A stretch of 64,000 nt of DNA from contig NZ_SDHW01000001.1 of the NCBI RefSeq assembly GCF_004118265.1, positions 124,001 to 188,000 on the forward strand. The letters run 5' to 3'. The translations under genes were made by a program, and so were the position numbers. The number at the start of each line of letters is the position of its first letter. The first letter of the stretch is position 1. The notes beneath the pieces were generated by a model. That model did not search any database. It saw only the letters and a list, made by a program, of their open reading frames with translations, and was not told the DNA's origin. This stretch comes from Lacibacter luteus. Its GTDB lineage: Bacteria; Bacteroidota; Bacteroidia; Chitinophagales; Chitinophagaceae. This document shows, piece by piece, positions 1-64,000 of the stretch.

Positions 1-28
1 CAAGTGGTCGTTCTGTTTTATTGATAAT

Positions 29-70
29 GAAAGCGTCTGATAATTTTATCAGACGCTTTCATTTGTTTAT
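29..70 (+). terminator. Rho-independent terminator at left edge
   Basis: A perfect inverted repeat has arms at 29-43 (GAAAGCGTCTGATAA) and 46-60, so it folds as a stem of about 13 bp with a short A/T loop. It is followed on the plus strand by a T-rich tract ending in TTTTTT at 65-70. It would stop a plus-strand gene lying left of the window. On the minus strand no good T tract follows the stem, so termination of the convergent FAH-family gene there would be weaker. Confidence 0.7.
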
Positions 71-912
71 TTTTTAAAAGCAATTACAGTCTGCTTCGAT
101 GTTCCCAGTCCATCAATACCCAACTCCATTACATCGCCGGGTTTGAGATATACTGGCGGATTCATACCCAAACCTACACCTGCAGGCGTACCCGTTGAAA
201 TAATATCGCCGGGCAACAAGGTCATGAATTTACTTACGTACGAAATAAGGAATGGAACATTGAAGATGAGATTGCTTGTTGAACCATCCTGTACTTTTTG
301 TCCGTTGAGTGTTAACCACAAACGAAGTGCATGCACATCTTCCACTTCATCTTTAGTCACCAACCATGGACCGATTGGTGCAAACGTATCGCAACCTTTT
401 CCTTTATCCCATGTACCGCCACGTTCCAATTGAAATTCACGTTCGCTGATATCGTTGTGCAAACAATAACCTGCAACATAATCCATCGCTTCTGCTTCTT
501 CCACATACGATGCTTTCTTACCAATGACAACTGCCAGTTCCACTTCCCAATCTGTTTTTACTGAATTACGTGGAATCATCACTTCATCATTCGGGCCAAT
601 CAAAGCTGATGTTGATTTAAAAAAGATCACCGGTTCACTTGGAGGCGTTGCACCAGTTTCTTTTGCATGATCGCTATAATTCAAACCAATGCAAACGATC
701 TTTGATGGACGCTTTACCGGACTACCGTAACGATCAACATTCACCACAGGCAATTTAGCAGTAGCGACAAGCTGTTCTAATTTCTTCAACCCATCATTTG
801 CAAAAAAATCTTCATCGTAATCGTTTACATGTGCAGACACATCGTAACAAATGGTGCTTAGCATGACACCTGGTTTCTCTTTACCTGCTTCACCAAAGCG
901 GATCAGTTTCAT
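67..912 (-). CDS. FAH-family hydrolase, probable 2,4-diketo-3-deoxy-L-fuconate hydrolase
   Basis: A 281-residue fumarylacetoacetate hydrolase family protein. The catalytic domain starts near residue 70 (SKIVCIGLNY). The family's metal ligands are visible as E123 and E125 in DWEVELAVVIG and D154 in HNDIS, and the KGKGCDTFAPIGPW block lies near residues 170-183. Family members hydrolyse C-C bonds of diketo acids in the cytoplasm. Many databases call this type ureidoglycolate lyase, but the neighbours (SDR dehydrogenase and sugar-acid dehydratase, 31 nt and less apart) point to the last step of oxidative L-fucose breakdown, which gives pyruvate and L-lactate. It is last in a three-gene operon. 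Family assignment is sure; the exact substrate is inferred from context. Confidence 0.85.
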   Translation of the reverse strand: MKLIRFGEAGKEKPGVMLSTICYDVSAHVNDYDEDFFANDGLKKLEQLVATAKLPVVNVDRYGSPVKRPSKIVCIGLNYSDHAKETGATPPSEPVIFFKSTSALIGPNDEVMIPRNSVKTDWEVELAVVIGKKASYVEEAEAMDYVAGYCLHNDISEREFQLERGGTWDKGKGCDTFAPIGPWLVTKDEVEDVHALRLWLTLNGQKVQDGSTSNLIFNVPFLISYVSKFMTLLPGDIISTGTPAGVGLGMNPPVYLKPGDVMELGIDGLGTSKQTVIAFKK

Positions 913-943
913 CTCTATTCAGTTTATATGTTTTGTGTTGTAA

Positions 944-1720
944 TTAATTATTCAGTTTAATAAATCCACCATCAATCGGGTAATCACAACCGGTAATAAA
1001 ACCTGCTTCGTCGCTACAGAGATACAATGATAGATAAGCAATTTCATCGGTTGTACCCATACGGCCAATCGGCTGACTCTTCGATAATTTTTCAAACATC
1101 TCCTCTTCTTTACCCGGATAATTCTTTGCAAGGAAACCTTCTACAAACGGTGTAAACACACGTGCAGGCGAAATACAATTGCAACGGATATTGCTACTGA
1201 GATAATCTCTTGCAGTAGATAATGTCATACCAAGCACTGCACCTTTACTCATGCTGTATGCAAAACGATCAGTAATACCAACCGATGCAGCAATAGAACA
1301 CATATTAAGGATCGCTCCTTTCTGTTGTTCTTTCATCACCGGCAATACTTCGTGCAAACAATTGTACACACCTTTTACATTGATGTTAAAGATGCGGGTG
1401 AAATCTTCCTCACCTGTTGATTCTGCTGTGCCGATATGTGCCACGCCGGCATTGTTGATGAGGATATCAATGCTATGTCCGTTTGCTTTTATTTGCTCTA
1501 CCGCTTTTTTTACTTCCTGCTGATCGGCAATATTTAAAACAATAGCATACGCAGATCCACCTTCGGCTTTAATTTCTTCCACCGATTGTTCTGCACCTTT
1601 TTTATCAATATCAAAAATGTAAACCGTTGATCGTTGTTTGGCAAACAGTTTTGCAATTGCACGGCCAATACCGCTGCCGCCGCCGGTAACAATCGTTGTT
1701 TTGTTCGTAAGTTGAAACAT
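944..1720 (-). CDS. SDR-family dehydrogenase, probable 2-keto-3-deoxy-L-fuconate dehydrogenase
   Basis: A 258-residue classical short-chain dehydrogenase. It has the nucleotide-binding TGGGSGIG at residues 12-19, an NNAG motif near 90, and the catalytic YSMSK pair. The C-terminal ITGCDYPIDGGF is typical of the family. Such enzymes oxidise a secondary alcohol with NAD(P)+. Between a sugar-acid dehydratase and a diketo-acid hydrolase the expected reaction is oxidation of a 2-keto-3-deoxy-aldonate, such as 2-keto-3-deoxy-L-fuconate, to the 2,4-diketo acid. It lies 17 nt after the dehydratase gene and 31 nt before the hydrolase gene, so the three are almost certainly cotranscribed. SDR membership is certain; specificity is inferred. 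Confidence 0.85.
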   Translation of the reverse strand: MFQLTNKTTIVTGGGSGIGRAIAKLFAKQRSTVYIFDIDKKGAEQSVEEIKAEGGSAYAIVLNIADQQEVKKAVEQIKANGHSIDILINNAGVAHIGTAESTGEEDFTRIFNINVKGVYNCLHEVLPVMKEQQKGAILNMCSIAASVGITDRFAYSMSKGAVLGMTLSTARDYLSSNIRCNCISPARVFTPFVEGFLAKNYPGKEEEMFEKLSKSQPIGRMGTTDEIAYLSLYLCSDEAGFITGCDYPIDGGFIKLNN

Positions 1721-1737
1721 GTACTAATTAAAAAATG

Positions 1738-3381
1738 TTAGAGAGATACACCACGTTTCCATGGAATGAAATCGTCCTGGTTCAGTTGCACAGCTTTCGG
1801 AATTACTTCGCCACTTGCTGCACGTATCACATACTCCAGTATTTCCTCTCCCACTTCAGGAATTGTTTTATCGCCTTCAATGATGCTGCCTGTATCGATA
1901 TCAATAATATCGCCCATGCGTTTTGCAAGATTGGTATTGGTTGATACTTTAATAACCGGACAAACAGGATTACCTGTTGGTGTACCCAACCCTGTTGTAA
2001 ACAAAATAAGTGTAGCACCACTTGCTGCTTTACCTGTTGTTGCTTCCACATCGTTACCGGGTGTGCATACCAAATTCAAACCGGGTTTCACTGCAGGCTC
2101 TGTATAATCGAGCACATCTGTTACGGGTGATGTGCCACCTTTCTTACATGCGCCGTTACTTTTAATGGCATCAGTGATCAAACCATCTTTGATATTACCG
2201 GGCGATGGATTCATATGAAAGCCTGAACCGGCTGCAATTGCCTGGTTATTGTAATCGGTCATCAGCTTCATAAACTTGCGTGCAGTTGGTTCGTTCACCG
2301 AACGATCAATAAGATCTTGCTCTGCACCACATAATTCAGGAAACTCTGCTAACAATACTTTACCACCTAAACCAACAACCAGATCAGCACAATAACCAAC
2401 TGCAGGATTTGCAGAGATACCACTGAAGCCATCGCTGCCGCCGCACTTCACACCCACTACCAATTCAGATAATGGTGCAGGTTTACGTTCGATCTTGTTT
2501 ACTTCAATGAGGTTTACATACGTTTGTTGAATAGCTTCAGCGATCATTTGCGGTTCGCTTCTGCTTTGCTGTTGTTCATAAATAAGAATTGGTTTGCTGA
2601 AGTTTGGATTACGTTCAGCAAGGTAACGTTCAAAATCACGCACCTGTAAATTCTGACAACCTAAACTCAACACCGTTACACCTGCAACGTTTGGATGATC
2701 GGCATACGACGCTAACAGTTTACCAAGTAATTCTGCATCCTGTCTTGTACCACCGCAACCACCGGGGTGCGTTAAGAATTTAATACCATCTACATTTTTA
2801 AATACACGACTGCTGCCGGGTGTTGATAGCACAGAAGTAATATCTACCTGTGTAATATCCTGTCCCTGTTGATAAGCATCAACAAGTTTACGAGTATAAG
2901 TTTTGTATTTATCAGTAACCGCATAGCCAAGTTCGTTGTGCATGGCTTCACGAATTACATCGAGATTACGGTTTTCACAAAACACCATTGGAATAAAGAT
3001 CCAGTAGTTGGCTGTACCCACACGACCATCTTTGCGATGATAACCCATGAATGTTTTACCTGCAAACTTCGATACATCCGGAGCTGTCCATGTATAGTTT
3101 GAACCATGATAATCGAATTGATCAGTTGCATGCTTGGTATTCTCCGTACTCATGCGTGCACCTTTTAAAACAGGTTGTGCAATGGTACCAACCGTTACAC
3201 CATACATGATGATCTTTTCGCCGGGCTGCATGTCCTGCATAAAGATCTTGTGTTTACCTGCAATATCTTCTGTGAGCGTGATGGATTCGTTTTGAAAGCT
3301 GATGGTTTCGCCCTGTTTCAGATCTTTCAGCGCTACCAGTACATTGTCCGAAGGATGGACTTTTAATACGTTTTGTTTCAT
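1738..3381 (-). CDS. UxaA-family sugar-acid dehydratase (altronate/fuconate dehydratase type)
   Basis: A 547-residue protein with the altronate/galactarate dehydratase architecture: an N-terminal SAF-like domain (about residues 1-75), then the UxaA catalytic region. Conserved Cys/Gly segments are visible as GGCGG at 207-211, KCGGSDGFSG starting at 312 and PELCGAEQ at 348-355, consistent with an iron-dependent dehydratase. The UxaA family removes water from aldonates to give 2-keto-3-deoxy acids. Altronate is the textbook substrate, but no uronate isomerase or tagaturonate reductase is next to it. The SDR and FAH partners suggest L-fuconate or a similar 6-deoxy acid instead. It is first gene of the operon and divergent from an AraC regulator. 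Confidence 0.85.
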   Translation of the reverse strand: MKQNVLKVHPSDNVLVALKDLKQGETISFQNESITLTEDIAGKHKIFMQDMQPGEKIIMYGVTVGTIAQPVLKGARMSTENTKHATDQFDYHGSNYTWTAPDVSKFAGKTFMGYHRKDGRVGTANYWIFIPMVFCENRNLDVIREAMHNELGYAVTDKYKTYTRKLVDAYQQGQDITQVDITSVLSTPGSSRVFKNVDGIKFLTHPGGCGGTRQDAELLGKLLASYADHPNVAGVTVLSLGCQNLQVRDFERYLAERNPNFSKPILIYEQQQSRSEPQMIAEAIQQTYVNLIEVNKIERKPAPLSELVVGVKCGGSDGFSGISANPAVGYCADLVVGLGGKVLLAEFPELCGAEQDLIDRSVNEPTARKFMKLMTDYNNQAIAAGSGFHMNPSPGNIKDGLITDAIKSNGACKKGGTSPVTDVLDYTEPAVKPGLNLVCTPGNDVEATTGKAASGATLILFTTGLGTPTGNPVCPVIKVSTNTNLAKRMGDIIDIDTGSIIEGDKTIPEVGEEILEYVIRAASGEVIPKAVQLNQDDFIPWKRGVSL

Positions 3382-3546
3382 ATAGCAAAATGCTTTATCA
3401 AAAAGAAATGCCGGCTTTTACAGCGGCAGTTTAAGCAAGTAAAATTAATCAAATGACCGTCTTCTGCTTTTACTTTTATTGGCTTTGTGTTGTACTATTT
3501 TGGCAACCTGCTGGCATATTTCGTTATTTTGTGATAAAATACTGTA
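3382..3546. promoter_or_regulatory. Divergent promoter region, dehydratase operon / araC-type gene
   Basis: A 165-nt spacer between two divergent starts, so it must hold promoters in both directions. It is A/T-rich. I see near matches to the Bacteroidota -7 element (for example TATTTTGG on the plus strand) but no TTG/TAnnTTTG pair with proper spacing. A weak GCCGGC/GCGGC stem lies near 3408-3426. The AraC protein encoded at 3547 is the natural candidate to act here. Confidence 0.4.
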
Positions 3547-4425
3547 ATGAATCCGCATCTCCTCAAAGTAAGTACAGGGCCGCACCAGAGTTTCAATATC
3601 CGGCACGATGTGGTTCAGTATTTCTATAACCGCTGGCATTTTCACCCGGAAATTGAACTGCTGCATATTCAGAAAGGAACAGGTTTGCAGTTTATCGGCG
3701 ATTCCATTCAACGGTTTAAAAAAGATGATGTGATACTGGTGGGCGCTAACCTTCCCCATTTGTGGCGATGTGATGATGCGTATTTTCAAAAGAGTAAAAC
3801 GCTAAGGGCGCAATCGAATGTGATCCACTTTAAAGAAGATTTTTGGGGTGAGCGTTTTTTAGAATTGCCGGAAAATAAAAAGCTGAAACAGTTACTGGAG
3901 AAAGCAAAGCGTGGCATCAGTATTAGTGGCGCTACCCGGCAGTTTGTGATTGCACAGATGGAGCAGATGCTTGAAGCAAAAGACAGTGACCGTATAGTGT
4001 TGCTGTTGCAGATATTAGGACGGATTGCACAAAGCAAACAACTGAAGCTGATATCATCTGCAGGCTTCAGTACACAACTGGAACAGAAATCAACGGATAA
4101 GATCAATTCGGTGTATGCTTATACGTTGGCACATTTTAAAGAGAAGATCAGTTTAAAGAAGATCGCTGAAGTATCGAATATCAGTCCCAATTCTTTCTGC
4201 CGGTATTTTAAAGTGCATACACGTAAAACCTACAGTAACTTCTTGCATGAGTTACGTGTTGGGCATGCAAGTAAATTGTTGATTGAAAACAAACTTTCCA
4301 TTTCGCAGATCTGTTACGAAAGCGGTTTTAATAACGTTACCAACTTTTATAAAACCTTTAAACGGTTTACGGGACAAACGCCATTGGCATTTCAACAGAT
4401 GTATAATACAACTGCGGGAGAATAG
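3547..4425 (+). CDS. AraC-family transcriptional regulator with cupin sensor
   Basis: A 292-residue regulator. The N-terminal half is a cupin-like AraC ligand domain (FHPEIELLHI and LPHLW around residues 30-75). The C-terminal 95 residues or so are a double helix-turn-helix AraC domain (KISLKKIAEVSNISPNSFCRYF, then SISQICYESGFNNVTNFYK-type recognition helices). The start at 3547 gives a complete cupin domain. It is transcribed away from the dehydratase-SDR-hydrolase operon, so it probably activates that operon in response to a sugar or sugar acid. The ligand cannot be read from the sequence. Confidence 0.88.
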   Translation: MNPHLLKVSTGPHQSFNIRHDVVQYFYNRWHFHPEIELLHIQKGTGLQFIGDSIQRFKKDDVILVGANLPHLWRCDDAYFQKSKTLRAQSNVIHFKEDFWGERFLELPENKKLKQLLEKAKRGISISGATRQFVIAQMEQMLEAKDSDRIVLLLQILGRIAQSKQLKLISSAGFSTQLEQKSTDKINSVYAYTLAHFKEKISLKKIAEVSNISPNSFCRYFKVHTRKTYSNFLHELRVGHASKLLIENKLSISQICYESGFNNVTNFYKTFKRFTGQTPLAFQQMYNTTAGE

Positions 4426-4445
4426 AGTTTGTTGAAAAGCGAATG

Positions 4446-4550
4446 AACAATCGGAGCGTCATTGCGAGCCCTGTTGTTTGGCGAAGCAATCTGTTTGGTT
4501 GAGGTAGATTGCTTCGTTCCTCGCAATGACGAAGCCTCTATGGCTGACTT
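4446..4550. repeat. Long palindromic interspersed repeat, copy 1
   Basis: About 105 nt with nested inverted arms: outer CGTCATTGCGAG at 4457-4468 with CTCGCAATGACG at 4520-4531, and inner CGAAGCAATCT at 4482-4492 with AGATTGCTTCG at 4506-4516. It can fold into a cruciform or long RNA hairpin. A near-identical copy begins 218 nt downstream. From memory, repeats with a CGTCATTGCGAG/GCGAAGCAATC core are scattered through many bacterial genomes. The surrounding gap 4426-4830 holds these two copies and no convincing gene; the 68-codon reading frame across it is only the repeat being read. Confidence 0.85.
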
Positions 4551-4663
4551 ATTTTGCCTTTGAATGTTTTACAATGGCATTGCCTGTTTAAATGTCTTCC
4601 CAATCCTTCCAGTTGATTCTTATGATTGGGCGGGTGAATGTAGAGTATTACTACGAAGAATGC

Positions 4664-4769
4664 AACAATCGTAGCGTCATTGCGAGCCCTGTTGTTTGGC
4701 GAAGCAATCTGTTTGGTTGTGGTAGATTGCTTCGTTCCTCGCAATGACGTAGCCTCTATGAGCTGACTT
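4664..4769. repeat. Long palindromic interspersed repeat, copy 2
   Basis: Second copy of the element at 4446-4550, in the same orientation. It differs by a few substitutions and one inserted base near the right end. The outer arms are at 4675-4686 and 4739-4750. The 113 nt between copies are unrelated to the repeat. It ends about 60 nt before the stop codon of the GIY-YIG gene on the opposite strand. Confidence 0.85.
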
Positions 4770-4830
4770 TCCTATAACAATGTTTTTTGCAATGTGATCA
4801 CCAGTCTTTAATATCTTCCCATAAATCCTT

Positions 4831-5097
4831 TCATTCAGGATTCATTCTACTGATGAGCATTTCCTTTTGTTTTCTGTTACCGCCTTTTATTCTTTTTTCT
4901 TCTTCAATTGCAGCTTCTATCGTTTCGTAAAATTGATAGTAAACCAGCTTTATGCAATTGTACGTGGCTGTAAAGGAATTGGGATTGGTTTTGTTCTTAT
5001 GCTGCTGCACTCTAACTAAAAGGTCGCTGGTTACGCCTGTATAAATAGTTGTATTGTTTAAACTACTTATTATGTAAACCGTTCCGCCTTTTGCCAT
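4831..5097 (-). CDS. Stand-alone GIY-YIG nuclease-domain protein
   Basis: An 88-residue protein consisting of one GIY-YIG domain. The paired motif is VYI at residues 7-9 and IYTG at 18-21. A conserved Arg follows (VRVQQHK, near 29), then a Glu in the helix YETIEAAIEEEKRIKG, matching the usual metal-binding Glu position. The length is normal for the small YhbQ/UvrC-like group. Such proteins have the endonuclease fold but mostly unproven roles. It is monocistronic, between two long palindromic repeats and a GH97 gene, and has no link to the sugar operons around it. The repeats beside it may be functionally connected (see findings). Confidence 0.85.
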   Translation of the reverse strand: MAKGGTVYIISSLNNTTIYTGVTSDLLVRVQQHKNKTNPNSFTATYNCIKLVYYQFYETIEAAIEEEKRIKGGNRKQKEMLISRMNPE

Positions 5098-5166
5098 CCG
5101 TTCAAATTAATAAATAAAATTCCCGAATGAAATATTGCACTAACGTATTTGCGGAAAATAATACTG

Positions 5167-7089
5167 TTACTCCAACACAACCACAAAACCACCAGCCGCA
5201 GGCATGGTAATGGTTTGTGTTTTTCTTGCGTTCACCTGTTTTTCAGCAAACAGTTTTTCGCCTTCTGCTTCAGTGATCAGTTTTGCAGCTTTCTTTTTAA
5301 ATGAAGAAAGATCGAGCTGAATGGTCTTGGCGGTTGCATCGCCATTGATACCGGCGATGTACCATTTATTTGCCGAACGCCTTGCGATCACCACATATTT
5401 ACCGGGGAAACCATCGATGAATTTTACCTCATCCCACGTGTTGGGCAACGTACGTAAAAACTGTTGAATGTTTTCGGGCACATGCTGCATGCCTTCGGGT
5501 GATTCTGCATAATGTTGAATACCGGAGAGAAATAAGACCGATGTTGCCAATTCAAATGCAGCGGTTGTTTTGCGCTGCACCTTGCTTTGAATTTTATACA
5601 GGTTCATCGGAGTAAAATCCATTGGATCGAATGCGTTGCGTGTGAACGGAAGCATAGCGCAATGTGTAGCCTGTTTATCAGCATCAGGTTGTTCGAATGT
5701 TACCATTTCAAAACCACGTACGGCTTCTGTAGTCATCAGCTGCGGATAGGTACGGCTCCATCCTCTTGGCAATGTGGCTCCATGAAAATTCACCAACAGT
5801 TCATACTTCGCTGCATCTTTTAAAATATCAAGATAGTAAGCAATTACTGATTGACCATCGCCTGCAAAGAAATCGATCTTCACACCTTTGATGCCCATCT
5901 CTTTCAATCGCTGAAATTCTTTTGCACGACTTTCCGCAGTAAGCAATAAGTTTTTTGGTGTGTATTTCACCGTATTCCAATCGCCTGCAGAATTATACCA
6001 CAACAGTAAACTCACATTTTTTGTTTTGGCATAATCGGCCAGTTCTTTCATTTTATCGTAACCGATCTTGGTATCCCAGTTTACATCAATCAAACAATAC
6101 TGCCATTTCATAGCTGATGCAAAATCAACATATTTCTTCTGCTCATCGTACACAATGAAATTGTCTTTTGAGTTGATCCAGCTCCATGATGATTTACCCG
6201 GCACTACAAATGCAGTGTTCTTGATGGTTGATGATTTTGCAAGATCAGTTCCTGCAGTTGATTCGATGATGGTTGCCAAACTTCCAACAGTGATGATGCG
6301 CCAAGGCGAGGTATAAGTTGATTGAAAAGTTGGCAACAAACCTTTGCCGGTAATGATCTCACGTGGATCGGGATAGCCAATGCAGTATTCACCATCAGGA
6401 GATTCAGCTTTTAATCGTGTGGCACAATCGCCTGCTTCCAATGATGCTTCGGTGATGAGTGCCCACACATCGTTTGAACGGAACAAAGCAGGATAGATCC
6501 ATCCTGCTGCAGAAGGTGATTTTGTTCCTACTGCAACATCCTGCACATAATGCTCTTCATACGCAGGATTGGTTTGCTCCCATCCTGTTTTTGAAACCTG
6601 CATCGGCTGTAACCATGCCTTTGCTGTTAATGGAAAATGAAAGCTGGTTAATTCATTTGTGATGTTATCGGTAAAATTATTTCCTTCCTTGTATTGATAA
6701 CGGAAAGCAACTGCATCGTTCGATACCTGGAAAATAATGTCAAGCGATTTACCATTGCTGTTTCTAAATTGTACGATGCGTTTGTTGGCTTTGTAAATGC
6801 TTTGTTTCTTCTTGCCATGCAATAAGCTGTATGAATCGTTTACCTGCTGTACCGGTGTTGCGCCTAAGAGATTATTTCCTTTTGAAAAATCAACCGTTGC
6901 TGTTTGAATACCGAGTGAGGAAGTACGCAATACTTCTGTTTCGAGATGATGCACACTGTACTTAATAGCTCCTTCTTTGTTTACAGAAACCTGTACAGTT
7001 ATTTTTTTATCGGGACTTGTAATACCAACCTGTGCACTAATAGTTGTATGCAATGAAACGAGAAGAAATACAGCAATCAAAAAGCGCAT
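5167..7089 (-). CDS. GH97 alpha-glycosidase, retaining (alpha-galactosidase-like) type
   Basis: About 640 residues with a Sec signal peptide ending near TTISAQ. The N-terminal beta-sandwich, (beta/alpha)8 barrel and C-terminal beta domain match the usual GH97 length. The barrel carries KIDF with D409 and, 55 residues on, E464 in TTEAVRGFE (numbered from two residues upstream of the chosen ATG). That spacing matches the nucleophile and acid/base I recall for the retaining enzyme BtGal97a (D415/E470), not the inverting SusB type. So it should release alpha-linked sugars, perhaps galactose, in the periplasm. The ATG at 7089 is preferred over an upstream TTG. It lies 184 nt after lutC on the same strand and may end the rhamnose/lactate unit. 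Confidence 0.88.
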   Translation of the reverse strand: MRFLIAVFLLVSLHTTISAQVGITSPDKKITVQVSVNKEGAIKYSVHHLETEVLRTSSLGIQTATVDFSKGNNLLGATPVQQVNDSYSLLHGKKKQSIYKANKRIVQFRNSNGKSLDIIFQVSNDAVAFRYQYKEGNNFTDNITNELTSFHFPLTAKAWLQPMQVSKTGWEQTNPAYEEHYVQDVAVGTKSPSAAGWIYPALFRSNDVWALITEASLEAGDCATRLKAESPDGEYCIGYPDPREIITGKGLLPTFQSTYTSPWRIITVGSLATIIESTAGTDLAKSSTIKNTAFVVPGKSSWSWINSKDNFIVYDEQKKYVDFASAMKWQYCLIDVNWDTKIGYDKMKELADYAKTKNVSLLLWYNSAGDWNTVKYTPKNLLLTAESRAKEFQRLKEMGIKGVKIDFFAGDGQSVIAYYLDILKDAAKYELLVNFHGATLPRGWSRTYPQLMTTEAVRGFEMVTFEQPDADKQATHCAMLPFTRNAFDPMDFTPMNLYKIQSKVQRKTTAAFELATSVLFLSGIQHYAESPEGMQHVPENIQQFLRTLPNTWDEVKFIDGFPGKYVVIARRSANKWYIAGINGDATAKTIQLDLSSFKKKAAKLITEAEGEKLFAEKQVNARKTQTITMPAAGGFVVVLE

Positions 7090-7190
7090 AAACAATCAAT
7101 TAAGGGTTAACAATAATTGCCGCAAAGAAACAGAAAGATTGTTAGCGGAGGAAAATAAAAACCCTAACGAATGTGTGCTTAAAAATAGAA

Positions 7191-7267
7191 ACACGGATGA
7201 CACAGATTGATGCGGATGAAAACGGATTAAATCAGTGTATAATCAGCTAAAATCCGTGTCATCTGTG
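7191..7267. repeat. Imperfect inverted repeat between lutC and GH97 gene
   Basis: Arms CACGGATGACACAGATT (7192-7208) and AATCCGTGTCATCTGTG (7251-7267) are complementary at 15 of 17 positions, with a 42-nt spacer that itself contains related words (GCGGATGAAAACGGATTAAATC). It resembles a short interspersed repeat, different from the pair at 4.4-4.8 kb. It ends 7 nt before the lutC stop codon, so as RNA it would form a hairpin just after lutC and could separate lutC from GH97 expression. Confidence 0.6.
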
Positions 7268-7273
7268 ATTCTG

Positions 7274-7858
7274 TCATCCAACAATATGCACGATCAAACT
7301 TCTTGCACCGTGTGCACCAATTACCAGTGATTGTTCAATGTCTGCTGTCTTCGATGGGCCTGCAAGAAAAACACCAAAGCCTTCTTTTGCAGTTTCAAGT
7401 TGATTGTAGGCATGATGCATGGTTGGCACAATGTTTTTCTTTTCAATAACAATCACCAAGTGCTGACATATAAAAGGCAACAAACGATTACCCATATTGC
7501 TTTCGTACAACCAGATAGCGCCATTCTCCGCAACGGCAATGTTGCCGTTAATGTAAGCTGTATCAACAGCTGCAAGATCAGTTGCGGTTAATGTGTTAAG
7601 CGAATCACTTACTTCGCCCAATGCTTCAATACGATTCACCACAAAATCGCCATTGGCTTTCTTTGTTGCAAACTCCTCTTGCAGTGAAGAAAGCTCCTGC
7701 AATTCAACCGTACCACCGCCAATGCTTTGCAATACGGTTTTGTATTGCTGTACAAGATCATTGTATTGAATAACGTCATTCAAATCAATTGCAGGAAGTT
7801 CCACAAGTTGTGGTTTATTGGCAGTAATATTTTTCAGTATCGATTCTCTTGCACTCAT
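7274..7858 (-). CDS. lutC: LutC/YkgG-family L-lactate utilization protein
   Basis: A 194-residue LUD-domain (DUF162) protein, the third subunit type of the LutABC lactate oxidation system. It has the family's hydrophobic core with AENGAIWLYESNMGNRLLPF near the middle and ends in GAHGARSLIVHIVG. LutC works with LutA and LutB to oxidise L-lactate to pyruvate at the inner face of the membrane; the subunit's own chemistry is poorly known. Its ATG overlaps the lutB stop as ATGA, showing translational coupling. Context assigns it to removal of L-lactate made from rhamnose and perhaps fucose. Confidence 0.9.
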   Translation of the reverse strand: MSARESILKNITANKPQLVELPAIDLNDVIQYNDLVQQYKTVLQSIGGGTVELQELSSLQEEFATKKANGDFVVNRIEALGEVSDSLNTLTATDLAAVDTAYINGNIAVAENGAIWLYESNMGNRLLPFICQHLVIVIEKKNIVPTMHHAYNQLETAKEGFGVFLAGPSKTADIEQSLVIGAHGARSLIVHIVG

Positions 7859-9234
7859 TGTTTCTTGTTTTGAAGATACCAGTCACGGAAGCTTTGTTTG
7901 GGTGGCGCAGGCATTTTCCTTTGTTTATACCAGGGATTGAGTTTGTTGTTCACGATCCACGGAAATAAACGCATCACGCTTCTTCCCATCTTTCCAGCAA
8001 AGCGATACAGCCCAGGTCTTGCCAATAAAAAAGCCATTCCTTTCAATCCAGCCTTCTTTGTTGAATCAACATAACCTTCACTCACTAATACCTGTCGCCA
8101 TTTCCACAACTGATCGTGTATATCAATTTTCACCGGGCATACATTGCTGCAACTGCCGCAAAGTGTAGAAGCAAACGGAAGATCAGCATTTGCTTTCATA
8201 TCAATATTTGGATTAAGAATAGAACCGATAGGACCTGCAACTGCAGTATGATAACTATGTCCGCCACTTCTTCTGTAAACCGGACAAGTATTAAAACATG
8301 CAGCACAACGGATGCACTTCAATGAATTTCTGAAATCGGCACGACCAAGTTGTCTGCTTCTGCCGTTATCAACAATCACAATGTGCATCTCCTGCCCTTC
8401 TCTCGGTTTCATGAAGTGACTGGAGTAAGTTGTAATGGGCTGGCCCGTTGCACTGCGTGCCAACAAACGCAAAAACACAGAAAGATGTTCCGCTTTCGGA
8501 ATCATTTTTTCAAAACCCATACAGGCAATATGAATTGGTGCAGCATGTGCACCCATATCGGCATTGCCTTCGTTGGTGCAAACAACAAAACCACCTGTTT
8601 CTGCAACGGCAAAGTTTACACCGGTGATGGCCAGTTCAGCTTCAATAAATTTTTCACGCAAATGCTGACGTGCAGCTTCTGTTAAATATTGCGGATCGTT
8701 ATTTCCTTTTTCAGTATTGAGATGTTCATGAAACGTATCACTCACATCCTGTTTCTTCAAGTGAATAGCAGGTAATACAATATGACTTGGTGCTTCGTTA
8801 CGCAACTGCACAATGCGTTCGCCTAAATCTGTATCAACTGTTACAATTCCTTTTGCATGCAGAAATTCATTAAAACCACATTCTTCCGTAAGCATGCTTT
8901 TACTCTTAACAATCTTACTGATGTTGTTTTTCTGAATGATATCGTAAATGATACGGTTATGATCAGCACCATCGGTTGCCCAATGCACCGTAACACCATT
9001 TGCTTTGGCGTTGCGTTCAAACTCCAGTAAATAGTTATCGAGATTGGAAAGTGTGTGTTGTTTTATTTGCGAAGCCCATTCACGCAACTGTTCCCATTCG
9101 GGTAAACCATGTGCGGCTTTATCTCTTTTCTGGCGAACAAACCAAAGCGTTTCATCGTGCCAGTTAGTACGTGGCTCGTCTTTAATAAAGTTTGCAGCAG
9201 CTTCGGCATGCTTCATTGTACTGTTGTGGCTCAT
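7855..9234 (-). CDS. lutB: LutB-type iron-sulfur lactate utilization protein
   Basis: A 459-residue protein with an N-terminal LUD domain (about residues 70-300) followed by two ferredoxin-like 4Fe-4S motifs: C307, C310, C313 and C317 in CIRCAACFNTCPVYRRSGG, and C359, C362 and C366 in CGSCSNVCPVKIDIH. The C-terminal DUF3390-like tail is present. This is standard LutB architecture and length. It transfers electrons from L-lactate oxidation towards the quinone pool. It overlaps lutA and lutC by four bases each (ATGA), so the three subunits are made together. Confidence 0.93.
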   Translation of the reverse strand: MSHNSTMKHAEAAANFIKDEPRTNWHDETLWFVRQKRDKAAHGLPEWEQLREWASQIKQHTLSNLDNYLLEFERNAKANGVTVHWATDGADHNRIIYDIIQKNNISKIVKSKSMLTEECGFNEFLHAKGIVTVDTDLGERIVQLRNEAPSHIVLPAIHLKKQDVSDTFHEHLNTEKGNNDPQYLTEAARQHLREKFIEAELAITGVNFAVAETGGFVVCTNEGNADMGAHAAPIHIACMGFEKMIPKAEHLSVFLRLLARSATGQPITTYSSHFMKPREGQEMHIVIVDNGRSRQLGRADFRNSLKCIRCAACFNTCPVYRRSGGHSYHTAVAGPIGSILNPNIDMKANADLPFASTLCGSCSNVCPVKIDIHDQLWKWRQVLVSEGYVDSTKKAGLKGMAFLLARPGLYRFAGKMGRSVMRLFPWIVNNKLNPWYKQRKMPAPPKQSFRDWYLQNKKQ

Positions 9235-9968
9235 GCGTTGCTGTTTAAAATTTCTGCAATATGAATGGTTTTCACTTTACTGCCGTTGCGTTTTAAAATT
9301 CCTTCTAAATGCATGAGGCAACTGGTGTCGCCACCGGTAATGTATTGCACATCGTTTTGTTGATGATCCGCCACACGATCCTTCCCCATCTTCACACTCA
9401 CCGCTTCTTCAAACACACAAAACGTTCCGCCAAAACCGCAACATTCGTCGCTGCGTGTTGGCATCTTTAATTCCAAGCCGTTTACCATGTTGAGCAGTTG
9501 CTGCGGTTTGGAATATGCAGGAAGATTGCGTTCGCTCATAGATGAAAGATGTAACCCACGCTGACCATGACAACTGTTATGCAACCCAACTTTATAAGGG
9601 AATGATGCGTTGAGTTTTTCAACCTTCAACACATCTACTAAAAACTCAGTGAGCTCGTACACATGTTTGCGGATATGTTCTGCTTCGCCCGGATGTTGCT
9701 CATCATGCAGATGTTCTTTTAAGTGCAACACACAACTACCCGACGGCCCAACGATATAATCGAAGCCACGGAAGTTTGACACAAAATTTTTATCGCATGA
9801 TTTGCTGAGTGAAGCGAAACCACTGTTGGCCATCGGCTGACCGCAACAGGTTTGATTGAGAGGGAAACTTACATCGCACCCCAGTTTTTCCAGCAACTGC
9901 AATGTTGCAATACCTACATTCGGATAAAACTGATCAATATAACAGGGAATAAATAATCCAACTTTCAT
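9231..9968 (-). CDS. lutA: LutA-type (Fe-S)-binding lactate utilization protein
   Basis: A 245-residue protein with two CCG domains: CCGQP at 41-45 and CCGFGGTFC from 176. The cysteine-rich CCG repeat is the hallmark of LutA/GlpC-type subunits that bind iron-sulfur clusters. With LutB and LutC it oxidises L-lactate to pyruvate without a flavin lactate dehydrogenase. It opens the lut block and has its own promoter with a palindromic operator 60-100 nt upstream, so lactate use can be switched on separately from the rhamnose genes that precede it. Confidence 0.93.
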   Translation of the reverse strand: MKVGLFIPCYIDQFYPNVGIATLQLLEKLGCDVSFPLNQTCCGQPMANSGFASLSKSCDKNFVSNFRGFDYIVGPSGSCVLHLKEHLHDEQHPGEAEHIRKHVYELTEFLVDVLKVEKLNASFPYKVGLHNSCHGQRGLHLSSMSERNLPAYSKPQQLLNMVNGLELKMPTRSDECCGFGGTFCVFEEAVSVKMGKDRVADHQQNDVQYITGGDTSCLMHLEGILKRNGSKVKTIHIAEILNSNA

Positions 9969-10030
9969 CTCTACGTCCTTTATAATGATTTACAGATGTT
10001 ATTTATCAAGGATCATCTGTATTCGCAAAG

Positions 10031-10067
10031 CAAAACTATGTGATTATCTTTTATAACAAGTGTTATA
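10031..10067 (-). promoter_or_regulatory. lutABC promoter with palindromic operator
   Basis: Read on the minus strand there is an exact Bacteroidota -7 element TAGTTTTG (plus-strand 10031-10038) preceded, after 18 nt, by a -33 TTG (10057-10059). The -33 box lies inside the 16-nt perfect palindrome TATAACAAGTGTTATA (10052-10067). This is the layout expected for a repressor operator that blocks sigma contact. It sits 63-99 nt upstream of the lutA start and only 12 nt after the rhamnulokinase stop. The repressor is unknown; a GntR-type protein would be a reasonable candidate. Confidence 0.6.
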
Positions 10068-10078
10068 CGATTGGCACT

Positions 10079-11455
10079 TTATTGCTTTGATTCAGCATAA
10101 AATTTCAACTCGATGATATCGGTTGGTAATGCTTTTGTGTTCCAGTTTTTATGAAAAGCCAGTGCTGCACCCAACGATGAAGCTTGCGCAACCGATGCCG
10201 CAAACACTTCAACATCTGTAAATGCGTCTGCCAGCATATGCATAAAGATGGGGTTCTTTCCAAAACCGCCATCTACAAAAATGCGTTTTACTTTAGTGCC
10301 TTTCAACACAAGATTGGTGCTGTACACCTGTTGTGTTATAAGATCAGCAATAAATTGATGATAAGCATGATCGTAATTGCTGAACTGTAACAGCTCACGG
10401 TTGGCAAAAGCCGATTCTTTGATCATTACATCATCATCGCTTGTTTTTGCAAATGTTTTTGTTTCGATGATGCTTTGAACAATCGCCGGGTTGTATTCTA
10501 CAGTTTTATAATGATCGTTTGGTACATTGAAAAATTCTGCCAAACGTTTGGTTTGCTGTTCGTGTTCGTAACCTGCAAATAAACGGGATGCTTTTACAGG
10601 GTTGCCTTCGTACGAAAGATAACACAAACAATCCTGATGCAATTCAAGATCGCTCAGTTGCGAATGATTGAACGGATTCAACGTTATGCACCATGTACCG
10701 GTTGAAAGTAGTACGAACGGTTCATGAAATGAAGCGAGATAAGGTATTAATGCCGATGAGCTGTCGTGCAAACCGGCACCTGCAGGAATTTTTTCTTCTG
10801 TATAACCTGCAATGGCATCACTTTTTAAAATGGGTGCAAACTTCTCTGCAATGCTTTCTGCCTTTACCCACTCGTGGTATCTTTTTTCCTGAAAATCCCA
10901 AAGATTGGTGTGGCATCCAATGCTGGTTATATCGGTATGCAGTTTGCCGCTTAATACAAAACTGAGATATTGTGGTAAGTGCAATGCGTATGCGATCTGT
11001 GCAAATTTTTCCGGTTTTTCGTAACGTAAACGGTACAGCTGCATGCCCGAATTAAGATTACCTAAAACCGGAGATGCGGTTTCTTTCGAAACCATACTCT
11101 CTCCACCATATGTATCGTAGAAAAATTTCTGTAACTCGGGTGAATAAGGTTTGAGGTAGTTGTAAAGCGGGAGGATGACTTCATTGTTTTTATCGAGATA
11201 AACAAAACTGGCGCCATATGCCGAGAAGTTGACTGCCTTTATTTGAAAACGTTCGTCTTGCGAAACTTTTTCAAACGTTTCTTTTACCCAATTGGTAAGC
11301 AGTGTTACGTCTTCGCATGCAAAGCCATCTTCGTCTGCTGTTTCTTCCAGTTGTGTGCTTTCTTCGTGTACAACTTTATAATGTTCATCGAACAGCAATA
11401 GCTTTTTATTGGTTTTACCAATATCAAAAATTGCTATAACCGGAAGCTTTGTCAT
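10079..11455 (-). CDS. rhaK: FGGY-family L-rhamnulokinase
   Basis: A 458-residue FGGY kinase starting with the phosphate-binding DIGKTNKK motif (residues 11-18), a form I associate with rhizobial RhaK rather than enteric RhaB. A second nucleotide segment, LLSTGTWC, is near residue 250, and a glycine-rich VDGGFGKNP is near 395. It phosphorylates L-rhamnulose at C1 in the cytoplasm. Its ATG overlaps the rhaI stop as TAATG, and the aldolase/dehydrogenase that uses its product is upstream in the same operon, so the assignment by context is strong. Confidence 0.85.
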   Translation of the reverse strand: MTKLPVIAIFDIGKTNKKLLLFDEHYKVVHEESTQLEETADEDGFACEDVTLLTNWVKETFEKVSQDERFQIKAVNFSAYGASFVYLDKNNEVILPLYNYLKPYSPELQKFFYDTYGGESMVSKETASPVLGNLNSGMQLYRLRYEKPEKFAQIAYALHLPQYLSFVLSGKLHTDITSIGCHTNLWDFQEKRYHEWVKAESIAEKFAPILKSDAIAGYTEEKIPAGAGLHDSSSALIPYLASFHEPFVLLSTGTWCITLNPFNHSQLSDLELHQDCLCYLSYEGNPVKASRLFAGYEHEQQTKRLAEFFNVPNDHYKTVEYNPAIVQSIIETKTFAKTSDDDVMIKESAFANRELLQFSNYDHAYHQFIADLITQQVYSTNLVLKGTKVKRIFVDGGFGKNPIFMHMLADAFTDVEVFAASVAQASSLGAALAFHKNWNTKALPTDIIELKFYAESKQ

Positions 11456-12729
11456 TATAAACCTGTTGCAATTGTTTTAGTTCCACGTTCTTTAATCAAT
11501 TCAGCACGCAATTGCTGATCACGGAAGAATTGTAAAGGATACAATGCTGCACCACTGCGCAATCTTGCTTCTGCAACCAATGGACGCAGATCGGTGCGGA
11601 ATGTATTTTGTAAAATTTCCTGTGCTGCTACAACATCGTTCGCTTCCTGTGCTGCGTTGAGTTTTTTTCTGTCAACAGTTAATGCCTGTGCATAAGCCAG
11701 CATAATGGCTTCAACAGATTGCAGCAGATCTTCCAGCGGATCTTTTACATTATGACTTGCATCAATCATCCAACCAAGATCGGTTGCATGATCCATTGCT
11801 CTTGCATCCATTCCTTCAACCAGTTCGTTAAAAATTAAGAACAGTTGATAAGGTTTGATGCTGCCAACGGTCAAATCATCATCACCATATTTACTATCGT
11901 TGAAATGGAAACCTGCCAGTTTACCTTCCATCAGCAACAACGAAACAATCTGTTCGATGTTGGCATTGGGAAGATGATGACCAAGATCTACCAATGTATA
12001 CGCTTTCGGACCAAGTTTGTTTGCATACAGTAATGATTGTCCCCAATCCCCTACTGTCATTGAATAGAAGTTGGGTTCAAATGCTTTGTATTCAACAAAC
12101 ACTTTCCAGTCTTCGGGCAGTGTTGCATAAATTTCCTGTAAGCTTTCCAGTGTATTTTGAAATGCCTTACGGAAATTCAATTGGCCTGGAAAACAGCTAC
12201 CGTCGCTTAACCAAACAGTAAGTGATTTTGAGCCAAGTTCCACACCATGTTTAATTACATCAATGTTATGTTCAATGGCTTGTTTGCGAACTGCTTTGTT
12301 TACATGTTGCAGTGAACCGAATTTATAACTCAACTCCTGGTCTTTCTGATCCTGGAACGTGTTAGAGTTAACTGCATCGAACTGCAATCCAAGTTGTGCA
12401 GCCTGTGCTTTAATAGAAGCATAGTTCTCAGGAATATCCCAGGGAATATGCAATGAGATTGCACCACTCGATTGGTTGAGCGCATGCAGCAAACCAACAT
12501 CTTCTAATTTTTGTTCAAGACTGCCAGGTTCGCCGGCGCCTGCAAAACGGCCAAAACGTGTACCACCTGTACCCAAAGCCCAGCTGGGAATGGCTACCTG
12601 GAAATCGATAAGCTTTTGCAGCACATCTTCAACATTATTTATTTCGGAAGCAAGAAAATCGAATTTGCGTTTGTGAGCAGATGCATGCAATCCGTTAAAT
12701 TCAGCAATCCTGTTTTTATCGAGAATCAT
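11455..12729 (-). CDS. rhaI: L-rhamnose isomerase (Pseudomonas stutzeri type)
   Basis: A 424-residue TIM-barrel sugar isomerase, the length of the P. stutzeri/rhizobial L-rhamnose isomerase group rather than enteric RhaA. Barrel segments with likely metal ligands are visible: FVEYKAFEPNFY, LVDLGHHLPNANIEQI, GFHFNDSKYGDDDL and WMIDASHNVKDP. It converts L-rhamnose to L-rhamnulose with a divalent metal in the cytoplasm. It lies between the fused aldolase (88 nt upstream) and the kinase (overlapping), as in rhizobial rha operons. Members of this group can act on other sugars too, but the context is clearly rhamnose. Confidence 0.92.
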   Translation of the reverse strand: MILDKNRIAEFNGLHASAHKRKFDFLASEINNVEDVLQKLIDFQVAIPSWALGTGGTRFGRFAGAGEPGSLEQKLEDVGLLHALNQSSGAISLHIPWDIPENYASIKAQAAQLGLQFDAVNSNTFQDQKDQELSYKFGSLQHVNKAVRKQAIEHNIDVIKHGVELGSKSLTVWLSDGSCFPGQLNFRKAFQNTLESLQEIYATLPEDWKVFVEYKAFEPNFYSMTVGDWGQSLLYANKLGPKAYTLVDLGHHLPNANIEQIVSLLLMEGKLAGFHFNDSKYGDDDLTVGSIKPYQLFLIFNELVEGMDARAMDHATDLGWMIDASHNVKDPLEDLLQSVEAIMLAYAQALTVDRKKLNAAQEANDVVAAQEILQNTFRTDLRPLVAEARLRSGAALYPLQFFRDQQLRAELIKERGTKTIATGL

Positions 12730-12817
12730 AAAGCAAGTTTAAATGTTGTGTGAAGTTAAAAAAAGGGGTCGATAGGGAACTACCAACCCGTCAACTATTG
12801 ATTATGAACAAAAAATC

Positions 12818-14938
12818 TTAGCGTACAAATGCGTTGGCAACACCGCCATCCACATTTAATACGTTACCGGTTGATTTGCCTAATAAGCCGCCAACAAAAG
12901 CGTAGCAGGCATTTGCAATATCTTCCGGTAAAATGATTTCATTTAATAATGTACGACCTGCATAGTAAGCCGGTAATTCTTCAACAGTAATACCATAAGC
13001 TTTGGCACGACCTTCGGCCCAGCCACCACTCCAGATATTACTGCCTGCAATTACCGCATCAGGATTAACCACGTTTACACGGATCTTATCCTTGCCTAAT
13101 TCTGCAGCGTTCAATCTTGATAAATGCAGTTGTGCTGCTTTTGCAGATCCATAACCTGCATTGTTCGGGCCACTTACCAATGCGTTTTTGCTAACGATGT
13201 TCAATACATCGCCGCCAATACCCTGTTTGCGCATTACTTCTACCGCTTTTTGTGTTACCACAAACTGGCCTTTTACCAATACATCGTATAGAATATCCCA
13301 ATCTTTTTCGGTATGATCTTCGATTGATTTAGAGATGGACAAACCTGCATTGTTCACCACAATATCAACACCGCCAAATGCCAGTGCAGATGTTGTAAGT
13401 GTATCGAGGATGGTAGCTTCTTTGGTAACATCCAATACATCGGCAGCTACCACATCTTTACCAAACTGTTTTACAAATTCATCTTTTGCTTCAGCTAAAC
13501 GTTCTGCGTTCATATCGTTCAGGATCACACATGCGCCTTCTTCAGCAAAACGTTTTGCAATGGCTTTGCCAATACCGCCACCGCTACCGGTAATCAACGC
13601 AACTTTACCACTCAATGCTTTCGGCTTAGGCATACGTTGCAGCTTTGCTTCTTCGAGCAACCAGTACTCAATGTTGAAAGCTTCCTGGCGAGGTAATGAA
13701 GTGTATTCAGAAATTGCTTCTGCACCTTTCATTACATTAATGGCATTGATATAAAATTCTGCTGCTACACGTGCGGTTTGTTTATCTTTTGCAAACGTGA
13801 ACATACCAACACCCGGATAAATAATTACAACAGGGTTTGTATCACGAATAGCCGGACTGTTTGGATGCTTACAGGTATTATAATACTCTGTGTACATGGC
13901 ACGGTATGCTTCAAACAGAGGCGCAATTTTTTCTTTGATCGCTTTTACATCGCTCAGGCTTTCTCCGGCTTCAAGATTTAATACAAGCGGAGAAATTTTT
14001 GTGCGAAGGAAGTGATCGGGACAGCTTGTTCCCAAAGGAGCCAAACGATCAAGATCATTTGAGTTGATGTATTCCAATACACGGGCATCATCGGTAAAAT
14101 GACCGATCATGCGGTTTTGCGATGAGCAGAAACCACGGAGTACAGGTGCTAATGCAGCTGCTTGCGATTTACGTTCAGCTTCCGGCAATGATTCGATCTT
14201 TGCACCACCGAATATTGCTTTTTGTTTGCTGATGTTATCCTGCAAATATTCTGCACAACGCTCAATTACTTCCAGTGTGTTTATGTATGATTCGTAAGCG
14301 GTATCGCCCCATGTAAACAAACCATGTGAGCCGAGCATAATACCACGGATGCCGGGGTTTTCATCTAAGCATTGCTTCAATTGCAAACCAAGATCAAAAC
14401 CGGGCTTCTGCCATTTTACCCAACCAATGGTTCCGTTAAATAATTCTTTAGTGATCTTTTCGCCATCTTTTGCAGCTGCAATTGCAATGGCAGCATCGGG
14501 ATGTAAATGGTCGATGTGTTTGAACGGAAGGAAGCCATGTAACGGTGTATCGATTGATGGAGCTTTTGAAGCAAGATCATAAATACAATGGTTGAAGAGT
14601 TCTACCATTTCATCTTCGTGTTCAATACCACGATAGATATTTTTTAAGCTGCGCAAGCGATCAACATACAATGCTGCTAAACCGTTACGCTTCATGGTAC
14701 CGAGGTCGCCGCCACTACCCTTCACCCACATCACTTCCGTTTCGTTACCTGTAAGCGGATCTTTTGCCATGGCCTTGCACGAAGTGTTACCACCACCGTA
14801 ATTGGTTAAACGAAGATCGGCACCCAACAGGTTGGAGCGATATACTAATAAAGCCACTTCATCACCGGCTAATTCTGCAGCCTTTGCATCATCCCACAAA
14901 TAGCTTACATGTTTAAAATTCTTAGTTGCTACTGACAT
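12818..14938 (-). CDS. Bifunctional rhamnulose-1-phosphate aldolase / L-lactaldehyde dehydrogenase
   Basis: A 706-residue natural fusion. Residues about 30-400 form a class II aldolase with zinc-site histidines H144 and H146 (HIDHLHPD) and H205 (GSHGLFTWG). Residues about 440-706 form a short-chain dehydrogenase with TGSGGGIG at 450-457 and a YGSAK catalytic pair. The family (RhaE-RhaW fusions; rhizobial RhaD) splits L-rhamnulose-1-phosphate into DHAP and L-lactaldehyde and then oxidises the latter to L-lactate. Both halves look intact. It is second in the operon, 23 nt after rhaT, and its product L-lactate is the substrate of LutABC encoded downstream. Confidence 0.92.
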   Translation of the reverse strand: MSVATKNFKHVSYLWDDAKAAELAGDEVALLVYRSNLLGADLRLTNYGGGNTSCKAMAKDPLTGNETEVMWVKGSGGDLGTMKRNGLAALYVDRLRSLKNIYRGIEHEDEMVELFNHCIYDLASKAPSIDTPLHGFLPFKHIDHLHPDAAIAIAAAKDGEKITKELFNGTIGWVKWQKPGFDLGLQLKQCLDENPGIRGIMLGSHGLFTWGDTAYESYINTLEVIERCAEYLQDNISKQKAIFGGAKIESLPEAERKSQAAALAPVLRGFCSSQNRMIGHFTDDARVLEYINSNDLDRLAPLGTSCPDHFLRTKISPLVLNLEAGESLSDVKAIKEKIAPLFEAYRAMYTEYYNTCKHPNSPAIRDTNPVVIIYPGVGMFTFAKDKQTARVAAEFYINAINVMKGAEAISEYTSLPRQEAFNIEYWLLEEAKLQRMPKPKALSGKVALITGSGGGIGKAIAKRFAEEGACVILNDMNAERLAEAKDEFVKQFGKDVVAADVLDVTKEATILDTLTTSALAFGGVDIVVNNAGLSISKSIEDHTEKDWDILYDVLVKGQFVVTQKAVEVMRKQGIGGDVLNIVSKNALVSGPNNAGYGSAKAAQLHLSRLNAAELGKDKIRVNVVNPDAVIAGSNIWSGGWAEGRAKAYGITVEELPAYYAGRTLLNEIILPEDIANACYAFVGGLLGKSTGNVLNVDGGVANAFVR

Positions 14939-14961
14939 ACGCTGTTCTTTTCAGTTGATTA

Positions 14962-16053
14962 TTATATATGGAGGCTGTTACCACGTCCTACCAGTAATAC
15001 CGACAGGATAATGATGACAATGCCTACTGTTATGGTTGTTATGGTTTTTTTACTTACGCCTTTCCACTCACGCAACACAAGCCCCCACATGTTGGCAATA
15101 AGAATAATAAATGCCATGTGTAAGATCCATGAACTGGGACCGTTTCCTAATTTGCTTTCGCCCATTCCGTAAAAGAAGAACTGCAGGAACCAGGTTGTAC
15201 CGGCCAATGCGGAGAAGAGATAGTTTTTAAATAAGGGTGCTTTTTGATTGGTATAATCGCCAAAGGTTTTGTTGCGTGCATTTAAGATCATACACCAGAT
15301 GAAGTTGGTAGTTAACCCACCCCAAAGCAACACTACATAAATAACATTGTTACGGTAAAGGAATTCGCCTTCGCCGGGGTTGGCGGCTTTCCATGCATCG
15401 TTGGCAACAGTTGCCATTTCCTGCCCTGCTTCCAAACCAAAATTGAAACAGGCGCTCAACACACCCGAAACAATGGCAACGAACATACCCAAACCGAATT
15501 TGAATTCGGTGCTTGTTTCCGCACCATGCGAATCAGTGCCCGAAGTTTTCAGTTCTTTCTCCTTCATCACACCTGCCTTACCGCTAATGATGATACCGAG
15601 AACACAAACCAATAAACCGCCAATAATGGTTAAACCCCAGGTAGAGCCAACCATTGCGCTGAATGTATCTTTTCCTGCAACAGGATTAAAATCGTAATAA
15701 ATAGCGGGAATCAATGCGCCGAACACCATGCATAACCCAAGGATGATGCTGCTGCCCAACGATACGCCGAGATAACGCACCCCAAGGCCATAGGTTAAAC
15801 CACCGATGCCCCACAGTACACCAAACATAAAAGTGAGTGCCAAAGCCGAACTTGCAGCTCCGCTGATGATATCGCCAAAACCGGGAATGGTTAAATACGC
15901 AGCAATTGGAGGTACAATGAGCCAGGAGAATAAACCACCAACAATCCAGTAGCTTTCCCAATGCCAACCTTTTACCTTTTTATAAGGAATGTAAAAACTG
16001 CCCGATGCGAAACCGCCGATGAAGTGAAAAATAACGCCTAATAATACCTGCAT
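14962..16053 (-). CDS. rhaT: L-rhamnose/proton symporter
   Basis: About 363 residues, ten predicted membrane helices, clearly like E. coli RhaT: SFYIPYKKVKGWHWESYW near the start, GVLWGIGGLTYGLGVRYLG, and TTWFLQFFFYGMGESKLG towards the end. It imports L-rhamnose with protons across the inner membrane. I place the start at the ATG at 16053, preceded by an AAGGA ribosome site, rather than at a TTG eight codons upstream. It is first gene of the minus-strand rhamnose operon and divergent from a GntR regulator. Confidence 0.93.
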   Translation of the reverse strand: MQVLLGVIFHFIGGFASGSFYIPYKKVKGWHWESYWIVGGLFSWLIVPPIAAYLTIPGFGDIISGAASSALALTFMFGVLWGIGGLTYGLGVRYLGVSLGSSIILGLCMVFGALIPAIYYDFNPVAGKDTFSAMVGSTWGLTIIGGLLVCVLGIIISGKAGVMKEKELKTSGTDSHGAETSTEFKFGLGMFVAIVSGVLSACFNFGLEAGQEMATVANDAWKAANPGEGEFLYRNNVIYVVLLWGGLTTNFIWCMILNARNKTFGDYTNQKAPLFKNYLFSALAGTTWFLQFFFYGMGESKLGNGPSSWILHMAFIILIANMWGLVLREWKGVSKKTITTITVGIVIIILSVLLVGRGNSLHI

Positions 16054-16224
16054 TGTAATCCTTGATTTATATGGCAAGACATGAAAAGATAAAAGTAGTT
16101 CGCAACAGCATAAATTCCGTCATGTACTATCCTGAGCTGAAGAAAAAGTGAAGCCGCATTTGGTTCGGTCATAAACTGTACATTTACATCCCTTACCGAT
16201 TATAATTGCCTACAAACCCTGTTT
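16054..16224. promoter_or_regulatory. Divergent control region rhaT / gntR-type regulator
   Basis: A 171-nt spacer serving both directions. The palindrome TGTA-CATT-TACA lies at 16177-16188, and TACATTTA (16179-16186) is one base short of the -7 consensus for the plus-strand regulator gene, with TTTG at 16159-16162. On the minus strand TACTTTTA near 16090-16100 could be the rhaT -7 element. The palindrome is a candidate operator for the regulator that starts at 16225. Support is by pattern only. Confidence 0.35.
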
Positions 16225-17253
16225 ATGAGCGACAATATTTACCGCCATATCGTAATAGATGAGCAGTCCATTACCCCCAAGTATGTACAAATTGTAAACT
16301 CCATTCTGAAGGCGGTTGAAATGGGCAAAATTCAAAAAGAGTACCTGTTGCCTTCCATCAACGATCTTAGTTTTGAATTAAGCATAGCAAGAGATACTGC
16401 AGAAAAAGCTTACCGCCAGTTGAAACAACTTGGTGTGGTGGGTTCGGTACCGGGCAAGGGTTATTTTATTTCGAAAACCGACATACGGCAGGATGTAAAG
16501 GTGTTTCTCATCTTCAACAAGCTAAGCTCCCATAAGAAGCTTATTTACGATTCATTTGTGGCAACCCTTGGTGATAAAGCTGCCATAGACTTTTATATTT
16601 ACAATAATGATTATGCCCTCTTTCGTAAGCTGCTGCAAAACCGTAAAGAAGGTTATACGCATTATGTAATCATCCCCCATTTTCTTGAAGGTGGCGAAAA
16701 TGCCTACGAAGTAATTAATGAAATTACCGATGGACAGTTGATCTTGTTAGATAAACTGATAACCGGCATTAAACGGGATTATGCAGCAGTGTATGAAAAT
16801 TTTGAAAAGGATCTGTTCAATGCATTGAAAGATGCGCTGCCAAAGCTGAGCAATTACCAGAACCTTAAATTGGTATTTCCTTCGTACACTTATTTCCCCG
16901 ATGAAATATTACGTGGCTTTGAACATTTTTGCATGGAATACGCTTTCAATTATAAAGTGGTACATGAAATAGCAAAAGAGCCTATTAAGGAAGGTGAAGT
17001 ATATATTAACCTGATGGAAGATGATTTGGTTGTATTACTCGACAAAATAAAGGAGACCGATCTTGTTGTTGGAAAAGATATTGGTATTATTTCGTACAAC
17101 GAAACACCCTGGAAACGTTTTATCCTGAATGGCATCACCACGATATCTACCGATTTTAAACGTATGGGCGAAATGGCTGCCGAAGTTGTTTTGAAAGGTG
17201 AGCCGAAACGGGCAGAAGTTCCTTTTTCGTTAGTGTTAAGAGATTCGCTGTAG
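16225..17253 (+). CDS. GntR-family regulator with periplasmic-binding-protein-like sensor (FucR-like)
   Basis: A 342-residue repressor-type protein. Residues about 14-85 form a GntR winged helix (ITPKYVQIVNSIL, LLPSINDLSFELSIARDTAEKAYRQL, VPGKGYFI). The rest resembles a LacI-type sugar-binding sensor (IGIISYNETPWKRFIL, TTISTDFKRMGEMAAEVVL). The same architecture is known for the L-fucose regulator FucR of Bacteroides thetaiotaomicron. Being divergent from rhaT, it most likely controls the rhamnose operon, with rhamnose or a catabolite as ligand. It could also act on the oxidoreductase gene that follows after 106 nt. Confidence 0.88.
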   Translation: MSDNIYRHIVIDEQSITPKYVQIVNSILKAVEMGKIQKEYLLPSINDLSFELSIARDTAEKAYRQLKQLGVVGSVPGKGYFISKTDIRQDVKVFLIFNKLSSHKKLIYDSFVATLGDKAAIDFYIYNNDYALFRKLLQNRKEGYTHYVIIPHFLEGGENAYEVINEITDGQLILLDKLITGIKRDYAAVYENFEKDLFNALKDALPKLSNYQNLKLVFPSYTYFPDEILRGFEHFCMEYAFNYKVVHEIAKEPIKEGEVYINLMEDDLVVLLDKIKETDLVVGKDIGIISYNETPWKRFILNGITTISTDFKRMGEMAAEVVLKGEPKRAEVPFSLVLRDSL

Positions 17254-17359
17254 CATTTGCTTCCTATAGCTTCTACTGTATAATACATTCTTGTTGAGTT
17301 AACTCCTTTTTTCAATGTTATATTTTTTAGCAAACAATAATTAAACCACTACTTGCCAA

Positions 17360-18538
17360 ATGAATAACGAAACAAAACACAGACGACAGTTTCTAAAAGA
17401 CTCTGTAAAAGCATCGGGCTTACTCTTCATGACGCCGATGATGGAAAATTTTAAGACGGTCAAGTCTTCTTCAAAACAAAAAGAGATCATTACCGCTCCC
17501 AACCGCATCCGATTTGCAGTTATTAATATCAACCATCCGCATATTTATGGTATGACGGATGCTATCAAAAGAGGTGGTGGAGAATTGGTTGCGTTATATG
17601 CTAAAGAAGCAGATTTAGTTGCAGCATTTTCAAAAGCGTACCCCGAAGCAAAACTGGCAAAAAGCGAAAAAGAGATTTTAGAAGATCCTTCTATACAACT
17701 TGTGTTGAGCTCAGGCATACCCGATGAAAGAGCACCATTAGGTATTCGTGTAATGCAGCACGGCAAAGATTATTTAACAGATAAGCCGGGTATCATCAGC
17801 CTCGAACAATTAGCTGCTGTAAAAAAAGTGCAGAAAGAAACCAAACGCATCTATTCTATTATGTATAGTGAGCGCCTGGAAAACAAAGGCACAGAAAAAG
17901 CAAGTCAGTTAGTAAAAGCAGGTGCAATTGGCAATGTAATACAAACGATCAATTTAGCGCCACACAGGATCAGCAATAAATATGGTACTTCGGGTTTGGC
18001 CGTGCGGCCGGATTGGTTCTGGGACAAAAAACGTTATGGTGGAATTTTAACTGACATTGGCTCGCACCAGTTTGATCAGTATTTGCATTTTACCAACTCA
18101 ACTGAAGCAACAGTATTGATGTCGCAGGTAGGCAATGTGCATTTCCCGGAAGCTCCTTTGTTTGAAGATTTTGGCGATGTGATGCTAAGTGGTAATGGTG
18201 GCGTGGGTTATATCCGTGTCGATTGGTTTACACCAGATGGTTTAGATAGCTGGGGCGATGGACGATTGATCATTATGGGAACAGAAGGAACCATTGAAGT
18301 GCGAAAGAACATTGATATTGTTTCAGGTAAAAAAGGCGGTAATCAGTTATACCTCGTCAATAAAAAAGAAATGCTTCACATGGATTGCAACAACGAAGCA
18401 CTACCCTTTGGTCCGTTGTTAGTGGATGATGTATTGAACCGTACAGAAACTGCCATGAGCCAAGCCCATTGTTTTCTTGCAACAGAGCTGGCATTGCTGG
18501 CACAGAAAAATGCAAAAACGCTGACTCTGAAAAAATAA
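17360..18538 (+). CDS. Exported Gfo/Idh/MocA-family oxidoreductase
   Basis: A 392-residue protein beginning with a twin-arginine-type signal (RRQFLKDSVKASGLLF, residues 8-23) followed by an NAD(P)-binding Rossmann domain (RFAVININHPHIYGM from about 51) and the alpha/beta substrate domain containing GGILTDIGSHQFDQYLHF. The DxxxHxxD/Q pattern in that segment is typical of the family. Members oxidise or epimerise sugars, some with tightly bound NAD, which fits Tat export in a folded state. It follows the GntR regulator and ends at a strong terminator. The substrate is unknown; a rhamnoside or modified sugar is plausible from context. Confidence 0.85.
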   Translation: MNNETKHRRQFLKDSVKASGLLFMTPMMENFKTVKSSSKQKEIITAPNRIRFAVININHPHIYGMTDAIKRGGGELVALYAKEADLVAAFSKAYPEAKLAKSEKEILEDPSIQLVLSSGIPDERAPLGIRVMQHGKDYLTDKPGIISLEQLAAVKKVQKETKRIYSIMYSERLENKGTEKASQLVKAGAIGNVIQTINLAPHRISNKYGTSGLAVRPDWFWDKKRYGGILTDIGSHQFDQYLHFTNSTEATVLMSQVGNVHFPEAPLFEDFGDVMLSGNGGVGYIRVDWFTPDGLDSWGDGRLIIMGTEGTIEVRKNIDIVSGKKGGNQLYLVNKKEMLHMDCNNEALPFGPLLVDDVLNRTETAMSQAHCFLATELALLAQKNAKTLTLKK

Positions 18539-18562
18539 AAGAAACAGATGCGATATAAAAAC

Positions 18563-18592
18563 AAAAGCTTCACATTGCTGTGAAGCTTTTTT
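18563..18592. terminator. Bidirectional rho-independent terminator
   Basis: Perfect 11-bp stem AAAAGCTTCAC (18563-18573) / GTGAAGCTTTT (18580-18590) with a 6-nt loop. T tracts follow on the plus strand (TTTTTTAATT) and on the minus strand (TTTTGTTTTTAT). It lies 24 nt after the oxidoreductase stop. From the other side it would end the long minus-strand PUL transcript and the structured element at 18596-18981. Confidence 0.85.
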
Positions 18593-18595
18593 AAT

Positions 18596-18981
18596 TGTCG
18601 GGACGACTAGATTCGAGCCAGTCCCAAAATATGATGACGATCAATACCTTGTAAAATGTTTCAAAACATGCTCACTGAACTACTCACTAAGTAGTATTAT
18701 GAAGAACTACCCGAAGGTATATAAGTTAGGAAAACAGATAGATACTTTCTTAAGACTGCACCTGAGTAATAAAATATTGAATTGCTTGCTAACACCTGGG
18801 ATCTAGCAGGAAGGCGGTTCCTGTGCATTAAAATTCTGTAACACAGAGTTTGTATCGCAAATGAATCAATTACCATCACTGATGTTAAAAAGAAAGCCGC
18901 TGGAAAGCGGCCTTCGTACTGTTTCAAAACTCAGTCATTTTGTGACTGATATCGTTGCAGAATCAATTAGAGATCGTCCCG
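18596..18981 (-). ncRNA. Candidate structured RNA with tRNA-Pro-like 3' end
   Basis: This fills most of the 498-nt gap 18539-19036. On the minus strand it begins CGGGACGA (plus 18974-18981) and ends TCGTCCCG-A-CA (plus 18596-18606), giving an 8-bp acceptor-like pairing. Next to the 3' side is a proper T-arm: stem ACTGG/CTAGT and loop CTCGAAT (plus 18606-18622). This 3' block closely resembles the end of bacterial tRNA-Pro, including C1-G72 and A73. Between the ends lie hairpins with perfect stems at 18656-18669, 18680-18694, 18807-18823, 18896-18911 and 18931-18949. No D-arm, complete anticodon arm or tmRNA tag frame is visible. A terminator follows 4 nt after the 3' end. It could be a 3'UTR-derived RNA, a decayed tRNA-targeted element or a MITE. 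Confidence 0.3.
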
Positions 18982-19036
18982 CAATTTTTTTAAACACAAC
19001 AGCTTGCAGATTAAAAGTAGTTGTGCTTCTTCGAGT

Positions 19037-20377
19037 CTATTTAAAACTTATCCAATCTGTTCCGGTTTGGGTGCCATTCTTTAAAATCACAAACAGATTT
19101 TTAATTCCTGCTTTATAGTTTAATACCGGCGCTTCTATCAATTTCCACTCATTACTTTTAGGAATTTTAATTTCAGCAATGACCGGCCCGTTTAAATTGT
19201 CAATGCGTACTTCTAATATGCCGCCATCAACAGATCTTGCATTAATTGTTACTGATTTTAACGGCTTGCTTCCAAAGTCAACTTTGTTGTATTGCGACCA
19301 AGCTCCCGGTTTAGCAAAAATTGTTTCCCATCCTTTAAACCTATTCATCGTATCAAGAAATGCAATGGAGCTACCATCCGTACTTAATTGCGTATATCTA
19401 TCGATTTGAATTTGTGAAGTTGCTTTTGTAATTCCTACGCCTCGTAGCGTGGGTATTACTTTCCTGATCGTTCCATCTGCATTGAATGATAAACTATCTA
19501 TCCGTATCGACCTTGCTTTATCAAACCTTGGAGAATAGTCTTTATCATGATAAAAAAGATACCATTGATTTTTAAACTGGATAATCGAATGATGATTGGT
19601 CCAGCAACCGCTTGCCGATTCATCCATAACAGCCCCTACAATTTTAAAAGGCCCAAATGGATTATCACCAATTGCATATTCCAGGCGTTCAGTTTTATTT
19701 TCAACATGTGGATAGGTCATATAGTAAATACCATTGCGCTCAAACACGTAAGGACCTTCTTTCAAACCTTTTGTTGGCAAGTCACCTAATATTTTCACTT
19801 CCGAATCAAGCTCCAGCATATTTGCTTTCAACTTTGCACCATAAATATTTCCTGCCGACCAATAGAGATATGCCTGTCCGTCATTATCAATAAACACATT
19901 TGGATCAATGCCCCGCACTCCTTTTATAGGTGTTTCTTGCGGAATATATGGCCCTTCAGGTTTGTCGGCCACTGCCACACCGATAGTAAATCCTCGTCCG
20001 TACGCAACCGTATCTTTTGCTGCTGTTGGGAAATAGAAATAATATTTACCATTGCGTTCAATACAGTCAGGCGCCCACATACTGTAACTATCGGGTCTAA
20101 CCCATGGTACTTTATTTTGGGTTACGATCATCCCATGATCAGTCCAGTCAGTTAGATTATCCGATGAAAACACATGATAATCTTCCATGCAAAACCAACC
20201 TACACGGCCTTTACCTTCTGTTGCAAGTATGTCGTGCGATGGATAAACATAAACTCTGTTGCCAAAGACTCTTGCAGATGGATCGGCAGTAAATTGATCT
20301 CTGATAAAAGGATTTTGAGCAAATAAACTATTTGCACAAATCAGCAAACTCACGCAAGCTGTAATAATTTTTTTCAT
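19037..20377 (-). CDS. GH43 glycosidase with C-terminal CBM6-like domain
   Basis: A 446-residue secreted enzyme with signal MKKIITACVSLLICANSLFA. The five-bladed GH43 propeller starts at FTADPSARVF (catalytic base D32), has the pKa-modulating Asp in GIDPNVFIDNDG and the acid Glu in KEGPYVFERNGIYY. A CBM6-like beta-sandwich fills about the last 130 residues (VDFGSKPLKSVTINARS to TGTDWISFK). GH43 enzymes with this layout are arabinofuranosidases or xylosidases acting on xylan fragments in the periplasm or at the surface. It is the last gene of the 17-gene PUL and precedes the structured element. Confidence 0.9.
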   Translation of the reverse strand: MKKIITACVSLLICANSLFAQNPFIRDQFTADPSARVFGNRVYVYPSHDILATEGKGRVGWFCMEDYHVFSSDNLTDWTDHGMIVTQNKVPWVRPDSYSMWAPDCIERNGKYYFYFPTAAKDTVAYGRGFTIGVAVADKPEGPYIPQETPIKGVRGIDPNVFIDNDGQAYLYWSAGNIYGAKLKANMLELDSEVKILGDLPTKGLKEGPYVFERNGIYYMTYPHVENKTERLEYAIGDNPFGPFKIVGAVMDESASGCWTNHHSIIQFKNQWYLFYHDKDYSPRFDKARSIRIDSLSFNADGTIRKVIPTLRGVGITKATSQIQIDRYTQLSTDGSSIAFLDTMNRFKGWETIFAKPGAWSQYNKVDFGSKPLKSVTINARSVDGGILEVRIDNLNGPVIAEIKIPKSNEWKLIEAPVLNYKAGIKNLFVILKNGTQTGTDWISFK

Positions 20378-20423
20378 TTCAATTTATTTAAGGTGAATGA
20401 TGATCCTTATTCACGCTTTATTG

Positions 20424-21998
20424 TTACTCACTTTTAGATATTGTATCACTGATTCTGAAATAATCAAAGTCGGCAGACCCACCCACATGCTTCGTTGCAT
20501 AATTGAACAATGCAAAACGATAACCCATAAAATGCGGAAGAGTGTAAGCCATCTTTAATTGAGTTCCAATTCGCTTCCAGGTTCTCCCATCAAGACTATA
20601 GAAGAAATCTGCCACATCTTTTCTATCGGTAAAATTGCACTCAGCCTTAAAGTGTACTGTTGTTTGATTGAAAGGAATACTTTCTGCTTCAACAGGCTTC
20701 CCGGTACTTGCATTGATCATGACAATCACTTTTGTTCCTCCTGTTACTTTAACAGCCACCAGGCCATAATTCTTTTGCAAAAGACCAAATCCGGCAACAT
20801 TACCATCTTTCATGTTTGATACATCCAATGCTGTAACACCTGTGCAAACAGGGCCAATCGTTCTTTGTGTTAATGTGTTTCTTGCTGAAAGAAAGCTTGT
20901 ATCAACTCTACCAGTTGTTAAGCGTAAAAAACCTTTTCGTGCTGTAACAGACCAAAAACGATTATCAGGATTATGATTCCATTGCCACGCAAGTGGAAGA
21001 GCAGCTTCAGCTTTTATGCGATTGAATTCATCAGAAACAACAATGCCGGGAATCAATCCTTTGCTCGCAGGTAAGTTGAGTGTTAAAGGCACTTTCCCAT
21101 TTTCACCGAGCACAGGCCAACCATCTTCCCATTTCACAGGAACAAGATATGGAATACGACCTACAGCTCCATAATCACGAAACAAATATGAAAACCATCT
21201 GCCATCGGGCATATCAATTAATCCACCTTGTGCAACACCAAGGTCTTGCAATGCAATTTTACCTTCCCATGGACCGGTAAGTTTTTTTGCACGATGAATC
21301 ACCACTGTACGCATCCCTCCTCTTGGCCATGTGATGTTGAAAAGATAAAACATGCCGTTTGCTTTGAACAACTGCGAGCCTTCACCCAAACCACTTTGTC
21401 CAACGCTTTGGCTGGGTTGGGTTGCATCTTCAATGATCACCTGTTTGATACCGTTCTCTTTAATGCCCGACAGATCATCTTTTAATTCAACCAGCGTTAA
21501 TTTTCTGTTGCCATAGATCATGTATGCTTTGCCATCGTCATCAAAGTATAAAGAGTGATCATGCAGGTCAGGTTTGAACGTAATAGCTTTCCATGGCCCT
21601 TTTTCAATATTCTTCGTACTGTAGATATGCGTTTTTCCACTTGTAGCAGCAAATGTTGAAACATAGTACGTGCCTTTATGGTAACGGATACTACTGGCCC
21701 ACGAACCTCGACCATAAGTAGATTTTCCATTTACAAGATTCATTTCATCATTGCTCACCAATGTGTCATATGCATAGCCGATCAGTTTCCAGTTAACGAG
21801 ATCGGTTGATTTCATTATAGGCACACCAGGACTCATGTGCATGGTGGTGCTGCTCATGTAATAGTTGTTGCCAACACGTATCATTGACAGATCGGGAACA
21901 TCAGCATGTATAACAGGATTGATGGCCTGATTTGTTTGTGCAAATAAATTAAGACAGCAAACAAGTGCGCCAAAGACTAAAAGAAAATTTTTGTTCAT
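20424..21998 (-). CDS. GH43 beta-xylosidase/arabinofuranosidase with C-terminal beta-sandwich
   Basis: A 524-residue secreted enzyme with signal MNKNFLLVFGALVCCLNLFA. The propeller starts INPVIHADVPDLSMIRVGNNYYM (catalytic Asp in DVPD), continues with HDHSLYFDDDGKAYMIYG and the acid Glu in GLGEGSQLFKANGMFYLF. From about residue 325 a concanavalin-like GH43 C-terminal domain follows (GFLRLTTGRVDTSF, VADFFYSLDGRTWKRIG). This architecture is usual for beta-xylosidases and arabinofuranosidases that trim xylo-oligosaccharides. It sits 46 nt from each neighbouring GH43 gene. Confidence 0.9.
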   Translation of the reverse strand: MNKNFLLVFGALVCCLNLFAQTNQAINPVIHADVPDLSMIRVGNNYYMSSTTMHMSPGVPIMKSTDLVNWKLIGYAYDTLVSNDEMNLVNGKSTYGRGSWASSIRYHKGTYYVSTFAATSGKTHIYSTKNIEKGPWKAITFKPDLHDHSLYFDDDGKAYMIYGNRKLTLVELKDDLSGIKENGIKQVIIEDATQPSQSVGQSGLGEGSQLFKANGMFYLFNITWPRGGMRTVVIHRAKKLTGPWEGKIALQDLGVAQGGLIDMPDGRWFSYLFRDYGAVGRIPYLVPVKWEDGWPVLGENGKVPLTLNLPASKGLIPGIVVSDEFNRIKAEAALPLAWQWNHNPDNRFWSVTARKGFLRLTTGRVDTSFLSARNTLTQRTIGPVCTGVTALDVSNMKDGNVAGFGLLQKNYGLVAVKVTGGTKVIVMINASTGKPVEAESIPFNQTTVHFKAECNFTDRKDVADFFYSLDGRTWKRIGTQLKMAYTLPHFMGYRFALFNYATKHVGGSADFDYFRISDTISKSE

Positions 21999-22044
21999 TT
22001 ATATCGATATTTCTGCGAAAGATATTTTCAAAAACTAATTACGA

Positions 22045-23001
22045 TCACTTAACAGGTTTCACCCCTTCTGTAGTTTGAATGATTTTTTGAATGGTTCCAT
22101 CTTCATTGTAATACATATAATCAACACAAATCGACCGCCTGTAACTGCCACCTGTTGGCAAAGTACCATTGTGATAAAAGAAATACGATTTGCCTTTGTA
22201 ATCAATGATGCCGGGATGCGTCGTAAAACTATTCGGTACATTTTCCTGTATAATGCCTTTGTATTCCCATGGCCCTGTTGGGCTTTTGGCCATACAGTAT
22301 TCAATCATTTCAGGTTTGGTGCCAACGCTTGCATAAACAAGATAGTACCATCCTTTGCGTTTGTAAATCCATGGACCTTCAATGAAATTTTTAATGCTCA
22401 CCACATTGATGCCGCCATCAATTTCAATCATATTTTTTTTCAACTTCACCCATTTGCAACTTCCGTTGCCCCAATACATATAAGCTTGTCCATCATCGTC
22501 GATCATTACGGTAGGATCAATATCGTCCCATGAATGTTTTTTATCCGTTGTCATTTCGTTAACTACAAGTGCTTTACCAATTGCATCTTTAAAAGGGCCT
22601 GTTGGTTTGTCAGATACGGCAACACCAATTGCTGCGCCACCACCACTTACACTGTCTTTTTTATGAAACGTTGAAACAAACCAATAAAATTTTCCATCCC
22701 GTTCAATACACTGCGCTGCATACGCATCGCCTGTAGCCCACGAAAAAGTATGAGGTGAAAGCAATACACCATGATCTTTCCAGTTCTTCATGTCGGTTGT
22801 AGAGAACACATGCCAGTCGGGCATTTTGTAATTGGTAGCAGTTACCGATGCAGTATCATGTCCAGTGTATAAGTATAAAGTGCCTTTGTGTACAATTGGC
22901 GAAGGATCTGCAGTAAAAACGTGTTTGATAATGGGATTTTGTGCTAAGGCAGTTGCTGATCCAATGATTACTGTTATTGCAATTGTAAGTAGTTTTTTCA
23001 T
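22045..23001 (-). CDS. GH43 glycosidase (single-domain)
   Basis: A 318-residue secreted GH43. The ATG at 23001 is chosen because it is followed directly by the signal MKKLLTIAITVIIGSATALA; the longer reading frame upstream has no family similarity. Catalytic segments are FTADPSPIVHKGTLYLYTGHD (base), DIDPTVMIDDDGQAYMYWG (modulator) and FIEGPWIYKRKGWYYLVYA (acid). It lacks accessory domains, unlike the other three GH43 proteins here. It probably acts on arabinose or xylose side groups of xylan oligosaccharides. Confidence 0.9.
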   Translation of the reverse strand: MKKLLTIAITVIIGSATALAQNPIIKHVFTADPSPIVHKGTLYLYTGHDTASVTATNYKMPDWHVFSTTDMKNWKDHGVLLSPHTFSWATGDAYAAQCIERDGKFYWFVSTFHKKDSVSGGGAAIGVAVSDKPTGPFKDAIGKALVVNEMTTDKKHSWDDIDPTVMIDDDGQAYMYWGNGSCKWVKLKKNMIEIDGGINVVSIKNFIEGPWIYKRKGWYYLVYASVGTKPEMIEYCMAKSPTGPWEYKGIIQENVPNSFTTHPGIIDYKGKSYFFYHNGTLPTGGSYRRSICVDYMYYNEDGTIQKIIQTTEGVKPVK

Positions 23002-23050
23002 TTTCGATTTATATTTAGTTCGATTGTTTACTTTGACCTGAAGGATGTAT

Positions 23051-25841
<2,791 letters not shown>

Positions 25842-25850
25842 TTATCTGCT

Positions 25851-27143
25851 TTAATTAACCGGTTTTATGATTTGATATTTGCCGCTCAAATGCAGCAAGC
25901 TGAATAAATACAATAAGCCATCGTAGTAAGGATCGAAATAGCCATCTTCATATGGCTCTAACTTTGCATTCCACAATGCATGTACAAAATCGTAACGATT
26001 ATTTTCTGAATAGATCATTTCTGTTGTGGCCAGCGTAGATACAAGTCCGATTGAGTGACGAAGTTTTTTAAAGCCTCCTGCCTGTAAAATAGAATCGGGC
26101 CTTGTGCCATCCATGTTGAACTGATCTTCAAAGCTGTTGATGCCTTTTGAACGGAAGAATGTTTGAATACGTTTTGCATAATTGAGTTGCCATGCTGCAT
26201 CTTTTTTGTACCATGCATAGTCCATTGAAATATTCATGGGCACACGCCATGAATCGTATCGAAATGCAACCGGTATCCATCTTGTATTGTGTGGAGCTCC
26301 GCTGAATTCACTGTAGTCCGGATTTAAACCGGTGACGGGATGACAAGCACGATGCAAATACGCTCTCGACGTATCAGCACATTCTTTATAAAAATCTTCA
26401 TGACCATCTTTTGCATACATGGCCCATACTTCCATAAAGGAAGGAAGATGATACGAAGGATCTGTCCATGAGTAACCATTGCCTTCCGGAACAAAACTGA
26501 TCTGCTTGTGTTCTTTGTTGATGACATGAAAAATATTTCCGGTGCCATCTTTCTTCCACATGGCATCTAGTATGCGGCGTGCTTCACCATAATAATTGAT
26601 GCCCGTGTTATTGCCCCATTTGTTTGCTGCAAATAGAAGGCTTGTTACAAAATACAATTCTCCATCTGATGCAGATCCTTGCGAATTGCGTTTTAATGTT
26701 TGCGGATTAATGCTCCAGGCAAAGTATGCTTCTCTCGGTCCTTCCTGGTGCTGTGTATATTTTTTCGTCCATCGCCAAATCTTGTCGAACACTTCCTTTT
26801 TATTCATCTGCACAGCCACCATCATACCGTATGAAAGACCTTCACTTCTTGCATCATGATTTTTCAGATCAGAAACATAGCCCATGGTATCGCCCACGTT
26901 GAAATAAATTCCCTGCTGACTTTCAAACAGATCATGGTATGCTTTTTCAATCTTTGCATCTATATCAGCCTGCTTATACCCGGCTTGTTTAAAAATATTT
27001 TTGTACGCAGGTGCAGTATTCTTTTGCTTGTTTTTTGGGGGCTGTGCATCCGCATGTTTATATGAACATATCAATGCACATGCAGTTAACGATATCAGTA
27101 GTAAGAAACGTTGACTTTGTTGAGAGATTCGAAGGTTGTTCAT
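25851..27143 (-). CDS. GH8 reducing-end xylose-releasing exo-oligoxylanase
   Basis: A 430-residue GH8 (alpha/alpha)6 barrel enzyme. The general acid is E101 in HDARSEGLSYGMM, the conserved Asp is D160 in SASDGELYF, and D297 in FRYDSWRVPMN fits the position of the base in Rex enzymes. The segment EGLSYGMMVAVQMNKKEVFD closely resembles the Bacillus Rex protein as I remember it. Rex enzymes take xylose from the reducing end of xylo-oligosaccharides. The N-terminus has LLISLTAC, a lipobox, so it is probably a lipoprotein. Its job would be to shorten oligosaccharides made by the GH10 xylanase. Confidence 0.9.
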   Translation of the reverse strand: MNNLRISQQSQRFLLLISLTACALICSYKHADAQPPKNKQKNTAPAYKNIFKQAGYKQADIDAKIEKAYHDLFESQQGIYFNVGDTMGYVSDLKNHDARSEGLSYGMMVAVQMNKKEVFDKIWRWTKKYTQHQEGPREAYFAWSINPQTLKRNSQGSASDGELYFVTSLLFAANKWGNNTGINYYGEARRILDAMWKKDGTGNIFHVINKEHKQISFVPEGNGYSWTDPSYHLPSFMEVWAMYAKDGHEDFYKECADTSRAYLHRACHPVTGLNPDYSEFSGAPHNTRWIPVAFRYDSWRVPMNISMDYAWYKKDAAWQLNYAKRIQTFFRSKGINSFEDQFNMDGTRPDSILQAGGFKKLRHSIGLVSTLATTEMIYSENNRYDFVHALWNAKLEPYEDGYFDPYYDGLLYLFSLLHLSGKYQIIKPVN

Positions 27144-27157
27144 TTATCGTTACTATC

Positions 27158-28381
27158 TTATTTAAAAAGAGATGGTGCCATTTCGTATAAACTTCTCCGC
27201 CAGCTTTGAAATTCATGAGCTGTGCCGGGTGAAACATAGGTAGCCACTTTATAACCTGCAGCTTTTAAATCTGCTTCTACTTTAGATAATCCTTCAGCGC
27301 CACGGGTTTCTTTACTTCCATAAGAAATGAAAATAAATTTTGGTTTCATTTTACCTTCCAGTTGCGCAGGAGTGTAATTGCCGCCACTTAATAATCCCCA
27401 GTAACTAAATACTTCCGGCTTTGCCAATGTGATAGTATGCGTTTCAAAACCACCCATCGACAAACCAGCCATCGCCCGATTATCTCTGTTGGCTTTTGTG
27501 CGGAAATGTGCATCGATGTATGGAATTAATTCATCGAGTAACACAGTTTGAAATGCGCCTACCCCTGTTATTTCACCAGCAGTAATTCCAGTAGCAACCA
27601 TGCCTTGTGCACCCATTCCTCCGCCTGCAGGAGGTGCAGGATTAGGAGTAGTAGTACCAGCTGGAGGAGGTGGTGGCGTTGGTCTGCGACCGATTGGCAT
27701 ACCGGTATTCGTCATACCATATGTCATCACAACAATAAAAGGTTTTATTCTTCCTGATGCGATCATATTATCCATGATGAGATTTGTTTTTCCCTGCACA
27801 GCCCATGAGGTTTCATTCTCGCCCCAACCATGTTGCAGGTATAGCACAGGGTATTTGGTATTGTCCTTATCATAACCGGGAGGAGTATATACAACTGCTG
27901 CCCTTTGGGTGTTGGTACTTTTCGATGGGAAAATGATGTGCTGCATATTGCCATGCGGCACATCTTTCAATGCATAAATATCCTGGTCCTTAGAAGGGAT
28001 TTCAATGCCACTTTCCCAACGTTGTGATCCATAAAAAAATCCGGTGCCGGGATCATTAAACGTAGCACCGTCAACGTTTACCCGATAGTAATGAAAACCT
28101 TCATCCATTGGACCTGCAGTAGTGCCAATAAAATAACCGCTATCTGCCTTCAATAATTTTGTGCCTCCTTGTCCACCAAGACCAAGACTAACCCGAACAC
28201 TGTCTGCATTGGGAGCATGAATTCTAAACCTTGCATACCCTTGTGAGTTTACCTGTGGGTATGCCTGAAATGGTTGATTAAATGGAGATGGTTTAAAATC
28301 TTCTATTATGGTTGTTTGTGCAAAGCCTATGCTGTTTGCAACAAGTGCTGCTGCCAGCATACCGATTGATTTTATTTTCAT
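27158..28381 (-). CDS. CE1 esterase with N-terminal E-set domain and proline-rich insert
   Basis: A 407-residue secreted esterase: signal peptide to about residue 21, E-set/CBM48-like domain (about 35-135, YARFRIHAPNADSVRVSLG), then a CE1 alpha/beta hydrolase. The Ser is S308 in GLSMGGFET and the His is in GTAHEFQSWRRSLYE. Within the hydrolase domain, roughly residues 229-270 form a low-complexity Pro/Gly/Thr stretch (RRPTPPPPPAGTTTP and so on) absent from the three sister genes. This is probably a flexible surface loop near the lid region. Function as feruloyl or acetylxylan esterase is expected from the family and the locus. Confidence 0.88.
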   Translation of the reverse strand: MKIKSIGMLAAALVANSIGFAQTTIIEDFKPSPFNQPFQAYPQVNSQGYARFRIHAPNADSVRVSLGLGGQGGTKLLKADSGYFIGTTAGPMDEGFHYYRVNVDGATFNDPGTGFFYGSQRWESGIEIPSKDQDIYALKDVPHGNMQHIIFPSKSTNTQRAAVVYTPPGYDKDNTKYPVLYLQHGWGENETSWAVQGKTNLIMDNMIASGRIKPFIVVMTYGMTNTGMPIGRRPTPPPPPAGTTTPNPAPPAGGGMGAQGMVATGITAGEITGVGAFQTVLLDELIPYIDAHFRTKANRDNRAMAGLSMGGFETHTITLAKPEVFSYWGLLSGGNYTPAQLEGKMKPKFIFISYGSKETRGAEGLSKVEADLKAAGYKVATYVSPGTAHEFQSWRRSLYEMAPSLFK

Positions 28382-28421
28382 ATTACTTGTTTTATGATGG
28401 TTAAGAAGTGTTTGTTTTTGC

Positions 28422-29501
<1,080 letters not shown>

Positions 29502-29505
29502 TTAA

Positions 29506-30669
29506 TTATTTGAAAAGTAACGGTACTGTTTGAGCCACGTAGTCCTTTACATTCATCCATGTATGTCCTCCACCAGTGATCAAACTTTTGTGATTGATAT
29601 TCTTTGCCTTTAAATAATCAATAAACTCTACGGTTGATTTGTATAAGAAATCTTCGTTACCAACACTCACCCAAAGCAGTTTAAAGTCTTTATTTGTTTG
29701 CGTTGGATTATCAACTAATTTTTTATACCTGCTGTCCATTTCTTGTGGAGATAGATAGGCGCTGTAACAGCAGATCCAGGAAAACTTATCAGTGTTACTG
29801 AAGGCAGTTCGTAAAGTTTGGCCGCCGCCTCTTGAAAATCCACCAATGGCCCGGCTGTTACGGTTGTTGATGGTGCGGTAATTTTTTTCGATGTAAGGAA
29901 TAACATTGTTGACGAGATCTGTTTCAAACAGTTTGGCACGGGTGATAGCATCTTCACTATCTCTCCCAACAATATCAGCAGGCTTCGGTTGTTTTTTCTG
30001 CTCGGCTATTCTTGCCATGGGATTGCCGTATGGCATCACCACGATCATTGGAGTTGCTTTACCTTCTGCGATAAGATTGTCGAGAATAAAATTGCTGTTG
30101 CCTACTTTAAAAAAAGTTTCTTCTGTATCAGTAGTTCCGCTGATGAGATAAAAGACAGGATATGTTTTTCCTGCTGATTGATCATAACCCGGCGGAGTGT
30201 AAACTACCACTGAACCTGTAGAACCTTCAACAGAAGGATAATATTCATACTTAACAGTTCCGTGGGGAACATTTTTTATTGAATGAATCAACGGCGTTTC
30301 ACCGGGAATATCAACAAGACTTGCTTTAAATCGTTCGTTGGGAAAAAAAGAAACGTTCGCCGGGTCCATCACCGTTACACCATCCACCACAAAACTATAA
30401 GGATAGATATCAGGTTTAATTGGACCTACTGTTATACTCCAGATGCCAATGGAATCTTTTGTCATTGCAACTTGTGCTGCACCAAACTGGCTGCCTCCAA
30501 GTTTTACTTCTTTTGCTGAAGGAGCGAGATAACGAAACGTTACTTTTTTATCTGCATGCACCTGTGGAGAAATTACAAACGGCCCTCGTGGTGGTTGTGC
30601 GGTCGCATGCAAAGAACATGAAATCACAATTACTGCAAAAACAAACCGTTGAATTAAACTTGATGTCAT
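29506..30669 (-). CDS. CE1 esterase with N-terminal E-set domain
   Basis: A 387-residue secreted protein with signal ending in SLHATA, an E-set domain (KVTFRYLAPSAKEVKLGG) and a CE1 hydrolase. The Ser is S279 in GGFSRGGGQT, where Arg replaces the usual Met or Val after Ser, and the His is in GGGHTWMNVKDYV. It has about 30 more residues than the sister gene downstream, mostly around MARIAEQKKQPKPADIVG, a charged insert. Likely feruloyl or acetylxylan esterase. A 260-nt gap (30670-30929) separates it from the GH95 gene upstream; that gap holds no gene and no clear promoter pair. Confidence 0.88.
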   Translation of the reverse strand: MTSSLIQRFVFAVIVISCSLHATAQPPRGPFVISPQVHADKKVTFRYLAPSAKEVKLGGSQFGAAQVAMTKDSIGIWSITVGPIKPDIYPYSFVVDGVTVMDPANVSFFPNERFKASLVDIPGETPLIHSIKNVPHGTVKYEYYPSVEGSTGSVVVYTPPGYDQSAGKTYPVFYLISGTTDTEETFFKVGNSNFILDNLIAEGKATPMIVVMPYGNPMARIAEQKKQPKPADIVGRDSEDAITRAKLFETDLVNNVIPYIEKNYRTINNRNSRAIGGFSRGGGQTLRTAFSNTDKFSWICCYSAYLSPQEMDSRYKKLVDNPTQTNKDFKLLWVSVGNEDFLYKSTVEFIDYLKAKNINHKSLITGGGHTWMNVKDYVAQTVPLLFK

Positions 30670-30929
30670 TTTTTTTGATTGCTTTCGTTAACATTTTTGT
30701 ACAAACCTGGCTTGATAAATAAAGAAGAAATGGCCTTAGTCGTTCGGCTTCAAGCAATGTTCTGTAATGGTTGATTAAGATGTATTGAAGGTTACAAGTT
30801 ATAAAGCTCACTCCTCTTAAACTTCCATAAAACCACAGCGAAAAATATTATACAAACAGTAGTATCTGATCTTTTATTGTCAGCAAATCGGCTATAAACA
30901 TCCGGGCTTTTTTCTATTTCAGGTAATAC

Positions 30930-33395
30930 TCATTTTAAAACCATTGTTACAATTTGACCGGGTTTTGTAGCTATATCATACAAAAACGTTTTACTTAATA
31001 CAACAGGTGCAAGAGTTGCTTTTTCAGAAACAACCGGTTCTTTAATTGTTTCAACTACATAAAGATGGTTGCTGTTTTCTCCAATTGCATTTTTGAATGC
31101 AACACCACTTGCTGCTTTCAACTCATTGGGAGTCCGTACCCGTAAGTTTCCTCCGATGGCTGATTTGATCACAGCTTTTACTACCCTTCCGTTTTTCCAT
31201 TCCATGCTGATGATTTCAAAACCGCCTCTTGCACGTAAGCCAGTAATACTTCCGGCATTTTGCCAAACAGTTGGTAAAGCAGGCAACAAATGAATAGCGC
31301 CATCCGCACTCTGCATCAGCATTTCAGTAATGCCTGATGTGCAACCAAAATTTCCATCGATCTGGAACGGTGCATGCGCATCAAACAGGTTATTATAAGT
31401 TCCACCACCACCTTCGTTTGTTCCAACCGGTGTGAGTTGATTTTTGATGAGTTGAAAAGCATGATCGCCATCCAGCATTTTTGCCCACCAGTTTACTTTC
31501 CATCCCATACTCCAGCCGGTTGAAATATCGCCACGGTGCAGCAATGTAATTTTGGCTGCATTGTGTAATTGTGCTGTGCGGTATGCAGAGATCTGGTTCG
31601 AAGGAAACAAACCATACAAATGTGAAATGTGCCGGTGCTTATCGTTGGGATCATCAATATCATCGAGCCATTCCTGCAATTGCCCATGCTGACCGATATG
31701 CATCGGAGCCAAACGGTCACGCATTTTTTTTAGTGTATCAACAAAAGCTTTGTCTTTCTGCAAAATTTCTGCAGCACGTATCGTTGAGCTGAATACATCA
31801 AACACAATTTGATTTGTCATGGTTGTACCTGCATCGAGTGAAGAACCCTGGTGAGCTCTTGGTGCATTCTCCGGCGACATATCAGGATTCATCAGCAACC
31901 ATTTTTTTGTTGGATGCTCAACCAAAAAATCAACATAAAACAACGCAGCACCTTTTAGTACCGGATATGCTGTTGCTAAAAATGTTTTATTACCGTTGTA
32001 TAAATAATGTTCCCACAAATGCAGACTGAGCCAGCCACCACCATTGGCCCATGCACCCCAGAATGCACCATCCACTGCGCCGGTTGCACGCCAGATGTCG
32101 GTGTTGTGATGCGCCATCCAACCTCTTGCGCCATACATATCTTTTGCTGTTTGCACTCCCGTTACCGATAATTCTTTCACCATTTGCAACAACGGCTCAT
32201 GCAGCTCCGAAAGATTTGTTTTTTCTGCCGGCCAGTAGTTCATTTCAGTATTGATGTTGATGGTGTACTTACTGTCCCAAGGTGGACGGAGTTTGTTGTT
32301 CCAGATTCCTTGCAGGGTGGCTGGTTGTCCGCCGGGTTGTGAAGAAGAGATCAACAGGTAGCGACCAAACTGGTAATACAATGCAACAAATTGCGGATCG
32401 TTGACGCTTGCAAAATTTTTCAAGCGTTCATTGGTTGGATGTGCTGTAGCATTGGTTACTCCCAGATCGATCTTTACACGATTAAAATATTTTTGATACG
32501 CTGCAATATGTAACGGCCTGATCTGTTGAAACGATTTTGCAACTGCTTTGTTGAGATAAGATGCTGCACGTTCGTTTTCGTTCCCGCTTACATCGTTATA
32601 ATTATTGAAACTGGTAGCAATAGAAATATAGATGGTTACTGCTGTTGCATTTTTGACACTGATGGATGTATCGGTTGCAGAAGTTGAACCACCAATTGTT
32701 TTGATTTCTGAAATGCCTTTATAGCGAAGCATTCCTTTTACTCCCTCGTGATCATTGCTGGTGCCGGCGATGGTCAATTGATTGCCTGCAATTGTAGTAC
32801 GTTGTGCATTCGGCAAAAGAGTTTTATAAAAAGCAGTAAATGAAAGACTGTTTGGTTTGCTGGAACTAAGATGCATTACAATTACACGATCGGGAAAAGA
32901 AGCCAATACTTCTCTTGTATAATTGATACCGTTAACACTATAAGATGTTTTAGTGATTGCTTTTTCAATATCGAGTTCACGGTAATAATCAGTGTAGTTG
33001 TCATGCCCATCAAAATGAAGATGCAATTCACCGGCAGGTAAAAACATCTGCCCATGTGATTTTTTGCTGATGATGACTTTGTTGGCTAACCGTTCCGCTT
33101 CTTTTTGTTTACCATCAAAGATGAGCTTACGCATTTCAGCCAAAGAATCCAATGCAAGCGGGTTATCGTTTCTGTTCGGACTTCCGCTCCACAATGTATG
33201 TTCATTCAACTGTATAATTTCGTTGGATACGTTTCCGTAAACCATTGCACCCAACCGTCCGTTGCCAATGGGCAATGCATTTTCCCACGTGCTGCCCGAA
33301 GGGGTATTGTACCACAATTTTAAAGCAGTATTTGTTTGAGCGAAACAAATACTGTGAGCAAAAAGAAACGAAACAAATACTAAATATTTCATCAT
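30930..33395 (-). CDS. GH95 glycosidase, alpha-L-galactosidase or alpha-L-fucosidase
   Basis: About 821 residues, a normal GH95 length: signal peptide ([19 protein letters not shown]), N-terminal beta domain ([27 protein letters not shown]), (alpha/alpha)6 barrel and C-terminal beta domain. The catalytic Asn pair is N380 and N382 in [12 protein letters not shown], and the acid Glu is in [11 protein letters not shown]. Two residues before N380 is Thr (T378). As I recall, characterised fucosidases have His there, while a xylan-PUL alpha-L-galactosidase from Bacteroides ovatus has Thr. That, with the xylan context, favours removal of terminal L-galactose from complex xylan side chains. The start is the ATG pair at 33392-33395, not the upstream TTG frame. 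Confidence 0.88.
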
Positions 33396-33454
33396 AAACT
33401 TATGAACTGGCAATTGTTTAAATGTAATCATCCTTTCAAACAATTACCTGCTGT

Positions 33455-35416
33455 TTATTTACCCAAAAAACGAATGCTCTTTACAAATAATTGGTGATCG
33501 CTTCCACTTCTGAACCTGATAAACAGGTCGTGTTTGCCTGTTACATTTTTTAAATTTTTGCTTACAGACTTCCATTGATTTTTACCCGTTGCTGCAACAG
33601 GCATAGTTGCAACTAACTTACCTGTTTTTAAATCGTCGATCCATATTTCCAACTCTCCTGCTTTCAATGCTGATACAACAAGTTCAATTTTTGTTGCACT
33701 GTTTCCTGTTTCCACACCTGAGATCATAAACCAACCACCATGTTCAGAATTATTTGTTACAACCACATCATCACCAACAGTCACTTTTTCAACAGCATAA
33801 TAATTGCTGTAGCCAACTGCAGGCATTGTAGAGAAACCGTCTTTGCAAATAAATAAATCAAAATCCGCCGGCTTGCCTTCTGCAAACAAACCTACACTTG
33901 TACCAACCCATGAGTTGTAATTGGGCTGCACCTTATCTAAACTAATCGCACTGATAGGTGCACCCATTGATAACCATTTTTTTCCATCGGCACTGTAATA
34001 GCCAAATAATTTATGCAGTTGCCGTTCTACTTTCAGCCAAACAACATTTCCGGTTGTGTTTGAAATTTTCCGCACAGCAGTATCGAATGAAAATATCAAC
34101 TGCTTTCCATTTTCAAATGCGCTGTACAAACGCACAACTGTTTTCTGATTACCATTTGAAAGATACAGACCGGCTTTTGCTGCAGTATCTGTTGCATTGA
34201 AATCAACTTTGGTTACTGCAGAATAATAATGATCGGTTTCTTTTTGTACAAGGCTTGTTCTGCCGCTATCGGGAATGAGACGCACCCATCCCTTTCTTGC
34301 ATTGACAGAATAATTTGCAATATCATTTTTTGTTAAGAAATGCCAGTTCAGATCAAGGATGTCTTTATCAAAATAATCAGTATGCACGCTTCTCCATGCA
34401 ATACCTGATTTTGGAAGATCGGGTTTCTTAACCGGGTGCGTTGTTGGTGCCATGCCCCAAGGTCTGTCGTCTTCCCATATTACAGGATAGAGTGATGTTT
34501 GACGGCCTTTGCCCGACCAATCATCATTGCCATATCGTTCATAACTCTGTCCAATTGTCCACCAGGAACCATCTGCTAATTGAATGGGAGCTGATATGTG
34601 ATTGGGACGACGAAAACCAACATTGGGATCGGTTATTGGTTTGAAAAATTCTCCCAGACGTTCCCATTGTGTGGAATCGGCTGTAAGTGCTTTTCCTCTT
34701 AATACATATTGACCACCTGATACATCACCTGCAGGAAAATAATAGTAATAACCATTACGCTTACACATAACAGGACCTTCGGCCCAACTGTATTGCAGCT
34801 TCGCATTCACCCAATCAAGATTAATAACGGTGTCGGTTAGCTGCCCATCTCTGCCAAGTGCCTGGATGCGGTTTACTTTTTGTCCGTTCTTGATCACCAT
34901 GTAAGGCTTACCATCATCATCAACAAAAATGGAGTTATCATATCCTAAAGGCCCGGTAACAGGATTTGATTTTACCTGCACAGCATCGGACCAGGGACCT
35001 GCAGGTGAATCTGCTTTGCTAAACCATTGACCATTGGCTGAAAAATAGATCCAATACGAACCATAGAAATATGTAATCGCTCCCTGCCAGATACCTGCAG
35101 AAGGACGATCAGTAACAAACGAAGCTTTTGCAGGCGTAACCACACGACTGATCAGTTTCCAATGCACCATATCTTTTGAATGATAAATGGGCAGGTAAGG
35201 TGTAAAATGAAAGCTTGAACCGCAATGGTAAAAATCATCTCCAACACGTAACATGGTAGGATCAGGATGATCGCCGGGCAAAACAGGATTAACATAGGTT
35301 TTTACCTGATTATAAAAAACAGAAGAATCAATATCATCTTTCTGTCCCAGCGCAACAAATACATTTGCTATTAATATACTTGCAACTGCTATACTTCGAC
35401 GAATGTTTACATTCAT
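33455..35416 (-). CDS. GH43 glycosidase with C-terminal sandwich and CBM6-like domains
   Basis: About 653 residues; the ATG at 35416 is chosen because the signal (RRSIAVASILIANVFVALG) follows it. The GH43 propeller starts YVNPVLPGDHPDPTMLRVGD, with further motifs YDNSIFVDDDGKPYMV and SWAEGPVMCKRNGYYYYF. A concanavalin-like GH43 C-terminal domain follows at about 350-510, then a CBM6-like domain over the last 125 residues (KIELVVSALKAGELEIWIDD, GKHDLFIRFRSGSD). It is the largest GH43 in the locus and probably a beta-xylosidase or arabinofuranosidase on large xylan fragments. A stem-loop lies 116 nt upstream of its start. Confidence 0.9.
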   Translation of the reverse strand: MNVNIRRSIAVASILIANVFVALGQKDDIDSSVFYNQVKTYVNPVLPGDHPDPTMLRVGDDFYHCGSSFHFTPYLPIYHSKDMVHWKLISRVVTPAKASFVTDRPSAGIWQGAITYFYGSYWIYFSANGQWFSKADSPAGPWSDAVQVKSNPVTGPLGYDNSIFVDDDGKPYMVIKNGQKVNRIQALGRDGQLTDTVINLDWVNAKLQYSWAEGPVMCKRNGYYYYFPAGDVSGGQYVLRGKALTADSTQWERLGEFFKPITDPNVGFRRPNHISAPIQLADGSWWTIGQSYERYGNDDWSGKGRQTSLYPVIWEDDRPWGMAPTTHPVKKPDLPKSGIAWRSVHTDYFDKDILDLNWHFLTKNDIANYSVNARKGWVRLIPDSGRTSLVQKETDHYYSAVTKVDFNATDTAAKAGLYLSNGNQKTVVRLYSAFENGKQLIFSFDTAVRKISNTTGNVVWLKVERQLHKLFGYYSADGKKWLSMGAPISAISLDKVQPNYNSWVGTSVGLFAEGKPADFDLFICKDGFSTMPAVGYSNYYAVEKVTVGDDVVVTNNSEHGGWFMISGVETGNSATKIELVVSALKAGELEIWIDDLKTGKLVATMPVAATGKNQWKSVSKNLKNVTGKHDLFIRFRSGSDHQLFVKSIRFLGK

Positions 35417-35531
35417 ACCGTTCTGTTTATACTTTCGTATGTTCAATTTTTGTGATTCCATTTTTTCTTCACTTCTTTTTTGCAAGGCAGAGACTCTTGC
35501 CCGGCATCTGCTTGAATACGCTTAATTTAAA

Positions 35532-35553
35532 GTCCGCTGTAGAAACGGCGGAC
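35532..35553 (-). terminator. Weak terminator or attenuator hairpin between GH10 and GH43 genes
   Basis: On the minus strand a 9-bp stem GTCCGCCGT/ACAGCGGAC (one G-T pair) with loop TTCT is followed by TTTAAATT. It lies in the 222-nt gap after the GH10 stop (35639) and before the GH43 ATG (35416). The T tract is short, so partial termination or 3'-end protection is more likely than a full stop, which would lower output of downstream genes relative to the GH10 gene. Confidence 0.45.
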
Positions 35554-35638
35554 GATTAACTATTGATTGCTATACGTGATAAAAGCTTTTTTATAATAAC
35601 TTCAATAAATCATCCGGCTGAATAAGACAGGGAACAGA

Positions 35639-36754
35639 TTATTTACTTTTATTTTTTAATGCAATGACTTTGTAAAAAGCAGACTTGGGTTTAAACTCTT
35701 TATCAAAAAGTAAAGGATAATTTGTTCGGCCACGAACAGGAAAGCCATTGAGCCACGATTGTCCATCATCAACACCCCAAAGTGTAACACGGCTGATCTT
35801 ATCCTTGTGTTTCAAGAACAGGCGAAACACATCTTCGTAACTTTTAGCAAGCTGTGTTTGCACAGAATCGGGCAAACCTGTTGTATAAGGGTTTAGCTTT
35901 GCTTCATATGCTGCACGTTGATTTACATCTGCACCAACAATGTCCCGAGGGTTGGGCAATACACTTAAATCAAGTTCAGTAAACATTACATCAATACCCA
36001 AAGCAGAAAATTCAAGAATACTTTCTTCAATATCTTTTAATGGCAAATGATTAATGTGCCAATGCCCCTGGATGCCTACCCCATCAATACGCACACCTGC
36101 GGCCTGTATTTTTTTAATAAGTGCAATGGCACCTGCTCTCTTTTTAGGCTGCTCAATATTATAGTCGTTGTAATAAAGTTTGGTTTTTGGTGCAGCTTTT
36201 TGCGCCAGTCGAAATGCTTCCACTACAAAATCATCACCCAGCTTATCCAGGAAAATTGATTTACGCATTGTACCATCTTCATTCAATGCTTCATTTACCA
36301 CATCCCACGAATACACCTGGCCATCGTATCGGCCGGCAATGGTATTAATATGATCGGTGAAGAAAAGACGAACTGAGTCTGCATCTTTTATACGGCGCAC
36401 AAATTGTGGTAATTGACTATGCCAGATCAGCGTATGTGCATTCACTACGATGTTATGTTTTTTAGCATAAGCCACAAGTTTATCAGACATCTCAAAATTA
36501 TATCTACTCCATTCAGGATGCATCACCTCCGCTTTCATAATATTCTCAGGTGTTACTGCATTGAACTGCTGAGGAACCAACGCAGCCGCACCCGGAATTT
36601 TTTCTTCGATCTGAGCAGTATTTAATGCTGTGCCAATAAAGAAGTCTCCTTTAAAACTCTCCTTCAATGAAGGGCCATCATTTATTCCGCTGCAGTTAAG
36701 AAAAACAAATCCACCTACTGCTATTACTATACTTTTTACAAATCTTTTTTGCAT
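35639..36754 (-). CDS. GH10 endo-1,4-beta-xylanase lipoprotein
   Basis: A 371-residue GH10 enzyme. The ATG at 36754 starts a lipoprotein signal with the lipobox FLNC (Cys 20). The TIM barrel carries the acid/base E155 in WDVVNEAL and nucleophile E260 in MFTELDLS, plus the IWHSQLP substrate segment near 110 and NDYNIE near 197. It cleaves internal beta-1,4-xylosyl bonds. As a lipoprotein right after the SusCD block it is likely the surface xylanase making oligosaccharides for import. There is no carbohydrate-binding module. It is the only endo-xylanase in the locus. Confidence 0.95.
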   Translation of the reverse strand: MQKRFVKSIVIAVGGFVFLNCSGINDGPSLKESFKGDFFIGTALNTAQIEEKIPGAAALVPQQFNAVTPENIMKAEVMHPEWSRYNFEMSDKLVAYAKKHNIVVNAHTLIWHSQLPQFVRRIKDADSVRLFFTDHINTIAGRYDGQVYSWDVVNEALNEDGTMRKSIFLDKLGDDFVVEAFRLAQKAAPKTKLYYNDYNIEQPKKRAGAIALIKKIQAAGVRIDGVGIQGHWHINHLPLKDIEESILEFSALGIDVMFTELDLSVLPNPRDIVGADVNQRAAYEAKLNPYTTGLPDSVQTQLAKSYEDVFRLFLKHKDKISRVTLWGVDDGQSWLNGFPVRGRTNYPLLFDKEFKPKSAFYKVIALKNKSK

Positions 36755-36797
36755 GTTGTACTTTATTAAAAATGTCATTCATATACGACATTACCCT

Positions 36798-36837
36798 GTT
36801 GTTTTATGAACATGCTGATGTCTGTTCATAAAACAAC
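36798..36837 (-). other. Strong 15-bp stem-loop separating SusCD block from enzyme genes
   Basis: Perfect inverted repeat GTTGTTTTATGAACA (36798-36812) and TGTTCATAAAACAAC (36823-36837) with a 10-nt loop, in the 104-nt gap before the GH10 gene. No T tract follows on the minus strand, so it is not a normal terminator. The position suggests an mRNA processing or stabilising hairpin that lets the transport genes accumulate to a higher level than the enzyme genes. A dimeric regulator site is an alternative. Confidence 0.55.
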
Positions 36838-36858
36838 CACTGTGATTAACGTTTGCGC

Positions 36859-37887
36859 TTAATAAACTACCGGATTGAAAGTTTCGAATTTTACGCCTCT
36901 GTCTCTTAATACAAGTGTATCAGTAAAACTGTGTGTTGTTGTGCCAAAGTTTACCTGGTATTTCAAATGCAATACATCACGTTTTTGATTTCCCCACATA
37001 TCACCTTTCTTTACAAAAGCTCCATTCCCACTCACTGTATAACTTGCAGACGCAGGCCCTGCAACTGAACAGTTACCGGCATTGTCGAAGTTTAATACCA
37101 ATTGAAATGCTGCATTGATATTACCCTTGTTCTTTGCATTTAAGGAAATACTATCCTGTGTCATCGACTTGGTGAACAGGTTACATACTTCATCCTTTTC
37201 TACAAACTGGTTACGGTAAACTACAGTTGTATCTAACGCTGTATTGCCATTATTACCTTTCACTTCTGCAACACCTCTGCGTAAGTAAACACCATGAAAA
37301 GGATTGATGTATTTTATTGCATACAACACGTAATCCTTTGGTGCAATACCCCAATCTGCAGCAAGGCGTGGATCGGGAGATGTTTTTGTTGTTGAGCCCC
37401 TGAGAATAGAATCTGCATTAACAACAGAAGTAATCCTCATCGGAATAACAAAGGTATTTTTGATGGCTCGGGGATCAGCAAAAAAAGCATCAGTGAGCTG
37501 CACTTCAATACCGCCCATCACCTTTCCTGAAGGAATAACAATCTTCATGTCCTGTGGAAGTGTATAGTAGTTAGCAGGCATTGCAATCACATCAGTTCCG
37601 GTTGCCGACCCAAATCGTAAGCGTTGTGTGAGTGTATTATCCACTGCTACAGTAAGCGTAACATCTTTCTTGTTTTCATATACACCGCCCATTGTTGCCA
37701 TAATTAAACACTTGCGCTGGTTATCCAGTGTGTTATCAATGATATCTTCTCCCAACACAAGCGTTCTTACGGGCGATTGATACGGAAAATAAACCGTTGA
37801 ATATTTGTAATCAGGAAACTCCCATTTTTTATTACAGGCAGTAATGATTGAGAGTAAAATAACAGATATTAAAAAAACTCGTTTCAT
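36859..37887 (-). CDS. DUF1735-type surface glycan-binding lipoprotein
   Basis: A 342-residue lipoprotein with lipobox IITAC (signal MKRVFLISVILLSIITAC). The N-terminal part (YSTVYFPYQSPVRTLVLGED, to about 170) resembles DUF1735, and the C-terminal part (about 190-342, ending in FTDTLVLRDRGVKFETF) resembles DUF5627. Proteins of this kind follow SusD genes in many Bacteroidota loci and act, where tested, as surface glycan-binding proteins without enzyme activity. Its position right after the second SusD supports that. Binding to xylan is inferred from the locus. Confidence 0.8.
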   Translation of the reverse strand: MKRVFLISVILLSIITACNKKWEFPDYKYSTVYFPYQSPVRTLVLGEDIIDNTLDNQRKCLIMATMGGVYENKKDVTLTVAVDNTLTQRLRFGSATGTDVIAMPANYYTLPQDMKIVIPSGKVMGGIEVQLTDAFFADPRAIKNTFVIPMRITSVVNADSILRGSTTKTSPDPRLAADWGIAPKDYVLYAIKYINPFHGVYLRRGVAEVKGNNGNTALDTTVVYRNQFVEKDEVCNLFTKSMTQDSISLNAKNKGNINAAFQLVLNFDNAGNCSVAGPASASYTVSGNGAFVKKGDMWGNQKRDVLHLKYQVNFGTTTHSFTDTLVLRDRGVKFETFNPVVY

Positions 37888-37918
37888 ATTTCTAGCATTA
37901 ATAGTTATAGTTCAAATA

Positions 37919-39676
37919 TTACCAGCCTTTGTTTTGTAAAAGATTTGCTTTGAGTGCTTCGGTTAATGGTATTGGGCCATAGTACATGTTATCTGTGTAC
38001 TGTCTGTTCTCCACATTTTGTATGGTGAATACATTGTTGTTGATGACAACACCTTTTGCAGGTTCAGCAAGATTCTCTTTCCAGCGGCGCATATCCCAAA
38101 AACGGAATCCTTCAAAACATAACTCAAGTCTGCGCTCGTTACGGATTAACTTACGCATATCTTCTTTTGTTGTAACAGATGTCAGGTAATTATCTGGCTG
38201 TGCTATGCCTGCTCTTTTCCTGATTGCCAGGATAATGCTCCTTGCAGAATAGCCATGTGTAGTTGCAACATCGGGCCCCCATGCTTCGTTTGCGGCTTCT
38301 GCACAAATAAGAAACAGTTCGGTATAACGGACATGCACCGGATAATGCTTTTGCGTTGAACTTGCTGTAGGATTTGCATTCACATCTTCTCTTAACAGTT
38401 TACGCATATAATAACCGGTACGTGTAGATGTAGGCAGTAAGTTTACAGCATCGTTGGTAGGAGCATCTGTTTTTGTGAAAATTGTTTTGTTAGAAATCGT
38501 TCCTCCGTTTACAACAATATAGTTTCTTAAGCGGGGATCACGATTGGCATAAGGATTTGTTGCTACATAACCACTTGCCGGATCAGTAATAGGATATCCA
38601 TTTGCCATTGGAAATGCATCAACAAGATTCTGTGTTGGATTTATTCTCCCGTTACCAAAAAGTGTTGGTGGAAAATTATTGATCTCCAGTGTGTTTGTAT
38701 TAACAATATTTCCTCTCCATAACATTTCCTTTTGCTCAATAGGCGCACCTGAAGAAGGGCTGATATTGATTGCGTTTACATTTGCTGCTGTATAAAATAA
38801 CGCACCCTGCGGATCTAAACCATTAATGCCACCGCCCAGGTTTATTACTTCACTGGCATCGTTTGCTGCTTTCTCCCATTTCGCTGCTGTTGATTGTGGA
38901 TTAAAAGCAGGACTTGCCGCCAGCAAAGCTGTACGTGCTTTAACTGCTTTTAAAATACGACCCGACATGCGCTGCCTGTTAAATGTTCCGAATACACGGT
39001 TGTAATCTGCAACAGCCATTGTGCTGTATTTTGCAGGAAGCTGACCGGCAGCAATATTTGTATAATCAAGCGGTAAATATTTTTCAGCTTCGGTTAAATC
39101 GGTATAGATCTGCTGCACACATTGATCGAATGTGTTACGTGGTTTTGTAAAATCCGAATCGGGCGTTAATACTTCTGTAATAATGGGCACACCCAACAAC
39201 TCTCCATTTGCACTGTAACCTGCATGTGCCTGTAACAGATGATACATGAACAAAGCACGCAAGCCATACACTTCGCCTTTTAAACGATCGGTAAAAAGTA
39301 TACGTACATCTTTATTCATTGGTGACCAGTTTACACTGTCAACCTCTTTCAAAAAAAGATTTAAATACAAAATAGCAGAGTACGAGTTGTTCCACTGATC
39401 AACAGGATTGTTTGCTGCCGACCATGATCCTGTAGCCATATTCAGTAACGGATTAAACTTATCGTTTGTAACCGCATCGTCTGTTGCTACTTCGTTGAAT
39501 GTGTAACCATTTGTGGGGAGCCTGGTGTACGCATTCATTAATATACCTTCTGCATATGCAGGATCGGAATAGATATCGCTTAATGTTCTGTGGTTGTCAT
39601 CAAGTGGTGCAAGTATTTTTTTACAACCACTCAATGCAAGCACTGTTATAAAAAGTATCAGTAATTTGTTAACCAT
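37919..39676 (-). CDS. SusD/RagB-family nutrient-binding lipoprotein (pair B)
   Basis: About 585 residues with lipobox ALSGC after a short hydrophobic signal. It has the TPR-like SusD fold: YLNLFLKEVD, LKGEVYGLRALFMYHLLQAHAG, and the usual C-terminal RNERRLELCFEGFRFWDMRRW motif. SusD proteins sit over their SusC porin and capture glycan. The start is the ATG at 39676; the frame continues three codons to a TTG. It follows its SusC partner after 29 nt. Its sequence differs strongly from the first SusD, suggesting a different ligand length or type. Confidence 0.93.
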   Translation of the reverse strand: MVNKLLILFITVLALSGCKKILAPLDDNHRTLSDIYSDPAYAEGILMNAYTRLPTNGYTFNEVATDDAVTNDKFNPLLNMATGSWSAANNPVDQWNNSYSAILYLNLFLKEVDSVNWSPMNKDVRILFTDRLKGEVYGLRALFMYHLLQAHAGYSANGELLGVPIITEVLTPDSDFTKPRNTFDQCVQQIYTDLTEAEKYLPLDYTNIAAGQLPAKYSTMAVADYNRVFGTFNRQRMSGRILKAVKARTALLAASPAFNPQSTAAKWEKAANDASEVINLGGGINGLDPQGALFYTAANVNAINISPSSGAPIEQKEMLWRGNIVNTNTLEINNFPPTLFGNGRINPTQNLVDAFPMANGYPITDPASGYVATNPYANRDPRLRNYIVVNGGTISNKTIFTKTDAPTNDAVNLLPTSTRTGYYMRKLLREDVNANPTASSTQKHYPVHVRYTELFLICAEAANEAWGPDVATTHGYSARSIILAIRKRAGIAQPDNYLTSVTTKEDMRKLIRNERRLELCFEGFRFWDMRRWKENLAEPAKGVVINNNVFTIQNVENRQYTDNMYYGPIPLTEALKANLLQNKGW

Positions 39677-39705
39677 AATGTTCAATTTTCGGTGTGGATC
39701 TTACA

Positions 39706-42699
39706 TTAAAATTGTGCTCTGATTCCTGCGTTGTAACTTCTGAACTGTGGTGTACTTGCAACAGATAATTCCAGGATCTTACGGTTTTGTGCAAATGTGT
39801 ACAGGTTAGAGCCTGAAACATAAACCAGTAATCCTTTCACAAAAGAGTGGCGAAGCATGGTGTTCGAAAAGTTATACGTAAGCTGTACTTTGCTCAGGTT
39901 AAACCGGTCTGTTTTGTAAACCCAAAAATCAGAACTGCGGAAATTGTTATTGTTTTGTTGGGAGCTTAAGCGTGGATACGTAGCAGTAGTTTTTGTTGCT
40001 TCTGTCCATCTGTTGCGTACAACATCAGAATATTTCAGATCGCCGCTTACCCAGTAATAGTTGTTATTGGTAAGTCCATAACCATCGTTGTTTCCGGTAC
40101 CTAATACAAACAGGTTAAAGTTTTTGTATGCTACTGAAAAATTAATTCCATAAGTAAACGGAGCGATGTACCTGCCGATCATCACTTCATCACGACTGTC
40201 GATTACATTATCTCCATTCTGATCAACATACTTCAGATCGCCGGGCTTTACTTCACTGAACAATTGACGAGGGCTGTTATTGATATCAGCCTGATCCATA
40301 AAGAAACCTGCATTTTGCAAACCGAAAATTGCATCAAGTGGTTTGCCGTTTCTGTTCTGGTAACTATCCAAAAACAGTTCATCACGTTTTGTTACAGTAG
40401 ATTTTGTGTACACAAGGTTTGTTCCCAAACTAAGTTGCACATCACCCAACTGCTTATTTACATTCAGCATCAGATCAAATCCTGAGCGTTTATAGGCATT
40501 GTAATTGGTGTAAGGAATAAATGAACTGAAGTAGTTAGGATATTGCGAAAAACGCTGTGTCAGCAATCCATCCATTTCTGTAATAAAGAAAGTTGATTGC
40601 ATTGTAAGCAGATTATTAAAGAAAGCAGCTTCAACACTTGCATTCACTTCTTTTCTTCTTGGGAAACCAAGGTTTGGACTTGCGCCATATGCTGCAGCAG
40701 TTGCCTGGTTCTGTGCCTGCACACCGTCGTTCCAGGTAAAAAATGAACCACGCTGATAAATATTCTCGTAGAGATAATAACCACTGATATCAAGATCAGT
40801 ATTTAAAATACCGCCTGAAGCAGATAATTTTAAATGATTAATGGCTTTAGCTCTTGCTAAAAATTTTTCTGAACTTAATAACCATCCAAGACTAAAGGTT
40901 GGTGAAAATGCTGCTCTGTTTCCTTCCGGTAATTTTGTAGAGTTCACATATGCAGCACTGAAATCAACCCAGTACTTGTGTTTATAATTATAGCCAAGTT
41001 GCAACGCAATATGCGAATTCGTGATGGGCTGGTAAACATCATTCACAGAAACAGATGAAGTAAACCCAAGCAGTTTGGCTGAAATGTTATGATTGGCCGC
41101 AACTGTTTTATCGTAACCGAACCAGGAAGAAAAACCAATGTTCTGTCTTTGAGTTGTGTTGTTGATATTCTGTATACCCGGGCGTGCATCTTCTCCAAAC
41201 TTCTGCAATCTTGTTAACGTATCTGCAGTAGCACTCCATGTTGGCGCATAAACAGCATAGGTATTGTTGATCGATTGCAGATAAGAGTTAGCGTAATCTA
41301 AATTAAACAGTGTATGAAACGATAACCCTTTGATGACAGAGTTGAGGCTTGCATTAATTTCGTTTGTTACCTGGAATACTCGTCTGATGTTCATGTCGTA
41401 ACCCGCAACATACAAGTCTGCAATTGGGTTGGTAAGAAACTGTTGCGCACCACCCAGCAGGTATTTGCCATCAATTAAATTACGGTTTGCAGCAACCAAT
41501 GCCAACGATGTTTTATCGTTTGGAGAAATCAAATCGATCGGGATCAGCGGAGTAAATCTGTTTGGTAATAATGTTGCGGCATTACTCCAATAGTTACCAC
41601 GTGCCCTGCGGCTTTCGCTGAAAATTGCCGATACATATACCGAACTGGATATGTGCTCGTTCAGCTTCAAATCAACATTACCACGAACGTTTAAACGGTT
41701 ATCGTTTTCGTTTTTACCTTCTCCGATATTTAATAAGGTAGAACTGTTCGACCATCCGATATTAGAATAGAATCTTGCATTCCTGTTACCACCGGAAAAT
41801 TCTGCATTGGCATCAGTTGCATTTTGATGCTTTTTCAAATATTGTGATGAATAGTAATCTACACTTGGATAACGATATGGATTACCGCTTGCATGATTCT
41901 GAATGGTGGTTGCATCATAAAGATTGGTAAGGCCATCATTATTTCTTGCCTCGTTATACAAAGTCATATACTCAGATGAGTTGAGATAATTGGGCAATTC
42001 ACTTGGCAAAGCAACACCAGAGTTAACCCGTATACCGATTTTACGACCGTTCACTTCGCCTTTCTTTGTTGTAATGAAAATAACACCTTTTGCTGCCTGA
42101 CTTCCGTAAAGTGCAACTGCATTGATACCTTTAAGAACAGAGATCTGTTGTACTTCGTTAAAGCTGATATCTGTAAACTCACGACGTATCCCATCGATAA
42201 TTACAATTGCATTTTCCAAACCCCAGATATTGTTACTCCAAAGCATACCTGCTACCCTGCCATTCATACCACCGGTAACCGACAGGTTAAAATCCTGGTC
42301 GATATATGTTTCAGGATTCAACGTACTGATAGCGCCGGCTACATCTTTTTTATTTATTTTAGTAAAGGGCAGGTATACTTCATTATACATTGCATCGTTG
42401 CCTGCAAGAATAATGTTTTCAAAACCCGCAGTTGCTTTTACTGTTTGTGTTCTGAAACCTTTTGCTGTAATAACCACGTCTGAATTAATCGGAACATTAA
42501 TCAGGAATTTTCCGGCTTTATCAGAATAAGCAACAGTCTTGCCCTGGTTACCAGAAATAATGGCTCCTTCAACCGGGTTTCCTTTTTCATCGTACACTAC
42601 AGATGAAATATTGATTTGTGTTACGTCCTGCGCTTTTATTCCTGTTGAAAAAAGACAGATAACTGCACAGAGCATCCAACATATTTTAAAATACTTCAT
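39706..42699 (-). CDS. SusC/RagA-family TonB-dependent transporter (pair B)
   Basis: A 997-residue outer-membrane receptor: signal ending in GIKA, carboxypeptidase-regulatory-like domain (about 28-110), plug with ENAIVIIDGIRREFTDISFNEVQQISVLKGINAVALYGSQAAKGVIFITTKKGE, then a large beta-barrel ending in aromatic RAQF. It imports oligosaccharides captured by the following SusD using TonB energy. It is shorter than pair A, and its plug entry is shortened around LPFTKINKKDVAGAIS, as often seen in second copies. It is 86 nt downstream of SusD-A. Confidence 0.93.
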   Translation of the reverse strand: MKYFKICWMLCAVICLFSTGIKAQDVTQINISSVVYDEKGNPVEGAIISGNQGKTVAYSDKAGKFLINVPINSDVVITAKGFRTQTVKATAGFENIILAGNDAMYNEVYLPFTKINKKDVAGAISTLNPETYIDQDFNLSVTGGMNGRVAGMLWSNNIWGLENAIVIIDGIRREFTDISFNEVQQISVLKGINAVALYGSQAAKGVIFITTKKGEVNGRKIGIRVNSGVALPSELPNYLNSSEYMTLYNEARNNDGLTNLYDATTIQNHASGNPYRYPSVDYYSSQYLKKHQNATDANAEFSGGNRNARFYSNIGWSNSSTLLNIGEGKNENDNRLNVRGNVDLKLNEHISSSVYVSAIFSESRRARGNYWSNAATLLPNRFTPLIPIDLISPNDKTSLALVAANRNLIDGKYLLGGAQQFLTNPIADLYVAGYDMNIRRVFQVTNEINASLNSVIKGLSFHTLFNLDYANSYLQSINNTYAVYAPTWSATADTLTRLQKFGEDARPGIQNINNTTQRQNIGFSSWFGYDKTVAANHNISAKLLGFTSSVSVNDVYQPITNSHIALQLGYNYKHKYWVDFSAAYVNSTKLPEGNRAAFSPTFSLGWLLSSEKFLARAKAINHLKLSASGGILNTDLDISGYYLYENIYQRGSFFTWNDGVQAQNQATAAAYGASPNLGFPRRKEVNASVEAAFFNNLLTMQSTFFITEMDGLLTQRFSQYPNYFSSFIPYTNYNAYKRSGFDLMLNVNKQLGDVQLSLGTNLVYTKSTVTKRDELFLDSYQNRNGKPLDAIFGLQNAGFFMDQADINNSPRQLFSEVKPGDLKYVDQNGDNVIDSRDEVMIGRYIAPFTYGINFSVAYKNFNLFVLGTGNNDGYGLTNNNYYWVSGDLKYSDVVRNRWTEATKTTATYPRLSSQQNNNNFRSSDFWVYKTDRFNLSKVQLTYNFSNTMLRHSFVKGLLVYVSGSNLYTFAQNRKILELSVASTPQFRSYNAGIRAQF

Positions 42700-42785
42700 T
42701 AACTAAATTTTAAACTTGAATTTTACGATAACACGGCACGTTACAGGTTTTAAATCCTGTTCGTAAGCGTTCGTTTACTTAGTGA

Positions 42786-44615
42786 TTACCATCCGGGATT
42801 TTGACCAAACGATGGATAAAGATTTACCTGGTTGGTAGGCAGAGGAAGCCAGTTGTGTTTCTTTTCAAACACTCTTGTTACAACTACCCGCTCTCTAAGG
42901 TTAAGCGGCTTTCCATTACCACCCCTGTCAAAATCGATCACCGTTTTTTCTGTATATTTTTTCTCACCTGCCACACCCCAACGGCGCAGATCGTGCCATC
43001 TTAAACCTTCAAACGCCAATTCAACTGCTCTCTCTCTCATCAATTCACTCATCAAACTTTCTTTCGATCCAAGAAAACGGACATCTATATCCGGCACACC
43101 TGCTCTTGTTCTTATTTTATTAATAGCACTTAATGCAGTAATACTGCCAGGTACGCTGCTTTGTGCGGTACCATAACCCTGTAATACTGCTTCAGCATAC
43201 ATTAAATAAACATCGCCTAAACGCAGGTATGGAATAACAATATTGATATTGTTCCATTCATTGTCTGTGTTGTTACAGCCATCGGTTACAAACTTGCGAA
43301 CCAGGTATCCGCTGCGGCTTGCTGTATTCTCCAAACGCAGATTGCCACCGGTATGAAGATTAGCAAAACGATAAGCTGCATTAGCAGTACCACGGATGAG
43401 CCGTACACCATCATAGGTAATTGCTTTGTAGAAACGTGGATCACGGCCGGTCCATGGATCAGCTATATCATAACCTGAACCAACTGCATCGAGCGGAAGA
43501 CCGTTCGCCATACCGAAATAGTTTACATAATTGGCTGCAGGAGATGAAATACCAGCCTCGCCTCCTAATGGTGGAGGAATAAACATGTTCACTAACGACC
43601 AACGTGATTTCCAACCAACAAATGTGGGAGGACCAAAAATTACTTCGGGATAACCGGGATGTTTTGAGTAAGAAGATATGGTGTACCAGTTTTCACTGTA
43701 TTTATCCCACGTTAATAATTTATGATACGATTCTCCCGCTTCAGACATTTTAATTACACGGGCAAAAGCATCTGCTGCCTGCTTACATAATTCTTCATCG
43801 TATCCATCTTTTCCGGTTGACTCCTTGTTCATCATTGGGCTTGCAGCATAAAGCAAATCCTTTCCTTTAAATCCAAGCGCCATCGATTTTGTTACACGCT
43901 GCTGATTATTGCCTAATGTTGTTTGACCAACAGGTGAATTATCCCAATTGCTTGGCAGTAAAGCTGCAGCTTCTTCAAAATCTTTTGCAGCTTTTAATGC
44001 CGTTTCTCTATAACTCAAACGTGGCAACTCCAGTCTTTCCGAACTTGAAAGCACTGTATCGATGTAGGGTAATCCGCCCCAGTAACTCATTAACTGAAAA
44101 TGAAAGAAACCACGGAAGAACAACAATTGCCCTCTTAATACATCTTTTTCTTCCTGTGTTGCAGTTGTTAATTTATCAAGATTTGCCAAGCCAAGATTTG
44201 CTTTGCGTATGCCATACCATGATAAAGGCCAAAGACCTTTGTCGTGACATTCGTTGGGATTTGTTGATGCAGTTCTGTCATCGAGCCAGCTATTATCCCA
44301 ACCACCGCCACCGGTTTGCCAGGCTCTGTAGTTGCCGTTATCAAATTCTGCATTCAACCTGTAGTTTGCGTTGGTAGTGGACAAAATATCATCGCCCATA
44401 TTCCATTCACTGTTCCAGGTAGATTTCGACATATCGGGCAAACATGCATACAGCTCTTCTGTAAAACCCTGAAAGCTGCGAAAACTGGTAAATACATCTT
44501 TTTCTGAAATGTTTGCATCCAGAGGTCTGTCTAAATATTTTTTACACGAAACCAAACTCAATACAATCAGCAATACAGTTGCTGCTAAGTTTAACTTTCT
44601 AAAATGCTTTGTCAT
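42786..44615 (-). CDS. SusD/RagB-family nutrient-binding lipoprotein (pair A)
   Basis: A 609-residue lipoprotein with lipobox SLVSC (signal about 24 residues). SusD features are FRGFFHFQLMSYWGGLPYID near 165-185 and the C-terminal RERAVELAFEGLRWHDLRRWG motif. It is encoded 17 nt after its SusC partner. The two SusD proteins of this locus share only general fold motifs, so the two pairs are probably not a recent duplication. Binding of xylan-derived oligosaccharides at the cell surface is inferred from the enzymes downstream. Confidence 0.94.
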   Translation of the reverse strand: MTKHFRKLNLAATVLLIVLSLVSCKKYLDRPLDANISEKDVFTSFRSFQGFTEELYACLPDMSKSTWNSEWNMGDDILSTTNANYRLNAEFDNGNYRAWQTGGGGWDNSWLDDRTASTNPNECHDKGLWPLSWYGIRKANLGLANLDKLTTATQEEKDVLRGQLLFFRGFFHFQLMSYWGGLPYIDTVLSSSERLELPRLSYRETALKAAKDFEEAAALLPSNWDNSPVGQTTLGNNQQRVTKSMALGFKGKDLLYAASPMMNKESTGKDGYDEELCKQAADAFARVIKMSEAGESYHKLLTWDKYSENWYTISSYSKHPGYPEVIFGPPTFVGWKSRWSLVNMFIPPPLGGEAGISSPAANYVNYFGMANGLPLDAVGSGYDIADPWTGRDPRFYKAITYDGVRLIRGTANAAYRFANLHTGGNLRLENTASRSGYLVRKFVTDGCNNTDNEWNNINIVIPYLRLGDVYLMYAEAVLQGYGTAQSSVPGSITALSAINKIRTRAGVPDIDVRFLGSKESLMSELMRERAVELAFEGLRWHDLRRWGVAGEKKYTEKTVIDFDRGGNGKPLNLRERVVVTRVFEKKHNWLPLPTNQVNLYPSFGQNPGW

Positions 44616-44632
44616 AAATAATTCTTTTGCAG

Positions 44633-47600
44633 TTATAAGCTTAGGTTAAGTCCGAAATTGATACGGCGAACAGTTGGGTATGCACCCTGTCCGGAGAAGT
44701 TGCTGGAACCAACATTTGCTTCACGATCGTCGGGCATTTTACTCCAGAAAAGAAGATTGTTACCGTTGATGTACAAACGCATTGATTGCATCCCTGTTCT
44801 TTTCAACCATGATGGATTTAATGTGTAAGAGATCTCTGCAGTTTTCAAACGAACATAAGATCCGTCGTAATTGAAGAAGTCGCCGTAACTGTAAAGTCTC
44901 GATTTCCAGCGTGGAAGCGGAGAAACTGCATCTGTATTATCTTTTGTCCAGTAATCGCCTTGCTTGAATACAGAGTTCAATGCAGCAGCGAAGTTTGTTT
45001 GTGTTAAATTCCTTGTTATATTATTTACAGCATAGAACTGAACAAAAATGGAGAAACGCTTATAATCGAAACCAATGCTGGCTGTGTATGTATTCTGTGG
45101 CCTTTCAGGATAAGCATATGGTACATTATCAAAGTTGTTGATGACACCATCACCATTAAAATCAATTAAATTAAAATTACCGGGGAGTTTATTATTGTCG
45201 TTTTGATCAACAATGCTGCTGCCATAAACTTCGTCCCATGTGTTGTAATAACCGGCACGTAATTGCGATCTGTATTGACCGATCTGATAGCCTGCCTGTT
45301 TCAGATAATCGTCTAATAATTTCGGATCATCTCGATCAATGATTTCATCTTTAGCATGCGTCATAGCAATGTTAGCCCACAAACGGATATCACGTTGTTT
45401 ATTGAAAGTTTTATTGAACTTCAATTCAAGTTCATACCCCTGTACAATGGTTTGACCAAGATTTGCTGTTGGAGGTGTGCCACCGAAATATGCAGGTACT
45501 GCACGTTGGCTACCGCTGATTAGTACATCTGTACGGTGATCTCTGTAAAATTCGAGACTACCTTCAAGCAAACCTCTGAACAAAGTAAAATCCATACCGA
45601 GGTTTGCCTTAGCCACAGTTTCCCAATGAATATCAGGATTACCAATTGTATTTTCTCTGAACCATACATACGGACTGTTTGCATTGTTATCGCCCATACG
45701 TGCCTGTCCACCATAAGACCATTGTGTTAAATACAGATAGTTGCCGCCAACTGCATCGTTACCTACCAAACCATAAGAAGCACGCAGTTTCAGTGTAGAT
45801 AACCATGAAATATTTTTCATGTACTTTTCATTTGTCAATGTCCAGCCAACAGCTGCAGATGGGAAAAAGTCGAATCTGTAATCGGGGCCAAAACGTTGCG
45901 ATCCGTTATAAGCACCATTTACTTCTGCAAAATATCTGTTTCCATAATTGTATGTAGTTCTGAATACCCAATCTTCTCTGAATTCGGGGAAAGAGCTACC
46001 CACTGCATTTTCATTACGCATGAACAAACCCATAGAAGTAATGTTATGCTTACCAACTTTTATTGCATGGTTCAGCTGCAGCTGATAAACACGTCTTCTT
46101 CTTGTTTGTCCGTTCTGGAAAGCATCAGCTCTAACAGACCATTGTGGTAAAATATAATCAAACTGGTTAGGTCCTGCAGTGTTGCGGTATTGTACTCTTC
46201 CGTCTGGCGCAATCCATTTAACAATTGCACTACCATCATCAAACTGGCCACCTTGTGCAACGAATGTATTATCTAATGAATACGAACCTTTGAACGATAA
46301 GTTTTTGAGTAGTGCACTTAAATCCTGTGTAAGGATAAAGTCCGTAGTCATTTGTGTTGTTTTGGTATTTCGTACACCGTTGTTTGAAAGGATGTGTGAT
46401 GGGTTATTGGTTGATACAGGATCAAGCGGATAATAACCAAAAGAACCGTCGCTGTAAACAGGGTAGAAAAGATCGGGAGCAAGACCATAAATACCCTGGT
46501 ACCATGAATATTCAAAACCACTCCATGTATCCTGGCGCTTACCATAAAGAGCAGATACGTTTGAAGATAAAGTTGTAGTGCGGGTTAATTTAAAATCAAG
46601 ATTTGCACGAATATTCAACCTGTCGTAAAAAAAGCCCGGCTTATACCCTTTACCATTGTTGGGTATTTTCATAATGTCGCCTTCATGTAAAAAGTCAACA
46701 GAAGTAAAATATTTTACAAAGTTCGAGCCGCCTGATATATTGATGTTGGCATTCTGAGCCATTGCCATTTTCTTTAACGACTCAGCCTGCCAATCTATAT
46801 TTGGATATTGTTGTGCTTCCTGTGCATTTGCAGGGTTGCGGTATTTGTCGATGATCGCCTGTGGTGTGTAATCCTGCCACGATGCAGGGCTAACGCCAAG
46901 CTCACGTTCAATGGCCATGTTTCTGATGGTTAACGCATCATACGCATCATACTTTTCTGGTAAACGTGAAGGTATTTTAATAGTAGAGTTAACAGTAACA
47001 TTAATATTGGCTTTACCTTCTACACCTCTTTTAGTTGTAATAAGTACAACACCATTTGCACCTTTTACACCAAATACTGCAGTGGCAGATGCGTCTTTTA
47101 AAATAGAAACACTTTCAACAGAACCAATATCAACGCCGTTAATAGAACGTTCAATACCATCTACTAAAATGAGCGGACCTGCACTGTTCCAGGTTCCCTG
47201 TCCACGTATATAAATGAGCGGATCTTCTGCACCGGGCATACCGGTACCTTGTATAGTTATTACACCGGGAACATTGCCGGTTAAAGCTGCACCAATATTT
47301 GATACACCACCTGCACGTTGAAGAACTTTACCGGTTGTTTGGCTGATGGCACCCACTACACTTTCTTTCTTTTGTTTGCCGTAACCAACAATCACCACAT
47401 CTTCTAATAATGTGCGGGCAATACCAAGCCTCACTTCAATTACAGTTTGGTCGGTAATGCTTACTTCCATTTCATCCATTCCAACATAACTGATCACAAG
47501 CATTTTATTTTTTGCCGGAAGAGTTATTTTGAAATGACCTGTTGAGTCGGATGAAGATGCAATTTCGGTACCCTTCACCTTAATTGTTGCGCCACCAAGA

Positions 47601-47737
47601 GGTATACCTGATGAATCTTTAACGGTACCGGAAATTGTTCTCAAACTTCCTTGTGCCGACGCATGTAAATCTGTTAATAAAATACAGCAGAGAGCAATCG
47701 TTAGCCTAAGCAGCCAGTTTTTAGCCACGCATTTCAT
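44633..47737 (-). CDS. SusC/RagA-family TonB-dependent transporter (pair A)
   Basis: A 1034-residue outer-membrane transporter: signal ending in LHASA, carboxypeptidase-regulatory-like domain (about 32-110), TonB-box-like LEDVVIVGYGKQKKESV, plug with ALTGNVPGVITIQGTGMPG and DPLIYIRGQGTWN, and a barrel ending in FGLNLSL. It has no extra N-terminal secretin/signalling domain, so it probably does not itself signal to the nearby sigma factor. It is first of the 17-gene PUL and 195 nt downstream of the ECF sigma gene on the same strand; ATGTTTTTAAAACAT, a perfect palindrome at 47778-47792, lies upstream. Confidence 0.95.
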   Translation of the reverse strand: MKCVAKNWLLRLTIALCCILLTDLHASAQGSLRTISGTVKDSSGIPLGGATIKVKGTEIASSSDSTGHFKITLPAKNKMLVISYVGMDEMEVSITDQTVIEVRLGIARTLLEDVVIVGYGKQKKESVVGAISQTTGKVLQRAGGVSNIGAALTGNVPGVITIQGTGMPGAEDPLIYIRGQGTWNSAGPLILVDGIERSINGVDIGSVESVSILKDASATAVFGVKGANGVVLITTKRGVEGKANINVTVNSTIKIPSRLPEKYDAYDALTIRNMAIERELGVSPASWQDYTPQAIIDKYRNPANAQEAQQYPNIDWQAESLKKMAMAQNANINISGGSNFVKYFTSVDFLHEGDIMKIPNNGKGYKPGFFYDRLNIRANLDFKLTRTTTLSSNVSALYGKRQDTWSGFEYSWYQGIYGLAPDLFYPVYSDGSFGYYPLDPVSTNNPSHILSNNGVRNTKTTQMTTDFILTQDLSALLKNLSFKGSYSLDNTFVAQGGQFDDGSAIVKWIAPDGRVQYRNTAGPNQFDYILPQWSVRADAFQNGQTRRRRVYQLQLNHAIKVGKHNITSMGLFMRNENAVGSSFPEFREDWVFRTTYNYGNRYFAEVNGAYNGSQRFGPDYRFDFFPSAAVGWTLTNEKYMKNISWLSTLKLRASYGLVGNDAVGGNYLYLTQWSYGGQARMGDNNANSPYVWFRENTIGNPDIHWETVAKANLGMDFTLFRGLLEGSLEFYRDHRTDVLISGSQRAVPAYFGGTPPTANLGQTIVQGYELELKFNKTFNKQRDIRLWANIAMTHAKDEIIDRDDPKLLDDYLKQAGYQIGQYRSQLRAGYYNTWDEVYGSSIVDQNDNNKLPGNFNLIDFNGDGVINNFDNVPYAYPERPQNTYTASIGFDYKRFSIFVQFYAVNNITRNLTQTNFAAALNSVFKQGDYWTKDNTDAVSPLPRWKSRLYSYGDFFNYDGSYVRLKTAEISYTLNPSWLKRTGMQSMRLYINGNNLLFWSKMPDDREANVGSSNFSGQGAYPTVRRINFGLNLSL

Positions 47738-47932
47738 ACTTGATTTTTTAAATTGTAGAAAGTCTTGATTTCGTTTTATGTTTTTAAAACATGCTATACC
47801 AAATGCTGAGAAATCGTGTTCAGGAAGTATCCATATCTTAAAGCAATCATTTTTATGTTAAGCAATTCTTTATTGGCCCTTTATAAAGACAATCAGAACC
47901 TGATTATGTACCAAAGCGCTTCAATCTTTTGT

Positions 47933-48508
47933 TTAATTTGAAACCGCCTGTGCAAACGGTTCCTGTACAACAACGAAGAGTGCCTTTCCTATTTTTTTAG
48001 TAGCGATCGACATTTGATTACGAACTGTAAAAACAGAAATATTCAATTCCGAAGCCACCTCTTTGTACTTCAATCCTTCTTCTTTTACCAGTTGAAAGAC
48101 CGCTTTGCATTGTGCCGGAAGCCTATGAACTACCTGTTCGATGCTGATAAATGTTTCCTTTGCGATCAACATTTCTTCCGGGCTGTTGAGCTCTATAATT
48201 GTTTCAGCAGGTACTTCATTTAACACCCTTACCGGGCTCTTCGATTGTTTTGCGATGTAGTTGAGCGATAGATTTCTGGTTGTAGTATACAGGTAGGCTT
48301 TCAGATTATCTATGCCATGTAACTGGCTGCGCTTTTGCCAGATTTTAATAAATGCATCAGAAACGATTTCTTCTGCACCTTCACGAGACTTGGTAATTGA
48401 AAAGGAAAAATGTTGAAGCCTATCCGACAAAAGCAGATACAGTTGCCTGTATGCCCGAATGTCGTTGTGCAGCGCAATTTGTAGTTGTAAATCTTTTAAT
48501 ACTTCCAT
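47933..48508 (-). CDS. ECF-type RNA polymerase sigma factor
   Basis: A 191-residue sigma-70 family protein with region 2 (about 20-95, including REGAEEIVSDAFIKIWQKRSQL) and region 4 (about 125-180, LPAQCKAVFQLVKEEGLKYKEVASELNISVFTVRNQ as the DNA-binding helix-turn-helix). It is of the FecI-like group common in Bacteroidota. Such factors usually have a FecR-type anti-sigma gene next door; none is present here, and the adjacent SusC lacks a signalling extension. It probably drives the PUL that starts 195 nt downstream, but how it is controlled is not visible. Confidence 0.92.
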   Translation of the reverse strand: MEVLKDLQLQIALHNDIRAYRQLYLLLSDRLQHFSFSITKSREGAEEIVSDAFIKIWQKRSQLHGIDNLKAYLYTTTRNLSLNYIAKQSKSPVRVLNEVPAETIIELNSPEEMLIAKETFISIEQVVHRLPAQCKAVFQLVKEEGLKYKEVASELNISVFTVRNQMSIATKKIGKALFVVVQEPFAQAVSN

Positions 48509-49226
48509 ATGGCAATCAGCAGTAATGACCCTTAATCACATGCAGTGACCCGCATAGAAATACTATGCAATGTGCAAAGCAGTTAATCAAGGTTGGTTAT
48601 GTTTTACTAAACAATCGTGTTAAAACAAGTCAGGTTGCAGTCAATTCAAGGAAAGTCAAATGTTGAGTTGTCTCTCTTTTTTTAAACCTCCTATACCCTT
48701 CTTGTGATGTAAAAATTTCAGAAAGCAAACCGAACGCAAACCTTTGAAGCTTTAAAAAATCATTACCTGTCAAAACTAATTTCTGCGTTCCGGCAGGGCT
48801 GGCTCATTTGTTGAAACTTATAGAAGAAATGTTTTGTTTCAATTAATGCAACCGATTAGATTGATTGAAAATCAATAAGTTAATTTTTTGACTACTTTTG
48901 AAAATGCATTTTTATTTGCAAACAAGTTTTACATTAGCATTTGTTCTTTGCTTTTCGGGTTGAATTAAAAAATGCGTTTCGACAGAAAACTATATCACAA
49001 GTTTTGGTAAAGATTCCTGTTGAAACTTGTTGCCTTCTGTTTTAAAATTCTGATGCCAAGCAGCGTTTAGAAAAAACTGAAACTCTACTTGTCAAATCGG
49101 GAAAAGAAAACAAATCCAGTACTGTTTTACCGTGAGAAAGATTGAATAATCGATTGTTATTTAATGATACCCCGGGGAGTGAAGAAGTGCTTTTGATATT
49201 ACTTTAAAAATTACCTGCAGCCACAA
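48509..49226. promoter_or_regulatory. 718-nt divergent control region between sigma factor and HTCS genes
   Basis: No convincing gene in either strand. It is A/T-rich and unusually long for this compact region. Visible elements are the inverted repeat ATTGATT-GAA-AATCAAT at 48860-48876, followed by an exact -7 match TACTTTTG at 48893-48900 for the plus strand; the repeat covers the place of the -33 box, which is otherwise missing. An 8-bp palindrome CCCCGGGG is at 49170-49177, about 50 nt before the HTCS start. A long 5' leader for the HTCS mRNA (over 300 nt) is implied if the -7 match is real. Confidence 0.4.
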
Positions 49227-52200
49227 ATGTCAATTAATAAACCCCTCCTGTTTTTCTGCGCCTGTTTATTTACCAGGCTGTTTCAGGCAACTGCGCAAGA
49301 GGATATTAATTTTACCTCGCTGACTACTAAAGACGGGCTGTCTTCAAATAATGTAAATGCGATCATAAAAGACCGGTACGGGTTTATGTGGTTTGCAACC
49401 GATGATGGTTTAGACCGTTTCGATGGTGCCAACTTTAAGGTTTACCGCAACAAACCGGCTGATCCATCAAGCTTACAGGCTAATGAAATTTTATCACTTC
49501 ATGAAGATGGAGAAGGAAATTTATGGGTGGGAACAAGTGGCGGTTCATTAAGCCTGTATAATCGAAAGAAGGACGCTTTTACCAGTTTTACTTCCAGACC
49601 CGACGAAAATTCAATCCGTAATAATGTGATTATGAATCTTTGTACGGATTTTTCGGGGAGATTGTGGATCGGTCATTTTGATGGCGTCAGTATCATGGAT
49701 AAAAAAACGCAACGTATTACTGACTTCAAACCAGATAACCGATCAAGATTCAACAAAACATGCAATGCGCTTTTTGAAGATAGCAAGCATAGAATGTGGA
49801 TTGGAACAAGTGAAGGGTTATACCTATATATAAAAGAAACAAACAATTTTACCCGTTTCAGCTATTCGGCAAATGATCCTGCAAGTTTAAGCAGCAATCA
49901 TGTGCAAACAATTAAGGAAGATAAGTATGGCACCATTTGGATTGGCACTGCTGATGGCTTAAATATGTTGGACTGGATCAATAAAAAATTTGTGCGGTTT
50001 AAGCACACACAGGGCAACAGTCAAACATTAAACAGCAACATTATTTCTTCAATAGCCGTTGATGCTGCCAATAAACTGTGGATCGCTACATCGGAGGGAA
50101 TGAACATACTTGATCCTGAAACAAAAAAGATCACCGGTTATAATTTTAATCCCCGCAATACCAATGGCCTGTCGAGCAACAGTATTCGTTATGTGTACCT
50201 GGCTGATGATGGTATTTGCTGGCTCGGAACACTTTTGGGTGGCGTTAATAAATATGATAAGAACCTTACGCTTTTTAATTTGGTTCAAAGTAATCCATTC
50301 GATAAACAAGGGTTGAATGCGCCAATTGTTACTTCCTTTGCAGAAGCAAAAGACAACAAAGTTTTTGTAGGTACTGACGACGGTGGGCTTAGTTTATTTG
50401 ACCCTGCAACGAAATTGTTTCAGCAAATCAATCTCAAGTCAAGACGTACAGGAAGCAATAACCTAACGATCATGACCCTGACAATGACAAGAAATAATCA
50501 ATTACTGATCGGTACGTTTGGTGATGGATTATTTGCTTACGATCAATCGTCGGGAAGATACGAACAACTGCTGCAGGGAGAAAAGATAACTGATATCAAT
50601 TCGAACTATATCTACAGCATTAAAGAAGACAGAAAAGGAAACAGGTGGGTTGGTACAAACGGGAACGGTATTCTAATTCTGGATAATAACAACAAAGTAA
50701 CAGCCAGGTTAACTCCCAACCCAACTTTAGCTAACGAAATTAAATTACCGATCAATGGATATATACGTGATCTTGTTGAAGCAAAAAATGGCGATATCTG
50801 GATCGCAACACATGGCGGAGGAATTGCAATTTATAATCCTGCGTCGGGAAAGTTTACCATTTACACAACACAGAACAGCAAATTGCCTAACGACAAAGTG
50901 TTGACATTACTGGAAGACAGGTATGGAAATATTTGGGCCGGTACGTTTGGAGGCGGCTTAGCGTTATTTGACCGCAAAACAAACCAATTCATTACTTATT
51001 CAGAAAAAGAAGGACTTACCAATAATAATGTTTATAAGATAATTGAAGACAATGACGGGCTGCTCTGGATAAGCACTAATAAAGGCCTGAGCAGTTTTGA
51101 TACACAAAGCAAAAAAATCAATAACTACAACTATCACAACGGCATTCAGCATAATACATTTATTCTTGGATCTGGTCTGCGTTTACGAAACGGAGATCTG
51201 TTTTTTGGAGGACACGAAGGTTTCAACTATTTCAATCCTGCGAATCTCAAAAAGAATAAAACTATACCACCCGTTATTATAACAGATCTTAAAATTTCCA
51301 ACAGATCAGTAGTGCCATCAGAAGATGGACCTATAGAAGAAAACATAACTACAGCAAGCGAAATAAACCTTGACTACAAACAAAACTTTGCTCTTTCCTT
51401 TGTAGGCTTAAATTATACTGCCCCTGAACAAAACCAATATGAATATAAACTGGAAGGATTTGATAAGGATTGGATCAACATTGGTAACGTCTCAACCGTA
51501 TCGTATACCAATATTTCTCCCGGCAATTATGTGTTTAGGGTAAGAGCAAGTAATAATAACGGCGTATGGAATACAAAAGGAACATCAATAAAGATCTATG
51601 TTCGTCCTCCCTTTTGGCGAACCATTTATGCCTATATCTTTTATACGCTGCTTATTGCTGGTACATTAATTTATTTCCGGCACAGAGGAATTGAAAAAAT
51701 AAGGAGCAAGTTTATGCTTGAGCAGGAAAGTTTTCGTGCAGAGCAGGAACGAAAAGAAGCGAAGCGTATACATGAACTGGATCAACTTAAACTTAAGTTT
51801 TTAACTAATCTAAGTCACGAATTCCGCACACCGATATCGTTGATATTAGGTCCTGTTGATACATTACTTTCAAAAGAAAATCAAAATGGATCAAAAGACC
51901 AGCTTGGAATAATAAAACGTAATGGCCGGCGGTTGCTGAACCTTGTAAACCAGTTGCTCGATTTCAGAAAAATGGAAGAGCAGGAATTAAAATTGCAACC
52001 CAAAGATGGCGACCTGATCTTGTTTGTAAAAGAGGTATTCGATTCTTTTCTTGATCTTTCTGAACGAAAAAAAATCAAATACAGGTTTAGCAGTAACGCA
52101 GAAAAATTTTATACAAGCTTTGATCATGACAAAATAGAGCGTATCCTTTTTAACCTGTTGTCGAATGCATTTAAGTTTACCACTACCGGCGGAGAGATAA

Positions 52201-53360
52201 CGCTTGTAATAGAAAAAAAAGAAACCGACCTCATTACAAACCAAACCTCGTTTTCCATTGAAGTAAAAGATTCCGGCATTGGTATCCCTGCCGATAAGAA
52301 AGAAGCAATTTTCGAACGCTTCTTTCAGCATCCAACAGCAGCATCCATCCTTAACCAGGGTTCGGGTATTGGACTTTCGATTACAAAAGAATTTGTAAAA
52401 ATGCATGATGGTTCTATTACAGTTGAAAGTGAAGAAGAAGTTGGCAGCACATTTACTGTTCATCTTCCGTTGAAAGAAGCAGCATTGGCTTCCGAAATAA
52501 CCCCAATTGCTGTGCAACTAAACGAAGCAGTTGCTGAAACTGAAAACCAACTAGAACCTGAAGATGATATAAACCTTGAAGATAATAGCGGAGAAACATT
52601 CGCAACGATATTACTCGTTGAAGACAATGATGATTTCAGATTCTATTTGAAAGACAATCTTCGTCAGCGATACAAAGTTATTGAAGCTGCAAACGGATTG
52701 GAAGGCTGGCAAAAAGCATTGGCACAACATCCTGACCTGATCGTGAGCGACATCAGCATGCCGCATATGGATGGAGTTGAACTTTGTACAAAAATTAGAC
52801 ATGATAAGCGCACAGGTCATATTCCTGTTATCCTTTTAACTGCATTAACCGAAGAACATGAGCAGATACGTGGATTAAAAACAGGCGCAAACGATTACAT
52901 TATCAAGCCATTTAATTCAGAGGTGCTCCATGCAAAAATTAAAAACCTTCTTCAGCTAAATGATACTTTAAAGAATACCTACAGTAAGCGTGTAGATATT
53001 CTTTCGCCAGAGATTGCAATTGAATCGGCTTCTGATAAACTTCTTCTTTCCATTACAAAGTATATTGAAGACAACCTCACAGACACTCAATTATCGGTAG
53101 AGAATCTCAGCAAGCATGTTGGAATGAGCAGAAGTACTTTATACAGTAAGCTACTTGAATTAACCGGCAAAACGCCTGTTGAATTTATCCGCTCTGTTAA
53201 GCTTGATAAAGCAGCGCAATTGCTGGAAAAAAGTGATCTGACAATTGCTGAAGTGGCCTACTCGGTTGGATTTTCTACACCCAATTATTTTGCCAAATCA
53301 TTTAAAGCGAAATTCAATTTGCTTCCATCAGAATACTTACAAAGGATGAGAAAGTCGTAG
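49227..53360 (+). CDS. Hybrid two-component system regulator (HTCS) for the PUL
   Basis: A 1377-residue one-piece sensor-regulator: signal peptide (to about 24), Reg_prop beta-propeller sensor (about 30-690, repeats such as DRYGFMWFATDDGLDRFDG and DRYGNIWAGTFGGGLALFD), Y_Y_Y domain (about 700-790), one membrane helix (about 800-818), HisKA with H864 in NLSHEFRTP, HATPase (NLLSNAFKF, GSGIGLSI), receiver with phospho-acceptor D1175 in IVSDISMPHMDG, and an AraC helix-turn-helix (about 1270-1377). All catalytic residues are intact. HTCS sensors bind specific oligosaccharides in the periplasm and activate nearby PULs, here most likely the xylan locus on the opposite strand. Confidence 0.96.
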   Translation: MSINKPLLFFCACLFTRLFQATAQEDINFTSLTTKDGLSSNNVNAIIKDRYGFMWFATDDGLDRFDGANFKVYRNKPADPSSLQANEILSLHEDGEGNLWVGTSGGSLSLYNRKKDAFTSFTSRPDENSIRNNVIMNLCTDFSGRLWIGHFDGVSIMDKKTQRITDFKPDNRSRFNKTCNALFEDSKHRMWIGTSEGLYLYIKETNNFTRFSYSANDPASLSSNHVQTIKEDKYGTIWIGTADGLNMLDWINKKFVRFKHTQGNSQTLNSNIISSIAVDAANKLWIATSEGMNILDPETKKITGYNFNPRNTNGLSSNSIRYVYLADDGICWLGTLLGGVNKYDKNLTLFNLVQSNPFDKQGLNAPIVTSFAEAKDNKVFVGTDDGGLSLFDPATKLFQQINLKSRRTGSNNLTIMTLTMTRNNQLLIGTFGDGLFAYDQSSGRYEQLLQGEKITDINSNYIYSIKEDRKGNRWVGTNGNGILILDNNNKVTARLTPNPTLANEIKLPINGYIRDLVEAKNGDIWIATHGGGIAIYNPASGKFTIYTTQNSKLPNDKVLTLLEDRYGNIWAGTFGGGLALFDRKTNQFITYSEKEGLTNNNVYKIIEDNDGLLWISTNKGLSSFDTQSKKINNYNYHNGIQHNTFILGSGLRLRNGDLFFGGHEGFNYFNPANLKKNKTIPPVIITDLKISNRSVVPSEDGPIEENITTASEINLDYKQNFALSFVGLNYTAPEQNQYEYKLEGFDKDWINIGNVSTVSYTNISPGNYVFRVRASNNNGVWNTKGTSIKIYVRPPFWRTIYAYIFYTLLIAGTLIYFRHRGIEKIRSKFMLEQESFRAEQERKEAKRIHELDQLKLKFLTNLSHEFRTPISLILGPVDTLLSKENQNGSKDQLGIIKRNGRRLLNLVNQLLDFRKMEEQELKLQPKDGDLILFVKEVFDSFLDLSERKKIKYRFSSNAEKFYTSFDHDKIERILFNLLSNAFKFTTTGGEITLVIEKKETDLITNQTSFSIEVKDSGIGIPADKKEAIFERFFQHPTAASILNQGSGIGLSITKEFVKMHDGSITVESEEEVGSTFTVHLPLKEAALASEITPIAVQLNEAVAETENQLEPEDDINLEDNSGETFATILLVEDNDDFRFYLKDNLRQRYKVIEAANGLEGWQKALAQHPDLIVSDISMPHMDGVELCTKIRHDKRTGHIPVILLTALTEEHEQIRGLKTGANDYIIKPFNSEVLHAKIKNLLQLNDTLKNTYSKRVDILSPEIAIESASDKLLLSITKYIEDNLTDTQLSVENLSKHVGMSRSTLYSKLLELTGKTPVEFIRSVKLDKAAQLLEKSDLTIAEVAYSVGFSTPNYFAKSFKAKFNLLPSEYLQRMRKS

Positions 53361-53501
53361 TCACACTGTTGTTTAAAATTCTCCACTGGATTCTATTGGT
53401 AGTTTTTGCTTTTGGGAAACAATACTTTTCGTTTCAATTCAGAATTCTGCATTGGCAACGGATGTTGCAGACTTTATTTTAAATCTAAAATTGTTTGTTG
53501 T

Positions 53502-54578
53502 ATGAAAAAGAAAACATTCTTTCTCCTGGGAGTGTTATGCACGCTCGTTTTTCTTTCCTGTACCAAAAACATGATCTATGCTGAAAATGAAAACAATGAT
53601 CTTAAAGAAGTACAATCTTCTGTTTTTGAAAGCAAGGTTTTTCCTGCCACTACTTTTTTTGATCCCACTGGTCTTATTTCTGCAAGCCAGCACGGTGTGT
53701 TAGACACTGTTCAAAAAGGATTTCGTTTTACCGAAGGTCCAGCTGTTGATAAAAACGGTAATGTGTTTTTTACTGATCAGCCCAATGATAAAATTTACAA
53801 ATGGACTGCATCTACCGGGCAGATCTCTACGTTTTTAACCGGTACAGGCCGTGCTAATGGAATGGCTTTTGACAAAGATGGCTATCTCATTGCTTGTGCA
53901 GATATGCATGGAGAACTTTGGAAGATAGCTCCGGATGGCTCTCACACCGTATTAGTAAATAACTACAATGGCAAACTGTTAAATGGCCCCAATGATATAT
54001 GGATCAACCCCAAAGATGGAGGCATTTATATTACCGACCCTATATTTCCAAGAGATTACTGGGATGCATCTGATCCACGCAAACAAAATTGGGAACCCAC
54101 ACACTCTGAGCAGGCCGCAACAGGCAAAGGAGGTCATGTTTATTACCTCGCTCCAGGTAGCAACACATTGGTTAGGGTAACAACAATGGCGGGTTGGAAT
54201 GCCGATATATGGCCTAACGGCATCACAGGAACTCCTGATGGTAAAAAACTGTATGTGAACAATTGGACATACGATGGTTCTGGGCAAATCAAAGTTTTTG
54301 ATATCAATGCTAATGGTACACTTTCTAACATGCAGACATTGGTTAACAATTTAAATTTCTGTGATGGCATGTCGCTTGATGAACGTGGAAACATTTATGT
54401 AAGTGGCGGTCCGGGATTAAATGCTTATGATAAAAAAGGCAACAAGATATTAACGATTCCCGGTGGTGGAGGTACAAACAATGTTTTTGCAGGGGCAAAT
54501 AACAAAATACTATTCATGACTAGTCCGGACAGGATTACTTCAGTAAAAATGAACGTTAAGGGCGTAGAGAAATTTTAA
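53502..54578 (+). CDS. SMP-30/gluconolactonase-family lipoprotein
   Basis: About 358 residues. The ATG at 53502 is chosen because it begins a lipoprotein signal (MKKKTFFLLGVLCTLVFLSC); the frame is open 96 nt further up but without signal character. The rest is a six-bladed SMP-30/regucalcin propeller: FTEGPAVDKNGNVFFTD, RANGMAFDKDGYLIACAD, NGPNDIWINPKDGGIYITDP, WPNGITGTPDGKKLYVNNW and FCDGMSLDERGNIYVS, which carry the usual metal-binding Glu, Asn and Asp. Family members hydrolyse sugar lactones to aldonates. Exported here, it could feed the sugar-acid operon on the other strand. It follows the HTCS gene after 141 nt. Confidence 0.9.
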   Translation: MKKKTFFLLGVLCTLVFLSCTKNMIYAENENNDLKEVQSSVFESKVFPATTFFDPTGLISASQHGVLDTVQKGFRFTEGPAVDKNGNVFFTDQPNDKIYKWTASTGQISTFLTGTGRANGMAFDKDGYLIACADMHGELWKIAPDGSHTVLVNNYNGKLLNGPNDIWINPKDGGIYITDPIFPRDYWDASDPRKQNWEPTHSEQAATGKGGHVYYLAPGSNTLVRVTTMAGWNADIWPNGITGTPDGKKLYVNNWTYDGSGQIKVFDINANGTLSNMQTLVNNLNFCDGMSLDERGNIYVSGGPGLNAYDKKGNKILTIPGGGGTNNVFAGANNKILFMTSPDRITSVKMNVKGVEKF

Positions 54579-54610
54579 ATTATTTATTTCACACTAAAAT
54601 ATATGTTTAT

Positions 54611-54946
54611 ATGAAATTCATTTTTTGTGTATTGTTCTTATTAGGTGGTTTCAATGTTTTTGCTCAAAATGCTATTGACGGTAAATGGAAAGGCACCCGT
54701 GAAACACCTAACGGCACGTTTGAAGTTGAGTACACGTTTAAGGTTGAAGGCAAAGTGGTTACCGGCATTTGGAAAACACAATTCGGCGAATCTAAACTTG
54801 AGGAAGGGAAAATAGATGGGAAAAAGTTTTCTTTCACTATTTCCTTTAATGAAAACAAATTGAGCAGCACTGCAGAACTTGTAAGTGAAAATGAAATACT
54901 GATAAAAAATGACAGAGGAGAAATGAAACTTACAAGAGTTAAATAA
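54611..54946 (+). CDS. Small secreted beta-rich protein of unknown function
   Basis: A 111-residue protein with a Sec signal (MKFIFCVLFLLGGFNVFA). The mature part alternates beta-strand segments: IDGKWKGTRETPNGTFEVEYTFKV, VTGIWKTQFGESKLEEGKIDGKKFSFTI, and ends GEMKLTRV. I recognise this G.W.G/G...G.IDGK.FSF pattern as a common small extracytoplasmic domain next to or fused with carbohydrate enzymes, possibly a lipocalin-like barrel, but know no proven function. It starts 32 nt after the SMP-30 gene and is probably cotranscribed with it. Confidence 0.75.
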   Translation: MKFIFCVLFLLGGFNVFAQNAIDGKWKGTRETPNGTFEVEYTFKVEGKVVTGIWKTQFGESKLEEGKIDGKKFSFTISFNENKLSSTAELVSENEILIKNDRGEMKLTRVK

Positions 54947-55000
54947 GCAATGGCTATTGAAAAGAAAACATCAATAAGCGTACTGATCTTTGTAATAAAA

Positions 55001-55032
55001 AATCCTGCAGTAATTTCACATGCTGCAGGATT
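55001..55032. terminator. Terminator hairpin between convergent genes
   Basis: A perfect 10-bp stem AATCCTGCAG (55001-55010) / CTGCAGGATT (55023-55032) with a 12-nt loop. On the minus strand it is followed by a run of T (TTTTTATTAC), so it ends the sugar-acid operon whose last stop is at 55054. It also lies 55 nt after the small secreted protein gene on the plus strand, where the following tract is poorer in T. Confidence 0.75.
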
Positions 55033-55053
55033 ACAATAAAAATTCCGGATCAT

Positions 55054-56331
55054 TTATTCAAAAATTGGCACGCCGGGTATCGCATACTTTTTCACTCCTT
55101 CTTCATTTACATCAACACCTATTCCCGGTTTTTCTGAAACAGTAATGAATCCATCTTTTACCCATTCGCCATCATATTTTATAATGTCCTTCCACTTTTG
55201 CTCAGTATGGAAATAAGCTTGCCATTCAAGTATCATAAAGTTAGGTACCGATGCGCAAACATGACAGGTGGCCATGCATCCAAGAAAGGAAGCTACCATG
55301 TGTGGCGAAAACGGTTTGTAATATAAATTGGCAAGATTGGCAATACGTTGTCCTTCTCCCAAACCTCCGCATTTTTGCAAATCGGGCATTACAATATCTA
55401 CAGCTCCAATTTCCAATGCTCTTCTGAAACCATAAGCCAGGTAATTGTTTTCACCGTAACAGATCGGAATGCTGGTTGATTCTGTAAGCGATTTATAAAT
55501 ATCAACATTTTCTGTTGGCATTGGTTCTTCCAGCCACATCAAATTATATTTCTCTAAACGCTGAGCAACAGCTTGTGCCGTTACATAATCATACCTTCCA
55601 TGCATATCAATGCAGATGTCAACCTTTGGTCCCACTGCTTCTCTTGCTGCCGCAACCTGCTCTTCCATACGTATTAACTCACCGGGGCTCATCGTCCAGT
55701 TATAACGATCATATTTATTTGGATCATTCGCCTCATCTATATCGTACTTAATAGCAGTAAAACCCATGCTTACTCCTTTTTTTCCTGCATCTACATATTC
55801 TTTAACCGGTGGATTTCTGATTGCATAAAAAACAGTATCGTAATATACCCTGATCTTATCCCTAAACTTTCCGCCTAACAAACGATACACGGGTACACCC
55901 AGTGCTTTGCCTGCAAGATCCCAAAGAGCAATTTCGATAGCAGACAAAACTGCTATGTACATTCCGGCTTGTGCTCCCTGGAAAATTCCTTGCTTGCGTA
56001 TATCTTCAAATATGCGGTTAACATCCAACGGATTTCTACCCTTTAGACGAATACCAAAATTTTTAACGAGATGATAAGTGCCTGGTATAGCATCAACACC
56101 TTCTCCATAACCTACTAAACCCTGGTTAGTGGTTATTTTAATATACATCCTGTTATTCGGCAAATATGCAGGCGTTACATTTTCTATTTTCAGATCGGAA
56201 GGAGCTGATGATTTTGATGTTTTCTCAATAGCATCTTCCATTGGTTTGCCAAATGACGCAAGTGGTGCTAGTGGCGCCATGGCTGCAGCTACAGCAGCTT
56301 TTGTTATAAATGATCTTCTTGAATTTGACAT
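55054..56331 (-). CDS. Exported enolase-superfamily acid-sugar dehydratase (galactonate dehydratase-like)
   Basis: A 425-residue protein of the mandelate racemase/muconate lactonizing group. It starts with a twin-arginine signal (RRSFITKAAVAAAMAPLAPL, residues 5-24). Metal ligands are D242, E268 and E294; catalytic candidates are K195, H244 (the D-x-H signature of galactonate dehydratases, DMHG) and H344 in SPHM. The N-terminal capping domain is complete. It should dehydrate an aldonate to a 2-keto-3-deoxy acid, and the Tat signal implies this happens outside the cytoplasm. It is last in its operon, 40 nt after the RraA-like gene, and convergent with the exported SMP-30 lactonase. The exact sugar is unknown. 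Confidence 0.9.
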   Translation of the reverse strand: MSNSRRSFITKAAVAAAMAPLAPLASFGKPMEDAIEKTSKSSAPSDLKIENVTPAYLPNNRMYIKITTNQGLVGYGEGVDAIPGTYHLVKNFGIRLKGRNPLDVNRIFEDIRKQGIFQGAQAGMYIAVLSAIEIALWDLAGKALGVPVYRLLGGKFRDKIRVYYDTVFYAIRNPPVKEYVDAGKKGVSMGFTAIKYDIDEANDPNKYDRYNWTMSPGELIRMEEQVAAAREAVGPKVDICIDMHGRYDYVTAQAVAQRLEKYNLMWLEEPMPTENVDIYKSLTESTSIPICYGENNYLAYGFRRALEIGAVDIVMPDLQKCGGLGEGQRIANLANLYYKPFSPHMVASFLGCMATCHVCASVPNFMILEWQAYFHTEQKWKDIIKYDGEWVKDGFITVSEKPGIGVDVNEEGVKKYAIPGVPIFE

Positions 56332-56371
56332 TGTATGATTTTTTTCTATGGTGATAGTTTGATTATTGATC

Positions 56372-57316
56372 TTACCAGGTACGATCTTTCAAATATTCTT
56401 GAATCTGTGCTTTGCCTACCGGCAATTCATTGATGTGATCATTCAGCCACTTTGAAAAATCACGTTCAATTTCATCAGTCCATCTTGCATCAATTTGTCC
56501 GGCGGTATATTTCCCCTCACGCAAACGCTGATGACCAAACATATCTCTCAACCTTACAATCTCTGAAGTTGTAACAACACGTTCTGCAAGGTGTGGAGGA
56601 ATAAAAACAACAACTCCTAATTTGCCGAGCACCACATCACCCGGCATAACTGTAACCGTTCGAATACGTGTCGGATGATTAATGCCAACGATCATTGTAG
56701 TCAAATCACCGGGAGGATTATGATAAGAAGGATCATAGCTTGTATAAAAAGAGGTAAAGCCCGGGATATCTTTTAGTCCTTCAACATCACGCAAAGCGCC
56801 ATCATACACAATTCCGTTTCCGGTTTTTGCATAGATCGCATTACCAACATTATCACCAATGGTGGGACCGTTCTTTTGTGCACCAAACTGATCGGCCACA
56901 TATACATCGCCTTTTACAAGTATGTCAACAGCCCAGGTATTTTGTCCACGTTTGCCTGCTTTTTTTCCAACCGAATCAATTGCTTTCCAAACATCGGGCC
57001 GGCCAGGCATAAACGTTGCTGTTACAGCACGACCAACTAAAACACTATCTGGATGAATGAGCTGCCAGCCTTCTGCAATTTGATAGGCATAGCCAGCGTT
57101 TTTCATTACAGCCCATGCTTCTTCCACACTTACATTTTTCATTCGCTGTAATATCTGATCAGGAACTTTTGGCCGACCGTCAGGAAAACGCTCACCTGTC
57201 CAAAGTGGCGTTAATGCAATCAGTTGTTCTTTGCTGATTTGTACTTCCTGGCCTAGCAATGGTTGAAGCAATAAAAAAAAACACAACGCAAGCAAGCCGT
57301 TTTTAAATTTTATCAT
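56372..57316 (-). CDS. Exported RraA-like protein, possible pyruvate aldolase
   Basis: A 314-residue RraA/HMG-CHA aldolase family protein with a Sec signal (MIKFKNGLLALCFFLLLQPLLG). The family's core is present: GDNVGNAIYAKTGNGIVYDGALRD with G154, N156, R176 and D177, the last two matching the Arg and Asp used by 4-hydroxy-4-methyl-2-oxoglutarate aldolases. It is longer than RraA (about 160 residues) by N- and C-terminal extensions. Such aldolases release pyruvate from 4-hydroxy-2-oxo acids, and a 2-keto-3-deoxy-aldonate belongs to that class. A retro-aldol step after the neighbouring dehydratase is thus chemically sensible. Family membership is firm; activity is inferred. Confidence 0.85.
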   Translation of the reverse strand: MIKFKNGLLALCFFLLLQPLLGQEVQISKEQLIALTPLWTGERFPDGRPKVPDQILQRMKNVSVEEAWAVMKNAGYAYQIAEGWQLIHPDSVLVGRAVTATFMPGRPDVWKAIDSVGKKAGKRGQNTWAVDILVKGDVYVADQFGAQKNGPTIGDNVGNAIYAKTGNGIVYDGALRDVEGLKDIPGFTSFYTSYDPSYHNPPGDLTTMIVGINHPTRIRTVTVMPGDVVLGKLGVVVFIPPHLAERVVTTSEIVRLRDMFGHQRLREGKYTAGQIDARWTDEIERDFSKWLNDHINELPVGKAQIQEYLKDRTW

Positions 57317-57359
57317 GGCGATTATTTTTATTGAGTGACCTGGTTTAATTCTTTTTCAT

Positions 57360-58445
57360 TTATTTTTCTACGGGTGGGCGATTATGCCACCAGCTGGCCA
57401 ATGCCGACCCTGTTATATTCATGAGTGGCCCAAACACAGCGGCGGCTAACCCGATGGTTGAAATTTTTCCAAGCTCTTTTGCAATGCCGGATGCAAGTCC
57501 CGCATTTTGCATACCTACTTCAATGGCAATGGTTCTGCAATCTCTTTCGCTCATGTTGAATAAACGTCCACTCCAGTAGCCTAACAGGTATCCAAATGTG
57601 TTGTGTGCTATTGCAACAACAGTTAAGAGCAATCCAATCTTTAACAGGTTATCCCTTCCCGAGGCAACAATAATTGTAACAATAGCTGTAATAGCAAACA
57701 TTGAGATCAACGGCATGGCTTTATCAAGCCATTGAATTTTTCCTTTCAGCAGTTTGTTGAAGATTAATCCCGCACCAATTGGCAGGATGATCATTTTAAA
57801 AATATCCCACATCATCTTCAATACATCTATTTCAATTAAGGCTCCTGCAAATAATTTCATTAGTAATGGTGTAACAAATGGAGCAATTAATGTAGTGATG
57901 GATGTAATGGTGATCGATAACGCAAGATTGGCTTTTGATAAATAGGCCATTACGTTTGAAGCCAATCCGCTTGGTGAACATCCAATCAAAATAATACCTG
58001 CAGCTATTTCGGAAGGAAAGTTTGTTACATTGGATAATATAAAACCAAGCGACGGCATAATAATAAACTGGCTTGCAACACCTATCACAACTCCTTTTGG
58101 CGATTTTACAACTGCTGCAAAATCGTTCACACTCATTGACGACCCCATTCCAAACATCAGCAATTGAATAAATGGAATAATGGTACTGCTTAATGAAAAA
58201 TTACCCCAGTTGGTAAAATATTCAGGGTGCCACATAGCCAATACAACTGAAGCCAAAATGATAGCAGTAAACGAAAGCCCTTTTAATAATGGAATGCCTC
58301 TGAAAACAAATGCAAGACTTAAAAAAAATAATGCCAGGGACCATCCTGCCAGGGTTATATTGTTCGTCAGCCAAAGTACAATCGTTAATGTTGCAAGTAC
58401 GACAGCAATTGCAGAATAAAGAACTGGTTTCCTTTTACGCTCCAT
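57360..58445 (-). CDS. BASS-family sodium symporter
   Basis: A 361-residue membrane protein with about nine to ten helices of the bile acid:sodium symporter fold. Diagnostic segments are GCSPSGLASNVMAYLSKANLALS (near 155-177) and EVGMQNAGLASGIAKELG near the end, which form the crossing helices with the sodium sites. BASS members import organic anions such as bile acids, pantothenate and 2-keto acids. In this operon the likely cargo is an acid produced outside the membrane (aldonate, keto-deoxy acid or pyruvate). It lies between the kinase (102 nt) and the RraA-like gene (43 nt). Confidence 0.9.
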   Translation of the reverse strand: MERKRKPVLYSAIAVVLATLTIVLWLTNNITLAGWSLALFFLSLAFVFRGIPLLKGLSFTAIILASVVLAMWHPEYFTNWGNFSLSSTIIPFIQLLMFGMGSSMSVNDFAAVVKSPKGVVIGVASQFIIMPSLGFILSNVTNFPSEIAAGIILIGCSPSGLASNVMAYLSKANLALSITITSITTLIAPFVTPLLMKLFAGALIEIDVLKMMWDIFKMIILPIGAGLIFNKLLKGKIQWLDKAMPLISMFAITAIVTIIVASGRDNLLKIGLLLTVVAIAHNTFGYLLGYWSGRLFNMSERDCRTIAIEVGMQNAGLASGIAKELGKISTIGLAAAVFGPLMNITGSALASWWHNRPPVEK

Positions 58446-58547
58446 TTTTATTTTATTCTTTTATCAGTGATATGAGATTTTTAATTCCTGATTGAGTGTA
58501 TTTATTAATTTGCTAATTGGCAACAATCGACTTACGATGAAATGATC

Positions 58548-60065
58548 TTACTCATGTTGCAGCGCTGCAATGTCAGCAAATTCACTCGCCAGCTTTGTAC
58601 TTAACCTTTCGAATATTTTGAAGTACTTCAAATACGTTTTGTTGTTTTGTTTATCTGGTGTAGCGAGGTCGGGCAATACAACCGATTTAGCAGCTTCATC
58701 AAGCGATTTATAAATTCCCATCTCTGTTGCACTTAATAAGTAAGCGCCATAACTCACACTGTGATACTGTTGTCGTAAACGAACTGGTTTGTTATAAATA
58801 TCAGCAACCATTTGGGTAAAGAAGGGCAAGGTTCCAAAACTACCATTGATCGAAAGGCTGTTAATGGTTCTGTGTTCTTCCAATGTTTTTCCAATGCTAT
58901 AGAGCTCGTATAAAATACCTTCAATGGTTGCTCTTACAAAATGTGATTTTTCATGTTTGATATTTAAACCGAAATAAACTCCACGTGCATTGGCATTCCA
59001 GATAGGAGCACGTTCGCCTAACAGGTATGGAAGAAACAATAACCCATCTGAACCTGCCGGCACTTTCGATGCTTCATTGATCAACTCCAGCATTGTATGT
59101 TCAATGTCGAATGGATTTTTAAAATCCCCGAACTGTCGTGTGAACCATTCGAAGATGACGCCACCGTTATTCGTTGGGCCACCTGATACATATTTATTTT
59201 CCGTAAGCAGGTAATTAAAAAATCGTTGCTTATCATCCTGCATTACTTTATCACTCACAACTCTTACAGCGCCACTATCTTCAACAGTAATAGTTGCCAC
59301 TCCTTCTCCGGTAACACCATCACCAAGAACCGCCATGCATCCATCACTTGACCCTGCCAGTATGATTGTATCGGCCGATAGACCCAATGAAGCCTGGTAT
59401 GCTTTATTTAATTTGCCAACCTTTGTATCTACGGGTACTAATTCAGGTAACATGGCTGCAGTAATTCCTGCAAACTTTAATGACTCTGCCTCCCACTTAA
59501 TTTTATGGATATTCAACAAGCCGGTTGCTGAAGCAATACTGTAATCAATTACATATTCCCCGGTAAGCTGTTGCAGTATATATGCTTTAAGCGATAAAAA
59601 TTTACTTACCTGCTTGAACTTTTCATTTTCCTGGTTTTTGATCCACGCAATTTTTGTAAGCGGCGACATGGGATGAAGCGGGGTACCTGTTGCGTTGTAA
59701 ATACTTTTTCCAAGTGATGAGCTTTTCAGTTCTGCTGCTTCTTTATTCGCCCTGTTATCGGCCCAGATAATTGCATGCCCCATTGGATTCCCACGCTTAT
59801 CAACCGCCAGCACGCTGTGCATCGATGAACTGAAACAAATACACCTCACTTTAATTTTCTTTGGATGCAATACATCATTCAGGAGATTTTTTAATACATA
59901 CAGCATGGTAATAAAAATCTGGTCGGCATCCTGCTCACTGTAATCAGGCTCGCTGTGAAACGTAGGGCAATATCCTTTCAGCGACCCGATGATATTTCCG
60001 TTGAGATCAAATGCATAAACTCTTACTGCATTCGTGCCGAGTTCTATGGTGATGATACATTCCAT
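58548..60065 (-). CDS. FGGY-family kinase, gluconokinase-like
   Basis: A 505-residue FGGY kinase. The N-terminal ATPase loop is IELGTNAVRVYAFD, followed by CFSSSMHSVLAVDKRGNPMGHAIIWADNRA (near 77-107), very like gluconate kinases of the Bacillus GntK group, and the C-terminal domain carries GSSDGCMAVLGDG and NGSFGTLPFFTQMVADIYNKPV. It phosphorylates a sugar or sugar acid in the cytoplasm. Gluconate is the best guess from sequence; in this operon it may instead phosphorylate an imported aldonate or keto-deoxy acid. It starts 10 nt after the AraC gene, so regulator and kinase are coupled. Confidence 0.87.
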   Translation of the reverse strand: MECIITIELGTNAVRVYAFDLNGNIIGSLKGYCPTFHSEPDYSEQDADQIFITMLYVLKNLLNDVLHPKKIKVRCICFSSSMHSVLAVDKRGNPMGHAIIWADNRANKEAAELKSSSLGKSIYNATGTPLHPMSPLTKIAWIKNQENEKFKQVSKFLSLKAYILQQLTGEYVIDYSIASATGLLNIHKIKWEAESLKFAGITAAMLPELVPVDTKVGKLNKAYQASLGLSADTIILAGSSDGCMAVLGDGVTGEGVATITVEDSGAVRVVSDKVMQDDKQRFFNYLLTENKYVSGGPTNNGGVIFEWFTRQFGDFKNPFDIEHTMLELINEASKVPAGSDGLLFLPYLLGERAPIWNANARGVYFGLNIKHEKSHFVRATIEGILYELYSIGKTLEEHRTINSLSINGSFGTLPFFTQMVADIYNKPVRLRQQYHSVSYGAYLLSATEMGIYKSLDEAAKSVVLPDLATPDKQNNKTYLKYFKIFERLSTKLASEFADIAALQHE

Positions 60066-60075
60066 TTGATATAAA

Positions 60076-60963
60076 TTAGTTTGTTCCCAAATGATTTTTT
60101 CTGAATTGACTGGGTGTATAGCCGGTTAGTTTTTTAAATGTTGTTGAAAAATGCTGCGATGAATAAAAGCCGGTGTCCAAAGCAATGTCCGTTAAGCTTA
60201 TATCGGGCATCTTCAATAATTTAATTGCTTCTGATATTCGGATATTGATAAGATAGTTCAACGGCGAAAAGCCCGAGTAGCTTTTTACTTTTTCGTTGAA
60301 CAGTGTTGTACCTAAGCCAACCAATGCAGCCATTTCTTCCACCGTCCATTGATGCGACAAATTCTGACGTAGCTCCTGCTCCAGTTTCATAAATGTTTTG
60401 GGGAAATCACGACCGGGATTCAACATTCTTGTAAACTGCCTGCACAGTTGTATCAGTATCTCATCGATTAAATGATTTACTCTCGTTTGAAATCCTAACT
60501 CCTGTTTAAATAACTCAGTTTGTATTGACTTGAGTATAACACCTGCATCTGTAAATTTTTGCAGAACGGGTGATTGATCGGTTTGCAGTATTTTATCAAT
60601 TGCATAGCTTTCTACCTGCGTTAAACTGCTCCATGCCCCTGGCTCCAGCTCGCCTTTTTCGTTTTTACTTATTTCTAAACATATCCAAGAAAAACTCCCT
60701 ATCTCCAGTACTGCACTTTCATTTCCAAATTCAACACCTGGTAATACTAATGCAACGTCTCCGGGAAAAAGTGTGAAACGTCTTTCATTGATACTCCATT
60801 CAAATTTTCCCTCTTGTATATAGTATAATCTTAATGAACGCTCTGCAGATAAAGGAAAGCCGTTGAGACGAATTGCCGTATTTTTAATTGCACCTATTTC
60901 TATAATGTGAGGAAATAAGCGCAACTCAGAAGCAGTGGTATGGCTAAGCACAAATTGATTCAT
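60076..60963 (-). CDS. AraC-family transcriptional regulator
   Basis: A 295-residue regulator with an N-terminal cupin-like ligand domain (LRLYYIQEGKFEWSINERRFTLFPGDVALVLPGVEFG, about 45-80) and a C-terminal AraC double helix-turn-helix (WTVEEMAALVGLGTTLFNEKVKSYSG, then ISLTDIALDTGFYSSQHFSTTFKKLTGYTPSQFRK). It is first gene of the minus-strand operon that encodes kinase, symporter, RraA-like protein and dehydratase, and presumably senses their substrate. It is divergent from the SusC gene at 61182 and may also control it. Confidence 0.9.
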   Translation of the reverse strand: MNQFVLSHTTASELRLFPHIIEIGAIKNTAIRLNGFPLSAERSLRLYYIQEGKFEWSINERRFTLFPGDVALVLPGVEFGNESAVLEIGSFSWICLEISKNEKGELEPGAWSSLTQVESYAIDKILQTDQSPVLQKFTDAGVILKSIQTELFKQELGFQTRVNHLIDEILIQLCRQFTRMLNPGRDFPKTFMKLEQELRQNLSHQWTVEEMAALVGLGTTLFNEKVKSYSGFSPLNYLINIRISEAIKLLKMPDISLTDIALDTGFYSSQHFSTTFKKLTGYTPSQFRKNHLGTN

Positions 60964-61181
60964 GTGTAATACTGTACAACTCTGTTCGATGCAATCGTAC
61001 CTGTTACGGCAGTATGTTATAAAGAAAATGAATTTATCCCAGCTGCATTTATAAAATTCAACGAAGTTTTTTAATGGAAGTTTTTGCCTGCAGCTGTAAA
61101 TACTTTAGCGTACGATTATAAGACCCTGTAAGTTATTTTAATTTACCAGGTTACTCATCACTTAACCAAAACGATTGCATT
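60964..61181. promoter_or_regulatory. Divergent control region, AraC operon / SusC gene
   Basis: A 218-nt spacer. The words AATCGTAC (60993-61000) and GTACGATT (61110-61117) form an inverted pair 109 nt apart, one near each gene start, which could suit DNA looping by an AraC dimer. TACTTTAG at 61100-61107 is one base from the -7 consensus for the plus strand. The evidence is only pattern-based. Confidence 0.35.
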
Positions 61182-64000
61182 ATGAAGGAAAATCTCCAAC
61201 CCGGATTTAAAACGGGTTTGATCAGACTACTTTTCTCACTCTTCCTCCTCACTTTTTTTACTGCTGCAAATGCGCAAACAGTTACAGGTACTGTGCTCGA
61301 CGAGGAAAATAAACCCGTTAACGGAGCCACCGTTGCAGTAAAAGGCACAAACAAAGCAACTGTTACAAATGCTTCAGGCAATTTTAGTATTGCTGCTGCA
61401 GGAAACGACGTGCTTGTATTCAGCTCTATTGGATTTTCAAAACTGGAAGTGCCTGTAGATGGCAGAGCCACTGTTTCTGTTACATTGGCCAAGAGCGAAA
61501 CCAATATGGAAGAAGTAGTAGTGATCGCATTGGGCGAAAGAAGAGCTGCAAAAAAGCTGGGTTATTCCACAACATCAGTTAATACAGATGAAATGGTAAG
61601 ACAGCGAACTACAAATCTTGGTGAATCACTTGTGGGCAAGGTTGCGGGCTTAAATATTACACCACCTGCTGCAGGTGCTGGTGCGAGTAACCAGATCCGT
61701 TTGCGTGGACAGGTTGGTTTTGCAGGAGCTAACAACGCCCCACTTTTAGTTGTGAATGGTCTTCCTCTAGATCAAGAAGCAAGAAACAACGAAGGAAACA
61801 ATCCATCACGTGACCGTGGTGATAACCTGGCAAATATTAACCCTGATGATATTGAGAGTATGACCGTATTAAAAGGAGCAGCCGCTGCGGCTATTTATGG
61901 TTCAAGAGCTGCTGCTGGCGCTATTATCATCACCACAAAATCAGGTCAAAAAAATCAAGGTATTGGTGTTGATTTTACATCGAGCTATACCAGTTCGCAG
62001 GCTTTGAATTTTATGGATGAGATCGTTCAAACGCAATATGGCCAGGGGCAAGGTGGTGTAAAGTTTACAACCGCTGCACAGATCCAAGGTAATGGTCAGT
62101 GGGGATGGGGTGCTAAATTAGATGGACAACCAACCATCAATTTCGATGGTAAAATGCGTCCCTACTCTGCTCATCCTTTCCAGTTGTTTGACTATTTACG
62201 AACAGGAACAAATCTTACCAATACGCTTGGGTTATCAGGTGGCGGAACTAATGGAAGTTTCAGAACATCACTCTCTACAACAAGCGCAAAAGGTATTGTT
62301 CCGGGCAATGAATATAAAAGAAGGATCTTCAATATCGGCGTGAATCAAACCATTGCAAAAAAACTTCGGTTACAGGTAAACGTTAACTATGCTGATGAAG
62401 ATTATATTAACCCTCCGCAAATAGGTACACAAGGTGATGGTGCCGTCAATTTCTTTAACAGGATGCCCATTTCTGTTCCTATTGAAGCTTATCGTGATAA
62501 TGCAAAAGATCCTGCTACCAATGCAGAATGGAGAACAAGCGGATTCCAGGGAACAGTGAACAATCCATACTTTGCTTTGCAATACGGACAAAAATATAAG
62601 GAAGACAGAAACCGTCTTCTCGGTACAACTACTTTACGATACAACATCACTGATTGGTTGTATGCACAGGGAAGATTTAACTACGATCGTGGCGATAATT
62701 TCATGGAATCTTACACATTGAATGGTCAGGGCGCCAACACTACTATTGCTACTACTACTCCTACTGTTACATACAGAGGTGCGTATAATCTCAGCCAAAC
62801 AACAACAACAAACATAAATGCTGATTTCCTGGTTGGTGCCAACCACGAATTTGGTAAGTTTTCTGTTGATGCAAGCTTTGGTGGCAACACATTACGTTCA
62901 GAATGGAAGAACATGGTGCAAAGTGCCACTAACTTTACTGTTCCTGATCTTTATTCATACCGCAACGGTACTGTGAAAGGTGCAGGTGATGGTTTTAACT
63001 ACAGCCAGCAACGTGTGAATTCACTTTATGGTGTGCTCGAGTTAGGTTACAACGGGCTTTTATACATCAATGGTACAGCAAGAAATGATTGGTTTTCGAT
63101 CCTCAATCCTGAAAACAACAGTAAGTTCTACTCATCTGTATCAGGAAGTTTTGTTTTCTCCCAGCTCCTAAAAAATGTGAACTGGTTATCATTTGGTAAA
63201 CTAAGAGCTTCATGGGCACAGGTGGGTAGTGTAGCTTCGGTAAATCCTTATGATGGTGTGCTTACTTATGGACTTGGTGCAAACCTGTTTAATGGACAAA
63301 CCACCGCAAGCATTAACGGAACCGGCGCTCCAAACCCATTATTACAGCCGTTCACAGTAACAGAAAAAGAATTAGGTCTTGAATTAAGATTGTTTAAGAA
63401 CAGGTTGATGTTAGATGTTGCAGCATTTGATAAAGTAACAACTGAACAAATCATTGATGTTAATCTTTCTACTGCATCGGGCTATAATACTTCCAAACAA
63501 AATGCAGCTTCATTAAAGAACAGTGGTTTGGAAACAATGATTGAATATAAAGCGGTACAAGGCAAAAATTTCAACTGGACCACTTCCTGGAACAACGCAT
63601 TTCTTAAAACAAAAGTGTTGAATGTTGGTAATCCCAGCGGAACAATTCTTCTGCTTTATTTTAATGGAACAGGTAATGAATTCCTTGGAGAAATAAGGTA
63701 CACAGAAGGTTTAGCTATGAATCAACTGTACACAAGAACGTATAGAAGAAATGCCAATGGCGATATCCTGATAGGTAACGATGGCCGTCCTCTGGCATCA
63801 AATACAAATCCCAAAGGTATTACTACTGGTTTTGTTCCTGTAGGCAGTGCAATCCCTAAGTTCACCGGAGGGTGGAACAATACGTTCTCCTATAAGAATC
63901 TTAGCCTCGGTGTTCATGTCGATTATAAATTCGGCGGTACCGTATTATCATCTACACTGTTGAACATGACAAGGCAAGGTCATAGCAAGTTGTCTTTAAC
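61182..64000 (+). CDS. SusC/RagA-family TonB-dependent transporter, partial (runs off window)
   Basis: An open frame of 939 codons from the ATG at 61182 to the window edge with no stop. It has a signal (LIRLLFSLFLLTFFTAANA), a carboxypeptidase-regulatory-like domain (VTGTVLDEENKPVNGATVAVKG), TonB-box-like MEEVVVIALGERRAAKK, a plug (ESLVGKVAGLNITPP, IRLRGQVGFAG, MTVLKGAAAAAIYGSRAAAGAIIITTKSG) and most of the barrel. About 50-100 C-terminal residues should lie beyond the window, followed presumably by a SusD gene. It is divergent from the AraC-led sugar-acid operon and begins another uptake locus. Confidence 0.93.
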   Translation, partial: MKENLQPGFKTGLIRLLFSLFLLTFFTAANAQTVTGTVLDEENKPVNGATVAVKGTNKATVTNASGNFSIAAAGNDVLVFSSIGFSKLEVPVDGRATVSVTLAKSETNMEEVVVIALGERRAAKKLGYSTTSVNTDEMVRQRTTNLGESLVGKVAGLNITPPAAGAGASNQIRLRGQVGFAGANNAPLLVVNGLPLDQEARNNEGNNPSRDRGDNLANINPDDIESMTVLKGAAAAAIYGSRAAAGAIIITTKSGQKNQGIGVDFTSSYTSSQALNFMDEIVQTQYGQGQGGVKFTTAAQIQGNGQWGWGAKLDGQPTINFDGKMRPYSAHPFQLFDYLRTGTNLTNTLGLSGGGTNGSFRTSLSTTSAKGIVPGNEYKRRIFNIGVNQTIAKKLRLQVNVNYADEDYINPPQIGTQGDGAVNFFNRMPISVPIEAYRDNAKDPATNAEWRTSGFQGTVNNPYFALQYGQKYKEDRNRLLGTTTLRYNITDWLYAQGRFNYDRGDNFMESYTLNGQGANTTIATTTPTVTYRGAYNLSQTTTTNINADFLVGANHEFGKFSVDASFGGNTLRSEWKNMVQSATNFTVPDLYSYRNGTVKGAGDGFNYSQQRVNSLYGVLELGYNGLLYINGTARNDWFSILNPENNSKFYSSVSGSFVFSQLLKNVNWLSFGKLRASWAQVGSVASVNPYDGVLTYGLGANLFNGQTTASINGTGAPNPLLQPFTVTEKELGLELRLFKNRLMLDVAAFDKVTTEQIIDVNLSTASGYNTSKQNAASLKNSGLETMIEYKAVQGKNFNWTTSWNNAFLKTKVLNVGNPSGTILLLYFNGTGNEFLGEIRYTEGLAMNQLYTRTYRRNANGDILIGNDGRPLASNTNPKGITTGFVPVGSAIPKFTGGWNNTFSYKNLSLGVHVDYKFGGTVLSSTLLNMTRQGHSKLSL

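Follow-up and report, generated by a model that had tools for sequence, protein, structure and literature searches.

The 64,000-nucleotide stretch of Lacibacter luteus DNA analyzed here (the window) carries a minus-strand block of five genes, encoding an MLE-type dehydratase, an RraA-like protein, a BASS transporter, an FGGY kinase, and an AraC regulator, with a lactonase gene nearby on the plus strand. The host is a plant-xylan digester. An earlier reading of the sequence alone had called these six open reading frames and assigned their families; the ORF check finds all six at the same positions, and the Pfam profiles match. The dehydratase candidate of the enolase superfamily (MR/MLE; 55054–56331, 425 aa) matches the MR_MLE N and C domains with 38.3 and 196.5 bits, respectively. 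The RraA-family protein (56372–57316, 314 aa) scores 55.4 bits against PF03737, above the curated cut-off of 24.5, and is the single PF03737 match in the genome.

The BASS-family sodium symporter (57360–58445, 361 aa; SBF, 133.8 bits), a candidate importer of the acid product, reaches 239.2 bits against the PanS-type profile NF047939 (pantoate/ketopantoate), under the cut-off of 400. The FGGY carbohydrate kinase (58548–60065, 505 aa; FGGY_N, 198.4 bits) has no leader and is gluconokinase-like, with 434 bits against TIGR01314 (cut-off 648.55). The AraC-family regulator (60076–60963, 295 aa; HTH_18, 70 bits) adjoins the kinase in a recurrent layout.

A SusC-like TonB-dependent transporter gene (61182–64000, plus strand) diverges from the block, extends beyond the window end, and is followed by SusD (locus L072). 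Its product matches the SusC of locus L033 at 88.6%; the family is present in 19 of 41 compared sequences, the window counted, and exceeds 1000 bits in 35 of the 80 best-matching loci. In the genome, this divergent operon continues with an aldehyde dehydrogenase, an IlvD/Edd dehydratase, an FAH-family protein to which profile matches assign no reaction, and a GntP permease. The continuation is a probable cytoplasmic aldonate branch, so that aldonate breakdown probably proceeds in the cytoplasm as well as in the periplasm.

The SMP-30/gluconolactonase-like lipoprotein (53502–54578, plus strand; SGL PF08450, 83.6 bits) is convergently transcribed with the MLE operon. A hybrid two-component regulator is encoded upstream of it (49227–53360), and a small ORF whose start resembles a leader (54611–54946) comes after it.

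Export leaders and active-site residues

The dehydratase begins with a twin-arginine leader, MSNSRRSFITKAA (first 30 codons, 56242–56331, minus strand), with SRRSF at residues 4–8. The RraA protein begins with a Sec leader of 22 codons (57251–57316, minus strand), MIKFKNGLLALCFFLLLQPLLG, which precedes QEVQ; the predicted cut before Gln23 follows the Q-rule for Bacteroidota Sec/SPI substrates (PMC5837995). The lactonase leader ends in a lipobox (...LVFLSC), and the three leaders described in the sequence-only reading are all recognized again. TatC is encoded in the genome (201.8 bits).

The twin-arginine motif is found in all 32 MLE copies from the window and 40 further regions, and in 111 of 117 copies in the 80-locus set. 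In the latter set, the RraA leader is Sec-like in 112/117 copies and obeys the Q-rule in 111/117. The cytoplasmic control families give 0/66 (AraC, 18; FGGY, 18; aldehyde dehydrogenase, 10; FAH, 10; IlvD, 10). These leader counts come from a hydropathy and pattern rule rather than from SignalP; under this rule the BASS membrane proteins are Sec-like in 26/40 and Q-rule in 6/40 cases, and SusC is caught as Q-rule in just 19/40. The leaders suggest that the MLE and RraA proteins act in the periplasm.

In the dehydratase, Asp242, His244, Glu268, Glu294, and His344 are all in place, as the sequence-only reading had stated. The metal ligands Asp242, Glu268, and Glu294 are conserved in 113/113 aligned relatives and the C-terminal His344 in 112/113. 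His244, two residues past the first ligand, is shared with 81/113 relatives and is replaced by Tyr or Phe in the other 32, so that the base differs there. The best NCBIfam match is galactonate dehydratase (PRK14017, 238.6 bits, cut-off 311), NF040790 gives 230.8 bits (cut-off 750), and the protein stays under every dehydratase equivalog cut-off among the NCBIfam profiles; the seven top matches are all sugar-acid dehydratases. Judging from these residues and scores, the MLE protein may convert an aldonate to a 2-keto-3-deoxy acid.

The AlphaFold model of the RraA protein (pLDDT 86.6) shows the α-β-β-α RraA fold, with Foldseek matches to 5ir2, 3k4i, 5x15, and 3noj (E values of 1.1e-13 to 5.3e-12). 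The match to the HMG/CHA aldolase 3noj (5.3e-12) has 18% identity over the fold, and Arg176-Asp177 aligns with the RD of 3noj. These two residues are invariant in 117/117 aligned relatives; Asp155 is found in 106/117. Together they form D155-x20-R176-D177 (56786–56854, minus strand), which we take, by its usual name, to be the metal-binding/catalytic motif. The protein lies far under all equivalog cut-offs (LigK TIGR02798, 30 versus 304.5; PRK09262, 33.6 versus 179). None of the known families of 2-keto-3-deoxy acid aldolases is represented in the five-gene block, where the RraA protein alone fills that slot; the genome has one PF01081 aldolase, on a different contig. The model is consistent with a metal-dependent class II pyruvate aldolase that would cleave a 2-keto-3-deoxy acid.

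Conservation of the RraA-MLE pair in Bacteroidota

RraA and MLE genes are adjacent in 76 of the 80 best-matching loci, and 125 same-strand adjacent pairs, in which a gene between two partners is counted twice, have a median gap of 44 bases. Among 296 sampled genomes of the phylum, 18 encode an exported RraA: 15 with MLE beside it and the other 3 with an exported ammonia-lyase set of the DgaE type (one of them, G083, is locus L055). An MLE match above 400 bits occurs in 15/296 genomes, the host's own included, and in all 15 an exported RraA lies within 250 bases, a distance taken from the listed match coordinates. The profiles used (A1 and A2) were derived from co-located copies. The adjacency and the leader conservation are beyond chance, and both the leaders and the pairing recur across Bacteroidota.

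The rest of the block is less constant. That reading had BASS, kinase, and regulator completing the set; BASS holds its place in 41/80 best-matching loci (some of the 39 lacking it are cut by contig ends), whereas FGGY (17/80) and AraC (18/80) are a minority add-on, mostly of Chitinophagaceae. The RraA-like clade comprises at least 554 encoding stretches, counted among the 596 pattern matches listed.

The partners of RraA are also worth noting. Within four genes of the 45 RraA copies found across the window and 40 regions, MLE occurs in 31 cases and DgaE/deacetylase genes in 9; no copy has both, and 5 have neither; L201 and L202 also lack either partner. The DgaE-type set beside the same RraA and BASS contains, with members varying by locus, an oxidase of the PQQ/sorbosone type with cytochrome c, a lactonase (6 of 11 loci), a deacetylase, a DgaE-type ammonia-lyase, and RidA. 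NCBIfam typing of one member each gives the DgaE family and an amidohydrolase/deacetylase (L060); GH20 occurs in L064 and, through clustering, in L065, and PIG-L in L066. The twin-arginine leaders of the DgaE-type protein and RidA were mostly read by eye, the pattern rule detecting 4/11 and 1/6. Acting on amino sugars, this second exported set would end in the same class of 2-keto-3-deoxy acid. Two unrelated enzyme types, both with relatives that make 2-keto-3-deoxy acids, thus lie beside one exported RraA, which independently supports the action of RraA on such an acid.

Proposed periplasmic route and alternatives

The arrangement suggests a periplasmic non-phosphorylative sugar-acid route. 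An aldonate would enter via the SusC/SusD pair, or an exported sugar oxidase would form it in the periplasm. Judging from its family, metal ligands, and leader, the Tat-exported MLE enzyme would convert it to a 2-keto-3-deoxy acid, which the Sec-exported RraA protein would cleave to pyruvate and a small aldehyde, as its model fold, R-D pair, leader, and partnership suggest. The BASS symporter would carry an organic acid product into the cytoplasm. No conserved gene for the aldehyde product was recognized in the compared loci. We give this route, aldol cleavage included, a chance just short of even. The wider proposal is held slightly more tentatively: many Bacteroidota would have a periplasmic Entner-Doudoroff-like pathway in which the exported RraA aldolase is the shared end of two exported entries. 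Neutral aldonates would pass through MLE, and N-acetylhexosamines through an oxidase, a lactonase, a deacetylase, a Tat-exported PLP ammonia-lyase, and RidA; BASS would import the pyruvate.

The main rival keeps the route and changes its last step. RraA would dehydrate, and perhaps decarboxylate, the 2-keto-3-deoxy acid to a semialdehyde such as α-ketoglutaric semialdehyde, to be imported and oxidized in the cytoplasm. FlDet, an RraA-like Flavobacterium protein, is described as a 2-keto-3-deoxy-glucarate dehydratase/decarboxylase (PMC8563752). The chemistry of RraA may therefore be dehydration rather than aldol cleavage, and the earlier remark that RraA-like proteins were unknown as keto-deoxy-aldonate cleavers needs qualification. 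The aldehyde dehydrogenase of the divergent operon also matches semialdehyde dehydrogenases, if weakly (2,5-dioxovalerate dehydrogenase, 112.2 bits, cut-off 750). However, its family occurs in just 12/80 best-matching loci, the FAH-family protein of the same operon could perform the dehydration itself, and FlDet is a protein of about 27 kDa whose paper nowhere uses the word "periplasm" in its main text. We regard dehydration as unlikely. Other substrates for the two proteins, again in the periplasm, are decidedly doubtful: MLE would be an epimerase, or would dehydrate oligosaccharide-bound or uronic acids, with RraA serving as an oxaloacetate-type decarboxylase or other lyase. MLE enzymes are catalytically diverse, the present one passes no equivalog cut-off, and in six Spirosoma loci the pair lies near UxuA, four of them also near GH67, as in uronate use; but the seven top matches of the MLE protein are uniformly sugar-acid dehydratases, and DgaE-type sets adjoin the same RraA.

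The sequence-only reading had joined lactonase, dehydratase, and aldolase as three consecutive steps. All three carry leaders and are neighbors in the window, and several DgaE-type loci include lactonases. Gene order disfavors a dedicated three-step unit, which we consider improbable. The lactonase lies on the opposite strand and is a singleton in the neighborhood comparison; its ortholog (87%) in genus-mate G006 (C1:2858762) is about 2 Mb from RraA (C1:804130), genus-mates G002, G009, and G013, all carriers of the block, have no match (E ≤ 1e-20), and SGL-like genes occur in at most 6/80 best-matching loci at the same threshold. The lactonase was accordingly rejected as a member of the block, though its substrates may include lactones from the same pool. 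An ordinary cytoplasmic pathway with spurious or uncleaved leaders agrees with the non-phosphorylative sugar-acid pathways known to us, which run in the cytoplasm. It is nevertheless scarcely credible, given leaders kept in nearly all copies of both proteins and in none of the controls, and a Q-rule residue at the expected site of RraA.

If the preferred route with aldol cleavage is correct, RraA would be, within the literature searched, the first 2-keto-3-deoxy-acid aldolase of its family, and sugar catabolism with carbon-carbon cleavage would occur outside the cytoplasm. Plant-polysaccharide degraders would reach pyruvate in the periplasm ahead of phosphorylation or sugar uptake, electrons of sugar oxidation could, speculatively, feed the respiratory chain directly, and a large clade known here merely as RraA-like would gain a function. 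That relatives across the phylum keep the pair hints at a setting for central sugar chemistry that has been overlooked.

Comparison with known systems

No report of such an exported RraA/MLE route was found in open-licence PubMed Central papers (top-ranked results of broad searches). The periplasmic 3-keto-sugar pathway with LacABC and DUF1080, whose proposed carriers include the Bacteroidota Pedobacter and Indibacter (PMC9007349), is alike in placing sugar chemistry in the periplasm, though its reactions and families, as described there, differ. FlDet of Flavobacterium sp. UMI-01 shares with the RraA protein its family, a Bacteroidota host, and, on the proposed route, action in the 2-keto-3-deoxy sugar acid class; the description consulted mentions no leader, and the comparison of the two is one of descriptions (PMC8563752).

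The LigK-type HMG/CHA aldolase of Pseudomonas putida (3noj) shares the fold and the aligned R-D pair, whereas the RraA protein has a leader and extra N- and C-terminal regions, scores under the curated cut-offs, and sits among sugar-acid enzymes instead of aromatic catabolism. The MLE protein resembles D-galactonate dehydratase and related MR/MLE aldonate dehydratases in metal ligands, His344, and best family scores, but differs in its twin-arginine leader and in a score below the family cut-off. The alternative module has a DgaE-family ammonia-lyase and an amidohydrolase (L060 members) in common with the DgaE/DgaF glucosaminate-6-phosphate pathway; contrarily, it carries leaders, has no recognized sugar-phosphate step, and places RraA where that pathway has DgaF, a KDPG-type aldolase. 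The non-phosphorylative Entner-Doudoroff, Dahms, and Weimberg routes, whose usual aldolase families differ from RraA, share the logic from aldonate to 2-keto-3-deoxy acid; the block is distinguished from them by its predicted periplasmic location and by an RraA-family protein in the aldolase slot.

Composition and conservation of the block

The six open reading frames of the sequence-only reading were found in place, and the Pfam family of each was confirmed. Five are aligned on the minus strand, encoding an AraC regulator (60076-60963), an FGGY kinase (58548-60065), a BASS carrier (57360-58445), an RraA-like protein (RraA, 56372-57316), and a candidate dehydratase of the MR/MLE family (MLE, 55054-56331), consecutive genes being separated by 10 to 102 bases. 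The sixth, on the plus strand and convergent with this block, encodes an SMP-30 lactonase lipoprotein (53502-54578), and a hybrid two-component regulator (49227-53360) lies upstream of it. A small open reading frame downstream of the lactonase (54611-54946, 111 aa) has a leader-like start; neither Pfam nor NCBIfam returned a match for it at E ≤ 0.001. The nearest NCBIfam models score below their curated cut-offs: galactonate dehydratase for MLE (238.6 versus 311), gluconokinase for the kinase (434 versus 648.55), PanS for BASS (239.2 versus 400), and LigK aldolase for RraA (30 versus 304.5). The window spans C11:124001-188000 of a 5.07 Mb genome, in which RraA is the single PF03737 match.

RraA matches were found in 38 of the 196 genomes searched, the own genome included. 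Around the stronger matches, 40 regions spanning at most 20 kb each were compared for gene order; the recurrent layout is a divergent SusD-SusC pair followed by AraC-FGGY-BASS-RraA-MLE. The picker used for open reading frames favours the longest frames and may overlook genes: two regions (L036 and L042) yielded no RraA frame though the genome search shows one in each, and the MLE of L206, where the genome search has a match, was apparently masked by an antisense frame. Scanning contigs with the RraA alignment gave at least 554 relatives, and RraA and MLE are same-strand neighbours in 76 of the best 80 loci, a set leaning toward copies close to the window RraA and including three places (L080, L083, and L095) already among the relative regions. 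Adjacent same-strand pairs numbered 125, with a median gap of 44 bases. The titles of the 80 loci are, as we take them, Bacteroidota names, except for one contig labelled Williamsia (L083). Williamsia is an actinobacterium, and this contig shares identical DNA with L046, from a genome of the window's own family; the label is probably wrong.

The pairing also appears in an even sample of the phylum, in which 296 of 300 requested genomes were searched. Exported RraA was found in 18 of them at E ≤ 1e-40, and MLE in 26 at E ≤ 1e-60, 15 of which score above 400 bits. All of these 15 fall among the 18 genomes with RraA, the paired matches being no more than 250 bases apart in the listed coordinates, and the remaining three (G083, G322, and G356) have another exported set, described below. 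The co-occurrence of RraA and MLE in Bacteroidota is borne out by the survey, and that of BASS in part, since it is present in 41 of the 80 loci and missing from the rest, some of which are cut by contig ends. FGGY (17/80) and AraC (18/80) occur mostly in Chitinophagaceae, with further examples in loci of Mucilaginibacter, Emticicia, and Fulvivirgaceae. Exported-clade RraA copies that have no MLE and no alternative partner nearby were seen in L040 (17258-18184), L063, L067 (two copies), L070, L201, and L202, the last two being extra copies in sampled phylum genomes.

The position of the lactonase should be noted. Lactonase-like genes are found in three plus three of the 80 loci, and the window lactonase is a singleton in the comparison of the window with the 40 regions. 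One genus-mate (G006) has an 87% identical ortholog of it at C1:2858762, distant from RraA at C1:804130, and three block carriers (G002, G009, and G013) gave no lactonase match at E ≤ 1e-20. These observations place the lactonase outside the conserved unit. The finding of the sequence-only reading is real and wider than first described, but the lactonase as a dedicated third step is removed from it by gene order and by its absence from genus-mates.

Export leaders

Leaders were screened by hydropathy, charge, lipobox, twin-arginine patterns, and the Q-rule, in family members with an intact N-terminus; genes truncated N-terminally at the edge of a locus were excluded. The Q-rule refers to the N-terminal glutamine exposed by most substrates of signal peptidase I in Bacteroidota (PMC5837995). 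Of the 117 RraA copies in the 80 loci, 112 are Sec-like and 111 carry Gln behind a small residue, and a twin-arginine motif is present in 111 of 117 MLE copies, under a rough screen that also calls BASS membrane proteins Sec-like (26/40; Q-rule in 6/40) and finds the Q-rule in just 19 of 40 SusC proteins. The same screen detects the lipobox in 31 of 34 members of SusD, a lipoprotein family, and none of the leader patterns in the AraC, FGGY, aldehyde dehydrogenase, FAH, and IlvD proteins combined (0/66 for each pattern). In the window and the 40 regions, leaders are found in 44 of 45 RraA and 32 of 32 MLE copies, and TatC is present in the own genome. The claim of export leaders on both proteins holds across the relatives (111/117 each) against the controls, and the conserved predicted export and the RraA-MLE pairing are well supported.

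Residues, partners, and candidate reactions

Residues were aligned for copies scoring above 400 bits only. Asp242, Glu268, and Glu294 of MLE are found in all 113 aligned relatives and His344 in 112, while position 244 is His in 81 and Tyr or Phe in the other 32. The copies with Tyr or Phe are the longer ones in the alignment of co-located MLE proteins, 32 to 35% identical to the window MLE. The five residues are presumably spaced as in Escherichia coli galactonate dehydratase, and aldonate dehydration by the candidate MLE is likely. Structures of the RraA fold and the HMG/CHA aldolase 3noj (E 5.3e-12) were found as matches of the AlphaFold model of RraA (pLDDT 86.6). In the profile alignment, Arg176-Asp177 of RraA align with the Arg-Asp of 3noj, and both residues are invariant in 117 relatives. 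No open-licence literature matched the D-x20-R-D motif. The top fold match is PDB 5ir2, an RraA-fold structure deposited under the doubtful name 'Cellulase'. RNase E is cytoplasmic and RraA has a leader, so a role as RNase regulator was set aside.

Another exported gene set adjoins RraA. Among the 45 RraA copies of the first comparison, 31 are accompanied by MLE, nine have an amidohydrolase/deacetylase or a PLP ammonia-lyase of the DgaE family no more than four genes away, none has both kinds of partner, and five have neither; in L060, the deacetylase scores 429.7 bits (cut-off 371) and the ammonia-lyase 185.6 bits (cut-off 385.3). With two loci from the phylum sample, the DgaE-type loci number 11, and contain BASS (10/11), RidA (8/11), an oxidase of PQQ or sorbosone-dehydrogenase type (8/11), and SGL lactonase (6/11). 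The deacetylases have Sec leaders with the Q-rule (13/13). The ammonia-lyases mostly begin with MKRR or similar and RidA with an RRS-type start; read by eye, these are putative twin-arginine leaders, though the pattern caught just 4/11 and 1/6, respectively, and the screen called RidA Sec-like in 5/6. GH20 hexosaminidase in L064 and, by clustering, L065, and a PIG-L-type de-N-acetylase in L066 accompany these sets (Pfam typing covered a single member each of GH20, PIG-L, and the UxuA and GH67 genes described below, and two PQQ dehydrogenases; other loci were assigned by blastp clusters). The natural reading is a route in which N-acetylhexosamine would be converted through a lactone and an amino sugar acid to a 2-keto-3-deoxy acid wholly outside the cytoplasm, with the same RraA and BASS at its end. 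A 2-keto-3-deoxy acid phosphate is the product of the known DgaE-type enzyme (PMC9529869). Since MLE sets and DgaE sets both adjoin RraA, two unrelated enzyme types converge on one exported protein, and this convergence is the strongest evidence on the substrate class of RraA. A small DUF4440/SnoaL-like protein, which may be an extra enzyme or binding protein, occurs in 15 loci of both types (L055:7810-8235, L090:649-1119, and 13 more), with a leader in both copies read (L055 and L090).

Aldol cleavage by RraA is probable but unproven. The main rival is that RraA acts as a dehydratase/decarboxylase, as does the RraA-like FlDet of Flavobacterium sp. UMI-01 on 2-keto-3-deoxy-glucarate (PMC8563752); FlDet shows that RraA-family proteins do act on the 2-keto-3-deoxy acid class. 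Against this rival, an aldehyde dehydrogenase (of the family found beyond the window in L072) is present in just 12 of the 80 loci. Furthermore, BASS-type carriers are known for pyruvate and ketopantoate. Since most loci are without the dehydrogenase and such carriers are known, the aldolase reading is favoured over the dehydratase.

Source of the acid and known systems

The block adjoins a large xylan utilisation locus (19037-48508) with GH10, four GH43 (two with CBM6), GH8, several esterases, a SASA esterase, GH95, two SusC/SusD pairs, and an ECF sigma factor, the hybrid regulator being beside it. On the other side, the SusC gene starting at 61182 extends past the window end (locus L072, where window coordinate = locus coordinate + 59999). 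After it on the plus strand come SusD and then, at L072:6227-13866 (window coordinates about 66226-73865), aldehyde dehydrogenase, IlvD/Edd-family dehydratase, esterase-like, FAH-family, and GH10-like proteins (the last 41.6% identical to the window GH10), and a GntP-family permease (TIGR00791, 504.9 bits; cut-off 292.75). In L046, the IlvD/Edd relative reaches 900 bits as dihydroxy-acid dehydratase (cut-off 539) and 840.9 as L-arabinonate dehydratase (cut-off 882). The L072 operon, which diverges from the exported block, is probably a Weimberg-type branch for aldonates in the cytoplasm. A pentonate as the window substrate would agree with this branch and with the xylan context, while a hexonate would agree with the likeness of MLE to galactonate dehydratase and with GH20 and PIG-L beside the DgaE-type sets.

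Elsewhere, a PQQ-dependent dehydrogenase that also carries a cytochrome c domain is near the pair in four loci (L091, typed; L093, L098, and L102, by clustering), and a Gfo/Idh/MocA oxidoreductase in some Chitinophagaceae loci, with a twin-arginine motif in 7/7 from the window and the 40 regions and in 2/6 from the 80 loci; that of L033 scores 150 against the cut-off of 350 of the D-xylose dehydrogenase Gfo6 model. UxuA mannonate dehydratase is near the pair in six Spirosoma loci (L130, typed; L133, L135, L136, L141, and L149) and a GH67 alpha-glucuronidase family member in four (L133, typed; L135, L136, and L141), pointing to uronate or glucuronoxylan use as a further context. Within the window, a Gfo/Idh/MocA oxidoreductase with a twin-arginine start (HRRQF; 17360-18538) is possibly a second exported sugar oxidoreductase. 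Consecutive genes for a FAH-family protein, an SDR dehydrogenase, and a galactarate/altronate-type dehydratase (67-3381) form a further sugar-acid pathway at the left window edge.

The results of open-licence literature searches, of the broad ones the top-ranked entries, contained neither an exported RraA aldolase nor a periplasmic dehydratase-aldolase route in Bacteroidota. The nearest precedent found for this compartment is the periplasmic sugar chemistry of the putative 3-keto-lactose route, as outlined in PMC9007349.
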